DNA from: Acholoe squamosa
Taxonomy: Eukaryota > Annelida > Polychaeta > Phyllodocida > Polynoidae
Direction: 5' to 3'
DNA length: 64,000 nucleotides
Assembly: GCA_949317995.1 (NCBI GenBank)
Contig: OX439037.1
Coordinates: forward strand, 73,719,762 to 73,783,761
A program made the position numbers and the translations under genes. Positions 1 to 64,000 of the stretch are shown here, piece after piece; position 1 is the first letter of the stretch, and each line of letters starts with the position of its first letter. Under the pieces are notes generated by a model that saw nothing but the letters and a program-made list of their open reading frames with translations, did no database searches and was not told the DNA's origin.

Positions 1-91
1 AGGTGGTCAATTTTTATAGCAGTTGCCCCTTACGCATATGTGATAATCTAAGTGGATGGTTAGCATCAAAATTGTGCAGTTGAGCAAACTA
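1..91. other. flank, nothing recognised
   Basis: Short flank before the first inverted-repeat element. I see no coding or repeat signal in it. Confidence 0.4.
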
Positions 92-313
92 CCCAGCAAA
101 TTGTCGTCATCTGTCGCCATGATTCGTCATCAATGGTGACTCCTTTTTGAGTGATAACTCATTCCGTCATCTTTCGCCACTGTGTGTTAGACTCACGTGG
201 CATAGCAATTGCTATTCCTGGTGATCTTGTGCTATAACGACGTCGTGTTCTATCTAGCGACATGTGTGAGCCACTTCACACAGGTTGACGAGGACTCACG
301 ACAATTTGCTGGG
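92..313. mobile_element. 222 bp MITE with CCCAGCAAATTGTCGT termini
   Basis: The element starts CCCAGCAAATTGTCGT and ends in the inverse, ACGACAATTTGCTGGG. It is flanked on both sides by TA, a possible 2 bp target duplication. It has no coding capacity. Its left and right halves match the two outer ends of the 1.7 kb element at 10,636-12,353, so it looks like an internally deleted member of the same family. The transposase family that moves it is not recognisable from the termini. Confidence 0.75.
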
Positions 314-519
314 TAGGATGGTAACATCAGCCACCAAAAGATCTCTGCCTACACATGGAATGTAATGACATGAGTATTAAGTACAATAACAAAACCTGAT
401 GCAGAGTATATTTAATGAATGTTCTGGTATTGTTATTGTCAGACCAGCTATGTGAGAGAAAGTCCAGGTTAGTATACTCATGCCTGACTGGCATATTCAT
501 TTTTCCCACTTTTAGTACC

Positions 520-2870
520 GTACCCATTGCTTAAAATGTTATTCACAAAATAAAAAAGAAATACTCTTTGCACAAGATATACCATTTTCCTGGAAATCAG
601 TTGGGTTCTCTAAACATATATACGCCTTGGCCAGGTCGAACATGTAGGTCTGATTTTAATTTCCTATGAGATTGAACAGGGTGTGAATAAGAACCCATTT
701 CCTGTTCCTATTTTGGTAGGAATTAGGTTCTAATCCCACCGGCACACCACTGCTAATGAAACTGGCTTATGGTAGGCCTAGACGATAACCTGCCTACATT
801 ATGCAGCTTTGTGGACTGAGATAGTAAGAAAAGGTGAATTAGCAGGGATTTTCCATTGTTAAGTGAGGCGAGTGTACTAAGGAGATGGTGAAGAAAAGTA
901 TTGATGCTAATATGCAATTTGAAGTGTAAAATATATGTGTTATTTTGCATTGTCTTTGAAATTGCTCTGTAGTGTAACTAAGACCAAAGTTCGAATAATC
1001 AAATAACTTATTACTATCGCATGTAATTGATGGCTCTAACAACCTCTTGCAATCATAAGGGAGAGAGATAACATGAGTTCAAAGTGTGGGTTTAGTGGTA
1101 ATCTTTTATCATGGACATAGGGTAGCTGGCAGTGAAGGTGAGCCTGTGGCCGTTCCTCTTACCCTTAGCTACAACCCTGTAAAGTGGGGTTAGGTAGCCA
1201 ATGTTAGAGCTGAGTACACCTTAACTCAGCTACCTTCATCAAAGATATGTCTTCTCTTAAACATACCTATTACTTAACTTCTAATGAGGTTGTGCTGTGT
1301 AGACATAAGAACCCATTTCCCATTCGTACTTAGTAGAATTCAGGTGTTAATCTCTTGTTGGCAGCACAGCCAATGTAACAGGCCTGTCTCAAATGGTGAC
1401 CTGTGTACCTAGCTATGTTGAATGAAATAGTGAGCAAAACTAACTGATCATGGATTCTCACATTGTGAAGTGTGGCATGCTTATATATAGGATGACGAAA
1501 TGAAGCTCATTATTAACAAGGATTCTAAAAGCTAAAACTGAAATACCTGTCATTCTGATCTGCGTTTGAAATGTGCATGCTTTCTGATGTGATGCAAAAT
1601 CCATGCTAAAATGCATAAAGGAGAAAGTCTTCATCCAGTTTCTTATTTGGAATTAAGACTCTAAAGTAATGTTAATGATCAGTAAACTTATACTCGATGC
1701 TTGGCGCACTCTTACCTCAAATACAAATAGGTAGAGAGCAGATTAAAGAGATTTCCCACTTGGCAAAAAACGTTTTTAAAAATCTTTAACCAATTTCAAC
1801 CACATAACGAATAGGGAAACCAATAAAAACGTTTTATTTTACTTAATGAAGATGGAATAGTAAGAAGTAATGATTGTCTTAGCAAAAACAGAACCACTAT
1901 TTACTGTTCTAGTATCAAGCCCAGCAACCACATACATTTCCTATTTACTTAAGAACCTCTGGTATCTTTAAACTGATGCACATAGTTATACATGTCCTTG
2001 GTGAAAACCTAAGAATAAATATACACGATGGGAAAGCAGCCATAAACAAACTAGGTATTCAATGAGCCCCAATAGTGTTGAATGCCTGGATTTTCAATAT
2101 CTTATTTTTGAAATAATCAAAGGAATGGAACATCCTATTCATTGTACTGAAGGAAAATCAGTGACTGTAAGTAGGGTGTAAGGCTTGGTAATGTGCGAAT
2201 GAATGATAAAGGTATGTAGAGTAGGCAGATACGTTATGGATATAAAGAGGTAAGGAATGGACCTCCTGTGCTCTTGCTGGAATCCACTGGAGAGTGATCA
2301 TTGTAAAAATAAGAAATGCAGGTAAAAAAAACAAACTATTAATATTAATCTAAGGTTCCTGGTGAGGGTCTCTACACATCATGTAAATAAGCTTGGTGCT
2401 GAGCCACCCCAGATTGAGTTGGTCAATGAGATTAATATTGAGGTCTATGTTAGCAGGAGATGAAAGTTAAAGAAAGCACAATAGTACCCGCACCTCTAAA
2501 CATCTCAGGGCTCTAAAAGCCATGGATTGTCCAGATTGAACGCACACAGGTCAAATTGGATTGATGTCACCAGCTTAGAGCTGTAACTATTAATATCCCA
2601 CTTTCAACACCACAGTAGACAGCAAAGATTGTAGAGTTATTCACTAAATGAAAAGGAAATACTCCTTGTACAAGATATACCGTTTCCCTGGAAATCAGTT
2701 GGGGTTTGTTAACAGGGAGTTTGCACTGTTAAGTGATGCAAGTGTACTAAGATGAGATGGTGAAGAAAAGTATTGATGCTGAGTCAATATGAAATTCAAA
2801 GTGTGAAATACAATGTTGCATATTGCATTATCTTTGAAATGGCTTTGTAGAGTAACTGAGACCAAAGAAA
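520..2870. repeat. old diverged direct duplications
   Basis: Several blocks recur in the same orientation. About 536-615 together with 840-985 is repeated at about 2,635-2,865 with an internal deletion; both hold ACAAGATATACC, TGGAAATCAGTTGGG and GGTGAAGAAAAGTATTGATG. A looser match links about 640-890 to 1,275-1,505, sharing AAGAACCCATTTCC. No open frame survives in both members of a pair. I infer ancient tandem duplication of non-coding sequence. Confidence 0.6.
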
Positions 2871-5035
2871 CTTCAGAATGAGACAGATATGAAGACGGGT
2901 ATTGGCTGAGGGTGATATCTTTCTGGCAACATTTCCCACTTTTGCTCTCAAATTCAAATATGTTAATAATCTAAATATATGACCATCACCCCATTACAAA
3001 AACAGATATCAATGAAAATTCAAAGAGTGTAAACTACTTTCACTTGCCTCTCCTTCCTTTCAAAATGATTTCCAGATGGCCAGTTGGGAAAAGGAAGAAA
3101 CTCCCGCCACAAGCATTTATTTTTATGATCTTTAAACCTTAGTATTCATTGATTTTCTTCGAATATACCAATGTATCTTACAGTTTAACAAAACGTTGAT
3201 GGTCATTACAAACAACAAAGGAACAATCTGCAGTAGCCAAAAGTACAGTACGTCCCTTTTGATTTCTAATTTGACAGACAGGCTAACAGGAAAAGTAATT
3301 AACCAGGATTATCATACAGAGATATGTGTGACCTGCACTGGAATAGAGAAACCTTAGTGCCTCCTGAAATAAGGTCCCTTTTTGCAGACCCTGTCACATG
3401 TTATTCTCATGGCGGATACCAAAAGGAAACCATCTAACATTATTTCACCCCCTGGGCTGATATGAGTAGTTGATGAGTCTTTCAACTACGAGATTTATAA
3501 AAGGATGCACGATGCAAGAATGGCAGTGGTCTGCATTGTTAACTTGGATAATTACACTCCACTCGCAAGTTGTCAAGAAATGCCATGAAATTATAGTCAT
3601 ACATCAGGAGGTTAACGTCCTACCATCAGCACTGTGGAAAATCAGTAGTGAATTATCACCAGGACTTACTGTGCCTGACAGTCAACTATTTTGAAATGCG
3701 AGAAGGAACTTTTGCTAAAAACATGTTTCAGGGGTTAATAATAGTTTGTTGCAGGGATTGAAAGTGGTGTATTAAGTGAAGCTTAGAACAGGCAAAGTGG
3801 TTCATGAAACCAGGTTTATCTAAGTGAGGACCCTTGATTAATTGCCATTACAGCTAAGTAGCATTGGTCATGTGGCGCCTGCAGCACTAGAACTGCCCTA
3901 TCAAATGCTATGTCATCACTACATAAGTGCTGACCATAAAGAGCAGTAATAGGGCACTACCCACGATTGCTGACACTAAGTTGTGGGGTTTCAAATCGTA
4001 GTGACTGTGTGCAGTCGTAGTGCCTTAAGAAATGGCCTTCTGGTTGTCTCTCTTGGATTCTCTCTCTCTTGGTCGTGCTTGGTACACCCATTCGTCTCTC
4101 TCTGTCTCTCTGTCTCGTTTAGCTGGCAAACACAAAAAAAATTGCTGGAGAACTCTCAAACAGCATTCACAAAATAAATTAAGTAAGGTAGGGGGCAGAA
4201 GGCAATTTGTCAAGGTTTTGCATCCAAAGGATTTTTGTAGAACATGAATCTATTTTCTCATGATTATGCATTAAAACGGATATCAATGTGTACAAGAATC
4301 TCTATGTTAGACAGGGGATGGAATTGAACTACAAAGCAAGTAAATGAAATACAATTCAGGGTGCGTAACCCCATTGGATAAAGTGTAAAGGGCTATAGAA
4401 GTTAGACTATATGGGAGGGTAAAGGGAAGGGTTGAAAGGGGAGAGCTTTACACACCATTGGCCTCATCACTGGCTGCATCCGATAAAGCAGACTAGCAGT
4501 CTGATGGATGATCAGGGGAAGGCTCAGCTGTGACTGGGGCCAGTGCATTGCCAGTGACAGAAAAGGGCCAGGGGCAGAGGAACGATGACCCTCATTCCCT
4601 CCCTCTGTATCACCCCCTGCTGGCCACATGGACAAATGAACGAATTACATGAAGCCTGAGCAACTATTGTTTGCTGTGGCAATAACTGAGCTGCCCAGGG
4701 TAGTGCGTGTGTAAGGAGTGGTTGGTGGTCTACTGACGGCTGAATGGACACTGACCGATAGGGGATGGCTTGGTCATCCAATGTTGAGCCAACCCCATTC
4801 TTTCACTCCTCCCAACTTTCAGTCTGCATGTTGTACTTGCCTTTGCCCTTCCTCCTCCCATACTATGTCAATCCTGTCTTCCAATGCCTACCCTTCTTAC
4901 CCCTTACCTACTGCGTATGAATTCTTCATCTCCTCCAGTTTCCCCATCTCTGCATGTTTATCACCTGCAATGCCTTTTCTGTCCCCTCTCCCTCCATCCT
5001 TTACCCCCTGGCCCTCTGCCTTTGTGTCTATCTTT
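2871..5035. other. no recognisable feature
   Basis: AT-rich DNA with short chance frames. A CT-rich patch lies near 4,045-4,115. GCAGTCGTAGTG near 4,011 recurs near 29,406 in a similar context, which may mark an old shared repeat, but the match is too short to annotate. Confidence 0.4.
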
Positions 5036-5060
5036 CTCTCTGTCTCTGTCTGTCTGTCTG

Positions 5061-5097
<37 letters not shown>
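5036..5097. repeat. (CT)n microsatellite
   Basis: An imperfect CTCTCTGTCTGT tract runs into about 15 uninterrupted CT units. It creates long spurious serine/leucine frames on the plus strand and Arg/Glu frames on the minus strand. Confidence 0.9.
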
Positions 5098-5600
5098 AAG
5101 CTCAACCACTCTGCTCCATATTATGTTGTTTTCTTTTGCAGCCTACCTACCATTGCCTCTTACTTCCTGCCAAAATTACTATGCCCCTTTTTTTATAATG
5201 ACCCATCACTCTTCATCTGCTTTCACCTCTTCCCCTTTCTGCATATCTCCATATGACCAATAGCCACCAATCGTCGTCAAGTAGGTTGCCTTTGGCTCCC
5301 TTTCAATAACCTCTTCAAAATAAGAGGTGTAGTGCGGTGTAGGCTTTGAGGGGGACTATGGTTTTGCCTATATGTGATGCAGAACATGTGAGCTACAGGG
5401 GGTCAGAACAGCCAAAAAGGGTGATTTTTGGGGTAAAAATGATGCATTAATTTTTTCCATAGCTACAAAAAGAAAAATGAAGGGAGAAATCCTTAAGGGT
5501 TTTATCTGGTAAATCCCCCCTATGGTAGAGAATTCTTTTGCAATCATTAGGGGTCCATGAATCATCTTTTGGGAAAACTAGGTGCATTAAACCTTTTGTG
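5098..5600. other. no recognisable feature
   Basis: Pyrimidine-rich to mixed sequence. I see no gene, RNA or repeat that I can support. Confidence 0.4.
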
Positions 5601-6229
5601 TAATTCCCGAGTGGTCAATACTACAACCTTATCCGGGTTCCCTTTCACTAGGAAAGACACAGTACATTGACTAATAGAATTTACCATGTAGAAACCCTAT
5701 ATGTACCTATTTATCCCACAAAAAAAATTAAACCTGACAGTAAAATTGTATGGACCCGAGTCTATGATTTGATTTTAGGGAAGTTTACGCGTGGTCACAT
5801 CTACAACCATATCGGCAGCATATCTATAATAGGTTTATTATATTAAACTATCCTTATTATTTGTCCCTTGTACCTTCATAAGAAATGAATACGCCCTGTA
5901 GGTTTGGTGATAATATACCACATTGTCCCAAAAATATCACAAGAAGGTATAGGCGTGGTCACATCTATGACCATGGTCGTGCCTACAGTTTTCTAGCAGG
6001 GTGTCCTTGTTATGTGTTAATTATACCTTATTATGTAAGTAACATCGAATTTATTCAGATTATTCCATCTTGATGCAACTCTGAGATATGGCATTGAGTA
6101 CAAATGTGTGGTTCCCATGGTCATAGATATGACCATGGTCACATCTATGACCATACATGTAGTCATACTACAACGGTTGTCAGTATTTAAGTACAGCCAT
6201 TATATGTTAGTTATTCATTGATATTGTAG

Positions 6230-6476
6230 GGGCAGTAATTCCCCGTACTTGGTGGAGATACCGAGTGGTCCCACCTTGTGAGGGGGATCTCTAGAGAGCT
6301 CGGTACCAGGTAATCACTGCCCCCTAGTGTGTGTATCATACCGATCCAGGTGTAGTTGGAAGGTAGAGAATGTCAGGCCAGGGGAAGTAGCTCAGAGGTA
6401 GAGCATCCGCTTCGAAGTTGGAGGGTCCCGGGTTCGAGTCCCGGTTTCTCCAAGACATTTTCCGCTGACCACTACA
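6230..6476 (+). repeat. tRNA-bearing repeat, copy 1 (tRNA-like 6381-6452)
   Basis: A 247 bp unit repeated 518 bp downstream. At 6,381-6,452 it holds a 72 nt tRNA-like sequence with a 7 bp acceptor stem (with G-U pairs), a GCTC/GAGC D stem, a CCGGG/CCCGG T stem, A box TAGCTCAGAGG and B box GGTTCGAGTCC. The anticodon stem has one mismatch; the loop TTCGAAG would give CGA. About 150 bp upstream of the tRNA part is also repeated, including a possible GGGCAGT/ACTGCCCC hairpin. A tRNA-derived repeat is more likely than a working tRNA gene. Confidence 0.75.
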
Positions 6477-6747
6477 TTGGTGGAGAAACCGAGCATCCTA
6501 ACGCAATCACGGATTGAAGGTACGGGAACCCCGTATCTTAACGCAATCATGGATTGAGGACTCGGGAACTGGGCCGATATGATACAGATGACGCTTCGAC
6601 CAATCCGGTACTTGTACCAGTACACCCACTGAGAAGTCAGGAGTGCCCCAACACTGCTTGATAAAGCCTCAACTCTCAGGTAACTGGATTGAGTGGGAAT
6701 GCCGGGTGCTAGTGGATGGTGGTTGAAGCTGATGGGGAGGAGTGTAC

Positions 6748-6994
6748 GGGCAGTAATTCCCCGTACTTGGTGGAGATACCTAGTGGTCCCACCTTGTGAG
6801 GGGGATCTCTAGAGAGCTCGGTACCAGGTAATCACTGCCCCCTAGTGTGTGTATCATACCGATCCAGGTGTAGTTGGAAGGTAGAGAATGTCAGGCCAGG
6901 GGAAGTAGCTCAGAGGTAGAGCATCCGCTTCGAAATTGGAGGGTCCCGGGTTCGAGTCCCGGTTTCTCCAAGACATTTTCCGCTGACCACTACA
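6748..6994 (+). repeat. tRNA-bearing repeat, copy 2 (tRNA-like 6899-6970)
   Basis: Near-identical to 6,230-6,476 over 247 bp without gaps. By eye the differences include one base in the upstream part and one in the anticodon loop (GAAGTTGG to GAAATTGG). The near identity indicates a recent local duplication. Between the copies, TAACGCAATCACGGATTGA and TAACGCAATCATGGATTGA form a further short direct repeat. Confidence 0.75.
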
Positions 6995-7100
6995 ATATAA
7001 AAGGAATTGCATGTTAAAAGGGATATTCTGCCTGACTCTGAGGTATGGCATATAGTATAAAATGTGTGGTCACATCTACAACAAGGCATTGTACTGTGGG

Positions 7101-8860
7101 CACGCTATTATATATATTTAACCTTCCCTCATATATGGGCATTATAGCCCAACATATGTGCATATAATAAGGATTTTACCAATCCGGAAAAAATCTTTTT
7201 TTGGATCCCTCTGGCCACCTAGTTGACGATGATCCATGGCTATTGGTCATATCTATGAATCCAGGTAATTATATACATATGAATATAGAAAAGCCTCAGT
7301 AAGTGACAGTATGGTGCCAAACGATGAATTAGAACTGTGTGCATTTAGACAGGTATTGCACCTCCATATACACGTACAGATTTTAAAAACAGGTATGACA
7401 GTGGGAACGATACTGCTCTGAGACATTTTACATGCATTGCTCTTAATGCCCATGCCCTTAGTTGTCATGGTGTGCCAATGAATTTGATGGTGGGTAGACT
7501 CAGAAGTAACACATGGCAACTGCGGCACTATGCTAGCCCTTCGAGTTCAATAAAGAAGGAACCCCATAGGGTCAGCATCAAAGATGAATTCATGTTCCAT
7601 GCCCTTCCATGGGCATGAAAGACTTAAGCAGTATGTGGCCCTAAAAGCGTTGACTGTACAATGTCATGTTTGAATGTCAGACAAGCAATAAAGTGCCACA
7701 CGGGTAGAAGACATGTTATGTATGTATTGTCCTGTTGGCTGCGGAATAGAGGGAATGAATAATAGTTACATGTGTGCAAGCTAATTTGTAAGTATTACTG
7801 ACAGGGCAGGAGGGCAGGAGGTGTAAGTGGTAGAATATGCATGGTTATTGAAAGTGTGGGAAACAGGCCATCTGTTTCAATGAGGAGCTTATGCTGTGAA
7901 AAAAGCTCTGTAATTAGGAGCTGTTTTATAATGAGCTGGAAGAGTATATATGAATAAGAGAATGCAATTCATGTTTTTTCTTATCTTATTTTTCTCCACG
8001 ATAAGTGGATGTGGAGATGTATACATACTACTATGCTTGGCAATTCAAGTCTATACTAAGCATGAGTAAGGACAAACAACCATTCCCCAACAATAACACT
8101 TTAAGAATGTGAGATATGAGAATGTGAGGTATGATTCCAATTGGACTAGTGTTATAATCATTAGATAAGACACAGATCTGTGAAAAGTACCGAAAACAGG
8201 GGCATGTTTGTAGTTTACCGCAGTATTACACAGCTAGTTAAACAGGAGGGTTCAATAACCCCTACAAATATGGATTATAAAGATCTCCATAAACATAAAC
8301 CTGTACCTAATCCAACTGGTGGGAAAGGAGTGTTCATTTATCAAACAAGAATTCCAGTATATGTTGTTTGAACTTTAATATCAATCTGTTGCATGTCATA
8401 TCAATTACTCATGAGAAATTTTAAAGGTATCTATACAAGGATGCCCATCACAAGTTGTTTTCTCTTTTCACAGATATCTTCGCTAGCTCAATGCTAGGAT
8501 CACTTTCTTTGTTATGAGCATGTGAGAATCTGCCACATACGTCCACCCAGCAGTGGAGGAGCAGACACAAACTCACTCCCAGTCTATGGGGGGGGGCAGG
8601 TCTTATGCCATGTGGACTCCTCTCTAATGCAATAACCACGGCTTATCTGAACACAATGTATTCCTTCTTGAAAAGCAAAGAATGAAGACAATTAACATCA
8701 GTGTTCTCCCTTTGATACCCTTTACCCTCAGATGACATCTGGTTAATTCTCACCATTTTGACCGGAATCGGACAGAATGTAATGGTTTAGACTGGAGGGA
8801 AAGCTCATCTCACACATCCTCTGCACAAACTTGGGAACACTGAAATAAAGTTTCATTATA
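7101..8860. other. no recognisable feature
   Basis: AT-rich sequence with only short chance frames, such as a 91-codon minus-strand frame at 7,253-7,528 that lacks any recognisable motif. I see no RNA gene or clear repeat. Confidence 0.4.
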
Positions 8861-9425
8861 GTAGAGGGAGGCAAAATCTTAAAAGTGGCTTAGAAATCAC
8901 CTTATGAGGGACAGAATGTTAGGGGGTGGCATCCATGCCAGACTTGAAGTATGGACCATACTGATCAACTGGAATAGGGCCCGATGATGGCAGCCATCAC
9001 CGAAATTCCTTGTTTTTGCTATATCTTTGCATCCAATGATGCTAGACATTCATTTAAAGTGTCTACTAGCACATTTTCAGGGTCTAGGTCCTGTTCTTTA
9101 TCAGATGCATGCAAAGCCTAGTATAGGCCTATTTTAGATCGCCATTACGAGAATTCACTGTTTGTGCAGTAGCCTTGCAAATAAGGCTAATAAATATTCA
9201 TTCAGTGTGGCTATATCCACATTATCAGGGTTTAGGAACAGAATGGGAGCATTGTTCTCTCACTCCTGTCCATGTATGAGCCTATTATAGGTCTGGACAA
9301 GGAAGCCATTACCAAAGTTGATGGTTTTTCATCATATCCTTGTTATTAGGGCCATTAGACACTCACCTCATGTGACTGTATCCACATTTTCAGGGTCTAG
9401 GAACATGATAGGGGCATTCATCTTC
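8861..9425 (+). repeat. left arm of a 5-kb-spaced inverted repeat
   Basis: This segment recurs in inverse orientation at about 14,314-14,916. Matching landmarks include GGGGGTGGCATCCATGCCAG, AAGTGTCTACTAGCACATTT and AGCCTTGCAAATAAGG. Inside the arm a module beginning CCACATTTTCAGGGTCTAGG occurs three times about 150-170 bp apart. The arms are clearly diverged with indels, so the duplication is old. No coding frame is conserved between them. Confidence 0.75.
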
Positions 9426-10635
9426 CTCCCCTCTACCTATTTATTGGCCTATTATAGACCTGAGATAGGGTAGCCATGACAGCAAGTACCAACATTCACA
9501 ATTTTACTATATGTCTGAATATACTTCCCAAAGATATGTAGTGCCAGTAAATAGAGCTATACTTTTAGGATTTAGTAATAACATTTTAGAGTTCCTACTA
9601 AAATGCAGTTTTAACCTGTTGGTACCCAGAACTATTTGACAATTTTCTATTGATTTCACAGGGATATCACTCTGTTGTTCAATACCATATGCTATTCCAA
9701 TCTTCGGTTTTAATATGATCCTCTTATCACATTTTCTGAATGCCCTTGATTTAGTCTTTCAGCTCAGACATCAGTTCCAGTTTGGTTGCCATAGCAACTA
9801 AACGTTCTATTTGTTATTAATTGAGAGCATCTAGACCATTCTGTACAATATCTCCATTTTACTGTCAAGTAATAGGCTTGGATAACTATAATAATCTAAG
9901 CTTGTCAATGTTTTGTTCGTACTACTCAAGAAATAGATTGTTTTGGTAATATAACAAACCATGGGAAGATTTCTATGGGTATGAAAGATTTCAATCAATG
10001 AATAACATAGAACAAAGCATATTCTCCAATACTTGGAATACTTGGGATCATAGGGGTAATATAAGCCCACAATAGCTACAGCTTGGTGCGGCCCTAGGTG
10101 CCATGTCAGACCCTTGCTGTTTGGCAGGCTGACCCTCTAATAGGCCACATATTTTCATGTTTTGACTTGCTGTTCTTGAACTAATACAGATACTGTCACA
10201 TGTCACATGGATGGTCCTATTGGAATCGTGAGTTTGTGACCATTCTATAGAGTGTCTAACTGTGCATATTGGACAAGTAGAAGTATCTCAATGACAATGA
10301 TATAAATACGTGCTTTAATGTACATGTGCTTATTCAGCACACTTGGGCACATAGGGGTTAAATGGTTTCAAATACTGAAGGTAGTACGACCATTTTAGGG
10401 TAAATGCATTTAGAAATCAATGAAAATGCCCCTGGGAACGAGGTGTGTATTAAATATTTCGAGTTAAGGTCAGGGTAGCCAAGATGAATTGTATTGTCGT
10501 GGTTAATGATTATGATGTAGCAACTATTGCAAGCTGATAAGGAGGAGGTGGGGGCATACAGGTGGATGTACCAATGAAGTGCTGCCTGATAATTTGGGTG
10601 GGTTGGAGAGGTATAAAACACTCAGTGACAGCCTT
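9426..10635. other. no recognisable feature
   Basis: AT-rich intervening sequence between the inverted-repeat arm and the large CCCAGCAAATT element. The short frames carry no motif. Confidence 0.4.
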
Positions 10636-12353
10636 CCCAGCAAATTGTCGTTATCTGTCGCCATGATTGGTCATCAATGGTGACTCCTTTTTGAGTGATA
10701 ACTCACTGCGTCATCTTTCGCCACTGTGTGTCAGTCTCACATGGCATGGCAATTTATCACAACAGTCACCAACATGATCTCACTCACTGCGTGAGTATGT
10801 GCCACCCCTTGTCATCCCTCACAAAGCATGGTGACTTATCACCACCATAGCCAACATGGATCTAACTCACTGCGTGAGTATGTGCCACTGCCTGTCAACT
10901 CTCACTCAGAATGGCGGCTTATCACAAGCATCGCCAACATGGATCTGACTCACTGTGTGATTATGTACCACTCCCAGTCAGCTCTCACTCAGAATGGCAG
11001 CTTCTCACAAGCATCGCCAACATGGATCTGACTCACTGTGTGATTATGTACCACTCCCATGCCACTGGCATCAACTCTGATACAAAATGGTGACTTATCA
11101 CTACCATTGCCAACATTGGTCTCACTCAATGCGTGAACTTGTGTCACTCCATGTCAATGCTCTCTGAGGATTGCATCATCTGTCACTCACTCACTCAGAA
11201 TGGCAACTTATCACCACCATTCAAGGCCTTTGTCTCACTCAATGCGTGAATTTGTGTCACTCCAAGTCAATGCTTTCTGAGGATTGCATCATCTGTCACT
11301 CACTCTCACTCAGAATGGCAACTTATCACCACCATTGCCAAAGTTGTTGAGACAGCACCACTGTTCAACATGTAGCCTATCTAGGAAGTGTGGGCATGAA
11401 GTATAAGTCCCATACTTATCAAATGTGCTTTGTTGCACACTGATTTCCATGTAATACTTCAGGGTTGAATCAAACAAGATTATATAGAGAAAATATCAAT
11501 TGAATTTAGATAGAGGTATCTCTAAAATAAAAGCAACTATCCATAAACACCTTTTCTCTGGTTACAGGAAAAATACATAAGGAAGTATCTACATGAACAC
11601 CTTGTCTGTGGTTAGAGGGAAGATACATATGGCAATACCTTCTCTGGCAAAACATACATTGATCTGGCAGATGTGAGGCTGCATGATTACCAATGTCGAT
11701 GATCATGAGCTTTTCATCTAACAAGATGAGTGATCACCAGCATCGCCATCACTGGTGAGTCTGAGTGATCACCACTCTCGCCATCCATGGTGAACCTGCG
11801 CTATGATGTGGTGCGCATTTCATCTAGCGAGGTGAGTGATCAACCGCCTTGCCATCCCTGGTGAGTGTGAGTCATCACGATCCTCGCCAACCATGGTGAA
11901 CGTGCATTATGGCATGGTGTGCGTTTCATCTAGCGAGATGAATGATCACCTGAGTGACCATCCCCCGTGAGTGTGAGTGATCACGATCCTTGCCATCTGT
12001 GGTGAATGTGCGTTATGACGTGGTGTGATCACTCATGTCGCCATCCCTGGTGAGGATGAGTGATCACTCATGTCGCCATCCCTGGTGAGGATGAGTGATC
12101 ACGATCCTCGCCATCCCTGGTGAACATGCACTATGACGAGGTGCGTGTTTCATCTAGCGAGGTGAGTGATCACCTGCGTCGCCATCCCTGGTGAGTCTGA
12201 GTGATCACCATCCTCGCCATCTGAGGTGAGGCCATGTGATCACCACCATTGCTATTCCTGGTGATCTTGTGCTATAGCGACGTCGTGTTCCATCTAGCGA
12301 CATGTGTGAGCCACTTCACACAGGTTGACGAGGAGTCACGACAATTTGCTGGG
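10636..12353. mobile_element. 1.7 kb long form of the CCCAGCAAATT element
   Basis: It begins CCCAGCAAATTGTCGT and ends ACGACAATTTGCTGGG, the same termini as the 222 bp element at 92-313, whose two halves match its outer ends. The left half (about 10,740-11,340) holds units of about 83 bp around ATCACCACCATTGCCAACAT. The right half (about 11,726-12,245) holds shorter units around GTGATCACNATCCTCGCCAT. The two unit types resemble each other, so the interior seems to have grown by repeated amplification of one motif. A non-repeated spacer lies at about 11,345-11,725. There is no transposase frame. The flanks share TT at most. Confidence 0.75.
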
Positions 12354-13289
12354 TTAGCACTGGCTGTGGCACCAGCAGACAATAGGAAATGATTTTAGGC
12401 AGTAGGGGGCAAGTTGAGAGGTTTAAAACACTCACTGACAGCCTAACAGCTAGCTGTGCCGCCATTTGGCATTGTAGGTGTGAAAACACAAAACCTACAG
12501 GTTGGAGAGGCATACATAATACCATATGCAGGCATGCAGGCTATACCAGCGGCCCAGGGAGGTACACATGAACTGGTGTGGTTATAACCTTTGGTAGGAG
12601 AATGGGGTGATGGGAGGAGCTTGAAATCATTCAGCCCTCTCAATAAATGGATGCTTCCTATGTGCCTCATAATTATCAATACAATGAATATGATAGCTTC
12701 ACCTTGGTTATGCAGGATCTTGACCACTGTAGTCAGTCCCTGATGCTGTCAAGGGGGTTAAACCCTCTCATACACACAGCACCTTCTGGCTACAGTAACA
12801 CAGCAGCAAGCTTGGAACTATGCAGTTATCCTAAAACATTGCTAATCTACATGTATTTCTTCCAAGGAATCATCTATTATATACAAAATGTTATGTCAAC
12901 ATAGTATCAACTGCAACAGGGCCATACTTTAATGATAGTTTCTCAGTAGAGCAATATTTAGGCCAGATTGCTTTGGCCCTTTGTTGTTTATGACCACCCT
13001 TGCTTGAGCACTTGTACATTGTCTATCGAAGCACTGGTGTCTAATAATCTAAGAATTAAGGCCCTGACTTTGCTATTCCCATTTGTCCCTCAGTAGGATC
13101 TATCCACCATCCTCTGGAGAATGTTTGTGGTATTGTGTCATTGTGTGATATAAAGTATAAAATGATGATTTTAGAAAATTAGGGAAAGAAGCAATACAAG
13201 AAAATACAATAATACATATCTTTGCAATCCTTTCGGAATGCATTCCTGCTGTACAGAAATACTAGTCTAGAGGTTGGCGAAAACATACT
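12354..13289. other. no recognisable feature
   Basis: Mixed sequence between two repeats. Chance frames of 60-94 codons overlap one another on both strands and carry no domain. Confidence 0.4.
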
Positions 13290-13440
13290 TGGAAACTCCG
13301 GGTTTCGAACCCGGGACCTCTCAACTTGCAAGCGAGCACTCTACCACTGAGCTACATCCCCAGACCTGACGTTCTTTACCTTCCACCTACATCTGGATCG
13401 GTATGACACAAGGGGGCAGTGTTGACTGGCTCACCAGCCC
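13290..13440 (-). repeat. tRNA-bearing repeat, copy 3 (tRNA-like 13290-13361)
   Basis: On the minus strand, 13,361 to 13,290 folds like a tRNA: GCTC/GAGT D stem, TTGCAAG anticodon loop (GCA), CCGGG/CCCGG T stem, A box TAGCTCAGTGG and B box GGTTCGAAACC. The acceptor and anticodon stems carry mismatches. The upstream part (13,362-13,420) matches the other two copies, including TCATACCGATCCAG and GGAAGGTA. This is a diverged member of the same repeat family. Confidence 0.7.
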
Positions 13441-14313
13441 CTGGGGGCTGGTGCAACCAGAACAGGGACAGATAGCATACCGCCATGGACTCACAGCCAG
13501 AGCTAGCCCCTACACTAGTATACATTTGTGCTTCAGTTATCTATCCAAAGCCCTGCCCATCATGTATATTGACCTACAAGTTCACAGATCTCCATCATGA
13601 AATATATCAGCCATAAAAACAACATTGGTAATACGGATATATTCAGTTGTTTGCTTTATTCTCTGCACATAGGATAATTGTACATCTGCCTATTACTTGG
13701 TGGATTACTTTTGCTGCATCATACAAGAATCAGATAATCAAACATTACCCTCAAATCTGGTAATTGCACATGAATGGATATTATTGGCTAGGTTACCAAT
13801 ATTCCTCACAACCTATGACAGAAGACAGACATTGATATTTAGATATCTGGAAAGATCATAGGCTTAATTGGATATATACCAGTCCAATCTTGATGTTGTA
13901 CAAACATATGGGCCTCTATCACATAATGCTCTTATTTCCCTTTCTAGCTTGCTCTTTTCAATTTTTTTTTTGCCTAGAACACAGGAGTTAAAGGCCCAAG
14001 TCTCAGCTTCATTGATATATAGGGGTTCATAGTGGGCATGAGGAGCAATGATTATTTCAGATGCTTTTTCAAATTCTATTGATTTGCATTCTGCACAAGA
14101 TTTCCTGTTAAATGGTATCATTATTTATCCCATCTTCAATAGTTATTGGTGGTCTTCAGGTTGATGGCTTTGGAGACCAGAAATGCTATCTTCAATTTTG
14201 TTTCTCGACTGTGAAAACACTGATATAGACACTGTGGAACGAATTGCCTTCCATGTCCTGCCCAAGCTAATGATAAATAAAGAAATATGCAAAATATATA
14301 AAATACTGGAAGA
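13441..14313. other. no recognisable feature
   Basis: AT-rich sequence. An 85-codon minus-strand frame at 13,864-14,121 has no recognisable motif or conserved counterpart, so I do not call it a gene. Confidence 0.4.
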
Positions 14314-14916
14314 AAAATGTCCCTATTGTGTTCGTAGACCCTGAAAATGTGGATACAGCCACATGAAGTGAGTGTCTACTGGGACTAATATCAAAGAAAT
14401 GGTGAAAACCATCAATTCTGGCAATGGCTTCTTTGTCTAGACCTGATATAGGCTCATATATATGGACCTGAGAGGGAGAACAAAGCTCCCATTCTGTTCC
14501 TAGACCCTGATGATGTGGATATAGCCATACTGAATCATCCTTATTTGCCTTATTTGCAAGGCTATTGTATAGACAGTGAATTCTGGTAATGTCAACCTAA
14601 AATAAGCCCATATTAGGCCTAGCAGGCATCTGAGAAAAATCAGGATGTCACCAATGAGTTCCTAAACCCTGAAAATGTGCTAGTAGACACTTTAGAAAAA
14701 TGTCTAGCATCATTTGATACAAAGTTATACCAAAAAAAAAGGAATTTCGATAATGGTTACCTTTATCGGGCCCTATTTCAGAGAAAAAACATTTGTGCGC
14801 ATGGCATCCACTTGAAAGTTGATGAGTATGGACCATACTTTGAGTCTGGCATGGATGCCACCCCCTAGCATTCCGTCCCTCATATGTCAAAATTTCAATA
14901 TTTTGCCTCCCTACTA
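14314..14916 (-). repeat. right arm of the inverted repeat
   Basis: Inverse, diverged copy of 8,861-9,425 with the same order of landmarks and the same internal repeats. The 105-codon minus-strand frame and the plus-strand frames here are not preserved in the other arm and are treated as chance. Confidence 0.75.
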
Positions 14917-16747
14917 TTATTTTGTGAAAATCAACACAGGTTGTATAGTCATACTGGTTTCCCACTACAACTTAACAGCATACCAACCAGTTATACTGAG
15001 CAGGGTGCAAAGATGAACATTTTAAACATGCCATGTCTACTTCAATTTATTTTTGTTACCTCCACATTTTAAATGTCTATCATGCTTTCATGACACTGGA
15101 AATTCACACTTCAATTTGTAATTGTAGTCCTTTATAAATCACTCACCCTCAAATATTCTTTTACTGAAGAAAAATCGTCAGTTTTTGTGAGCAAAAAGGA
15201 CTGCCCAAGGGGGATTTAATATCGATTCTGCCCACTAGGGTGCTACTATAGCATAAAAAAGGATGAAATAAATCACGAATTATCTTTGACTACCTCTTGT
15301 ATTTTGTTGATGTGTGTTGCCATGAAAACACTGTTTTCCTTCAAAATAGAGCTACAAAAGAAGCCTATTGATAGGCACACTTACAAGGATCAATGTGCTC
15401 AGAAAGTGATAAAAATCCAATTTCTAGATCAAATTCAGTAACAAAAGGAATTTAAAGATCATGATAATTCGGATTTTGGATAGGTTAGTGACCCACCCTA
15501 ATTCATAACTGAAAGACTAGTGGAAAAATAACTCCATGTCAAAGGTCTGCCTATGATGTATACCTTTCAAACTTGATTTAATGTCACACCTTAGCCACAC
15601 TTGCAAATATTGACCATCTACTAGCAGAAACTCATGTACTTATTCTGACTCATGGATGATGTGGCGTAGCATGTGCACTAGCTTCTCCTATAAACCCCCT
15701 TAAGGACATCCCTATCTTTGGGTTCAATAATAAAAAAATGCAGAGGCAGTAGCATGTAATATTCAGAGCCAGTCACCAGTAACAAAGCCAATCCTAACCA
15801 GCGCTCAAAGGCTGGAGGCTGCCCTTTGATAAAAGTGCAGAGTACATTCCTTACTGTGAATGGGTGTCGTAAAAAAATTAATGGTTCCTTTATACATAGA
15901 CCACCTAATCACTAAAATGAAGCTCAAAGACTATCCTCATTGCCAATAGATTAGATTAATTGAGTTATTAGAGTTCCCATTATGTCATTCTCAGAAGATA
16001 ATATCATGGATGACTGTACCACGACACCATGAAAGGGGTAATTCACACTCTGTAATATGAAATTGTAAACTTAATGCATTTTATACATATCATGTTGGCT
16101 GACTACGTCATAACTACTTTCAGTGATTGAAGGGCAATGTCATTTTACTGACTTTTTTTGCAAAGCGAGATTACTTAAAAGGGTTCAAAAGGATATGGAA
16201 CTAGCTTAGTGAATATGTTTGTATTCATGCACGTATATATCATTTCCAATGCGAATACGGCAATAAAGATAAGGTGTAATCTGTATTTTTAGAACATTTC
16301 CATCTAACCTCTAGATATAGTGCATCATATTGTAAGCCCATCTTACAATAAATAATTTCTCTTTTGCAGCTCTCTTTCATGGAAAGTGGCATTGACTTTT
16401 TTATATTAGAACAAATCAAGCTTCATTGTCTTAGTATGAATTCAATTACAAACTTGCATCTAGTTCTTAAAAGCGACCCTGTTAAATATGGTATTGCTGG
16501 CAATTGAGTCTTCAGATGAATTAGAAGATCAGCAAACCAAAGTTCATTCAGGTAACCAAATGCCATGTGGCAATTAGACATTTACAAATGTCAGATGAAA
16601 ATGGTGCAAGTATTGTGGGTTTGGCAAATCAAATATCCACATATGATAGTAAATTGTTAAAACCATGAAAATACTGTCACCAATATGATGTAGCACGCAT
16701 ATCTGATGATAATCAGCTCAATAATCTAGTATGGTGATGACGATGAT
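14917..16747. other. no recognisable feature
   Basis: AT-rich non-coding sequence. I see no frames, RNAs or repeats worth naming. Confidence 0.4.
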
Positions 16748-16820
16748 ATGTGGAACAACACGGTAAAAGGTATGCCTGCCCCCCGCTCATGGGCATACCT
16801 TTTACCATGTTGATCCACAT
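16748..16820. repeat. 73 bp imperfect palindrome, copy 1
   Basis: Arms TGGAACAACACGGTAAAAGG and CCTTTTACCATGTTGATCCA pair around a loop rich in C. A second copy with the same arms lies at 28,946-29,017. This looks like a very short hairpin MITE or a mobile foldback sequence. Confidence 0.7.
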
Positions 16821-16899
16821 ATATCAAGTTAATGATGTTTAAATGATGAATCACAGAAATGATGGCTTTGCTTTAATATAGCAATCCTGGATGTGACCA

Positions 16900-17290
16900 G
16901 TATGACTAGTGGTTAATGCCCTGAGGGTCAGTATCGGTGGGTGGCGATAATACATGTGGTTGGGTGTAAGCACCAACGCCTGCGCCTGCTGATAAGCAAT
17001 TGGCCATAATTAAAAGGAATTCCACGATCGCTAATTAAGGCACCAGGAATGGCTGCTCACTGGTGATGTATGGGGTGTGGTCGTCAGGCAGGCATCCGCC
17101 CAGGAGTAATGGATTAATGGGTGCTTTGTTTTAGGTGCTATCCGCATGATCGACTGACTTACGACGCAGAACGACGAGCGCCTGCCAGCTTAGGGCCGAT
17201 GGATGAGCCTTTAATGGCAGGGCCTTCTTTGTAGGGTGGGGATCGGTTGTAGTCAGCCACACCAAAGGATTGCTAGTGATGGTGGGGTGG
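16900..17290. promoter_or_regulatory. candidate cis-regulatory island
   Basis: A patch of higher GC and complexity than its surroundings with no open frame. It holds CATAATTAAAAGG, GCTAATTAAGGC, GGATTAATGGG and CTTTAATGGC, which resemble homeodomain core sites (TAATTA, GGATTA), and a CGATCG core. This is inferred from motif density alone and could be chance. Confidence 0.25.
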
Positions 17291-18925
17291 GGTTATATTT
17301 TGTTCTTATCTAGACTGGCACAACCTCGTGTGTCTAAATGAGTCATAATTAGGTAGACTGTCGCCTAAAGATGAACTAGGAATTAAGTGTATGCAATAAG
17401 GTTGAATATTTTAAGTCATGGAATCCAATTTGAAAATCGTCACAATAATCAGTATTGGCTTGGTACTTTTAGAAATCAGTCCTCTGATCCAATCCAATGG
17501 TATTGATATTTATTTCCTCCAACAGAAATGATCAGGGGGGGAATTGAACAAGAAGCCTGAAAACATTTTAGATTGTTGCATTATTTAGCCTCCAAGAGTG
17601 TTCCCAATTGTGTGGAATTGAGAACTAGGGACTCCTGAAGAGCTTTGATATCAAGGAGATCTGGCCAAAAGAGAAACCTGTAAGTCTAAACAGGAAGATC
17701 ATAGTATAATTTTCTAATACTATTCTGTAGGAGATGAAGTTGAAGTTACTATCATGCGGACATCCCAGGGCCCTCCTTTGCCTTATTGTTCTGTTGTCCA
17801 TGTCACTTATTTCATACATGCAATAAATAGGCTCATTCATTTCTAACTTGGTTGGATCAGAGTAGGGATGTATGTTCACAGAACTAGATGATTTGGGTAC
17901 ATCTTCCTTTATAGATTGGGCCAGTTATTGGTTGATCTTAAAATCACCTACATAAACTCATTATCACCTAACAAAGAAATAGATCTTATCCAATATTAGT
18001 CTTAGTATCAGATACTCTGATAGAACATGTACACAATCTACTTAAATGATTCAATATTTGATGATAGATTTATGAAATTATTCGCCATTATGATACAAAC
18101 TCCAAATACTGGAGAAATGATAAAAGAAGTGCTCAAAGGCATTTCCAAGATGAGATGAAAACACTCTGATGAAAACAGCCTAAATAAGCATCCTGTTTCT
18201 CCTTACAATGATTTTACCCATCACAGGATCTTCTTCTCTCTTTGATTAATTATCAAAAAAGGACGATATCACATTCAAATTGAAAAAAAGGCATACCTTG
18301 ATGAATCAGACTTAAAGGCAAAGGTTTCACTTTCAAAGCTCAGGTTTCAGTTTTAGTTATGAAATGAGGGATTTCTAATGGCTCGTGCATTGGATATATT
18401 TGAATATTTATTGAATGTTGCCAGAGGAGCAGAGGTTGTCTCATTGAAGATGGTATGAGAAAAGTTGATGTTAAAAACTTTGAACACCGTATGATGCATG
18501 TAGGTTCATGATCCCTGGTCGTCAAGATGCATTAGCATTGACCGCCCGTCGACTCACACTGCACCTCATTGGTGTATGATGTAGACTCATTCACCATGGC
18601 AAAAGGAGATTTGAAGATTAAATGTCATTCAGGCAAAAATAGTTTGTCTTCATGCTCACCTTGGTTTTGTCCTGTTACAGTGTGTTCATGTGAAGATTAG
18701 AAACCCCATAGTGTAGATGAATGTACCATAGTGATCAGTTTGATTTTATGCATATCAATTTCTATACCTGTGAGACCATGGCCCTTATTCGAGACAGGTT
18801 TTCAATACCCCTGTATCCTGGTGCTTATTTGAGACTGTCACTTATTTGACACCCCGGCATTTAAATGGGCAATTATGGTAGTAGGATAGCCTTAGTCCTA
18901 CCATGGCTGCATTCATACATCAGGG
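17291..18925. other. no recognisable feature
   Basis: AT-rich sequence with isolated frames of 60-84 codons and no domain. I see nothing to annotate. Confidence 0.4.
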
Positions 18926-19200
18926 GGTCATTGCACAAACAGCGAACCTTCGTTACGTAAAAAGGCCTTTGAAACAGTGAGAACTACAAAGATAGGATTC
19001 CAGACCCGTTGCACAATTGTTCTGCCTTTTCCCAGCGAGAGTTGTTGTCACAACATAAGATAATTTTCCTTCCTCGCTGTTATTTTGTCGCTGTGACAGC
19101 GAGACTGCTGCACAGCGCGAAAAAAATGCAGGGGAACCAGCGAAAGTTGACCCAGTTCCCACTCTACTTCACTTCCGGGTGAAAATTTTGTTATTGTCGT
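18926..19200 (+). mobile_element. probable left end of the PIF/Harbinger element
   Basis: GGGGGTCATTGCACAAAC at about 18,924 looks like a DNA-transposon terminus. It is followed by five or six CAGCGA motifs in both orientations within about 210 bp (about 18,940-19,142), including CGCTGTGACAGCGAG, as subterminal transposase-binding repeats often are. No matching inverse end is visible after 26.8 kb, so the boundary is inferred. Confidence 0.4.
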
Positions 19201-19541
19201 GGATGCTAACCAGAATTTACAGCCGTTGATTATGGCTCATCTCTCCAAAAAAATAAGTAAATTATCAATCAAGTGGTCTGAATGCTGTGTTTCATCCTTA
19301 TCTTCATGTTTGTCCTTCAGGCGAAAAAATAGAGTTATCTCATTTTTTTCTTAAGCTGGCTCAAGCGATAATAAGGGATAAAGGGCCCTAACCTAAGTGA
19401 AACGTATTCAAGTTAAGTTTGTGTCGATATACCCCCTCCCCCTCCGCTTCACCTTGTCCTTTTCCATTATCCTATACCTCGCTTTCATATTATTTTTTGT
19501 TTATTTCACCTTTTTCTTTTCTTATATTGAAGGAGAGGCAA

Positions 19542-20832
19542 ATGTACGATCCCAGCAGCAGCAGCTGTGACATAGAAGAAGTTGAGCAAACAGCCACTGT
19601 GATTCGAGCATATAATCCCCCTGACTTAAACTACTGCTTCCAAGGCTACCAAGGTTATAAAATGAAGCAAGAAGAAGAATATGAGGAAGAGGAAGAAGGA
19701 GGGGACTATAGTAAAGAAGAAGAGGATTCTAGTTCCCTCTCCGATGAGGAGTCTCCCTCTAAACCAGCTCGTAAACGTAAAAGAAAAGCGGGTTCTTCTA
19801 ACCTAACTTCACATGGAACAGCATGCTATCGTGGCGTGTTTTGTTCTCACGTGGAGAACCGTGACTTGATGTACTCGTGTCACAATCAGAAGGCACTCCT
19901 CTGTACTTGAGGACCTAACAGCTTTGGGACAAGAAAGGAAGGCTGGGATACCATTCTCAGTAAGAAAATATAATTTCCTCTGTTCTCTCTGTGGGTATAT
20001 TCTTCTTTTTTCTCTAGATCATTTTGTTTTATTTTAATCTGCCAAGAAATGTTAATTCAAAATAATATCATTGTGTCCTTGTTTTTTTTCCATTTTCCAT
20101 GAAACACCTTGAAAAATGACAGGAGATTGACCTTTCCTTTTCTACAGCGACAATTAACAGCATCCAGAATTCACAGAGAGAACTCCCTAAACTAAGGCAC
20201 CACCTCAACGACTTTGCTTGGAGAGCGAAAGGCAAGGTATGCTTCATGCTTTTCCTTGTCCTATCCTTTTCAGTGTACATAAAGTTGTTCTTTTAAAATG
20301 ATATTAGCACCTTTGACTTTCTGAAAAAATATACCTTTTACTTTGTAGTTAAATTCTCTGAGCTCTATTTATCCCATCTTTTTCATTGTTATCTTATTTT
20401 TTATTTTTAAGTTAATTGCAGAAGCAGGATTTCCTTGATGAGATTGATACAGGTAAATCAGTTGAAGGCTGCTCGCTAACGGAGGTACTATGCCTAAAGT
20501 ACAAAGGTGTGGAGAGAATAGTAGGTGAGAACAAAAGAACCATTTTCTCTGTTTCTGACATTTTTGTCCTGGCTGTTGATTAACTTAAGGATGTGAAACT
20601 GTTCTTTTTCTCTCTCTATCTCTTTCTTATCTCAACCTCCGTCTTCTTCATCTTTTCATTAGGTGCGAAGAAAAATAATTTTCAAGAAAAAGGAAATAAG
20701 CTGCTGATTTTATCCCTTTACGTGACATAAATTAAACAATGTGCATCTTTTCCTGTCATTTCAGCTCAGGGAAGAGAGGTAATATATTACACCGACCAAG
20801 TAGAGGAAACTAAGAAGAACCGCAATGCCTAA
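19542..20832 (+). pseudogene. Myb/SANT-like DNA-binding protein of a Harbinger element, broken
   Basis: Four exons can be joined in phase: 19,542-19,959, 20,148-20,236, 20,422-20,524 and 20,765-20,832, all with GT-AG introns, giving about 225 codons. Exon 1 has an acidic stretch and a KPARKRKRK nuclear signal. Exons 1-2 hold GWDTILTTIN and a helix ending RAKGK, which fits the third part of a Myb/SANT-like (trihelix) domain. Exon 3 carries a TG...LTEV segment as in Harbinger Myb-like proteins. In these transposons the protein assists the transposase in DNA binding and nuclear import. An in-frame TGA at 19,908 breaks the frame. An alternative acceptor at 21,129 also keeps phase from exon 3. The domain call rests on pattern, not a search. 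Confidence 0.55.
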
Positions 20833-21691
20833 ATTCAAGGCCAAACCCAAGTCCCCAGCTCCTGTTGACAAGAACATTTTGCTCATACCCTCAGACGAAC
20901 AATTAATGGCAGATACGGCTGCTGCTTCCCCTAAGGCTTCTACCACCAGAAAGGCCAGTACTCCTTATAATAAACATGTGAAGCTTTAAGTTATTTCTCC
21001 TCCTCCTTCCAAAAAACCTGTGCAAGCCGCTTTCTGCTGCACTGTTCCAGTGAAAAAAGTTAACAGCAAGGGTATAACAGGGGTTACTATTAAAGCGTCT
21101 GGCAGTTAACTGTCTTCCGCTTCCGCAGGGAGCGCTCCATTCAAGAAGCCTGGCAGACGTGCTGTAAGAAATGCCGTTGCAGCAGACATGGACCTTACAC
21201 AGAATGTTTCGCAGGTATCAAAGGTTTCCAAGGTATCCAAGGTTTTCAAGGTATCCGAGGAGCAGGATAAGGATCAGTCTGATGATGTGATTGTCGCCGT
21301 GATAGAGGCTGAAGAAGTTGTCGACCTCATAGGGATTAATCTCTGTTCCGCTAACTTCTACCCCCAAGGACATTTCCCCCCAACCAGGTTGAGATGCAGT
21401 CCAAGGTTATCAGGGAAAAAGGGTGGAGGAAGCAGTAAAAAGCTCTGTTTCTCTCAAGACAAGACAGCTGAAAAAGAGAACTCGGCTAGTTTGGCTTGTT
21501 TGGAAAAAATATCTTGTGCTATATCAAGGTGCACAGACATGTTGGAGAAGTTGGGTAATGACAGAGAGAAGATAATCAACACCCAAGCAAAGTTTTCTTT
21601 ATTCAAAGTTCATTTTCACAGAGTCAACTTGAATGAACTTACACACAATTTTTTTTTCTTTTTTACTTTCTTGTACCTCGCTTTTTCATAA
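20825..21691 (+). pseudogene. unrecognised frame with two stops, 3' to the Myb-like gene
   Basis: One frame runs from ATG 20,825, overlapping the preceding stop, to TAA 21,691, interrupted by TAA at 20,987 and 21,107. It is rich in Lys, Pro, Ser and Ala, then has short SKV repeats and a helical ISRCTDMLEKLGND segment. The part from 21,129 is in phase with exon 3 of the Myb-like gene through a CCGCAG acceptor, so it may be an alternative C-terminus of that protein. I do not recognise a family. Confidence 0.4.
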
Positions 21692-21843
21692 TAATTTCCT
21701 CTCTTTTTCATAAAAATTCCCTCTCTTATTTTTATTGCTCTCTCGCTCTTGCAGTTGTCTGTGTGGATACATAGTCAAATACACTTGGAATGGGTCCTCC
21801 AGCAGCCCCAGGGACTCCTGTCACTAAATCAGGGTAGAATTGT

Positions 21844-22894
21844 GTGTCAAATACTAGGACAACCTGCTGTCCCAAATTAAGACGAAAACTTATCACAACC
21901 CTCACCTGTACCAGGAACATACCCCATCAGCCCCAGAACCTTTATTCAGGGCCTAGTTCTACTGTCTGCCCAGAACCTGCTGCACCTTCCCACTCGGACA
22001 ATGTGACATATCCTCCTATCACTCTGGAGACTAACCAGGCTGATCACGCTCGCAGCATTCAGGAGACAAAGCAGCCACAACGTCAAGATATCACTCCCGA
22101 GACTGACCAGGCCACTGTCGCTCCCGAGACTGACCAGGCTACTGTTGCTCCTGAGACTGACCAGGCTACTGTCACTTCCAAGACTGACCAGGCTACTGTC
22201 ATTCCAGAAACTGAGCAGCCTACTATTCCTCCAGAGACTGACCAGACTGAACTCATCGCTTCTGTTCAGCAGCCACAATGTCAAGATACAACTCCCGAGA
22301 CTGACCAGGCTTCTAGCCCTCCTGACACTATCCAAATTGGAGACATTGCTAGCATTCAGGAGACTAAACAGCCAGAACCTGACAATAACCCTGAATCAGT
22401 TCCTACGAACCAGTCTCAAAATTCTGGTGTATTGCCTGAACAAAATAATCCAGAACCGATCTGAAAGTTCATCCAAGCCATCCATCAAAGAGGAAGACAT
22501 ATGGAGGGCTGGCAAGAGTGACTTCAATAGAGCAAAATCAAGGATGAAGCTTACTCAAGTTCCCAAGAAACAAAAGGACAAGGAAACTTGGAGGGAAGAG
22601 AGGCAGAAGAAGCAGGAGAGAAAGATAGAGCACGAAAGAAAGATGAAGGAAGAGAGAAGGAAAGAGAGAAAAACAGATGAAAGATGGAGGAATAAAGTGA
22701 AAGAGGATTCAAGGAAGAAAGAACGAGAGCGCAGCCTAACACTACACAAGAAATCAGAAGGAAGCCATAAAGAGAGAGGGAAAACAATAGTTAAGTGTAC
22801 AAAGGCGCAATGGCTAGCTCTGTGTGAGAAGAAGGCTAAGAGGAAGGCAGAGAGGGAAAAGATAAGAGAACAAAGGAGAAATAAGAAGAACTAA
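21844..22894 (+). pseudogene. unrecognised repeat-bearing and Lys/Arg-rich frames
   Basis: The first frame (21,844-22,464) holds a 9-residue repeat PETDQATVA encoded by a 27 bp unit, about five copies near 22,096-22,260. It ends at TGA, and a frame shifted by one base then continues to 22,894 as a strongly basic, probably coiled-coil tail rich in KERK and ending KAEREKIREQRRNKKN. The two parts look like one protein broken by an indel. Its place between the Harbinger genes suggests it belonged to that element. The function is unknown. Confidence 0.4.
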
Positions 22895-22949
22895 GAGACT
22901 ACTTTCCATGTGTCGATATTAGAGAAATGCTAAGCTACACTCATAAGTC

Positions 22950-24718
22950 TTTTTTTTTTGGACTAGCGCGTTGCGTTAATAAACTGCCAGGTTCATTAAA
23001 GTAACGCTATAGAGCCGACCAGTTATATTTATTAATATTGAACAATACAATCTGAACAATTGAAGTAAATATAGACTTCACATAGCCACATTAATTTCGT
23101 GATATATACATTTACAGCATGGTAATTGGTAATATATCAATCAATCACTCAATTAATTCCAAAATACAACATATACAATACCTGTTACAACAAAGTTAGT
23201 GAACAACAAATTAAATCAAACAATCAAACATTAAAAGTACAATAATAGTCTAATAACTTTCATAATCTCAAGCAAGTAGTAATTTGGAGTGGCGCGGTTG
23301 CTACACCTACTCCAATAATCATTACACATCTATATAACCTAGCTTTATACTAGATCTTAATTTTTTTTATCTTTTTAACCTCATTCTTAAATTTGACTTT
23401 AGTGGTTGCCCTTTGAATCTCCTCAGATAGTAGATTCCATAGGACTACACCTCTATACCACGGTGATCGCTTATAGTGCCTGGAAATGGTTCTAAGTAAT
23501 CTGAAATATATTTTATTTTGAGACCTTGTGTTGTACACATGACCCTGTTCAATTTGATTACATCTTAGACAAATTCTTAAAGCTCTATTTGTGGCCAGGT
23601 GAGGGAAAACATGCCTCCTGGGGGGAAATGGCTTTTTAAGGTTTAAGTCATGGGCTTTAAAATGAGATATCTTGAGCTAAAATATCCCTGGTAGTTTTGC
23701 TGTAATTGCTTGTCAAACATAGGTCGATGTGTACAACTGAAAAGGGGAAATATGCTCTAAAGGCATTATATCCTATCATAAACACTAATAATGCAAAAAA
23801 TACATTTTGTGGAAAAATAACCAAAGGAATGTGATGATTTTGTCATAAATTGGTTCTAGAGGGAATTTTTGAGCTCTGTTTTTGGTTCTGGGTTCCTGAA
23901 GGATTTTCAAAAAAGCTTTTTTGGCAAAAATTCCTCATTGGAATAGGGGAGTGGTTTCCATGGCAACCAGAAATTCCCTTATCTACCAATTTTCTATGTT
24001 TCCATGGCAACCAATGTTCCAAAAATGGAACATTTTCAGTGGAGATGGAATGATTTTAAGCATACCACTGGATTCCTTATAAAAAATTGGTCTAAAGCTT
24101 TTTTTAGCATATTTGTCAGTGTTTTACCCATATACTGCCCCCTGGTGGCCAAAACCAGTACTAAAAATCCCCCCCCCCCAGAGACACGTTCTCCCCCGTT
24201 GGGCCACATTTAAGGCCTTCTTCATTATAGCAAGTGCTTATAAATGAGCAGTACTCAATAATAGGTCTGAAAGTACAGAAATATATTTTTATGCTTTGTT
24301 CTCTAGTTAAATATTTCTGTAATTTGGCAAATCTAAACAATTTATTACAAATATTTCTTTTTGTAATTTTGATCTGTTTGCCGAAACTTAATTTGCTATC
24401 TATACTTACTCCTAAGTATGGGAAGATCTCAACAGTTTCAACCCTTATACCATTTATTAAAATGTTAGGGTCTGGACATTTTTTCAATTTGTGCGCACTA
24501 CAGAACCACATAAATTTTGTCTTGATAGGATTAACTGTCAGCCTATTTTGTGAGACCCATCTCTTAAATTTCTCTAGATCTTCCTTTAACACTGTAAGTA
24601 CATCTTCAGAGCTTTTTGCAGCATAGTATATTATCCGCATACATTTAATATTACAAATGTTCAAATTTTTAATCACATCATCTATGTATAGAAAGTCATT
24701 ACAAGAAGACAAAATTTA
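22950..24718 (-). mobile_element. 5'-truncated LINE with a nested MITE
   Basis: A run of ten T at 22,950-22,959 is the poly(A) tail of a minus-strand LINE. The RT C-terminal half is readable from 24,712 to 24,208: KRWVSQNRLTVNPIKTKFM, then FPYLGVSIDSKL and the downstream thumb region. After the nested insertion the conserved C-terminus follows (YNTRS at 23,538, then SPWYRGVVLWN). The catalytic YxDD box is degraded and everything upstream is missing, so it is a dead copy. It resembles the CR1/Jockey group. It lies between the two Harbinger genes, so it probably inserted there. Confidence 0.8.
23591..24207. mobile_element. 617 bp MITE inserted in the LINE
   Basis: Left end GTGGCCAGGTGAGGGAAAAC and right end (inverse) GTGGCCCAACGGGGGAGAAC are imperfect inverted repeats of about 35 bp, both followed inward by a G-run. 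The flanks share ATTT (23,587-23,590 and 24,208-24,211), a possible target duplication. It interrupts the LINE reading frame between GLK and NRALRICL. It has no coding capacity. Confidence 0.7.
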
Positions 24719-25094
24719 AAGTGACAAAGACAATCTGATTGAGAGATCAAGGTATTTATTTAACAGGTTGATGTACTGTTGTCATAATACATAAACAGAA
24801 GAAATTGTGATATGATCTTTGTGTTTCACTTTCTAGCCTTACTTAGATACACTTAACTTTAGTATACATTCATACTCAGATAGACCATTTAACATGAGTT
24901 TCTTTTCACCTTAACATATTAACAAAATATAGTGGAAGCAAGGATAACAGAAAGGAAATGTCGCAGCCGACACAAAAAGTTCAAAAGTATTTGTTAGCCT
25001 AGTTTTGCCTGAACTCATTTATCCTATCGTTTTCCTGTTGATGTGTGCGCTGGCGGGGCTGGGGAAGGGGGCTCTGACTGGTGTCCACAGTTCT
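24719..25094 (-). other. 3' region of the transposase gene
   Basis: Sequence between the LINE insertion and the transposase stop. TTTATT near 24,755 would be AATAAA on the minus strand, a plausible poly(A) signal. I see no other feature. Confidence 0.35.
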
Positions 25095-26780
25095 TTAGGG
25101 TTCTCCATGATTCTGATCTAGTGCCACATTATATAGGCAGGCGCAGCTTGTTATTATCATAGATGACCTGCGTGGCTGATGACGCAGGTACCCTGCTGAA
25201 GAAGCCAGTATCCTGGGAAAATGAAATGAAACATAAAGAGACAAAGTTGTAGACTTTGACACACACACAGAAAGCTGTTTTTGTTACTATCCTTTTCTTT
25301 ATGACATGCAAATACCCACTCTATTTGGATGTCAGCCTAGAAAATAATCAAAATAAAGGGAAAAATGGCTTGAGAGACTAACCCCCAACGCTGCTTCAGT
25401 ATGCCGATACACTGTTCCACACGGACGCAGCTCTTCTGGTGCCAGGTGTTGAAAGACCTCTGCTTAGGGCCTTCCTCATCCTTGAAGGGGGCATATAGGT
25501 TCCTGTGCAAACCATATCTGAAGAGCAAAAAGACAAGTGAGATATGGGACAGGACAGAAGTAAAGAAAGAGATGAAATTCAGTGAAATATTTTGTTTTTA
25601 CTTTGAAAACAGAGAAAAGTTAAAGAAGGGCTTTTAAGTTGGCTCACCCGGCATCTCCAAGTAGAACAAAATCACCCCATGCCTCTTCTTGGATTTCATC
25701 TCCACAGGACTGGTGACCAACGAATAGGCGTCATGTATAGACCCTGGCCACCTTGGGTCAATGAAGAGAAAACGCTTGTTATAGTCACATACCACCTGGA
25801 AAGACATAAAAAGAAAGGGTTAGCTTCTTTGAAAGAAAATATTTTTGACAGGAAACGTTCTGCAGGCAAAGAAGTATAAATATAATGCAAAGAGAGAAAG
25901 AAAAGAAAAAACTACATAAAGACAGAATAGAACTTACAGTAGTGTTTATGGAGTGGTAACCGTTTCTTTTAACGAATGCACTCTCATTCTCAGACGGACA
26001 CTTGATAGGCACATGAGTGCCGTCCACATACCCAAACACAAACAGAGTTCGCTGTTCTACCTCTTGGTCATGTCGCTTCACCTTGGGCCGACACAACTTT
26101 TAAGCTAAGTCCAGCTTGGCCTCAAATAATTGGGGCCACTTGATGAAGGAGTGCCTGTTCCTATAGAAGAACTGAGAGACATCCTTTACGGCCCTGCAGA
26201 CTGCCGAAAACGAGACTTTCTGTGAGTGACCGGTTAGGCAGTAGAAGCTACCAGTGGCAAAGTATCTCAGAACTAGACAGAACTGAAAAGAAAAAAAGTA
26301 CAATATAAAGAAAATTATACAAGGAGGCTGTAAAAGAGACATTAAATATAACAAATTAATTTTAAAGAACAAAATCAGAAATAAAGCCCCATGGGGCCAT
26401 ACATTAATAAGATAAGGGAAAATTACACCTTGACCCAGTTTTTTCATAAGTGGATGGCCCAATCTTGCAGATACAACCTACAGCAAAATTTACCCCCCCC
26501 CACAAATTTGTTTGACAGATGTGGTAAAACTTCATGCACCAAGCCATTTATTACCACCCCCCCCAACACAGAAAATAGACAGCAGCCGTGAAAAGGAATA
26601 AGTTGAAATACTCACTCTGTCCAAGTAAGGCAGACCTCCAGCTCTCTTGCTGCCCTTGAAGATACTCTATTTACTGTACAGTTTGACAAGCTTATGAACC
26701 ACCTCCTCACACCATGAGTATTTTTTCAGCCAGACAGCCCTTTTTTGGCTGTCTTCCCGAAACAGCACATCCCTTCTCAT
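25095..26780 (-). pseudogene. PIF/Harbinger DDE transposase, five exons, inactivated
   Basis: Exons on the minus strand: 26,780-26,616, 26,282-25,938, 25,795-25,648, 25,517-25,383 and 25,212-25,095, all GT-AG, about 303 codons, the usual size for HARBI1-like nucleases. Motifs in order: LRYFATGSFYCLTGHSQKVS (helix-turn-helix region), GYVDGTHVPIK (first catalytic D), ENESAFVKRNGYHSIN, DPRWPGSIHDAYS (second D), LLGDAGY, RVEQCIGILKQRWG (catalytic E) and CACLYN near the end. This family cuts and pastes its transposon into short T/A-rich targets. Lesions are an in-frame TAG in exon 1, a TAA at 26,100 and a one-base frame change in exon 3 before LLGDAG. The Myb-like gene at 19.5-20.8 kb points towards it, the usual two-gene plan. 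Confidence 0.85.
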
Positions 26781-27640
26781 CCTGGCTGGGGTTTACATAT
26801 TTAACTATATTAACTATGTCAGTTATTTACCCCCCACATATATCTATGTGCCATAGTGTAAAACAGATAAATTATCCCTCATGGTTTGGAATAGCAGGGG
26901 GAAAAGTCTAAACAATGTCTCGCTGAATGACATGTCTTGCCGAATGACATTTTAGTTACATGCTATGTTGAGTGGTTTGTTTCCTAAAGATATCATCATC
27001 ACACCTCCATAGAAATCTCTAGTGTGGAACATTCAGACTTGTAGATTATAAAAATTGTATTAGCATTTATGTCAGATGCGTTCTTCTTATCATACAATGT
27101 GTTCTTCTTATCATAGAATGAACGTTCTTGTGATAAACCTTTATCGCGATTCTGTGAATCTTCCACATGATTAAAAGTAACTACCTAAGACTGTGTCACT
27201 TTTATGTAGACCAGCAAGTTTTGTAGTTTCCTGAACCAGGAATTTCAAGGACTTCAGTGAGAATGTCATTTCAGGCCTGAAGAAAAGGGATTCAAGTGTA
27301 GGACAAAAGTCCAAGTCCTTTAGCTGCAGCTCTCTGAATCCTACCCTTAGACCCAGTAGTCAACAAAAGTTAACATAAAAGTTGACCAAATACATAAAAA
27401 ATTAATTTTGCATGGCTTAAGGGAAAATACCCCCCTAACGTCATTTGGCAAGACACCTTTCCAGGGTCTTCCAGAGTATAAATGTTCAGGGTGTTGCCAC
27501 AGCAGCGGTTTCATATTTAACTGAAAATATAACACCTATACATTATCCACAATTGAATATCTTTTAGATACTCCAGGGTTTAATATCAGGCCCCCAAACT
27601 CCATGGGAGGCCCCATCTGCCAACTTTCTATGATTTTTGA
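26781..27640. other. no recognisable feature
   Basis: AT-rich sequence. I looked here for the second terminus of the Harbinger element (the inverse of GGGGGTCATTGCACAAAC) and did not find it. A short direct repeat GTTCTTCTTATCATA lies near 27,080-27,116. Confidence 0.4.
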
Positions 27641-27647
27641 CCAATTA

Positions 27648-27880
27648 TTCTTGTGGGTAGAGAAATATTTTTGCAGGTACAGAATATATTCCTGCAGGTA
27701 CAGAAATGATTCTTGCGGGTGCAAAAACATTCATGTTGGGGCTTGAGGAGTTTATCATCATTCAGTTTCCACATGAACAGTTCAGTATCCGCAAGAATTG
27801 CTCAGTTTCCACAAGAATTGCTCAGTTTCCGCAACAATCACTTAGTTTCCGCAAGAGTTGTTCAGAATCCAAGAGAATAT
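27648..27880. repeat. inverted pair of ~20 bp minisatellites
   Basis: Five units of about 20 bp like CTCAGTTTCCGCAAGAATTG lie at 27,779-27,878. At 27,650-27,722 are three or four units like ATTCTTGCGGGTGCAAAAAC, which are roughly the inverse of the same unit. Together they can form a hairpin. No gene is involved. Confidence 0.65.
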
Positions 27881-28945
27881 TTAAGTTACAGATTCACACA
27901 CCTTTATTCTAATGAGTTATGGGACTTCCCAGCTAAGAGAAAGCTTTAATATGAGATGAGAATACGCAATACTGGAGGTCCGAGTTACCCCAGCACGCCC
28001 CTAAATCTGGGGATATGACCTCCAGGTGGCGCAGTACGGGAAGCCATGGTGGGTGCCTTCAGTGGCAGGGCAGATGGGTGGTGTGGTCACCCGGGAGGCA
28101 GGGGGTTGGGGGCGGACAACACACCCTACACTCACGGTCTGCTCTATGTAGGTCAGTGTGTGTATCATATAAGTAGGAGTATCTTTCTTTTTCTTAAGTT
28201 TTATAATATGATTTTCAATACAAGTGCCAAGGGGTGCATCCTTTACATACCCATGATTTTTCTAGCCATAACTAATAGAATTAATCCTTCAAAGAGGGGT
28301 TAAAGAACACTCCCATAGCCTTAAGTATAGAGCCTCCCTGAGAGAGACCCACCCTGCTCCTGCTGTCCGACCGGGAATCAGCGCATGGGTAGGCGTGAGG
28401 GGTAACTCGGATGTTGTGTATTGGTCCAGAATTTGTCAAAAATTCGAATTAACATGAAGAAATACCTCCATGGTGTACATATGTCCAATTCTACCGTAGC
28501 GCAGCTGGGGCCTCATAGATAGATATATATTGGGGACATTACAGTACATACAAGTTCTCTTTTTGACATCTATTCTGGAAATATATAAACCTACAAATAA
28601 AGGGTTAATTAGGATGAACACACATCGACATAATCGTTATGAATGATAGAAATGAAGCAAATAAAATGGATTTATCCAGTTTGAATCCTGGACATCAGTA
28701 GCAGTGCAGCATACACGATCGACCCTGGGTTATTCAATGTTTTGTCAGTTTGTCATCATTGCATTTCTAGTACCTTAAACTGCCCGCCATGCACAATTTG
28801 AAAATGAATTCCATAAAAAAATCAATTAAGGATCTCGGGTTTCATTCTTCCTTGACCCTACTAAAGAAATAGCCACATGATCCTTTCATATCGTTAGCCT
28901 ATTAAGAAACAGCAAATGTCACATTTAGATTAAAAAGGGAACATC
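27881..28945. other. no recognisable feature
   Basis: Mixed sequence with one GC-richer patch (28,040-28,140). The short frames are unsupported. Confidence 0.4.
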
Positions 28946-29017
28946 TGTGGATCAACACGGTAAAATGTATGCCCGCAGACCCCCTCGCAGGCGTACCTTT
29001 TACCATGTTGATCCACA
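28946..29017. repeat. 72 bp imperfect palindrome, copy 2
   Basis: Arms TGTGGATCAACACGGTAAAA and TTTTACCATGTTGATCCACA pair almost perfectly around a short C-rich loop. It is the second copy of the hairpin at 16,748-16,820. Confidence 0.75.
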
Positions 29018-32000
29018 TCTCTTTGTAATTGAGCTCACAGTTTTAGTTTTCTCTTGCATGGGAAAAAAGACTACCATGGAATTGTTCTGCTGTTTATTAT
29101 TTTGAGAAATGAAGTGATATGTTAATAAAGATTTTTCAATGGCAAGAATATTGAAGGCACCTCATGAGACTATCACCTTTGGAGGCCAGTTCTTAAGGTA
29201 CTACGGCTACATACCACCACTATGATTAGAGACTGCCGGGGATAAGGTAGGTGATCGTAGGTACTGCCCTGTACGATTAGCACCTATGCAGTAATTACAT
29301 AATGCTTGGTAGAGCAGTTGTGCTGGTGTAGGTCTTCATACGCACTAATGCATGATACTGTAATGGCCTTATTTTAAGGCCAGTCACTACTATTTGAAGT
29401 ACAGCAGTCGTAGTGTGTTAGGAAATGCCTACTGTAGTCACTGAGTTAGGTGTTATATTACATTGAGAATGCTATGGCAAAAAAATAAATAGTGAAATGC
29501 GTGTGATTGAATAAAACATACTTGCAACGTTTAAACAGGCTTTTTTTCCATATAGCATTTTCATGCTGATTTCTTGACATGACTCTCTTTCAAAGATGAG
29601 ATCTCGTTTCAGGAGGCTATTTCTTAATGATGCTAATGAGGCTTGATTACCTCAAGTTACTTGTCATCATTTCGAAATGCCTTTCAGTCTAATTTCATTT
29701 CATTTTGTGTGTATAGTTAATGTGTGAAGGGTAGCGATCATTTCTCGACCCTTAAATTTCCATATTGGCAGCATTCTCCTCCAGTAAGGTATGTTGGCCA
29801 AGGGAAATGGGCAATGGGAACATTGTGGGCTTCAAAACCTTAAACGGTCCCAGAACAGTGCTATCCAAGTGGATACATAATGTTGGATCAATGTTGAAAA
29901 ACGTTGATCAACCATGTTAAACATTATATCAACACTGAGTCCACGTTCTGTTCCCAATAACAATAGCTAATATTAAAGAGATTTTCAACCATTCACATTC
30001 ATGATAATGCGGGCGGACAGTGACAACAGATGGGGTAGAGGCACCCATTTCGGACGCTCCTGATCACACAGGAGGTGGCCATATTTGGTGCTCCAATCTT
30101 GTACCTTTAAATGGGGTGAATTCTACTTTCCATTGCACCAGTTGATTTATGATACTTTACTCCCAAGATCCATGTAGAGGTTTTGATGAAACCCTCCAAT
30201 ACCAATGAATAAATATGCTGTACATATTTAGTCTCCAAAACATCAAATTGCACCTAAAGTCAGACAGCTGATGCCAGAGGTGACCCTAGTGTCAGACACC
30301 ATGTTATCTAATTGATACAGACACAATAGGTCATGGTATCTAAAATATGCTATATAGGCATAAAGCATATAACACTAAGGAATCCAAACTAATACAATAC
30401 TCCTCTCCAGGATACTCTCAGGTGTTTAATCTTGCATACCTGTAACAGGTCAGTATACAGGCCCAGATTAGCATGACTTCTATGGGCAGATGGAGTAGTG
30501 ATTAGATTTATGTATTAGATAGTACTTAGGTAAACCAAACACAGATTAAATATCCCTATCTGGGAAGGCAGGTATATCATGAAGGATTCTGTTTGTAATA
30601 AAATGTCCATTGTAAAAGTATTGAAATCATGATATAATTGTGTCCAAGGTGGGGTGTAATTGGTGTCTGACTGTAGGTGTAATTTAAGGGGTCCTTGATG
30701 AATAATTCCCATATTGTAACATGTATTCAGGCTTGTCAAGTCAAATCATAGGCAAAAATGTGTACATTGTATAATCCCATTGTCATGTTCAGAAATCCTC
30801 TAAACATGAAGGTTAAGACATGACAAATTGACAAATCAAACCAGGATCTCCATTCACTCAACATTCTTCATCCTCAGAATATAACAAAAACACCCAGTGT
30901 TTGCAATGTTGTAAAAACATTTATGGCAGGAGTTGTACATTTTATTCCTTATTTTTTGGAGGGTATGATACCTGACTTTTCATGTCTGATTCAAATGATA
31001 GCTGAATTCCTCATATCTTTTATGTAATTCAATGCAAAGGCTGTCCGACTTTAGGTGTCAGTCTGCCTCTACCCTGTGCCTGCCCACTCCCACACAAAGG
31101 TCACTTCAGTTAAGACGAAGCTAGTTTTAAATGAGCCAAGGAGCCAAGGAGGATCTTGAACAAATGCCCCCACAGCTATATCAAAGAAAGAAGATTTCAC
31201 CTGAGCTGCGGTGATAGGGCAAATCATGAATTAAATTTTATGCCAGATTTTATGGCATGAAACTCAGACAGTTATTAAGGTCTTCAAACAGGAAAACCGG
31301 GACAGCAATATGATTTCTTAGGAGTTACACAAATTGTAAAGTAGTATAGATGACAATTCACAATTTTAGGTTATCAGACTGATGTTAGTTTGAGAAGAGA
31401 CAAGATGATCCAGGTTGTTCTCATGTGTTTATATCAAATGAAGACAAAGTGAATCATATATTATATTCAAAAAGATCTGATTATACTATCCAACAAAGGC
31501 CAGAACTAAAGCTGTTTTACAAATCTTTTTCTTGTTTCTGTGTAATCTCAGTCCATTCTGGTGATGGTGAATGATGATAGGGACTCATGATTTGACACTG
31601 CCAAAGACCATTTGAATTCAGAGGGATACTGAGACTGGGGACAGACAAAAAGGAATCATAAGGAAAAACGAGAGAGAAAGACCGACCTACACTAGTTTTT
31701 TTTTTAGTTTTTTTTTTGTTTTTTTTTTAAATTAAACCATGTAACCTTGACAACACCTTTACATGGTTCAGGAGATTGGGTGTGTTTTAAAAAGGCAAAA
31801 AGGTTGTATGCTTTTAGTACCTGAATTCTAAATTCCCAGCATGCTCTGTGCGAATGTCAATTGCCCTTCCCTCAATTAAGTAATGTATGACAATATCCAG
31901 ATTTAATAGAACGAAGCCAAAACATTTTATGGGAAATTGCAATTGAACACTTTAAAAGTGATTTGTGAATAAAATAAGAAAATATGACACCCTACAATCA

Positions 32001-32809
32001 GCACATTAGCTAATAGTACATACTGTTTGGCCAAAGAATACTTTGTACTATTGTTGTGAGCGATTCAAGAAAAAGGAATGTTATATAAAACACAAAAACA
32101 AATGTTTTATACCTTTTATGAAAAATACATATTTACTTGCCATATCCTGATGCTATGTATACATGCGTAATGGAAACCCATAGGAGGAGGGATTTCTACG
32201 TAATCCGATAAGTCAAGCTCCAGGTGATGATAGGATTGTTTATAAGGTAAAGTCAGAGCTGAACCCCATATGGGAATCACTAGTTCCTGAGGAGTTACAG
32301 TTATGACAGGATAATGCTAGCAGGATATAAGCCACTTCCATACATGTGTGGGAGTTGTATATATGGTTATATAATTGGAAATATGCAATTGTCCTACATT
32401 CTGTTTTATTACCTTCATAGTTGCTGCAAGGCAAATACTGGGCATCGGTATAGATCATGGTAAGTTATGCACAGATAATTTTCCCTTAGTTCTTGATGCC
32501 TCGAATTCAGTGATGAAAGTACAAACTTGTTCAGATATTTCCTGAAAAAAAACACAACAAAAACTAGTAACATCCGTTACAAAGATCGTCCGTTGTAGCA
32601 GAGCCAATGACAGAAACAATAGAGAAATAATACACATTTCGAGTACCTACCCATGCCTGAATGAGATATGATGGAACAGTGTGCTAAGTTGGACCATAGA
32701 ATGAGCATTAATCTTGCTGCATTATTAGGATATCTTTCTGAATAATGATCCATTTTCATTCATGTTAGTATCTATTTTCTTAAAGGTGGAATGTTACTTG
32801 TGAAACCTT
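29018..32809. other. no recognisable gene; poly-T tract at 31,697
   Basis: AT-rich intron-like or intergenic sequence. Three T-runs between 31,697 and 31,728 are the only low-complexity feature. I see no supported frame. Confidence 0.4.
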
Positions 32810-34170
32810 AATAAGCCTAATAGTACACATATTTCCAACATCAACTTCAAGACACCAGTCAGCTTAATATAGAGAAGAGATGCATCTCCCATGTGAATGA
32901 ATATGAAGAAAGGGTTCCATCTTGAAAAGATGCATATTACCCATATTAACCTGCATATATGACGCACCCTGGTTTCAGGAACATCCTGTACACATAATAT
33001 GCACTATACATGAGAGAAGGTGTGCTTAGTAGTGTTAATACCATTTCATGGAGAGAGCTATTACCAGTATTAGAAAGACTACCACCATCAAACCTCACTG
33101 TTGGATCAAATGATAAAAAGCTGAATGAGAAGTAAAAAAAGTTTTAGAAAAAAATTAAAAAGAAAACCTTCCCTTGCCCTTTCTGTACCCACATTAATGG
33201 AAACCTTTCCATTTCCTTGATTTCTTATCTGAAATAAAAACATCAAAATGAGCATGTGTTGGGTGACATGTGCTTGATATATTCTGCATTGCCACTGTTT
33301 GGGGATTATATACTCTTTTTCTTTTAAGATGCAGACACCGAATGGGTATTGGAATGGGATTCCCTTGAAGATGTGCCAAGGATTGACTAACTGAATAAAA
33401 AAGATCAACTGCAATGTTAGAATGAAAATCAGAAATTGAGCTTGACTGGAAGCTGTCAATCTTTAAGCTGTTAAAATTTAGATAAGAGAGAGAAGAAAAT
33501 CAACAACATGCAAAAAGAACCTCTTAAATCACAACTGCTGTACTATTCTCTGTTGATTGTTAACTTTACTAATATTCTGGTAGTTGTGAAAGCAAGTAGA
33601 CAGAAGCGTTGTTAGCCAAACCTATGACGAAGTACAGAAATTAACCGGACTAAGTACTGCAAGTAACTGAGGGGAACTGCCAGTATATTCTTTTGTGGTG
33701 CGATATGCTGCCTTTTATGTAAGTATCTATGTTCTTATGTATAGTGGATGGCAGCTATAATATTAATGATACAGCCTGACAGTATACAGATATTTCCAAT
33801 ATCACTTCGAGACATCAAGCAGCTTATTTAAAGAGAGAAGGTACTATTCCCTTTTGTGGCGCCAGATCATAAGGTTCCCATATTGCAATACTGTTTCATT
33901 GAGCTATCACTGTTAATGGGGGTCAAAGCCTGATCAAAATACCATCATAAAAACACCTTAAAGGAAATTTTAATCGATAATGACCAGGGAGAAAATAAAA
34001 CACGACATAAAAAGACTTCCCTTGCCCTTGTTCTACACAAAGTACTAGAGACCTTTCTCTCAATTTTCTATCTTCAACAAGGAATTCAAAATGAGAATGT
34101 ATGAGGTTACATTCCCCTGCTATTTTATGTACACTCTCATCCCGTATTGTAAATAGGGCAGTAAATACCA
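32810..34170. repeat. two diverged tandem copies of ~0.4-0.5 kb
   Basis: About 32,815-33,265 and 33,775-34,115 share, in the same order, ATATTTCCAA, AGACATCAAGCAGCTTA/AGACACCAGTCAGCTTA, ACTTCCCTTGCCCTT/CCTTCCCTTGCCCTT, and TCAAAATGAGAATGTATGAG/TCAAAATGAGCATGTGTTGG. The minus-strand frames of 117 and 82 codons in these copies do not align, so this is not a gene pair. Confidence 0.55.
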
Positions 34171-36299
34171 CCGTACTGAGTACAGGATAACCTAGTGTAG
34201 AGTCATTGGATTTGAACTAACAGTAGCTCCTACTATTTTCTAAAAATAAAAGCAATGCACTGTAATAAAGTCGCATGCACAGTCTGAGAGTGTACGGCCA
34301 GCACTTTGGGGGTTCATCCATGACCCACAGCGCCATAGAATGGGTATATGAATAGGAATACTTTGAATTAATCGCAAGTATATATATTAGGTGACTTAAA
34401 GGATTGAGAACTACATATTGTTTGGTCTAAAGCCATTCAGTCTATTGCAATTGTAGAACACTATAACAAGTTTGGTTTCATTATAATCTTAACTCATGAT
34501 AAGGGGCCATCCTTCAGCCTACATTTTTCTTGTTAGAGTTCAAACATTTTATTTGTGTACTTTCCACAGGCAAACACATCAAAAGTTATCAATAATAATC
34601 TATAACCATGGCAATAATAAATATCTATGTAAGATCATCTCGATTCTTAGACACATAATAACAGGCATATTGAATGTGAGCTGATCCTGACGAAAACGAC
34701 TATCTAAGCTATAAAAAATCCTTTACATTCCAGACACTCTGTAAGACAGCCCACACACAGGACCTTTGGTCTTATAATCCAGTTGGTATTCTGACCATAG
34801 CAAAGCCCTTTAGAGCAGGTCCCTCTTTATCCCTGTGGCTACAGGAGGATGAGGAGGAGGTGCTTGTGGCATTGCTTGAGCTGGTTGTTAGAGCAGCTCA
34901 GGGCTAGTGGAAGGTCAAGGGGTTAATACTCACAGAGTTGTGGCTAGCAGAAAAAAACAACGGCCTTAGGGCTGAGGATATGGAGTGCTCTTTAGGCAAT
35001 AGATGACAGGATCTGCGAAAAGGATGATTAAGGGGCCTTTTCTCAGAACATCTCAGATGATGATTATATAGGCACAGAAAATGCATCCCAAGGTAGCTTG
35101 TGTTCACCACTCTGTCAGCACATTGAATGGTGAATATTGATGAATTGTGACATTAATTGTTATAGAATCAGATTATCTTTATCAACATAACAGGAACATG
35201 GAACATACCCAGTAGTGCTTTTTTATTTGGTTACGTCCCCTGATTGTTAACCAGATACATAGGTTATACAGCTTTTACACTTCAACTGATTTTTATATGG
35301 GGCCTCCAGGATAAATTCATTAAAACTCCTACATATTCTTTCATTTTCCAGAAGCACTACACCCAAGGGACTATTGTTTCTTTTTCTTTTTTTCTCAAAA
35401 ACTAGTAAGATAGTTGCTACCACATTCCGAACAACCCCAGTGGAGTCTACCCACTACATTCCCAGGAAATTTACAAACTTGGCATGTCAAGTGTTGTAAG
35501 TATAGTGTTACTGAAGTCTTACATTGACCTTTGCTGGGAGAACTCAGCGAGTGATGGGGAGCACCACAAGATGGGGTCAGCAGTTCCTCCAGCTAGTCCA
35601 TGGGAATGGCAGACTGAGAAGCAAAAAATAGACATTACCTCCAGCAGTAATGTCAACCTACCACAGTTCCACCCTACCTCACTCCAACCAACTGACGCCA
35701 ACAACTCCCTCTGGTGAGTGGCAGCAAAATTCAAACAGACCAGCATGGAAAATGAGGTTTTTGGTTACAAAAACAAACCAGACAACACCTTTAATATGGC
35801 CTCTTACAAAGTGATGTAACTGCTATGGCCATGCTTGTACTGTGGAGAACTGAACACTTGAAAACCACTATTAAATTCCTCTTCCCCTTTCTCTTCTTGT
35901 CTCTTTCTTATGCTCTGTCCCTATCTGTCTTTATATGTCTCTCCCTTTTTGTCTATTTCTCTACCTCTCTCTATGCTTCTCTATTTCTCTGTCCCCATCC
36001 ATATCTCTGTCTGTTTGTCCAAATTCGATTGGATATATATCATTACTTATCTGAAAAACTGCTTTCAAAGGTATCCTTTTGAACACATTTTTTAACTTTA
36101 TTTGGCCAAATTTAACAATTTATCGTGCATATGAATACACAAGCATATCACATAAATCATCAATCACTCAAATGGGTAATAACTAATAACAGCGGCCAAA
36201 CAGTTAATGAACAGGTCGTCATTTAAAATTTTTTGTAGTGACCTGGCCATACAAATAAACTACCATTCATCTATATATTCCCCGTTTACATCCCAAATT
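34171..36299. other. no recognisable feature; CT-rich tract at 35,880-36,010
   Basis: Non-coding sequence with an imperfect pyrimidine tract rich in TCTCT. The frames on both strands near 35,484-35,746 overlap one another and have no domain. Confidence 0.4.
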
Positions 36300-36329
36300 T
36301 CATAGTTGTCCCATGTATAGTGACAGAGC

Positions 36330-36720
36330 TACAGAGGAGCATGTCAATTTTTGCCCGAGGAATTGTTGACATGTCAACAATTGCCAGGGCAACTGTTGAC
36401 ATGATGTTTCCCCTTGTAGCTCTGTACTGTTACATAGCACAACTTTGAAATTAGGGGTGTACATAGGGGGCATGTGAGTGCACAAAATGGACATACAGTA
36501 GACAGTTAGATAACAGAATTGTACCTCTGCTACACAAATAACTGATAATAATGTCAATTGCCCGGGCAATTGTTGACATGATGTTTCCCCCTATAGCTCT
36601 CTGCCTATACATGGCACAACTGTGAAATTAGGGGTGTAAATAGGGGGTATGTGGGTGCACAAAATGAACATACATTAGATAGTTAGATAACAGAATTATA
36701 CCTGTGCTGCAAGTAGGTAC
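36330..36720. repeat. ~170 bp tandem duplication with TTGCCCGGGCAA palindromes
   Basis: The block GACATGATGTTTCCCC...GTACATAGGGGG...GATAACAGAATT occurs at about 36,395-36,525 and again at about 36,575-36,705. The start of each block carries short palindromes built from CAATTG, TTGACATGTCAA and TTGCCCGGGCAA. Confidence 0.7.
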
Positions 36721-36929
36721 GAAAACAGAGCAATTGTTGACATTGTACCAAAATGCATTGGTGTCCATGGCAATAGTTTACATATTTAAGAAAAATTACC
36801 TCCGCAATAGTAACCACTCACACCCATAGTATACCCGTCACCCTACTCAAAAATTTCTTGGAGACCACCCTGCCCCTCAAATGCATCAAATTAGTGAAAC
36901 CAGGTCCACATGTCACTATGTTGATCTCT

Positions 36930-38255
36930 ACATGTCTCGTATTCCCTCCACTCTCAATTATCTAGCCAGCCTCACCCCGTGCACACACACAGACAGACAC
37001 ACAGGACAGGTCGTTGACACCTCCCACCTAATACCAATAGGGCACCAGGGGGAGCATGCCATGTCCCTCAGGGGCTATTTTTCGCTGATTTTGTCTTATA
37101 GAAAAATAGCCAGCCTTGGTAAAGGCCTGAAATGGGAGGGGTGAATATGTAGGAGGTAGCAGGGAGGTACGGAGTGCTGCCTCCCTCAATGAGACCTACT
37201 TATACCAGGTTCACATGGAGATGCCAATTTGCCCTCTCACCCATTTGGGTATCTGACCAAGGGCTTTGCATAAATAACCTAGTCCATATGATATAGGAGG
37301 GTCGTGAGTTGCCTAGGCGATTACACCATCATTAGAATTTTAGTGTTTCCAGTGATCACCATGCCATGTTAGATACATTCACAGCAGACACCTTAACAAA
37401 TAAAAACAAAATCTTATTATTGCATCTACTAAGGTGTTAGAGTTTTACTTGTCCATCCAGAAAATATGTGTCCTTTTGAAAATGTGGTTTTCATTTCAAG
37501 GGAAAATAAATTATGGAATACAATGGAGAAATTATACCTGTATAAAGTTGTCTTCTTCATTTTCAAACCAAAGCATTAAATTACCTATGAGACATTTTCT
37601 ATCTAGCATCACACAACATTATATAGTGCCGTGAAATGTATGTTTAATGCATGCAAGAGATACTGCTGCCAAGTATAACCAATACCGAAACAGATGTTTT
37701 AATCTGTATTGAAAGTAATCTTGTTAGTTTTTGATATTGTATCTTAACTGCACTTCTTTGTTCAGACCATTGCCCATGCCTATTTTCTTTTTATGTGATT
37801 CCCATTTCATTACCTTTGCATCAACACATTCAAGATGCTGTCTTAGCATATCTGGAATATTCGTTACCTATGTTATCCTGGATGCTTTGATGCTGATTGA
37901 TGCAATACTATTTCTCTATTTTCCCATCTGCAGTTTGATTCATTGCTTCTGACATAATCCAGAATCTTAACCATTTCTCCCACCCTCCCAACAAATAATG
38001 ACATGTGCTGGACCCTCTCTCATCTCCACTTCCACTAACTGCCAAGCAGTGTCAGCTCCTGCCACCCTTATCCCTCCAGCTATCACCTCACCCCAAATGC
38101 ATTGCTGTTGATTTATGTGATAATTGTAATATGGTTGTCAGCATGTAGCTAGCGGCCTTGGCCAACCTCAGACCTCAATGTCTGTCTAATAAGTTCAGGG
38201 CAAAAAGTGAGAAGGACTTAGCAGTGAGGAAGATGAGAAGGGGAGAGGGAAGAGT
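36930..38255 (+). repeat. segmental duplication, copy A
   Basis: Matches about 40,275-41,640 in the same orientation, sharing CACCTCCCACCTAATACCAA, CATAAATAACCTAGTCCATA and CCTCAATGTCTGTCTAATAA. The copies differ by many substitutions and indels. There is no shared open frame; the segment is non-coding as far as I can tell. Confidence 0.75.
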
Positions 38256-38358
38256 TGCAAAGTTTATCAACTATTTTTACAAGTTTGCTCAATAACATCT
38301 CCCAAAACATGCCATGAATAGGGATACAGTATGGGTACTGCAGATAATGATATATAGA

Positions 38359-38443
38359 AGATGCTCCATTTGACAATGTGTTTACAGCTATTAGTTTGCT
38401 AATACATTTAGCATTAGCAAGAATTAATTCATCAGATAGCTAA

Positions 38444-38503
<60 letters not shown>

Positions 38504-38980
38504 AGATGCTCCATTTGACATTATGTTTACAGCAGGTTTGGTAACACATTTAGCATTCTGATACCCCAACAATTGATTCATCAGATAGCTAATGTGCATG
38601 TAGTACTGGTCTGATATTTTATGACTCATATAAGCATGCCTGGATAAGGAGCTTTTATATCCTGAGAATTGCCCTTTAATGGGCAGCCTCCACAAACACT
38701 TTGACATGTAAAAGGCTAAATTATGGAAAGGAATTGTTAAAGGCATTGATTACGCTTCCAACCATGTATAATTTGTACAGGTTTGATGTGCCTTATACTT
38801 ATTTTACAAAGAAAAACATTTTTTTTGGGGGAATCTCCCCCCCCCCTTACGACACCTTAATAGGATAATAATCATATTATTGAACTGCATTTAAAATGAA
38901 AGGTACAATCATTAGATGATAACTTGCAGACCTCATAATAGTTAATCTTTCCCTGTTTGATTGCCTTCAATTTTATGGCT
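38359..38980 (+). repeat. local ~95 bp duplication around (AT)n, then diverged copy R0
   Basis: AGATGCTCCATTTGACA...TAATGTGCAT occurs at 38,359-38,450 and 38,504-38,599, separated by an (AT)n tract at 38,449-38,500. Beyond it, AAGGAGCTTTTA near 38,648 and ATCATTAGATGATAACTTGC near 38,909 align in order with the 684 bp repeats R1 and R2, so this is an older third copy of that segment. Confidence 0.6.
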
Positions 38981-39468
38981 ATATGAGCACTATGTAACAC
39001 CACATATTATTCCTGAAAAGTCCTGAAAAGTAAGGAGAGCATGATAGGACCGATCTTGTTAGAAGAAGGATATAGGAGAGAGGTTCATTGAGAGATGCCC
39101 ATTGGAGATGCTGATGACAGCAATATTAGGCAAAGAAAAAATAAAGTTGTGTTTCCAATGACATGACTTGAAATGGTAGGGTCGGTAGGTCGGATTTTGT
39201 TTTTCTACATTATTTTACAAAGGAAATGTTAAGGCACATATCAATGGGTGTATCAAATCTTTGATTTCATTGTGAAATAATGATGGGAATATGACAACTG
39301 TGAGAGAGGGAAGAACTCGAAAATGGTACAGGAAAAATCCTCAAAAAGTAATGACAAATCTTTTTTTAAAAGTGAAAATGGATGAGACAAAATTCTTCAA
39401 AATCATAAAATTATAAGTTTTTTTTTTGCCCCTGTTTTGCTAGGGTCTGTCGGGTTGCATGATACAAT

Positions 39469-40152
39469 AGTGAGGAAGATGAGGAAGTAAGGGAGGGGAG
39501 CCACAAAGGCCTTATGGCTATACAAAAGATACTCAACTTAACTGTAACTCATCACATGCTTAATGTGGCACTGACCTGAGACAATGACTCATAGCAACTT
39601 ATCTGGATAAATAAGCAAATGTCCACAACCATGCAGTATTTCTGTATCGTATTTGCTCAGGTGGTACTGGTCATATCCAACGATGCCTTATAGGCCGCCG
39701 TGTACACCCTGAAATAAGGAGCTTTTACAACTGGTGAGAGAGCAATTATTATGTTATGAGAGATTGTTCTTCAGTGGGATACTAATCTTTTTACTATTGA
39801 ACTACATATCGAAAGCTAAAATCATTAGATGATGACTTGCGGAACTCAAATTGGATAATTTTGTCCCACAGGATTACCTTCTATCGCAGATGGTATCTGG
39901 TGGTCACCCTGTCCTTGGTGGAAGAGCGATGAAAGTGGGCAGAAAAGGGCATCCGATTGTCCCTGTGGGAAAATCGGGCTGACAATTTTCATCCCAGATT
40001 CATACACGATGACCATCGCGGATAAGGACAAAAGCTAATCGGCCCGGCAATATCATCGGTTTTGGTGGAATACCCCCATAAGAGCATAATATTGTCTCTG
40101 ATTTTGCTTTTAATTTAGCCACTATAAAACATACATTTTTGTCATGATGCAG
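39469..40152 (+). repeat. 684 bp segment R1
   Basis: Matches 41,627-42,310 base for base in length, with about a dozen substitutions seen by eye (about 98% identity). Its 3' half is GC-richer and more complex than the surroundings, for example TCGCAGATGGTATCTGGTGG and TGGAAGAGCGATGAAAGTGG. No long frame is kept in both copies. Confidence 0.85.
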
Positions 40153-40274
40153 CCTTCAGTTTGAGCTCTATACACCTCAGTGTATCATGCAAAAATATCT
40201 TAATATTTAGAGACGTCAAATCTTAGAATCTTAGATGGGGTCCCAGCTTTCCTATCCATCTCTGTGTCAGTTAC

Positions 40275-41640
40275 CTTGTTTGTCTCTACATTTTTCTCAT
40301 TCACTCAAGCTACCCTCCATCCCCACACACACACATACAGATTGTTGTCACCTCCCACCTAATACCAATAGGGCACCAGGCAGAGCATGACATGTCCCTC
40401 AGGGGCAATTGTCCACTGATTTTGTCTTAGAGAAAAATTGCCAGCCCTGGTAATGGCCTGAAGTGGTTGGGGTGAATGTGGAGGTCGAAGCAGAGAGGTA
40501 GGGATCCCTGCCTCCTGGATAATGCTTACTTATACGAAGTTCACATCAACATGCCAATGCTCTCCCTTTCCCATTTGGGTGTCTTAGCAAGGGATTTGCA
40601 TAAATAACCTAGTCCATATGATATATATAGGAGGGTCGTGACTGGCCTACACTGAGATGATAGCATTATCATTAGAATCTAGGGTTTCCAACATTCAGCA
40701 TACTGTATTAGATACATTCACAACAGAATCTTTACCAAAAAAAGGATCAATGTATTAAATGTTATCATAGCAAGGTAAGGTGTTCTAGTTATTTATCCTT
40801 CTAGATATTGTCAACTATTGCATTGTGGAAAGCTGGGTATTTCGGTTGAAATGAAGCAAGGCATGGAATGCAGAAATTAACATAACAACATTACTGGAAA
40901 TGAAGAGTTGGGAGAATTATATTGATACTTAATTTGCAGCCATTATTTCTCTATAGTGTTGTCTACCAAAGATTTGGATTCCCCATGAGGCATTTTGCAT
41001 TTAGTATCATGCACCATCACATAAAACCATGACATGACCAATACATACAAGAGCTACAGCTGACAGGTTTAATCAATACAGGGACAGATGTTTTATTCTT
41101 TATTGGCAGTGTTGCCAATAGATGTTGATATTGTATTTCAACTGCACTGCAACTGTCTAGAACATTACCCATGCCTATTTCCTTTTCTGCTATTCTCTTC
41201 TTTCATTGAATTTCCTTTTCATTGTCACATTCTAGATGCTTTCTCAGCATATCTAGAATATTCCTGGTGTTACCTATGTTATCCTGGAAACCCCTGCATG
41301 ATGCACCACTATTCCTATAATTTCCATCTACAACTTGATCCACTACTTCTGATATAATCTAGAATGGAAACCATTTCTCCCACCCTACCAACAAATAAAG
41401 ATATGTGCTGACCGTCTCTCATCTCCACTTCTACTAAGTGCTAACCAGTGTCAGCCCCTGCCACCCTTATCCCTCCAGCCATCACCCCACCTTTAATGCC
41501 TTCAAGTTCTGCAGATTGATGTGGTAGTTGTGAAATGGTTGTCAGCACATAGCCAGCAGCCTTGGCTGACCTCAGACCTCAATGTCTGTCTAATAAGGCC
41601 AGGGCAAAAGGCGAAAAGAACTTTGCAGTGAGGAAGATGA
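40275..41640 (+). repeat. segmental duplication, copy B
   Basis: Diverged copy of 36,930-38,255. Its right end runs directly into segment R2 at 41,627, whereas in copy A the equivalent junction has diverged. Confidence 0.75.
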
Positions 41641-42310
41641 GGAAGTAAGGGAGGGGAGCCACAAAGGCCTTATGGCTATACAAAAGATACTCAACTTGAC
41701 TGTAACTCATCACATGCTTAATGTGGCACTGACCTGAGACAATGACTCATAGCAACTTATCTGGATAAATAAGCAAATGTCCACAACCATGCAGTATTTC
41801 TGTATCGTATTCGCTGAGGTCGTACTGGTCATATCCAACGATGCCTTATAGGCTGCCGTGTACACGCTGAAATAAGGAGCTTTTACAACTGGTGAGAGAG
41901 CAATTATTATGTTACGAGAGATTGTTCTTCAGTGGGATACTAATCTTTTTACTATTGAACTACATATCGAAAGCTAAAATCATTAGATGATGACTTGCGG
42001 AACTCAAATTGGTTAATTTTGTCCCACAGGATTACCTTCTATCGCAGATGGTATCCGGTGGTCACCCTGTCCTTGGTGGAAGAGCGATGAAAGTGGGCAG
42101 AAAAGGGCATCCGATTGTCCCTGTGGGCAAATCGGGCTGACAATTTTCATCCCAGATTCATACACGATGACCATCGCGGATAAGGACAAAAGCTAATCGG
42201 CCCGGCAATATCATCGGTTTTGGTGGAATACCCCCATAAGAGCATAGTATTGTCTCTGATTTTGCTTTTAATATAGCCACTATAAAACATACATTTTTGT
42301 CATGATGCAG
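41627..42310 (+). repeat. 684 bp segment R2
   Basis: Near-identical partner of R1 at an offset of 2,158 bp with no indels. Much more similar to R1 than copy A is to copy B. Confidence 0.85.
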
Positions 42311-42699
42311 TAGCTTTTCTGATGCCATTATATTGCATTTATATGTAAGATACTTATCTATTTTTAATTTGATAGTTTAGTCAAAAGAGCTTTGTTAGGA
42401 GAGTGTATTTTTCAAAGTATTTTATTGGGTACATAAATACAAATACAAGTAAATGCATTTGATCCTAGCATGTGCGCATTGCACTGTTTCCACTTGGCCC
42501 CCTCAGAAGACAATGATGATATAATATTAGAAAAATACGGTACGGCAGCACAATCAAGTTTGTTTATAACATCTGTATATATCAAAGTGTGTCATATCAA
42601 CAGTTACTATCTGTGGACCATTTTCTAGGTTTGTGAGATGAGATGAGATTGAAATACATGATTAATTTCCTATAAGAGTGTAAGTACAAAGTGCAAATA
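42311..42699. other. no recognisable feature
   Basis: AT-rich sequence between R2 and the 3' end of the LINE. The exact LINE boundary is not visible. Confidence 0.35.
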
Positions 42700-45430
42700 C
42701 CCCTCATTTACATGAACTATTTTGGATAGTCCTTCTTAATTTTCATTTTAAAAATGTTTAGGTCCTCTATAATAGTGTACTCAGCTTTTAACCTCAATCA
42801 ATGGCACGATATGGCACACTCTTTACCACGATGGTTTTGAAACAGATAAGAGGCACCTTTAACCTCCTACCAACATGTGCTCATTAGGGAATATCTCTAT
42901 AATCAATATATTTGTTGTGTTTAATTAACCAATGTACATAACTTAAAATATGGATACTGGTTCTATCGCAAAGGTTCAGACAATTACTTTTAGAGTGTAA
43001 CTGTAGTGTTGTATACTTAGGGTTTTTCTCAAGTTTAACTTTATATACAATATGTAACGCCTTATGTTGTAACAATTGCAGCTGGTCATTCTCCCCTTTT
43101 CCTAGTCTGTCCCATACATAATCCACATAGTCAAAATGGGTACCATACTCTTGTATATATGTTAAAGCCATATCATTATTCACATAGCATCTCACCCGAA
43201 CCAACTGTGCAGTTTTATGTCTGATTTGCCTAATAGCATTTGCCTTTTGTTCAATAAAAGTTGATGCAGAATCCAATGACAGAGCTAAGTATGTAAAAGT
43301 TTGTACTTCTTCTAATAAAACTCCATTTAGATCAAACTATTGGATGTGAATCATTAACATTATTGAAAATCTGCCATTTTGTTTTCTTCTCATTAATCGT
43401 CAGTCCATTATTAATGCACCAAGCAGCAAGATCTTGCATGTCATCCTCTTTGGGGACTGATAATACTGCATCATCAGCATATAAAGTACATTTAACATTA
43501 TTCATAAATTTTGGCAAACTATTTATAAGTACAGAAAACAAGACAGGACCCATAACAGAGCCTTGGGGGACACCATACTCCACTATTTTTCCTTCAGAAA
43601 GGTTGTTGTTAGCCACTGTTTGTTGCCTCCTATTCATTAGGTAAAATTTGAAAGATTTTAAAGTTTTTCCGCTAAGTGCAAACGCTTGTAATTTTGTAAG
43701 AAGAATTTTGTGTGAAACAGTATCGAATGCATTTTTTTTGTAATCAATATATAGGCTAAATGTAGGATGTCCCCCAATGGTGTTATTGATAATGTTTTCA
43801 AGGTGCTAAGAAATAGCTGACTGTGTAGGGTGACCTTTACGATACCTGTGTTGTACATTTGACAAGAGACTCCTGGTGTCCATGTAAGCCTGTAATCTAG
43901 AACATTATAATTCTTTCTAATATTTTTCCTGGGATTGGTAGAAGATTGGTCGTAGATCAGTAACATCAAAGCTGTTAGCTTTCTTTAGTAATGGGACTAC
44001 AGTGCCTAATTTCCATTTCTGTGGAAAAGTATAAGTCGCTAAGCCCTTATTGTATAATTGTTTGATGAAATCAGGAATACACATGAAGGCATCTTTTAAA
44101 ACAAAAGATTTCATAAGTTTTATGGCAGATGGTTTTCTTATATCAATATTACTTATTAACTTTTTCATCTCACCAAAGTCAATTGGTTCAAGTAGGTTTA
44201 CATTCACTCCTGGGTCACCAAATGGAGGCTAAGTATTATCATCAACTGTGACTACTGGTGCTGGGAGAGCCTGTGCCAATTGCTTGCCTATATTTGAAAA
44301 ACAGTTGTTGATATAATCAGCACAGTTTTCAGATGGTATTAATTGTTTTGTTACTCTGTGCCGTAGCTAAATCAATGTGGAGCTAGTCTTTTTGGGGAGC
44401 AGTTTCTTAATGGCTTCTCAGAATTTTGTGGGATCATTTTTCCTGTATGCAGCTAGATCTTCAATCTTATTTTTAATGCTGTTAAAAATCATGCCTTTAA
44501 CTCTGCACTTATACAAGTTGGCTATCTCCAAGTCATCGGTGGTCATAGACCTATGCACTTTTCTATATATAGCATCTCGCATATTCACCATATCTGCAAT
44601 GTCTGCCGTGAGCCATTCAGGTATATATACCTGTAAATACATTTTTTAACAGGACATAGTTTATCTAAACATATATTGAGATCAGATTCCATTTCTTTCC
44701 AATAGCATCAGGGTTAGGTTTTAAGACCATGTCTTGCCATTTAACACCTAATGACATAATTTGTTATATTTCAGGGCATCATAATTCTTGTATGATCTTG
44801 CATATACACAACGTTTCAAATCTTTGTGCACTCACATTTCAGTAACAAAGCTATAGGTGTCTGACCAGACAAGTAAAAATCAATGGTGCAGGCCTCCCTA
44901 ACATTATGTACATTTGTGTAAAAATGATCTAAAGGTGACCCAGATTGGGGCCTGGTAACATCTTGTATAACCTGACACACTTCAGCATTAGTACAGAACA
45001 TTTCTACTGTAGATTTTTCAACATCCTTTTTGTTAAGTAGGTTGACATTAAAGTCTGTCATGATAATAATCTTTCTATTCTTACTAACATTTGCCATTAT
45101 TTCGAGGAGCTTTTCATATATAGCATTTTTGGCATTATCAGCATCAGGTGGCCTGTAACAGAGGTATAACTTATATTTAATAACATTAATCAGAACATCT
45201 ACACACAGGATTTCATATTCTTCAGCGATGATAGATGAATCCATGTCCACTGTTGCTATGTAAGTATCTTTCATGTATAAGATAAAACCCCCACAGTCTT
45301 TCAGTCAAGCAGGATATCTATCAAACCTAAAGTATTGATAACCAGGTACAAACATATCTATATCCTTATGTGTTGGGTTTAACCAGGTTTTAACAAATCC
45401 TGTTATATCCACAGCACTAACAAGTTTTTG
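42700..45430 (-). mobile_element. degenerate non-LTR retrotransposon (LINE), CR1/Jockey-like
   Basis: Read on the minus strand, broken frames appear in the expected order. The endonuclease C-terminal half comes first (about 45,420-44,816: WLNPTHKDIDMFVPGYQYF, CYRPPDADN, DFNVNLL, SPLDHFYTN). Next is an ORF2 linker (44,649-43,917). Then reverse transcriptase (43,637-43,332) shows YGVPQGSVMGPVLF and YADDAVL, and the thumb and C-terminal region follows (43,276-42,884). The intact protein would copy its own RNA at a nicked chromosomal target. Several stops and frame changes separate the parts and the endonuclease N-terminus is missing, so the copy is 5'-truncated and dead. Boundaries are approximate. 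Confidence 0.85.
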
Positions 45431-45559
45431 TCAAGTGGACGTCTCAAGGTGAAAATGGACCAAATGGAATGATCTTGGAAAGGGTGAAAAACTTCAGCAT
45501 AACAGGGATCCCCCCAGACGTGCCTAGCAATGGGATTCCCCCTCACCATAGCAACGCGC

Positions 45560-45646
45560 CATATGACGTCACAACACAACGCCCAAACGTTAAAACTCAA
45601 CACACTGACCCACAGTGACGCTGTTTAAACATTTAAAGGCTACAAC
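45560..45646 (+). promoter_or_regulatory. candidate promoter: CRE and RFX-like sites
   Basis: A perfect cAMP-response palindrome TGACGTCA lies at 45,564-45,571. CCATAGCAACGCG just upstream resembles an RFX/X-box half-site. Both are within 110 bp of the ATG at 45,647. Inferred as the promoter of the interrupted small gene. Confidence 0.4.
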
Positions 45647-45932
45647 ATGGACAAAAAGTTTGTAATTTTTGACTTCCGTGACGAATTTATAGGCAGAAGC
45701 GACAAGGCTAAACTGGCGCATTTAAACTTGGCTCATAAAGGCAGAAAACTGCAGAAAAAAGAACTGTCAACCACCGTTGGTAAGTATGCCTGTCTTACCA
45801 ATTGCTGTGAATCATATTTCTCAACAATCAGCAACCTAAAAACTAAAAACTTGGTTAGATCAATCTATTGGCATAAAAAATGCAAGATTTTGAGTACTAT
45901 ATAGGGGTTGTCCATTTTGCAGTTCAAAACAG
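45647..45932 (+). CDS. small gene, exon 1 and start of exon 2, interrupted by the LTR element
   Basis: ATG 45,647 opens a 133 bp exon that starts MDKKFVIFDFRDEF and ends at a strong donor TTG/GTAAGT (45,779/45,780). After a 143 bp intron with acceptor CCATTTTGCAG (45,922), exon 2 begins at 45,923 and is cut ten bases later by the LTR at 45,933. It resumes after the target duplication at 61,787 in the same phase and stays open to TAA 61,991, for 115 codons in all. The product is small and basic with no recognised domain. The element insertion would destroy normal expression. It may be a host gene or part of an older mobile element. Confidence 0.5.
45928..45932. repeat. target-site duplication AACAG (left)
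   Basis: AACAG precedes the left LTR and recurs directly after the right LTR at 61,782-61,786. This fits the 4-6 bp duplication made by retroviral-type integrases. It is read with one extra T at the outer end of the LTR. Confidence 0.65.
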
Positions 45933-47280
45933 TGTCATGGTAGAGTTTGGCATGATCAAGTTGTCATATGAGAAATATCATAAGACTAGTGGTATATAGT
46001 GTAATTATCTCAAGGCTCTTATAAATAGTGTTATTTCCAGTTGTCACTGGTTTATTCAGCTTTAGGCAACATGTAAGAAATATCAATCATACAGTAGTTA
46101 GTATGTAGGTAATTTGCACATACAGTAAACATACAGTAATTTATAAAGTACAATGTTCAGTTCCACTCCACCTGTGAGGTAATAATAATACAGTGTCCAG
46201 CATAGTTCTAGGTGGGTTCCCACACCTAGCTCCTGACCTGCTGCTTAGAGGAATAATGTAATAATGAGTAACTTTACCCTCTGGTGGAAGTCTTGAAGAA
46301 GATAGCCTCTGGCCACTAATGGTAGGAAACCAATGCCTGTCTAGCATAGTTTCACCATAGTGCAGTGGTATAGCAGGTAGCAGGAGATGACTGGAGATGT
46401 TACCTCTAGAGCGGTTCTTGGTGATGTGTGTTCCTGGAGGTGCAGACAGGCTATTTGTAGCAAATCTTGGAAAAGCACCTCCAGACTGACTGGAGCCAGC
46501 AGCATCTGCCTAACTCTACAATTGTTTGAGGGGACCCTTTCAAGTGTCACAGGGGGACAAAGGACCCCCATGGACGCCGCTATGGCCCCCATTGTCTTGG
46601 TCGGTTCTGCATCTTTAGACCCTCATATCTCGGCCGTTTATGCTTGTATAACCGCCATTTTGGGCATGCGCGGAGCTGAATGTGCCAAGATTATAATGCC
46701 CGCTGGATAGGCGCATAACTCCCGCCAGTTTGTCTGTAGCTTACTCGGAGGTTGATTCAGTCTCCATGGCGTAACTTCCTTAATACTGGGAGTTCCGCCT
46801 TGATCTTGGGCTCATTCTGACCGTCTAATTATGGGCTTTCCATAGAATTTTTGATATTTGACCTAGGTCGCTCAGGAGCGACGCTAGAGCGACCGGAAGG
46901 TTATGGCGTCGTGCTTATGTAACCCATTGTTCAGTCCTTAGAGTGCTCAGACACTCATGACGGCGTCAGCGGTGCTCAGGCACCCGTGACGGCCGGTTGC
47001 ATTCACTTACAAGTTATTAATTTGTGCATTGAACCATGAGGTCGCACACTGAGACCCTCATTTTTATTATATTGTGCAATGAACCATTAGGTCGGAGCCT
47101 TTGATGTCAGAGAGTGTATGTAACTGACCTGGCTGGTGTGCAGTGGGGCATGAACGCTCTTATGTAAAGTTTGAGCGCTCTTATAGCTCTTAGAACCAAC
47201 CTATGTATTAATTTCATAGATATTTCTTTGATTAATACAAAATATGTTAGAATTTATGGAACAATAAAATGGTATATCAT
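45933..47280 (-). repeat. 3' LTR
   Basis: 1,348 bp, starting TGTCATGG and ending TATATCA(T) on the plus strand, i.e. TG...CA on the coding strand. It matches 60,434-61,781; the one difference I found is G at 46,747 versus A at 61,248. TTTATT at 46,051 gives AATAAA on the element strand near the U5 end. The hairpin-prone GGTCGCTCAGGAGCGAC lies near 46,866. Two copies of TTGTGCANTGAACCATNAGG (47,022 and 47,072) lie in the U3 part. Confidence 0.95.
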
Positions 47281-47286
47281 AGAATA

Positions 47287-47299
47287 CTCCCTCTCCCCC
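47287..47299 (-). other. polypurine tract
   Basis: GGGGGAGAGGGAG on the minus strand, six bases from the inner edge of the 3' LTR. This is the usual position for the plus-strand primer in LTR-element reverse transcription. Confidence 0.75.
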
Positions 47300-47574
47300 G
47301 AAAGAATGCGAAACTCCGTCATTTCGCCGAGGGAATGTACAATTTATACAATTTTTACCTTATTTTGGAGTTATATACTGTTTTGTAAGAGGATTTGAAG
47401 TGATGGGGAGTGCTTCAAATGCAATTTTGTGGTAGAGCTTTGTCAGTATAAACAATTTTCTCCTGGGTATAAGTACATTTCCGAGTTTCTATATCTTACC
47501 ATACCATAGCTTATCTGCTTATGTAACATCAATATTGGGTACAATTTTCCATTTTTATGTACAACATACAATTT

Positions 47575-48140
47575 GGCAAATAGTGTGCAATTTTGGCATT
47601 TAATATTCAATTTAGCGTGCAAATTGAACATAAATGACAATTTCGGTGTGCAAATTTACAATTTCGCGTGTAATTGCGTTCAATTGACAATTTCAGTATG
47701 CAAATATATAATTTTTGCGTACATTTGGCAATTTAAGTGTGCAAATATATAATTTTCGCGTATATTTGGCAATTTTAGTGTGCAAATATATAATTTCGCG
47801 TACATTTGGCAATTTGAGTGTGCAAATATATAATTTTCGCGTATATTTGGCAATTTTAGTGTGCAAATATATAATTTCGCGTGCATTTGGCAATTTTAGT
47901 ATGCAAATATATAATTTTGCGTTCAATTGATAGTTTCTGTATGTACATATATAATTTTGCGTACAGCTTGGATACACATAGAAATGTTGATTTTCTAAAA
48001 ATCTGACTTCAGTGTATGAATTGGGTACAGACATACAGTATAATGTGCAACATATAATTCAAATGTAAATTGGATACAACTTACAATCTAGTGTGCAAAC
48101 ATACAATTTTAGTGTGCAAATTGGGTACAAACGTACAATC
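47575..48140. repeat. 40-41 bp minisatellite in the 3' non-coding part
   Basis: Five near-perfect units run from 47,697 to about 47,900, each like TGTGCAAATATATAATTTTCGCGTATATTTGGCAATTTTAG read in two halves (TGTGCAAATATATAATTTTC, then GCGTATATTTGGCAATTTTA). Degenerate units extend on both sides. Repeat-driven frames arise on both strands and should not be read as genes. Confidence 0.85.
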
Positions 48141-48678
48141 TAGATTACACTATTCAATTTATGGGATTTGAGACAAATTTTTCCGAGGGCCGGAAAAACA
48201 AAGTACTTCATGTACAATAGGCTTGTTTGTCTCTGAGTTACTCATTGATTTTGCTATATGGGTGTATTAATTGGCAATTTCGGCAGTGGGCCGCTGCTTA
48301 ATTGACTTTTCCCCTAGCCTTTTGAGTATGTGTCCCTGAAAGAGATTTATTTGGTGAGTATCTTAAGTAAACATGTTTTATGTCAACAATTTTCTCAACA
48401 ATTTTTTTTTTTTTTTTTTTCATTCATTTTTCCAACAATTTTCTTGGATACCTAAAGTGTGTTACTTTAAGTAAACCTTGGCATAGTATACAAGTGCTAG
48501 TGGGTACAAAAACTGTCTTAGTTATCTACCTGCATTCATGTATATTAACGTTAGATTTGTACAATTTTACAATTTGTAATTTGCAATTTCGCAATTTTGC
48601 GCGTATATGCGCGCACTAATCATTGATTTTTGTGAGAATACCATAGATTTTCATATTATACATCAACAAGTGGCTGTG
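48141..48678. other. AT-rich non-coding part of the element
   Basis: AT-rich spacer with a T-run of about 18 at 48,403-48,420. No supported frame. Confidence 0.4.
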
Positions 48679-48685
48679 TATATAA
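48679..48685 (+). promoter_or_regulatory. TATA box candidate for the antisense gene
   Basis: TATATAA on the plus strand, 264 bp upstream of ATG 48,949 and followed by a T-rich stretch. Transcription would start near 48,710-48,720. This is inferred from sequence and position in an AT-rich region, so chance occurrence is possible. Confidence 0.35.
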
Positions 48686-48948
48686 TTTTTTTTTTTTCTA
48701 ATACTTTGATAATTTCATTGACAGTGGAGGTGTGTCAGGAGTGAGATGTGAGTCTCCTCCCTGGTGTGCTCATGCAGTGGTGGCACTTGAGGTGTTAGGT
48801 GCCAGATTTTGGCATGTGTCTGTGGCAGTGCCTAGCTTGGTGTCAGTGGACAGTTCAGGGTGGGGGGGGGGGTGTGTGTGTCCATTTAAGGAGTGTGTGG
48901 CTGGTATTGGAGCATCAGTTCCTCTCTGGAAGTCACTGCTGTAGTACC

Positions 48949-49428
48949 ATGGCCCACCTACAAGCTCTCTTTGCTCTGCCTGTCCCCCAGGTGATGGAGG
49001 TGGGGAGTCCAGCTAGGGCCCTGGTTGAGCCTAACCAGACCATCCATTATGGGTACATAGTGAGTAATTTCAAAGAGATCATAGAGCATGGTGATGTGAT
49101 GGTCTGTAATTACTCCTGCCATTATTTCCTGGGCTCAGCCTTGCGTCGGGGGGCCACTGTGGCCCTTCTGACTAGGGCCTTGGGCAGTATGGGTTTCTGG
49201 CCCATGGATTATAACCTAGGGCCGCGGGAGCGAGTGCTATGGGATTATTTGTTGGCGGCATCCCTCCTCGATCTTGCGGCATCCGGGGATCCATCCACGG
49301 CTGCCGAGTATGGACTGGGGATGCTGGAGGCCCGGCTCGCTGAGTGGGAGCAGGATCACGGCCATATGTATGGCTCGGACTCGGCCCCGGACTCTCCCAT
49401 TGATGTTGAACCCGAGGATCTGTGGTAG
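48949..49428 (+). CDS. antisense accessory gene of the LTR element, 159 aa
   Basis: The frame starts at ACCATGG (48,949), an ideal animal start context, and ends TAG at 49,428. It runs opposite to gag, pol and env and lies between env and the 3' LTR. The frame is open further upstream to 48,799 but without a good start. The product begins MAHLQALFALPVPQ, has a Tyr/Cys-containing middle (NYSCHYFLG), hydrophobic helical stretches (VLWDYLLAASLLDLAA) and an acidic tail ending EPEDLW. No family is recognised. The coding part is clearly GC-richer than the rest of the element, as expected for a captured or separately constrained gene. The mRNA appears to end at a histone-type stem-loop 48 nt after the stop. 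Confidence 0.65.
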   Translation: MAHLQALFALPVPQVMEVGSPARALVEPNQTIHYGYIVSNFKEIIEHGDVMVCNYSCHYFLGSALRRGATVALLTRALGSMGFWPMDYNLGPRERVLWDYLLAASLLDLAASGDPSTAAEYGLGMLEARLAEWEQDHGHMYGSDSAPDSPIDVEPEDLW

Positions 49429-49475
49429 GATCCCGACTGACTGAAACCTAGGGTGTAAAAACCCGCCATCCCAAA

Positions 49476-49491
49476 GGCCCTTTTCAGGGCC
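49476..49491 (+). terminator. histone-type mRNA 3' stem-loop
   Basis: GGCCCTTTTCAGGGCC forms a 6 bp stem with loop TTTC and matches the animal replication-dependent histone consensus GGCYCTTTTCAGRGCC at every position. It is preceded by CCAAA, also typical. CGAAAGG at 49,503-49,509 sits where the U7-binding downstream element would lie. It works only on the plus strand, the strand of the antisense gene; the complement has loop GAAA. In histone mRNAs this structure binds SLBP and directs cleavage without polyadenylation. Confidence 0.8.
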
Positions 49492-49577
49492 GGCAAATTG
49501 TCCGAAAGGTTCTGAATACTGTCTCTGATGTGTTGTCTCCTGGTGGTGGACTGGGGGCAGCCTAGGCTGTGGGCAGT

Positions 49578-51074
49578 CTAGGCTGTTTCCACAGTCACCG
49601 GGGAGGGCTGGTGGTTTAGAAAATTAGCAATAGTCTGCATGTTTGACCTTGCGGTCTCCTCCTGTTGTTCGTCAATAATTATATCTGTTGTATTTTCCAG
49701 TGCTGTCATGGTCACCGGGCTGGTGCCACAATCATTCTGGAGAAGCATGGAGTAGTACAGTCCTTTGTTTTTAAGGGCTGGTATAGTGCTGAACCTAGTG
49801 CGCCAAGGTAGGTGTATCACCTGAGGGAGGTGATAAGCAAATTCTCCTCTCTGTGTTGTTATAACTGCTGGTCCATTCCAGGTAAATATAGCCTTAGGTA
49901 GTGGGAAGGTTTTAACCACTATATCCTTATAGGTAGGGGCAGCTGCTGATTTAATCTCATCAAATTCATGTGGTATTGGCCTCAAGGGTAGCGCGAAGTT
50001 TGAGTCTCCACAATATATTTTAAAATATATTGTGGGGTTTGTGCGCTTGGCCACATTTTTCTTGCCACAGTGTGTCTGTGCAAATTTCTTAAGGTACTTC
50101 ATTATTCTGTAGGCTGAGTAGATGGTCAGGGTGAATAATATAGCAATTATCAGGGTGTGGGTTTCCTGAATTGTGAGGAAGGGGGTGTGGGTTTCCTCTG
50201 TAGGGGTTAATTTGGTAGGATTCTTATCTGGGAGCAATTTGTGTAGGGGCAGCTCGGTGACTAGTCTGAATGCTTTGGCTGTAGGCAGGTAGGCTACAGT
50301 CCCTCCTAGTCTGTATAATTTGAGTAGTATGTATACTATAAAAATGTGAGCTGATATCCCTAGGATGAGTGCTAAGCTTAGGAAGATTGGATGCTCTGTA
50401 ACTCGACGTAGGTATGATTTCTCGTAGCGCGTTTCCGTTTCCTTATTAAGGTTGGAGGCATCTTTTAATACTGTTTTAGCAAAGGGCTCTAAATTTAGTT
50501 GAGTAATATCATCCATGATTGGATTTTCCTGTAGTTTTTCTAAGGTTCTAGAAAGGTTTACTACTGGGAAATTTGGAAGATTCTCTCTTTCATCTGGTTT
50601 GGTTTCAGAAATTTTGTTAAGTGCTGCCATGAATGGTAAATTAATTGTCTTGAGAATGTAATGAAATGATAAGGTTGAGTTACAGGGCAACCTTGTGTTT
50701 GGAAGAGAAAATTCTCCTACACTGATCGTGCACCCACAGGGTACACCTATGATTGAGTAGGACTGGGCCTTCCGAGTTTCAGACGTTTTACCATGGCAGT
50801 TGATAAAGTAATGGGGTTCATTAGTAGTGACCAGATACTCATCTTCAGAAATGGAAATAGCATGGGTGGTAGGTGCTTGCAGTGGTGAAACTGTAAACTT
50901 GCAATGTTCCTTAATCTGTTGAGCCTGGTTAGTAAAAATGGCTACAGGGCATGTAGGCCTGTGTTTATAGATTCTACCATTTACATCTCTGCATACCTTT
51001 ACTGTAGTACCTTCACATGCCTGCATATCTGCTGAGTCCAATTCGATGAATAATGATTCATCGTAAGAATACTG
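49578..51074 (-). CDS. env: env, C-terminal segment (second frame)
   Basis: The frame is open from 51,074 to TAG 49,578 and lies +1 relative to the upstream env frame, overlapping its last 17 bases. The first in-frame ATG is at 51,026. The ectodomain part has regularly spaced Cys with a PCGC motif and a following LPCN, a pattern I associate with the ectodomain end of F-like envelope proteins. A membrane segment (IFLSLALILGISAHIFIVYI) follows near residue 220 of the frame, and a second hydrophobic segment (LIIAILFTLTIYSAY) near 297. The long tail after it is unusual. Alone it has no signal peptide, so it makes sense only as the continuation of the upstream frame. Confidence 0.7.
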   Translation of the reverse strand, partial: QYSYDESLFIELDSADMQACEGTTVKVCRDVNGRIYKHRPTCPVAIFTNQAQQIKEHCKFTVSPLQAPTTHAISISEDEYLVTTNEPHYFINCHGKTSETRKAQSYSIIGVPCGCTISVGEFSLPNTRLPCNSTLSFHYILKTINLPFMAALNKISETKPDERENLPNFPVVNLSRTLEKLQENPIMDDITQLNLEPFAKTVLKDASNLNKETETRYEKSYLRRVTEHPIFLSLALILGISAHIFIVYILLKLYRLGGTVAYLPTAKAFRLVTELPLHKLLPDKNPTKLTPTEETHTPFLTIQETHTLIIAILFTLTIYSAYRIMKYLKKFAQTHCGKKNVAKRTNPTIYFKIYCGDSNFALPLRPIPHEFDEIKSAAAPTYKDIVVKTFPLPKAIFTWNGPAVITTQRGEFAYHLPQVIHLPWRTRFSTIPALKNKGLYYSMLLQNDCGTSPVTMTALENTTDIIIDEQQEETARSNMQTIANFLNHQPSPVTVETA

Positions 51075-52203
51075 CTAGAAACTCAGTCGTGGTTTGTAGT
51101 TTGGTGACTCCTCTGGTGGGGGTCTCCTGTGTGTCTATAGGCATGGGTGATGTAATCATTTGGTACAGTTTGAAGGTTGAGGTGGTAGATTGAATTATAA
51201 TGTCCAGATGAATATATATATGGTGAGCTGAGTAAGTGTATGAGGTCAGCTTCTGTGAATAATAGAAATCTAAGTCATTAATTGCGACTTGTGCTCCAGG
51301 GTGTGTAATCCTAAGTTTGTTATTAATGTCAACTAGGTATCTAGCGAGGTCTGAGGGTGGTACTATATCAGGGGTTAGGATCCCTGATGATAGCATCCTC
51401 AGGGCTGCATTTGTCCTTTGCAGTGATTGAACTGTATTCATTCTTGCTGCTATGATAATTAATGCATCATTTAATACTTGCATTTTCTCCCTTTGAGTTT
51501 TCTCGTGCCTTGAATATGAGTCGAGTGACCTGGACATGTTAGAGGCCCACAGGTTGACGGTGTCACCTATGGTGTTGATTGTGCTGTCCAGTACCTTCTT
51601 ATCTTGGATGTATGCTTTGACAAACTTATCTTGTCTGTCTGTGATCTTTTCAATGAGATTAGCTGCTTCCTGATCCTGTTTAGCAAATTTTCTTAGTATT
51701 TCATCTATGTTCTTGAGCTGTCCCATTACTTGGTTTACATCTTCTACTGTGGCTAGACCTAGCACACCGCGAAACAGGGGTGCTAGAAAACCCAGTATGG
51801 CCTCTCTTTTGGCCTTGTCCAATGTGTTTATGGGGTTGGATAAGAACAATTTGATGGAGGCTAGTGTTTCATTTATCTCCTTGTCTGCAATTTCCAGCAA
51901 GGTGTCTAGCTCCTTAGCTTGTTGGATAATTTGGCCAGAGGTATGATCTTGTAGAGTAGGAGTGGTCAAATGGAGTATTCTATCCCTTATGGATCCTTGG
52001 GTAACGGGTGCCCGAGGTATCTTGTAGGGAATAGCTAACAACAGTGTTGTGGTTGTATGTCCATTGACCAATGGTTGAGGGCTAGGTTTGAATACTACTC
52101 CTATGTTTTGTCTCACCACAGGTGTATAGCCTGCAGTAAGTGGTTTTATAGTATATAATAACAGCATAGTTAGCAGTATGGGTGAAACTCTCAGTCTCCC
52201 CAT
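51058..52203 (-). CDS. env: env, N-terminal segment, F-like fusion protein
   Basis: Starts at ACCATGG (ATG 52,203), 381 codons to TGA 51,058; an upstream TTG at 52,221 is less likely. A signal peptide is clear (hydrophobic residues 8-18, cut after PLTA at about 24). A basic KAKR site at residues 130-133 is followed by a hydrophobic Gly-rich segment (AILGFLAPLFRGVLGLAT), then a long helical, heptad-like region. This order matches the fusion subunit of baculovirus F and errantivirus Env proteins. The protein would sit in the particle membrane and fuse it with a target cell. The frame ends before any membrane anchor; the anchor lies in the next frame. Confidence 0.75.
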   Translation of the reverse strand: MGRLRVSPILLTMLLLYTIKPLTAGYTPVVRQNIGVVFKPSPQPLVNGHTTTTLLLAIPYKIPRAPVTQGSIRDRILHLTTPTLQDHTSGQIIQQAKELDTLLEIADKEINETLASIKLFLSNPINTLDKAKREAILGFLAPLFRGVLGLATVEDVNQVMGQLKNIDEILRKFAKQDQEAANLIEKITDRQDKFVKAYIQDKKVLDSTINTIGDTVNLWASNMSRSLDSYSRHEKTQREKMQVLNDALIIIAARMNTVQSLQRTNAALRMLSSGILTPDIVPPSDLARYLVDINNKLRITHPGAQVAINDLDFYYSQKLTSYTYSAHHIYIHLDIIIQSTTSTFKLYQMITSPMPIDTQETPTRGVTKLQTTTEFLAVFLR

Positions 52204-53028
52204 GGTGCTTGTGTAAAGCAAGTTTGCTGTTTAAAGTCTTGTCAAATTTGTAGTGATTTGGTGCTGGTAAAGTCTAAGTTTATGGTGTAACACTTTAAAT
52301 GAAGTGGTTCAAACTGTACCTTTGCAAGATTGAGCTGTCTTGGCAATATGTCCGGTGAGTCTATAGAGGTTGACCAGTAAATGGTAAGGTCAGGTTGAAG
52401 GTGAAGTAGGTGTGTTCTTTATCCTAGTGCAGTCTCTCCTAATGGAGAAGTGGGCTGGCTAATTCCCAAGTGGGGTCCTGTAGACTTGTGTTCCAGACTG
52501 CAGCTGGATGAAGACTGATGGTGGGCTATGGTCCACAGTGCTTCTTATGTAGCCTACCCTACCCACATCCATTGTGGGCCTGGTATTGTTTCTCTGGAGA
52601 CAATGCATTAATCTCCAGTGTCTGCTAACTGTGGGGTCTATTGTGTAGTCTGTGTACTGGTAATTAGCTCCTCCTGTCATCCAGGACAGCCATTCATGAC
52701 CGTCTAGACAGTTGTCTGAGGGTAGCTTATAAGGTCAATTGATCTCTATAGACTGCTGTGTTGGCATAGCGCGCTCTTTCATGTGGGGATTAGGCTTTAG
52801 ACACTCCATTGTGTTACCCTTACTCTTCTTAGACTTCATGTCTGCTTTACTTGGGGGGTCCCAGTCTTTGACCCTTTCAGAGGCAATAACCTACTGATAT
52901 ATTTACAAATTTGATTGGCTTTATATACATAGTAATTCATTATCAGTCACACATGTCTTATGTGTGGATGAAGAGAATTTGTAATACATTTTGAAAATCT
53001 TATGTCTTTTGGTATCTCAATCCTGTTT
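52204..53028. other. pol-env spacer
   Basis: About 0.8 kb without a supported frame; the 73-codon minus-strand frame at 52,459-52,680 has no motif. ACTTTAAACAG just upstream of the env ATG (near 52,227) is a possible splice acceptor for an env mRNA. Confidence 0.4.
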
Positions 53029-56000
53029 CTAATTTCTTGAAACTGCACCACACCTAGATGTCTTTCTTAGTATGTGGTGTGCAGGCCTAGGCTTGATAGG
53101 GCCTATGCCTGTGGTTTCTCTTGTAAGGGTGATATCATTTTTGTTCCTTACAATTTTGCTGTAGTATTTGGCCTCATGTGGAATAAGCCTGTGTGCAAAT
53201 TCATTGTTTCTGACAGCCACAACCTTTTTCAGTCTGTCTATGTGCACTGGTCTGGCCACCAATAGATTGGTGTCCAAGTTTTTGAGTTTGGCACTTGTCA
53301 AACTAGGTCTATCTACTACAACATATGGTCCCATAAAAAGGGGTTGAAGTTTCTTACACTCTGTGTTGGTCAGGATTCTTGGTATGTTAAGGTACACCAT
53401 GTCGGTGACCTTGATTTCCTGTGGTGTAAGTTTCTTATCATATCTATCCTTCCTTTCCTTTTGTAGCTTGGCGACCCTTTCTATAGCTTTCCTCCTAGAG
53501 GTATCTTGATTTGTTATCATGTTAGCTACATGGTCTGCTACTGTGGATATGTCTTCCTGTATTCCCAGCCCTAAGTCCATTGGGGTGGCTGGGTTTCTTC
53601 CATGGAGTAGGAAGAAAGGGGTGAATCCTGTGGTTTGGGATTCAGTGTTGTTTAATGCAAAGGTTATGGGTTCAATAAATGAATCCCAATTGTTTTGGTG
53701 CTTTGAGCAGAATGCTCTGAGTGCTGTGCCTATGCTAGCATTGAATCTCTCTACAAGCCCATTTGATTGTGGCCTGTATGGTGAGGAGAATTTATGTTTG
53801 ATCTTGAGGTGTTTAGTTAACTTTGTGAACTTTGCACCTGTATAACATGTCCCATTGTCTGTTTGAAGAGTGGCTGGTGTTCCATGATGACAAATTATAT
53901 TCTTGTAGAACTCTGCTGCTGTTGTCTCAGCTTTTAAGTCAGTAGTAGCCCAAGCTGTTGCATATCTGGTAGCATAATCTATGCAGACTTGTATATGTTT
54001 GTTTCCCCTGGCAGTTGTGGGAAGTGGTCCCACCGCGTCTAGGTTTAGGAACTTCATTGGTGAAGTCATGTACTCTCTCACTGTCATTGGTGTTTTGTGT
54101 GAGTGTACTTGCCTTTTTGCTGTGAGGCATGTGTGGCAGGTGGAAACATATTTTGTTGTGTCTGCTAGCATAGACTTCCAATATACCCTAGGTCGGAGTG
54201 CTGACAGCATCCTACTTGAACCAAGATGGCCGCCAGTAGGTGAGTCATGGAAATACTGTAGTGTACTTGTTACCCATTGCTGTGGTATAACAATTTGAAG
54301 TGGTACAGTATTGGTTTTTCTCCAATTTATGGGGCATATATGGACTAATGTACCATTTACCAAGGTGTATGTCTGGCCTTGGTTGATGATTCTATTTCCT
54401 TGTGCTTTTGGTGCAGGCAAGGTCCCATCCTCAAGATACTGTATGAGGGGTAATAGGTCCTTGTCTTTCCTTTGTTCCAAGCCAAGGTTTGTACCTGAGA
54501 TGGATGTGTCGGGAATCTGATCCAGTAGTTGATTTATATCTAGCACATGTTGTTTTATTCTGTCTCTTTCTTTTTCTTTTTCATCGACTATTGGCCTATC
54601 TTGTGCCTTTTGTTGGGGTGTGTCACTCTTGTTATGGTGTGTAGGCTCCTTTGGAGGGCCTATTCTCGCCTTGATGGGAGTGGCAACCTTTTTCTTTAAA
54701 GGCACAATTTGCTTTTTGTCATTCTTCTTTGTCTCAGAGTTCTTTGATTTAGTAGATGCAGTGTCTTTTGTGACATTTTTCCTGGCAGGTGGGGTTTTGG
54801 TAGGTTTGTTTCCTGTGACCTTTTTCTCATTTAGAATAGTTTGTGATTGTGTGGGGGGTTTTGGTGTGCCCTCCTGAATCATTTCTCTAGTCTTTGAGCG
54901 TGTGGTCATAGGACACAAATGGTTTGATGTTTCCTCTCCCTGCATTGGTTCAAAGAATCTGACTGATTTAGAAGTTGCTTGAGTAATAGCATATATTGTG
55001 TCTTCTGGATCTTCATCATCTGAGTCAGGTGGGGTGAAGGGTGGCTCCTTAGGAGTTACCTTCACTATCTGATTGAGTGATGAGAATTCAATAGGCTCGA
55101 AGTCATTATCTGGAAAGAGTTGTGAGTATTCTCTCTCACAGTGGCAAAACACATAGTGTGTAGATTGCTTCAAGATACCCCTAATGGGTGTCTCTGGCCT
55201 TTCAATGGTGTTGGGTGGATCATCCCTTTTGAATGGTACTTTCTTTGTTACTTTTGCAAACTTGGTTCTACTGGCTGCTCTAACTCTCCTTGGTGGGGGT
55301 GGAGGGTTAGTCATGGGTCCAGAATCTGGGTATTCTCTTCTAGACATAGCATCTGGTGGTGTGTTATCATCACCTTTCACATGTTGGATGGTGAATGAAA
55401 ATTGTTGTATGTCTAGAGCCCATCTGGCCCATCTATGTGTGAGTCCTGTATTGGTTAGCAGTGGGATTAGGGCTGCATGGTCTGTGTATAATTGGAAGTG
55501 TCTAGTCTCTAGATAGTGTCTGAAGTGTAATACTCCATACACTACTCCCAGTAGTTCTCTCTCTGTGGTATTGTAATTTCTCTCATGTTTTGAGAGGGTT
55601 CTACCTGCAAAGGCTACTGGTCTGAGCACTCCTTCATTATCTCTCTGTGAGAGTACAGCTCCTAAACTCACATTGGAAGCATCAGTTGCCAAACTGAACT
55701 CTTTCTCATAGTTTGGATATCTGAGAAGAGCATTGGTACAGAGGGCATGCTTTAATGTTTTGAAAGCATTATCTGCCTCTTCTGTCCAGACAAATGCTTT
55801 GAGATGTGTCTGTAGATCATATAATGGTCTAGCAATTTGGGCATAACCTTTGATAAACTTTTTGAAGTATTGGCATAGGCCTGTGAAGGATCTGACATTT
55901 TTGACTGATTTTGGTGTTGGGAAGGTTTTGATTGACTCCACCTTTGTGGGAGATGGTTGCAGTCCCATGGGTGTGACTCTCATTCCCAAGAAGTCTATTC

Positions 56001-57759
56001 TGTCTATGAAGTATTCACATTTTGATTTCTTCAGTTTGAGTTTACCAACTCTTAGGCTGTTGAACACGTCTTCCAGGTCATGGAAGTGTTGTTCGATTGA
56101 TGGTGATAATACCAATATGTCATCTAGGTATGGTAGGGCACATTTGTACTTGAGTTTGTTCAGAATTAATGTGACTAGATGGCAGAATCCCGCCGGTGCC
56201 GTCGCTAAACCCATCGGCATCCTTTCATAGACATATTTTTTGTCATTTGCTATGAATGCGGTTTTATGCTGATCCTCCTGTCTTATAGGAATTTGAAAAA
56301 ATCCCTGTTGTGCATCTAGCTTACTGAATACTCTTGGTCTGAGTGACCCTATCATGTCTAGAGTGTCATCGGCCCGGGGTGTAGATAAGGCTTGATTTAT
56401 CGTGTTCTGGTTCAAATAACGAAAATCTGTGACGAGCCGATGGCCTCCCGATGATTTTTGTACTAAGAAGGATCTGGAGGCCCAGGGGCCCTCGGCACAT
56501 TCTCTCAGAATGCCCTGTTGTACTAGCCTTTCACACTCTTCCCCTATTGCGGCCTGTTTTTCTGGTGTTTGTCTATATGGTAGGAAATGACATGGTACTG
56601 CCTCAGGTTTTACATGTATTGGGTGTGTATACAGGTGTGTGGCACCAATGTCTCCATCTTTTCCTACGAATACATCATCATACTTGGTCAGCAGTGATTT
56701 TAATCTATCATGCTGATCTTTGGATGTGAGCACAGATTTTGGTGGAACATTCTCTTCCAATTCTGGCTCGAGGTCATGTGCCTCACTATGTATAGCAGCT
56801 ATTTCAGAGAGTCTGATTGAGTTGGGTTCAGGGTCAGCATATGTGGACTCACAGTCTGAGTCTGTGTCACTGAATTGAGTTACGTCCTCAGGCCGTATGG
56901 CTGAGACGGATTGATCAGTGTGTGGGGTAGTGTCTGACACCTGTTGAGGTTTTTCTAAATCAGATTCCTTGACTTCCTGAAATAGAGCTATGATGGCACC
57001 CTTTTTGATTTTATGTGGGCGCCTGCTGGTGTTGAGTAACACTAGGGGATGTTTGTTATTTTCCCTGGGGGTTACTGCTGCCCTTTGAACTAGATATGGG
57101 GCATTGTTGTTTCTTTGGAGGTTATCTACTACTCCAGTTTTGCCTTGCAGTGATTGAGTAGATGTGACCTTACCCAATACTGCAAGTTCAGAGAATGGAG
57201 GGATGGTAAAATCCCTCACTGCCCTAATGGGTTTGAGAATTTGTTCAGGATCAACATTAAATTCAATTTGAGATTTTGTAGTGCTTAAGAAATCTGTGCC
57301 GAGTACAATGGGCTGTGTGAGGTTGGGTATTACCGCAAATTGGTATTGGAATCTGACACCTTGGATTCTAAAGTTCAGCATAGCTGAATGTCTAACATGA
57401 CACACCGATCCATCTGCCAAGTGGATGTTGATTTTAGATTTCCTCAGTTGGATATGGAATCTCTTTTGGAGATCCATGAGGAATGATTGTCTGACACAGG
57501 TGATAGTAGCACCTGTATCAACCAAACATTGTACATCTGAAACATCATATAGATTTGCATTGATACAGCCATTTTGAAGAAGTACAATAGAAAGCTTGGT
57601 ACTCTCACCTGTATCCTTTGATGATGAATCTGGTGGGGTGATGTGTATCACTGATGGACGTCTCTGTCTGTTAGATGGTAGATTTGCACTAGCAATTGTC
57701 TCTGGTTGGATCTTTGTTGATCCTGATTGATTGTTTGTATTTGGGGTGTCACAGTGCAC
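53029..57759 (-). CDS. pol: pol: protease, RT, RNase H, integrase
   Basis: About 1,576 codons counted from 57,759; the frame is open further upstream across the gag stop, so expression is probably by -1 frameshift. Residues: aspartic protease DTGA 81-84; RT with FSKLDAQQGFFQIPI and YLDD 544-547; RNase H with D693, E733, D760, D803; integrase zinc finger H1171, H1178, C1208, C1211; catalytic D1241, D1301, E1337 (35 residues between the last two); a GPY motif near the C-terminus (FMGPYVVVDRP); no chromodomain. All catalytic residues are present, so the enzyme could be active. A basic, Pro/Lys/Thr-rich linker of about 300 residues separates RNase H from integrase, far longer than usual. Confidence 0.95.
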   Translation of the reverse strand: MHCDTPNTNNQSGSTKIQPETIASANLPSNRQRRPSVIHITPPDSSSKDTGESTKLSIVLLQNGCINANLYDVSDVQCLVDTGATITCVRQSFLMDLQKRFHIQLRKSKINIHLADGSVCHVRHSAMLNFRIQGVRFQYQFAVIPNLTQPIVLGTDFLSTTKSQIEFNVDPEQILKPIRAVRDFTIPPFSELAVLGKVTSTQSLQGKTGVVDNLQRNNNAPYLVQRAAVTPRENNKHPLVLLNTSRRPHKIKKGAIIALFQEVKESDLEKPQQVSDTTPHTDQSVSAIRPEDVTQFSDTDSDCESTYADPEPNSIRLSEIAAIHSEAHDLEPELEENVPPKSVLTSKDQHDRLKSLLTKYDDVFVGKDGDIGATHLYTHPIHVKPEAVPCHFLPYRQTPEKQAAIGEECERLVQQGILRECAEGPWASRSFLVQKSSGGHRLVTDFRYLNQNTINQALSTPRADDTLDMIGSLRPRVFSKLDAQQGFFQIPIRQEDQHKTAFIANDKKYVYERMPMGLATAPAGFCHLVTLILNKLKYKCALPYLDDILVLSPSIEQHFHDLEDVFNSLRVGKLKLKKSKCEYFIDRIDFLGMRVTPMGLQPSPTKVESIKTFPTPKSVKNVRSFTGLCQYFKKFIKGYAQIARPLYDLQTHLKAFVWTEEADNAFKTLKHALCTNALLRYPNYEKEFSLATDASNVSLGAVLSQRDNEGVLRPVAFAGRTLSKHERNYNTTERELLGVVYGVLHFRHYLETRHFQLYTDHAALIPLLTNTGLTHRWARWALDIQQFSFTIQHVKGDDNTPPDAMSRREYPDSGPMTNPPPPPRRVRAASRTKFAKVTKKVPFKRDDPPNTIERPETPIRGILKQSTHYVFCHCEREYSQLFPDNDFEPIEFSSLNQIVKVTPKEPPFTPPDSDDEDPEDTIYAITQATSKSVRFFEPMQGEETSNHLCPMTTRSKTREMIQEGTPKPPTQSQTILNEKKVTGNKPTKTPPARKNVTKDTASTKSKNSETKKNDKKQIVPLKKKVATPIKARIGPPKEPTHHNKSDTPQQKAQDRPIVDEKEKERDRIKQHVLDINQLLDQIPDTSISGTNLGLEQRKDKDLLPLIQYLEDGTLPAPKAQGNRIINQGQTYTLVNGTLVHICPINWRKTNTVPLQIVIPQQWVTSTLQYFHDSPTGGHLGSSRMLSALRPRVYWKSMLADTTKYVSTCHTCLTAKRQVHSHKTPMTVREYMTSPMKFLNLDAVGPLPTTARGNKHIQVCIDYATRYATAWATTDLKAETTAAEFYKNIICHHGTPATLQTDNGTCYTGAKFTKLTKHLKIKHKFSSPYRPQSNGLVERFNASIGTALRAFCSKHQNNWDSFIEPITFALNNTESQTTGFTPFFLLHGRNPATPMDLGLGIQEDISTVADHVANMITNQDTSRRKAIERVAKLQKERKDRYDKKLTPQEIKVTDMVYLNIPRILTNTECKKLQPLFMGPYVVVDRPSLTSAKLKNLDTNLLVARPVHIDRLKKVVAVRNNEFAHRLIPHEAKYYSKIVRNKNDITLTRETTGIGPIKPRPAHHILRKTSRCGAVSRN

Positions 57760-57782
57760 TGGCCCATCGGCACTGTGACATC

Positions 57783-59420
57783 CTAGTTTTCCTGGTTCTG
57801 TGGGGTGGTTGAGATGCTTGCCACCAGGAGCTTGGAGATTTGATCCATCACATGAGGTGGTATTTGGGGGTTACTTTGTTGGTTCCCCTGGTAACCTCTT
57901 GTGTCAGGTTTGTAATCCTCCTGGCGTGGGTTGGAACCCTGGTTATATTGACCAGAGTTGCTGTATTGACCGGAGTTGTTGGATCTCTGGTTGTTGTAGG
58001 CGCCATTGTTGTTGTAGGATCCACTGTTGTAGTTCCTATGTGGACTCTGGCCCCTACTGTTGGATCCTTGACTATAGGATCCAGAGTTGTTTGAACCCTG
58101 GCTGTTGTTGTAGGATCCAGAGTTGTTGTAGGATCCAGAGTTGTAGTTCCTATGTGGACTCTGGCTCCTACTGTTGGATCCTTGATTATTATAGGATCTG
58201 CCATTACTTGGGGTTCTGTCTCTCCTATCACTGTATGAAGAGTTACCATTGTTGGAGTTGGAAGAGCTGTTGTCTTTCCTGCTGTTGTGACCCCCCCGGT
58301 TGTTGTTGTTGCCCCCTCTACCTCTACCTCTATTGGATTGGTAGTTGGGGTCATAGTTATTTCCTCTGTATCTACCGGTAGGGTCTCTTGATGCAACCTT
58401 AGCTTCCTGTTGCCTTACATGGGCACTAGACATTAGGTTAACATCTTCATCTGAACTAGTGCTGATTTCCTGGACCTTTTTCTTAGTAGGCTGTGGGTTG
58501 GTTTCTGCATCCCTTACCTTCCTAGATCTCTCTTGGGTCTCAACCTCTAGGGCTAGGTCTAGGGCTTGGTCAAAAGAGTCTATTTTCTTGTTCTCAAGAG
58601 CTATAGAGATCCAGGGCCTCATGCCTTGGGTAAATGCCTTGCTTAGGGTTTCATCATTCTGGCGTTGGGCATTACACACTTTCCTGAGATGGCATGCATA
58701 GTCTAGAACAGGTTCATCTATCTTTTGTGCACGGAGTGCAGTCCTTGAGATTATATTGTCTCGAGTAGCAAAATACTCTTTTAATTTATTCACTACATTG
58801 GTCCATGTCAACATATCAGGTGTGGCACTCTCCCTGAAGGATTCAAACCAAGCTAGTGCTTGTCCTTCGAGGTACTTGGGTAAATATGTTACCATGGTGT
58901 CACTGTCTGTCACTTTGTACTTATCCTTCAGATATTCTGGGAATTTGTGATCAATGAATAATGCTGTTGACATGAGTGGTGATGGGTGTGAAAAGGTTTT
59001 GGGTTTTGTTACCTCATGTATCCTGATCTTTCTGTCGTCCTGCTGTTTATTGTCTATGAGCTTGGTCATGTTGGACACCATGGAGATTATGATGTCATCT
59101 TTGGATCCAGAGGCAGATGGTGTGACAACAGGTGTGATGGCAGGTGTGTGAGGTTGTGGGGTCTGGGATGATACCATCTTCATGAGATCTGCTATCTGTT
59201 GTTGTTGTCTCTCTAGGGACTTCCGCTGATCTTCCATGGCCTTCTGTTGAGCATCTATTGCTGCATTCCTCTCTGCCAGTTGTTGGTTGAGGATCCTCTC
59301 CCTTTCCTCCTGCTGGGACTTGTTGGTCTCTAGGGCAGTAACTGCATCTTGGATGGCCTTCTCATAGGCCCTTATCTTCTCAGCTGTCTGATTAGGTTGG
59401 GGGCCTTCATCGGTGTCCAT
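57783..59420 (-). CDS. gag: gag
   Basis: First ATG at 59,420 gives 545 residues; the frame is open to 59,864 but only from non-ATG codons inside the repeat array. Residues about 12-84 form a Gln/Glu-rich coiled coil. Residues about 150-297 form a Retrotrans_gag capsid domain with LPKYLEGQALAWFES and LKEYFATRDN, and a downstream LRKVCNAQ...DETLSKAFTQGM segment. The C-terminal 200 residues are Asn/Ser/Gly/Tyr/Arg-rich with RGRGRGG and repeated SPHRNYNSGSYNN. There is no CCHC zinc knuckle, so RNA binding probably depends on the RG- and SYG-like tail. The stop TAG at 57,783 is preceded by CAG GAA AAC. Confidence 0.9.
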   Translation of the reverse strand: MDTDEGPQPNQTAEKIRAYEKAIQDAVTALETNKSQQEERERILNQQLAERNAAIDAQQKAMEDQRKSLERQQQQIADLMKMVSSQTPQPHTPAITPVVTPSASGSKDDIIISMVSNMTKLIDNKQQDDRKIRIHEVTKPKTFSHPSPLMSTALFIDHKFPEYLKDKYKVTDSDTMVTYLPKYLEGQALAWFESFRESATPDMLTWTNVVNKLKEYFATRDNIISRTALRAQKIDEPVLDYACHLRKVCNAQRQNDETLSKAFTQGMRPWISIALENKKIDSFDQALDLALEVETQERSRKVRDAETNPQPTKKKVQEISTSSDEDVNLMSSAHVRQQEAKVASRDPTGRYRGNNYDPNYQSNRGRGRGGNNNNRGGHNSRKDNSSSNSNNGNSSYSDRRDRTPSNGRSYNNQGSNSRSQSPHRNYNSGSYNNSGSYNNSQGSNNSGSYSQGSNSRGQSPHRNYNSGSYNNNGAYNNQRSNNSGQYSNSGQYNQGSNPRQEDYKPDTRGYQGNQQSNPQIPPHVMDQISKLLVASISTTPQNQEN

Positions 59421-59796
59421 GATGGAGGGTGTGGGGGAGGTGTCTCTGGAGGAGTGGCTGTCAAAGGCTGGAGCTGGGGTGGAGGATCTAGATGAGGGTG
59501 TGGATCCACCCCCTGAGGCAGATCCTTCTTCCCCTGAGGTAGATAGCGTGAGTTGGGCGTCCTGTAGAGATCCCTGGGAAATGTTGGATCCCTGAGAACT
59601 GGTTGTTCCCTGAGTAGACAGGGTGGGTGGTGTGGGGTCTACTGAGTGTGGGTCTGTTGTATTGGAGGCTGGTTTGTCTCCTGTGGGCCTCCTAGATCTT
59701 GGTGGGAGGGAGACCTCTTCAACAGGCCCCTGACTACGTAAGGTCTTTGTGTGTTGTTCTGCCAGCTTGACTGATAAGGCCTTGATGTGTGTAGTG

Positions 59797-60210
59797 GACC
59801 TCACTGACGTGTGGGAGACCTCACTGACGTGTGGGAGACCTCTCTGACGTGTGGGAGACCTCACTGACGTGTGGGAGACCTCACTGACGTTTGGGAGACC
59901 TCACTGACGTTTGGGAGACCTCACTGACGTTTGGGAGACCTCACTGACGTTTTGGGAGACCTCACTGACGTTTTGGGAGACCTCACTGATATATGAGAGA
60001 TCTTACTGTTGTGTGAGAGATCTCATTGATGTGTGGGAGATCTCACTGATGTGTGGGAGATCTCATTGATGTGTGGGAGATCTCATTGATGTGTGGGAGA
60101 TCTCACTGATGTGTGGGAGATCTCATTGATGTGTGGGGGATCTCACTGATGTGTGGGAGATCTCACTGGTATGTGGGAGATCTCACTGGTATGTGGGAGA
60201 TCTCACTGGT
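59797..60210 (-). repeat. 20 bp tandem array in the 5' leader
   Basis: About 20 units. The gag-proximal set reads TCACTGACGTGTGGGAGACC with TTTGGG variants. The distal set reads TCATTGATGTGTGGGAGATC. The unit length of 20 is not a multiple of three, so it is not under coding constraint, although the gag frame runs through its edge. The array lies between the primer-binding site and gag. The proximal units contain TGACGT, the core of a CREB/ATF half-site. Confidence 0.9.
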
Positions 60211-60415
60211 GACCTTGGTGGGTATGGTGTCAAGGTCAAGGTCACTGGGTGGGTGGAGTGGGTCTAACTGTGTGTATGCGGTACCAGCTTTAATTTACTG
60301 TGTGCATGATTGTTCCCAGTTGCGGTACCAGCTTTAACTTACTGTGTGCATGATTGTTTTTAGTTGTGTTACCAGCTTTAAATTTTATGAGCCTGTGAGG
60401 TATGGGATCTTAGTA
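60211..60415 (-). other. leader between array and primer-binding site
   Basis: Non-coding leader with a direct repeat GGTACCAGCTTTAA...TTACTGTGTGCATGATTGTT at about 60,280-60,315 and 60,324-60,360, and a third partial copy near 60,370. Confidence 0.5.
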
Positions 60416-60430
60416 GGATGTTCTCCACCA
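60416..60430 (-). other. primer-binding site
   Basis: On the element strand TGGTGGAGAACATCC begins three bases inside the 5' LTR. TGG complements the CCA end of a tRNA. The complement TTCTCCACCA equals the last ten bases a CCA-tailed version of the tRNA-like repeat at 6,381-6,452 would have. I do not assign the amino acid. Confidence 0.7.
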
Positions 60431-60433
60431 CTT

Positions 60434-61781
60434 TGTCATGGTAGAGTTTGGCATGATCAAGTTGTCATATGAGAAATATCATAAGACTAGTGGTATATAG
60501 TGTAATTATCTCAAGGCTCTTATAAATAGTGTTATTTCCAGTTGTCACTGGTTTATTCAGCTTTAGGCAACATGTAAGAAATATCAATCATACAGTAGTT
60601 AGTATGTAGGTAATTTGCACATACAGTAAACATACAGTAATTTATAAAGTACAATGTTCAGTTCCACTCCACCTGTGAGGTAATAATAATACAGTGTCCA
60701 GCATAGTTCTAGGTGGGTTCCCACACCTAGCTCCTGACCTGCTGCTTAGAGGAATAATGTAATAATGAGTAACTTTACCCTCTGGTGGAAGTCTTGAAGA
60801 AGATAGCCTCTGGCCACTAATGGTAGGAAACCAATGCCTGTCTAGCATAGTTTCACCATAGTGCAGTGGTATAGCAGGTAGCAGGAGATGACTGGAGATG
60901 TTACCTCTAGAGCGGTTCTTGGTGATGTGTGTTCCTGGAGGTGCAGACAGGCTATTTGTAGCAAATCTTGGAAAAGCACCTCCAGACTGACTGGAGCCAG
61001 CAGCATCTGCCTAACTCTACAATTGTTTGAGGGGACCCTTTCAAGTGTCACAGGGGGACAAAGGACCCCCATGGACGCCGCTATGGCCCCCATTGTCTTG
61101 GTCGGTTCTGCATCTTTAGACCCTCATATCTCGGCCGTTTATGCTTGTATAACCGCCATTTTGGGCATGCGCGGAGCTGAATGTGCCAAGATTATAATGC
61201 CCGCTGGATAGGCGCATAACTCCCGCCAGTTTGTCTGTAGCTTACTCAGAGGTTGATTCAGTCTCCATGGCGTAACTTCCTTAATACTGGGAGTTCCGCC
61301 TTGATCTTGGGCTCATTCTGACCGTCTAATTATGGGCTTTCCATAGAATTTTTGATATTTGACCTAGGTCGCTCAGGAGCGACGCTAGAGCGACCGGAAG
61401 GTTATGGCGTCGTGCTTATGTAACCCATTGTTCAGTCCTTAGAGTGCTCAGACACTCATGACGGCGTCAGCGGTGCTCAGGCACCCGTGACGGCCGGTTG
61501 CATTCACTTACAAGTTATTAATTTGTGCATTGAACCATGAGGTCGCACACTGAGACCCTCATTTTTATTATATTGTGCAATGAACCATTAGGTCGGAGCC
61601 TTTGATGTCAGAGAGTGTATGTAACTGACCTGGCTGGTGTGCAGTGGGGCATGAACGCTCTTATGTAAAGTTTGAGCGCTCTTATAGCTCTTAGAACCAA
61701 CCTATGTATTAATTTCATAGATATTTCTTTGATTAATACAAAATATGTTAGAATTTATGGAACAATAAAATGGTATATCAT
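60434..61781 (-). repeat. 5' LTR
   Basis: 1,348 bp, identical to the left LTR except for A at 61,248 as far as I can see. It should hold the element promoter in its U3 part (the high-coordinate side). The plus-strand frames of about 107 codons inside both LTRs are identical only because the LTRs are. Confidence 0.95.
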
Positions 61782-61786
61782 AACAG
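61782..61786. repeat. target-site duplication AACAG (right)
   Basis: Partner of 45,928-45,932. Removing the element and one copy restores continuous exon sequence across the site. Confidence 0.65.
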
Positions 61787-61991
61787 CAACCTGGAGGCCA
61801 AACCCATTCCAACACCCGCCTCAAAATTGCCACGCCTACGCAGCGGAAACCAAGTACAGTATCAACGTCAAATTAAACTACACGCCGGGGGGCACTCTAC
61901 AAAAAATGTGCACCACTCATACCGACCAAGTCAGACCAAAAGACCCAGGAGAAATCTGAACCTCAGTCCATGCCCCCCCCAACAAACCTAA
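61787..61991 (+). CDS. interrupted small gene, rest of exon 2
   Basis: Continuation of the exon begun at 45,923. In the phase set by exon 1 the frame reads NLEAKPIPTPASKLPRLR and stays open to TAA 61,989-61,991. It is Lys/Arg/Gln/Pro-rich with no domain recognised. Phase agreement across both the intron and the insertion supports a real pre-insertion gene. Confidence 0.5.
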
Positions 61992-62383
61992 CCACTGCAG
62001 ACCCCACTGAGACGAAAAGAACAAGCCCAGCAAAGCCAAAGGCCACCACTAAAACCAACAGGAAGGTCATGAACGCCAAGAAACGTCCCCTTAGTCCTGT
62101 TTATAAAAGTACGGAATTTATTAGCTCTGACAGCAGCTGTGACGAGGACACTCCTAAAAAGCTCTCATCAGTTGTAACCATACCTCAACCAACTAACAAC
62201 CCTACACCACCAAAGAAACCTGACCCACCTGCAACAATGCTCCAACTTGTGGAGGTTGACCTCAACATCAGCGATGATGACTTTGACTACAAATCTAACA
62301 GCAGCAAATCCAGTGTAACATCAGAGCTGCCTACTCAAAGCCCAATTGCTGAATCACCAAAACCAAATTCTATGAATTATTGA
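61970..62383 (+). CDS. hypothetical 137 aa protein overlapping the previous frame
   Basis: ATG 61,970 lies in a different frame, overlapping the end of the preceding frame by 22 bases, and runs to TGA 62,383. The product is Pro/Lys/Thr/Ser-rich with acidic serine clusters (SSDSSCDEDTPKK and NISDDDFDYKSNSS) that resemble casein kinase 2 targets. It is probably disordered and possibly nuclear. AATAAA follows at 62,416. It could instead be an alternative reading of the same transcript. No family is recognised. Confidence 0.4.
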   Translation: MPPPTNLTTADPTETKRTSPAKPKATTKTNRKVMNAKKRPLSPVYKSTEFISSDSSCDEDTPKKLSSVVTIPQPTNNPTPPKKPDPPATMLQLVEVDLNISDDDFDYKSNSSKSSVTSELPTQSPIAESPKPNSMNY

Positions 62384-62415
62384 GGCGCAAGAATCTCATC
62401 CACCCAAGCCGCACC

Positions 62416-62421
62416 AATAAA
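62416..62421 (+). terminator. poly(A) signal candidate
   Basis: AATAAA 33 bp after the stop at 62,383, on the strand of the small gene. Another AATAAA is at 62,768-62,773. Confidence 0.4.
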
Positions 62422-64000
62422 TTTAACGACATGAAACATAGATCTTAATATGCTTGCATACTTGAAAATTTTTATGTTGACGTTCAATACCCATAATCGT
62501 TATTGCTTTTACATAACCGTTGTGTATAAAACTGGTTTCAGTCATATAACCATATAACCACATATTATGATCTAATAGTTATATAACCACCCACCAGAGG
62601 GCAGCACCATCCAGTCCTGTACATCCCATAATGACATGTTGCATATCCCATAATTTCAATTATCACCAGTAACCAAGGACACAAACAGGAAGTGAACCTA
62701 TTAACCATGATCCTGAGGTTGATATATACTACTACTATGCTCCTTTAAAACCATCCTGAAGAAGACTAATAAATTCCGAATTCAGAATTGACAAACTCAA
62801 ACTCAACCTGATCTTTCCACTCTCTCATGCTTCTTGGTCCATACCCAACAGCTCCCTTAAATCAATGAGCCAGTACACCTTTTTCAATATCTGTTTTATT
62901 TCATGTTTTCTACACATGATGGTTTTCCTCATACAATTTAGGAAGATGGCTTAAAAGCAGGCATTGTCAGTTGCGTTGGCATAAATATAAAACACGATAT
63001 AGCGTTTTACAGGAATGAATATATGATTATATATCAAATAGTTTGGGATTGATAATTACTTTTCTTATATGGACCAATACATTTTAAATCCTATGTAAGA
63101 AGGGCCCGAGCGTCTAAGATATATTCAAGATACAAATCTTCATAGAAATAGCCTCATATTGGCAGTATGAAATATCTGTTGGAATTAGACCATACCCTCC
63201 TGGTAATGGAGATACTCCAAACTGGATATACCAAGTGCAGTAACCCAGGGTGTAAAATGCTGACCTGGGAGTTCTCTCTTTCTGTCTTCACTAATCACCC
63301 CTCCATACTGATTAGGGATGTGATGTAGAGAGCAACCTAAAGGACACTAGCCACTAGCTCACTACCAACTCACACACCATCCTACCATTTGCTCACTGCC
63401 ACCTTATGTCTACCTGAATGAATTGGCCAATTGCTCTAGAGCATGTCAGGGACATAGTGTGGGGGATTTTTCTCTCAAGGCAGGTTAAGTACAATAGATG
63501 TACTCGAGCTGAATAGACATGATTATGCTACGCATTCATCAAGGTGAAGATGTTTTAGTTCCTATCCACTCAGTAGAGCTATAATTATGAGTAGCAGGCT
63601 CTGCATACGGCAGGAGAACAGAGACACATGTGGATAATGTTGTGCATGATAAATGGACCTCGCTATCCACACAGTATTCAAGAGATACAAAAGAATGTTG
63701 GACTGAGCAAGTTGCCCTGTACCAAATGCTGCATAAATAGTGGCAGTAAAAAGTTTGCCTCAGACCCAGGAGTAGCCATCTTGTGTGTTTGAAAGGGCTG
63801 ATTTCCTTGTGCAGACTGCCCTTTCCATTCTTTCATTTCCTATCATTACTCCAGACTGTCCACAATAACTTAACCAATTAAAGCCGCCATACTTTTTCTC
63901 TCCTTGTCCCTTTTTACCCTCAGGGAAAGATAAAATAAGTATTTCCAACGGTCACCCATTTTTCAATGCCCACCCACCTATCTGAGGAGATGCACATGTT
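62422..64000. other. no recognisable feature
   Basis: AT-rich sequence. CATATAACCA and TATATAACCACC repeat loosely near 62,540-62,590. No gene or RNA is supported to the end of the window. Confidence 0.4.

Follow-up and report, generated by a model that had tools for sequence, protein, structure and literature searches.

A putative antisense gene followed by a histone-type stem–loop in an LTR retrotransposon of the annelid Acholoe squamosa

Results

The LTR element and its sense genes

The window, by which we mean the whole stretch of 64,000 nucleotides that was analysed, contains a minus-strand LTR element of the Ty3/gypsy type, 15.85 kb in length (45933-61782; Table 1). The two LTRs of 1349 bp differ at only 1 of 1349 positions and, judged by this near identity, the element is young. 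Outside both ends of the element the 4 bp ACAG are present as a target-site duplication. A putative primer binding site, TGGTGGAGAACATCC, and a polypurine-like tract, GGGGGAGAGGGAGTATTC, were read by eye. The former we take to be the primer binding site from its position and its TGG start.

The original prediction had described the element as carrying gag, pol and env in this order. Profile searches with Pfam bear this out for gag and pol. The two gag matches exceed the cut-offs barely, and the domains of pol are arranged in the order reverse transcriptase, RNase H, integrase, as is required for the Ty3/gypsy type. An env gene in a single frame was not found; two open reading frames lie here instead, and these were named env-like because of their position downstream of pol. 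Neither of them gave a Pfam family above the cut-off. Part 1 has a hydrophobic start, and in part 2 residues 213-237 are strongly hydrophobic. The env-like gene as a whole (49578-52203) is split over two frames although the copy is otherwise young.

In the protein search a part of pol matched 2371 proteins, of which 120 were listed, whereas for part 2 of the env-like gene no homologue was found at E 0.001. Among the pol matches listed, the nearest are 82, 71 and about 60% identical over the region searched. The listed matches that carry an organism name show 31-44% identity and are mostly from a pseudoscorpion; the other named relatives listed include frogs, fishes, insects, a spider, a choanoflagellate, a charophyte alga and one bacterial bin. 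With the reverse transcriptase, an alignment of 15 pol proteins, part 1 of the env-like gene and gag as queries, no DNA of a related element was found in the IMG/VR or GTDB contigs, and no second copy of the element is present within the 64-kb window.

Several other repeats were observed in the window. An array of units of about 20 bp (59732-60257) is situated just inside the 5′ LTR and overlaps the open frame upstream of the first ATG of gag. Broken pieces resembling a non-LTR retrotransposon, with endonuclease-like and reverse transcriptase-like frames, lie at 42884-45304, about 600 bp off the 3′ LTR. A tRNA-Ser(CGA) gene is duplicated in a 252-nt direct repeat (6225-6476 and 6743-6994, 99% identical).

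Table 1. Features of the LTR element and of the antisense region, in coordinates of the window.
Feature	Position	Strand	Remarks
5′ LTR	60434..61782	-	1349 bp, direct repeat of 45933-47281, 1 mismatch
Putative primer binding site	60416..60430	-	read by eye, 3 nt inside the 5′ LTR
gag ORF	57783..59420	-	545 aa from first ATG; Pfam Ty3_capsid, Retrotrans_gag
pol ORF	53029..57477	-	1482 aa from first ATG; Pfam RVT_1, RT_RNaseH, Integrase_H2C2, rve
env-like ORF, part 1	51058..52203	-	381 aa, placed after pol
env-like ORF, part 2	49578..51026	-	482 aa, frame differs from part 1
GAAAG, weak candidate U7-binding downstream element	49504..49508	+	12 nt past the stem
Histone-type stem–loop	49476..49491	+	6-bp stem, TTTC loop, exact match
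CCAAA 5′ flank	49471..49475	+	agrees with RF00032 consensus ccAAA
Antisense ORF	48949..49428	+	159 aa, between env and 3′ LTR, opposite gag-pol-env
TATA-like box	48679..48686	+	upstream of the antisense gene
Tandem array	47672..47955		units of 40/41 nt; lies between the 3′ LTR and the antisense gene
Polypurine-like tract	47282..47299	-	adjoins the 3′ LTR, read by eye
3′ LTR	45933..47281	-	direct repeat partner of 60434-61782

The antisense reading frame

An antisense frame of 159 codons had been predicted between env and the 3′ LTR, and it was found as described. Its start codon (ATG at 48949) is embedded in ACCATGG, and the frame ends with TAG at 49426-49428. In the program-made list of open reading frames it sits inside a frame of 204 aa that begins with an in-frame ATG at 48814. 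ATGs upstream of 48949 thus exist, one of them in frame, and this was counted against the reading put forward below. The length of the frame by itself is weak evidence for a gene: among 2000 dinucleotide-matched random sequences frames of at least 159 codons were found in 72 and frames of at least 204 codons in 12.

The use of bases at the three codon positions is more telling. Compared with 5000 null sequences, each required to hold an open frame, the 159-codon frame has a chi z of 6.2, which was reached by one of the null sequences, and a G1-G2 z (G at position 1 minus position 2) of 3.9, which was reached by none. In a version of this test that took in all 27 ATG frames of at least 90 aa in the window, the antisense frame scored 6.1 and 4.1, respectively. 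A chi z of 6.0 together with a G1-G2 z of 3 was otherwise attained by only four of the 27 frames, namely pol, part 1 of the env-like gene, gag and a frame overlapping the repeats of gag. Followed in steps of 120-nt windows, the G1-G2 signal sets in at about 48895-48955, dips at about 49135, peaks at 49195-49375 and is lost past the stop codon. The 204-aa reading scores less (chi z 4.5, G1-G2 z 2.7), and a start at 48814 was rejected because the part from 48814 to 48948 is without the codon signature.

Two observations count against a gene. The amino-acid composition of the 159-aa frame is like that of its null (z 1.05; 738 of 5000 as high), and some frames judged not to be genes reach a chi z of 4.5-4.9, for example the antisense frame in the LTRs. 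This plus-strand frame of 107 aa is found in each LTR (46387-46710 and 60888-61211), with chi z values of 4.9 and 4.5, respectively, and without a G1-G2 signal (0.9 and 0.8). In its codon-position signature the 159-codon frame compares with gag, pol and part 1 of the env-like gene, and we therefore judge it to be very probably a real gene. An antisense gene within the LTR element is supported by the anatomy of the element and by the coding signature.

The product of the antisense frame has a mass of 17.5 kDa, a pI of 4.6 and an acidic C-terminal tail. The protein search gave 832 word-sharing candidates, none of them at E 1 or better, and no homologue was detected in phage records, IMG/VR, GTDB contigs, Pfam and PHROGs. 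These missing homologues say little, since part 2 of the env-like gene finds none either. The only match in the PDB, to a coronavirus receptor-binding domain (E 0.069), was taken as chance, and a duplication of another part of the window was dismissed with a best match of E 0.39. The Pfam search, which gave nothing at E 1, likewise showed no bZIP domain. The protein had been predicted not to be a histone; in agreement with this, Pfam gave no match for either the 159-aa or the 204-aa reading. The single-sequence model calculated with AlphaFold2 is unusable (mean pLDDT 43.6). As DNA, the stretch of 838 bp gave no plasmid match.

The TATA-like box upstream of the gene is weak evidence, because TATAWAW occurs 82 times on the plus strand of the window. 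In the tandem array TGCAAATATATAA is present in six of the 40/41-nt units, and two of these six contain the full ATGCAAAT, situated before a TATA-like sequence and in the orientation of the antisense gene. We take ATGCAAAT to be the octamer of histone-type promoters. A histone-type promoter in the array was nevertheless set aside, two units with ATGCAAAT being too few.

The stem–loop downstream of the antisense gene

The stem–loop GGCCCTTTTCAGGGCC is separated from the antisense stop codon by 47 nt and is directly abutted by the CCAAA flank. The consensus GGYYYTTYTNARRRCC is matched only this once when both strands of the window are searched, and the stem is fully paired. Hence an exact animal histone stem–loop preceded by CCAAA, as had been claimed, is indeed present at 49471-49491, and it does follow the stop codon, the spacing being 47 nt and not 48 nt.

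How often such a match is to be expected in both strands depends on what is asked for. For the loose consensus the expectation is 0.03 by shuffling (3 of 100 shuffles) and 0.02 analytically; it falls to 2.6e-3 if full pairing of the stem is required, to 1.0e-4 for the strict GGCYCTTTTCAGRGCC, which reproduces the value of about 1e-4 originally given for the exact consensus, and to 3.4e-5 for CCAAA together with the loose consensus. These small figures are tempered by the fact that the stem–loop came out of a broad scan.

A search with the Rfam histone 3′ UTR model had been proposed as a check, and its outcome was divided. For a stretch of 47 nt RF00032 (histone 3′ stem–loop) is the best family with E 7e-5, the runner-up family having E 1.8; the score of 22.5 bits, on the other hand, does not reach the gathering score of 34. 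Taken over the whole window and all 4227 Rfam families, the E value is 0.095, and two matches of miRNA models in a low-complexity stretch score alike (E 0.072 and 0.09). A blind Rfam search would therefore miss the stem–loop as significant, and it is its place and orientation that put the match above chance. In the alignment to RF00032 the flank, the stem and the loop agree nearly base for base, the downstream part of the model loosely. The folding of the 56-nt antisense context is like that of shuffled sequence (z -0.18), which counts against a histone-type element.

As a control, IMG/VR was searched with the pattern including the flank, CMAAAGGYYCTTTTCAGRRCC. Four contigs were found, all of them versions of one sequence. 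These matches run antisense to a long frame and have an imperfect stem, as would be expected of chance matches; from the look of the frames we take their source to be a single-stranded RNA phage. IMG/VR consists mostly of viruses of microbes. The stem–loop with its flank is rare in the viral contigs searched, and this is a control for chance and not a survey of animal retroelements. Taken together, the figures above support the histone-type stem–loop as a sequence match that goes beyond chance.

Putative signals for 3′ end processing

The histone pre-mRNA is cut by the U7 snRNP 4-5 nt past the stem–loop, and SLBP binds the stem–loop upstream of the downstream element (PMC7026596). A purine element CGAAAGG, 12 nt past the stem, had been proposed as the site of U7 binding. 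We find a candidate that is limited to GAAAG and lies 12 nt past the stem. The chance of a GAAAG starting 8-20 nt past the stem is about 0.006 at the local composition, for a motif chosen after the fact. The first bases past the stem are GGCAA, compared with the ACCCA expected, and this, like the shortness of the downstream element (5 nt), counts against processing of the histone type.

On the plus strand neither AATAAA nor ATTAAA occurs from the stop codon to position 50600 (1172 nt, 0.57 expected), and none follows up to 53000, which we count in favour of the histone-type reading. The antisense gene and the env-like gene are convergent and do not overlap, since the end of the former precedes the end of env at 49578. 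Processing of an antisense RNA by SLBP and U7 would be compatible with the sequence, the candidate for U7 binding being weak, and we regard the odds that the histone-type end of the antisense gene is functional as about even. The gene is not to be classed with the histone messages, since it stays below the gathering score of Rfam and its product is not a histone.

Discussion

Interpretation of the antisense gene and its 3′ end

The reading that we put forward is that an antisense accessory gene lies between env and the 3′ LTR and is ended by histone-type processing through SLBP and U7. Judged from the sequence, we give this reading a probability of roughly one half. The gene would be transcribed from a promoter of its own within 48.6-48.9 kb or by transcription out of the 3′ LTR. 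SLBP would bind the stem–loop of the antisense RNA, and a U7 snRNP paired to GAAAG would cut 4-5 nt past the stem, near GGCAA. The outcome would be a short mRNA without poly(A), whose synthesis and translation would fall mainly in S phase. The acidic product of 17.5 kDa may be a regulator, as has been proposed for other antisense accessory proteins, and the compact U7-type end would halt antisense transcription ahead of env and pol. An expression in S phase may bring a gain for the reverse-transcribed DNA. The reading in its full extent, an animal LTR element with env that makes an antisense protein in S phase from a non-polyadenylated mRNA processed by SLBP and U7, with U7 termination sparing env and pol, is put forward tentatively and falls somewhat short of an even chance.

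We considered three alternatives. First, the antisense gene could be real and its mRNA polyadenylated elsewhere, the hairpin being a GNRA structure of the genomic RNA on the sense strand. A sense hairpin GGCCCU-GAAA-AGGGCC downstream of env could have a role in packaging, export or structure. In favour of it, any UUUC loop reads as GAAA on the opposite strand. The sense hairpin is also the more stable one (-11.3 vs -9.9 kcal/mol), the 56-nt sense context adds pairs to the stem (-18.0 vs -14.1 kcal/mol), and the RF00032 score below the gathering threshold fits this explanation as well. However, the sense context is no more stable than its shuffles (z -0.49), and a GNRA structure leaves without explanation both the CCAAA flank, which follows the histone consensus base for base, and the location of the hairpin 47 nt past a stop codon on the strand of the gene. 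We consider this alternative, the main one, rather unlikely.

Second, the stretch could be a captured fragment of the host, either a gene with a histone-type 3′ end or a histone 3′ end alone, carried along as a functionless passenger. LTR elements are described as capturing genes (PMC7264820), and the composition of the region would agree with a capture: the G+C content is 56% over 48750-49550 and, taken in steps of 250 nt, 0.50-0.60 between 48750 and 49500, compared with 0.31 and 0.44 for the steps on either side. Against this, neither Pfam nor the protein search gave a match that would point to a source in the host; the stretch is not flanked by repeats of at least 60 bp and, placed between env and the tandem array, leaves the end of env undisturbed. 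A captured passenger is improbable on these grounds.

Third, non-coding sequence rich in G+C could by chance contain both an open frame and a hairpin, for which the frequency of frames of this length in random sequences, the window-wide Rfam E value and the selection of the finding from a broad scan can be adduced, but the codon-position signature and the coincidence of gene, orientation, spacing, stem, loop and flank at one place make this alternative improbable.

Comparison with known systems

Antisense accessory genes had been stated to be known from retroviruses and plant LTR elements, and the sources located agree, with HTLV on the one side and Grande, RIRE2 and Retand on the other. In plant LTR elements additional open reading frames are found in antisense between pol and the 3′ LTR; gene23 of Grande is reported to have a promoter upstream of it and a product located in the nucleus, and the fungal element Boty is a case outside plants (all PMC7264820). 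A survey of Retand elements found antisense coding regions to be general, with tandem repeats in this region in about half of the elements (PMC11963269). The introduction of a survey of annelid LTR elements mentions antisense open reading frames (PMC8220671), and the passage on antisense in a paper on rotifers concerns small RNAs (PMC5408684).

Like the elements with an aORF-3R (gene23 of maize Grande, rice RIRE2, Silene Retand), the element described here carries a frame in antisense downstream of pol and ahead of the 3′ LTR, has an extended 3′ internal region containing tandem repeats, and encodes a protein of a kind that there, too, is mostly without known relatives (PMC7264820, PMC11963269). 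The coding frame antisense between env and the 3′ LTR is of the kind by which an aORF-3R is recognised. The element differs in that its antisense gene is separated from pol by an env-like gene, that its pol relatives, among the named matches listed, are mostly animal, and that a histone-type stem–loop is situated 3′ of the gene. In contrast to Retand, the antisense protein has no Pfam match and thus no TRP28 domain.

With HBZ and APH-2 of HTLV the gene shares its position downstream of env. The products of HBZ and APH-2 are regulatory, whereas a regulatory role is only proposed here. The antisense RNA of HTLV starts in the 3′ LTR and is spliced and polyadenylated (PMC3185765); the frame described here needs no splicing, no bZIP was found in its product, and its end looks like that of a histone gene.

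The third system for comparison is the 3′ end of replication-dependent histone mRNAs of animals (RF00032; PMC7026596). Here the likeness consists of the stem, the loop and the 5′ flank, the nearness to the stop codon, the room for a cleavage 4-5 nt past the stem and the purines downstream. The differences are the non-histone protein, a 3′ flank that is not ACCCA, the weak downstream element, the score under the gathering threshold and the location in a mobile element. The original prediction knew of no antisense accessory gene with histone-type processing, and our search likewise found no report of a retroelement gene with a 3′ end of the histone type in the open-licence literature, covered mostly by titles and the beginnings of abstracts.

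According to reviews the function of the antisense accessory genes of LTR elements is unsettled, and we came across little on the way in which such genes end while leaving the sense genes undisturbed. If the proposed reading is true, a gene of a mobile element, outside the histones, would use the histone 3′-end pathway, and its transcript would be a natural non-histone substrate of SLBP and the U7 snRNP. Such a transcript would escape RNA-seq that selects for poly(A), and the element would be coupled to the DNA replication of its host through RNA processing alone.
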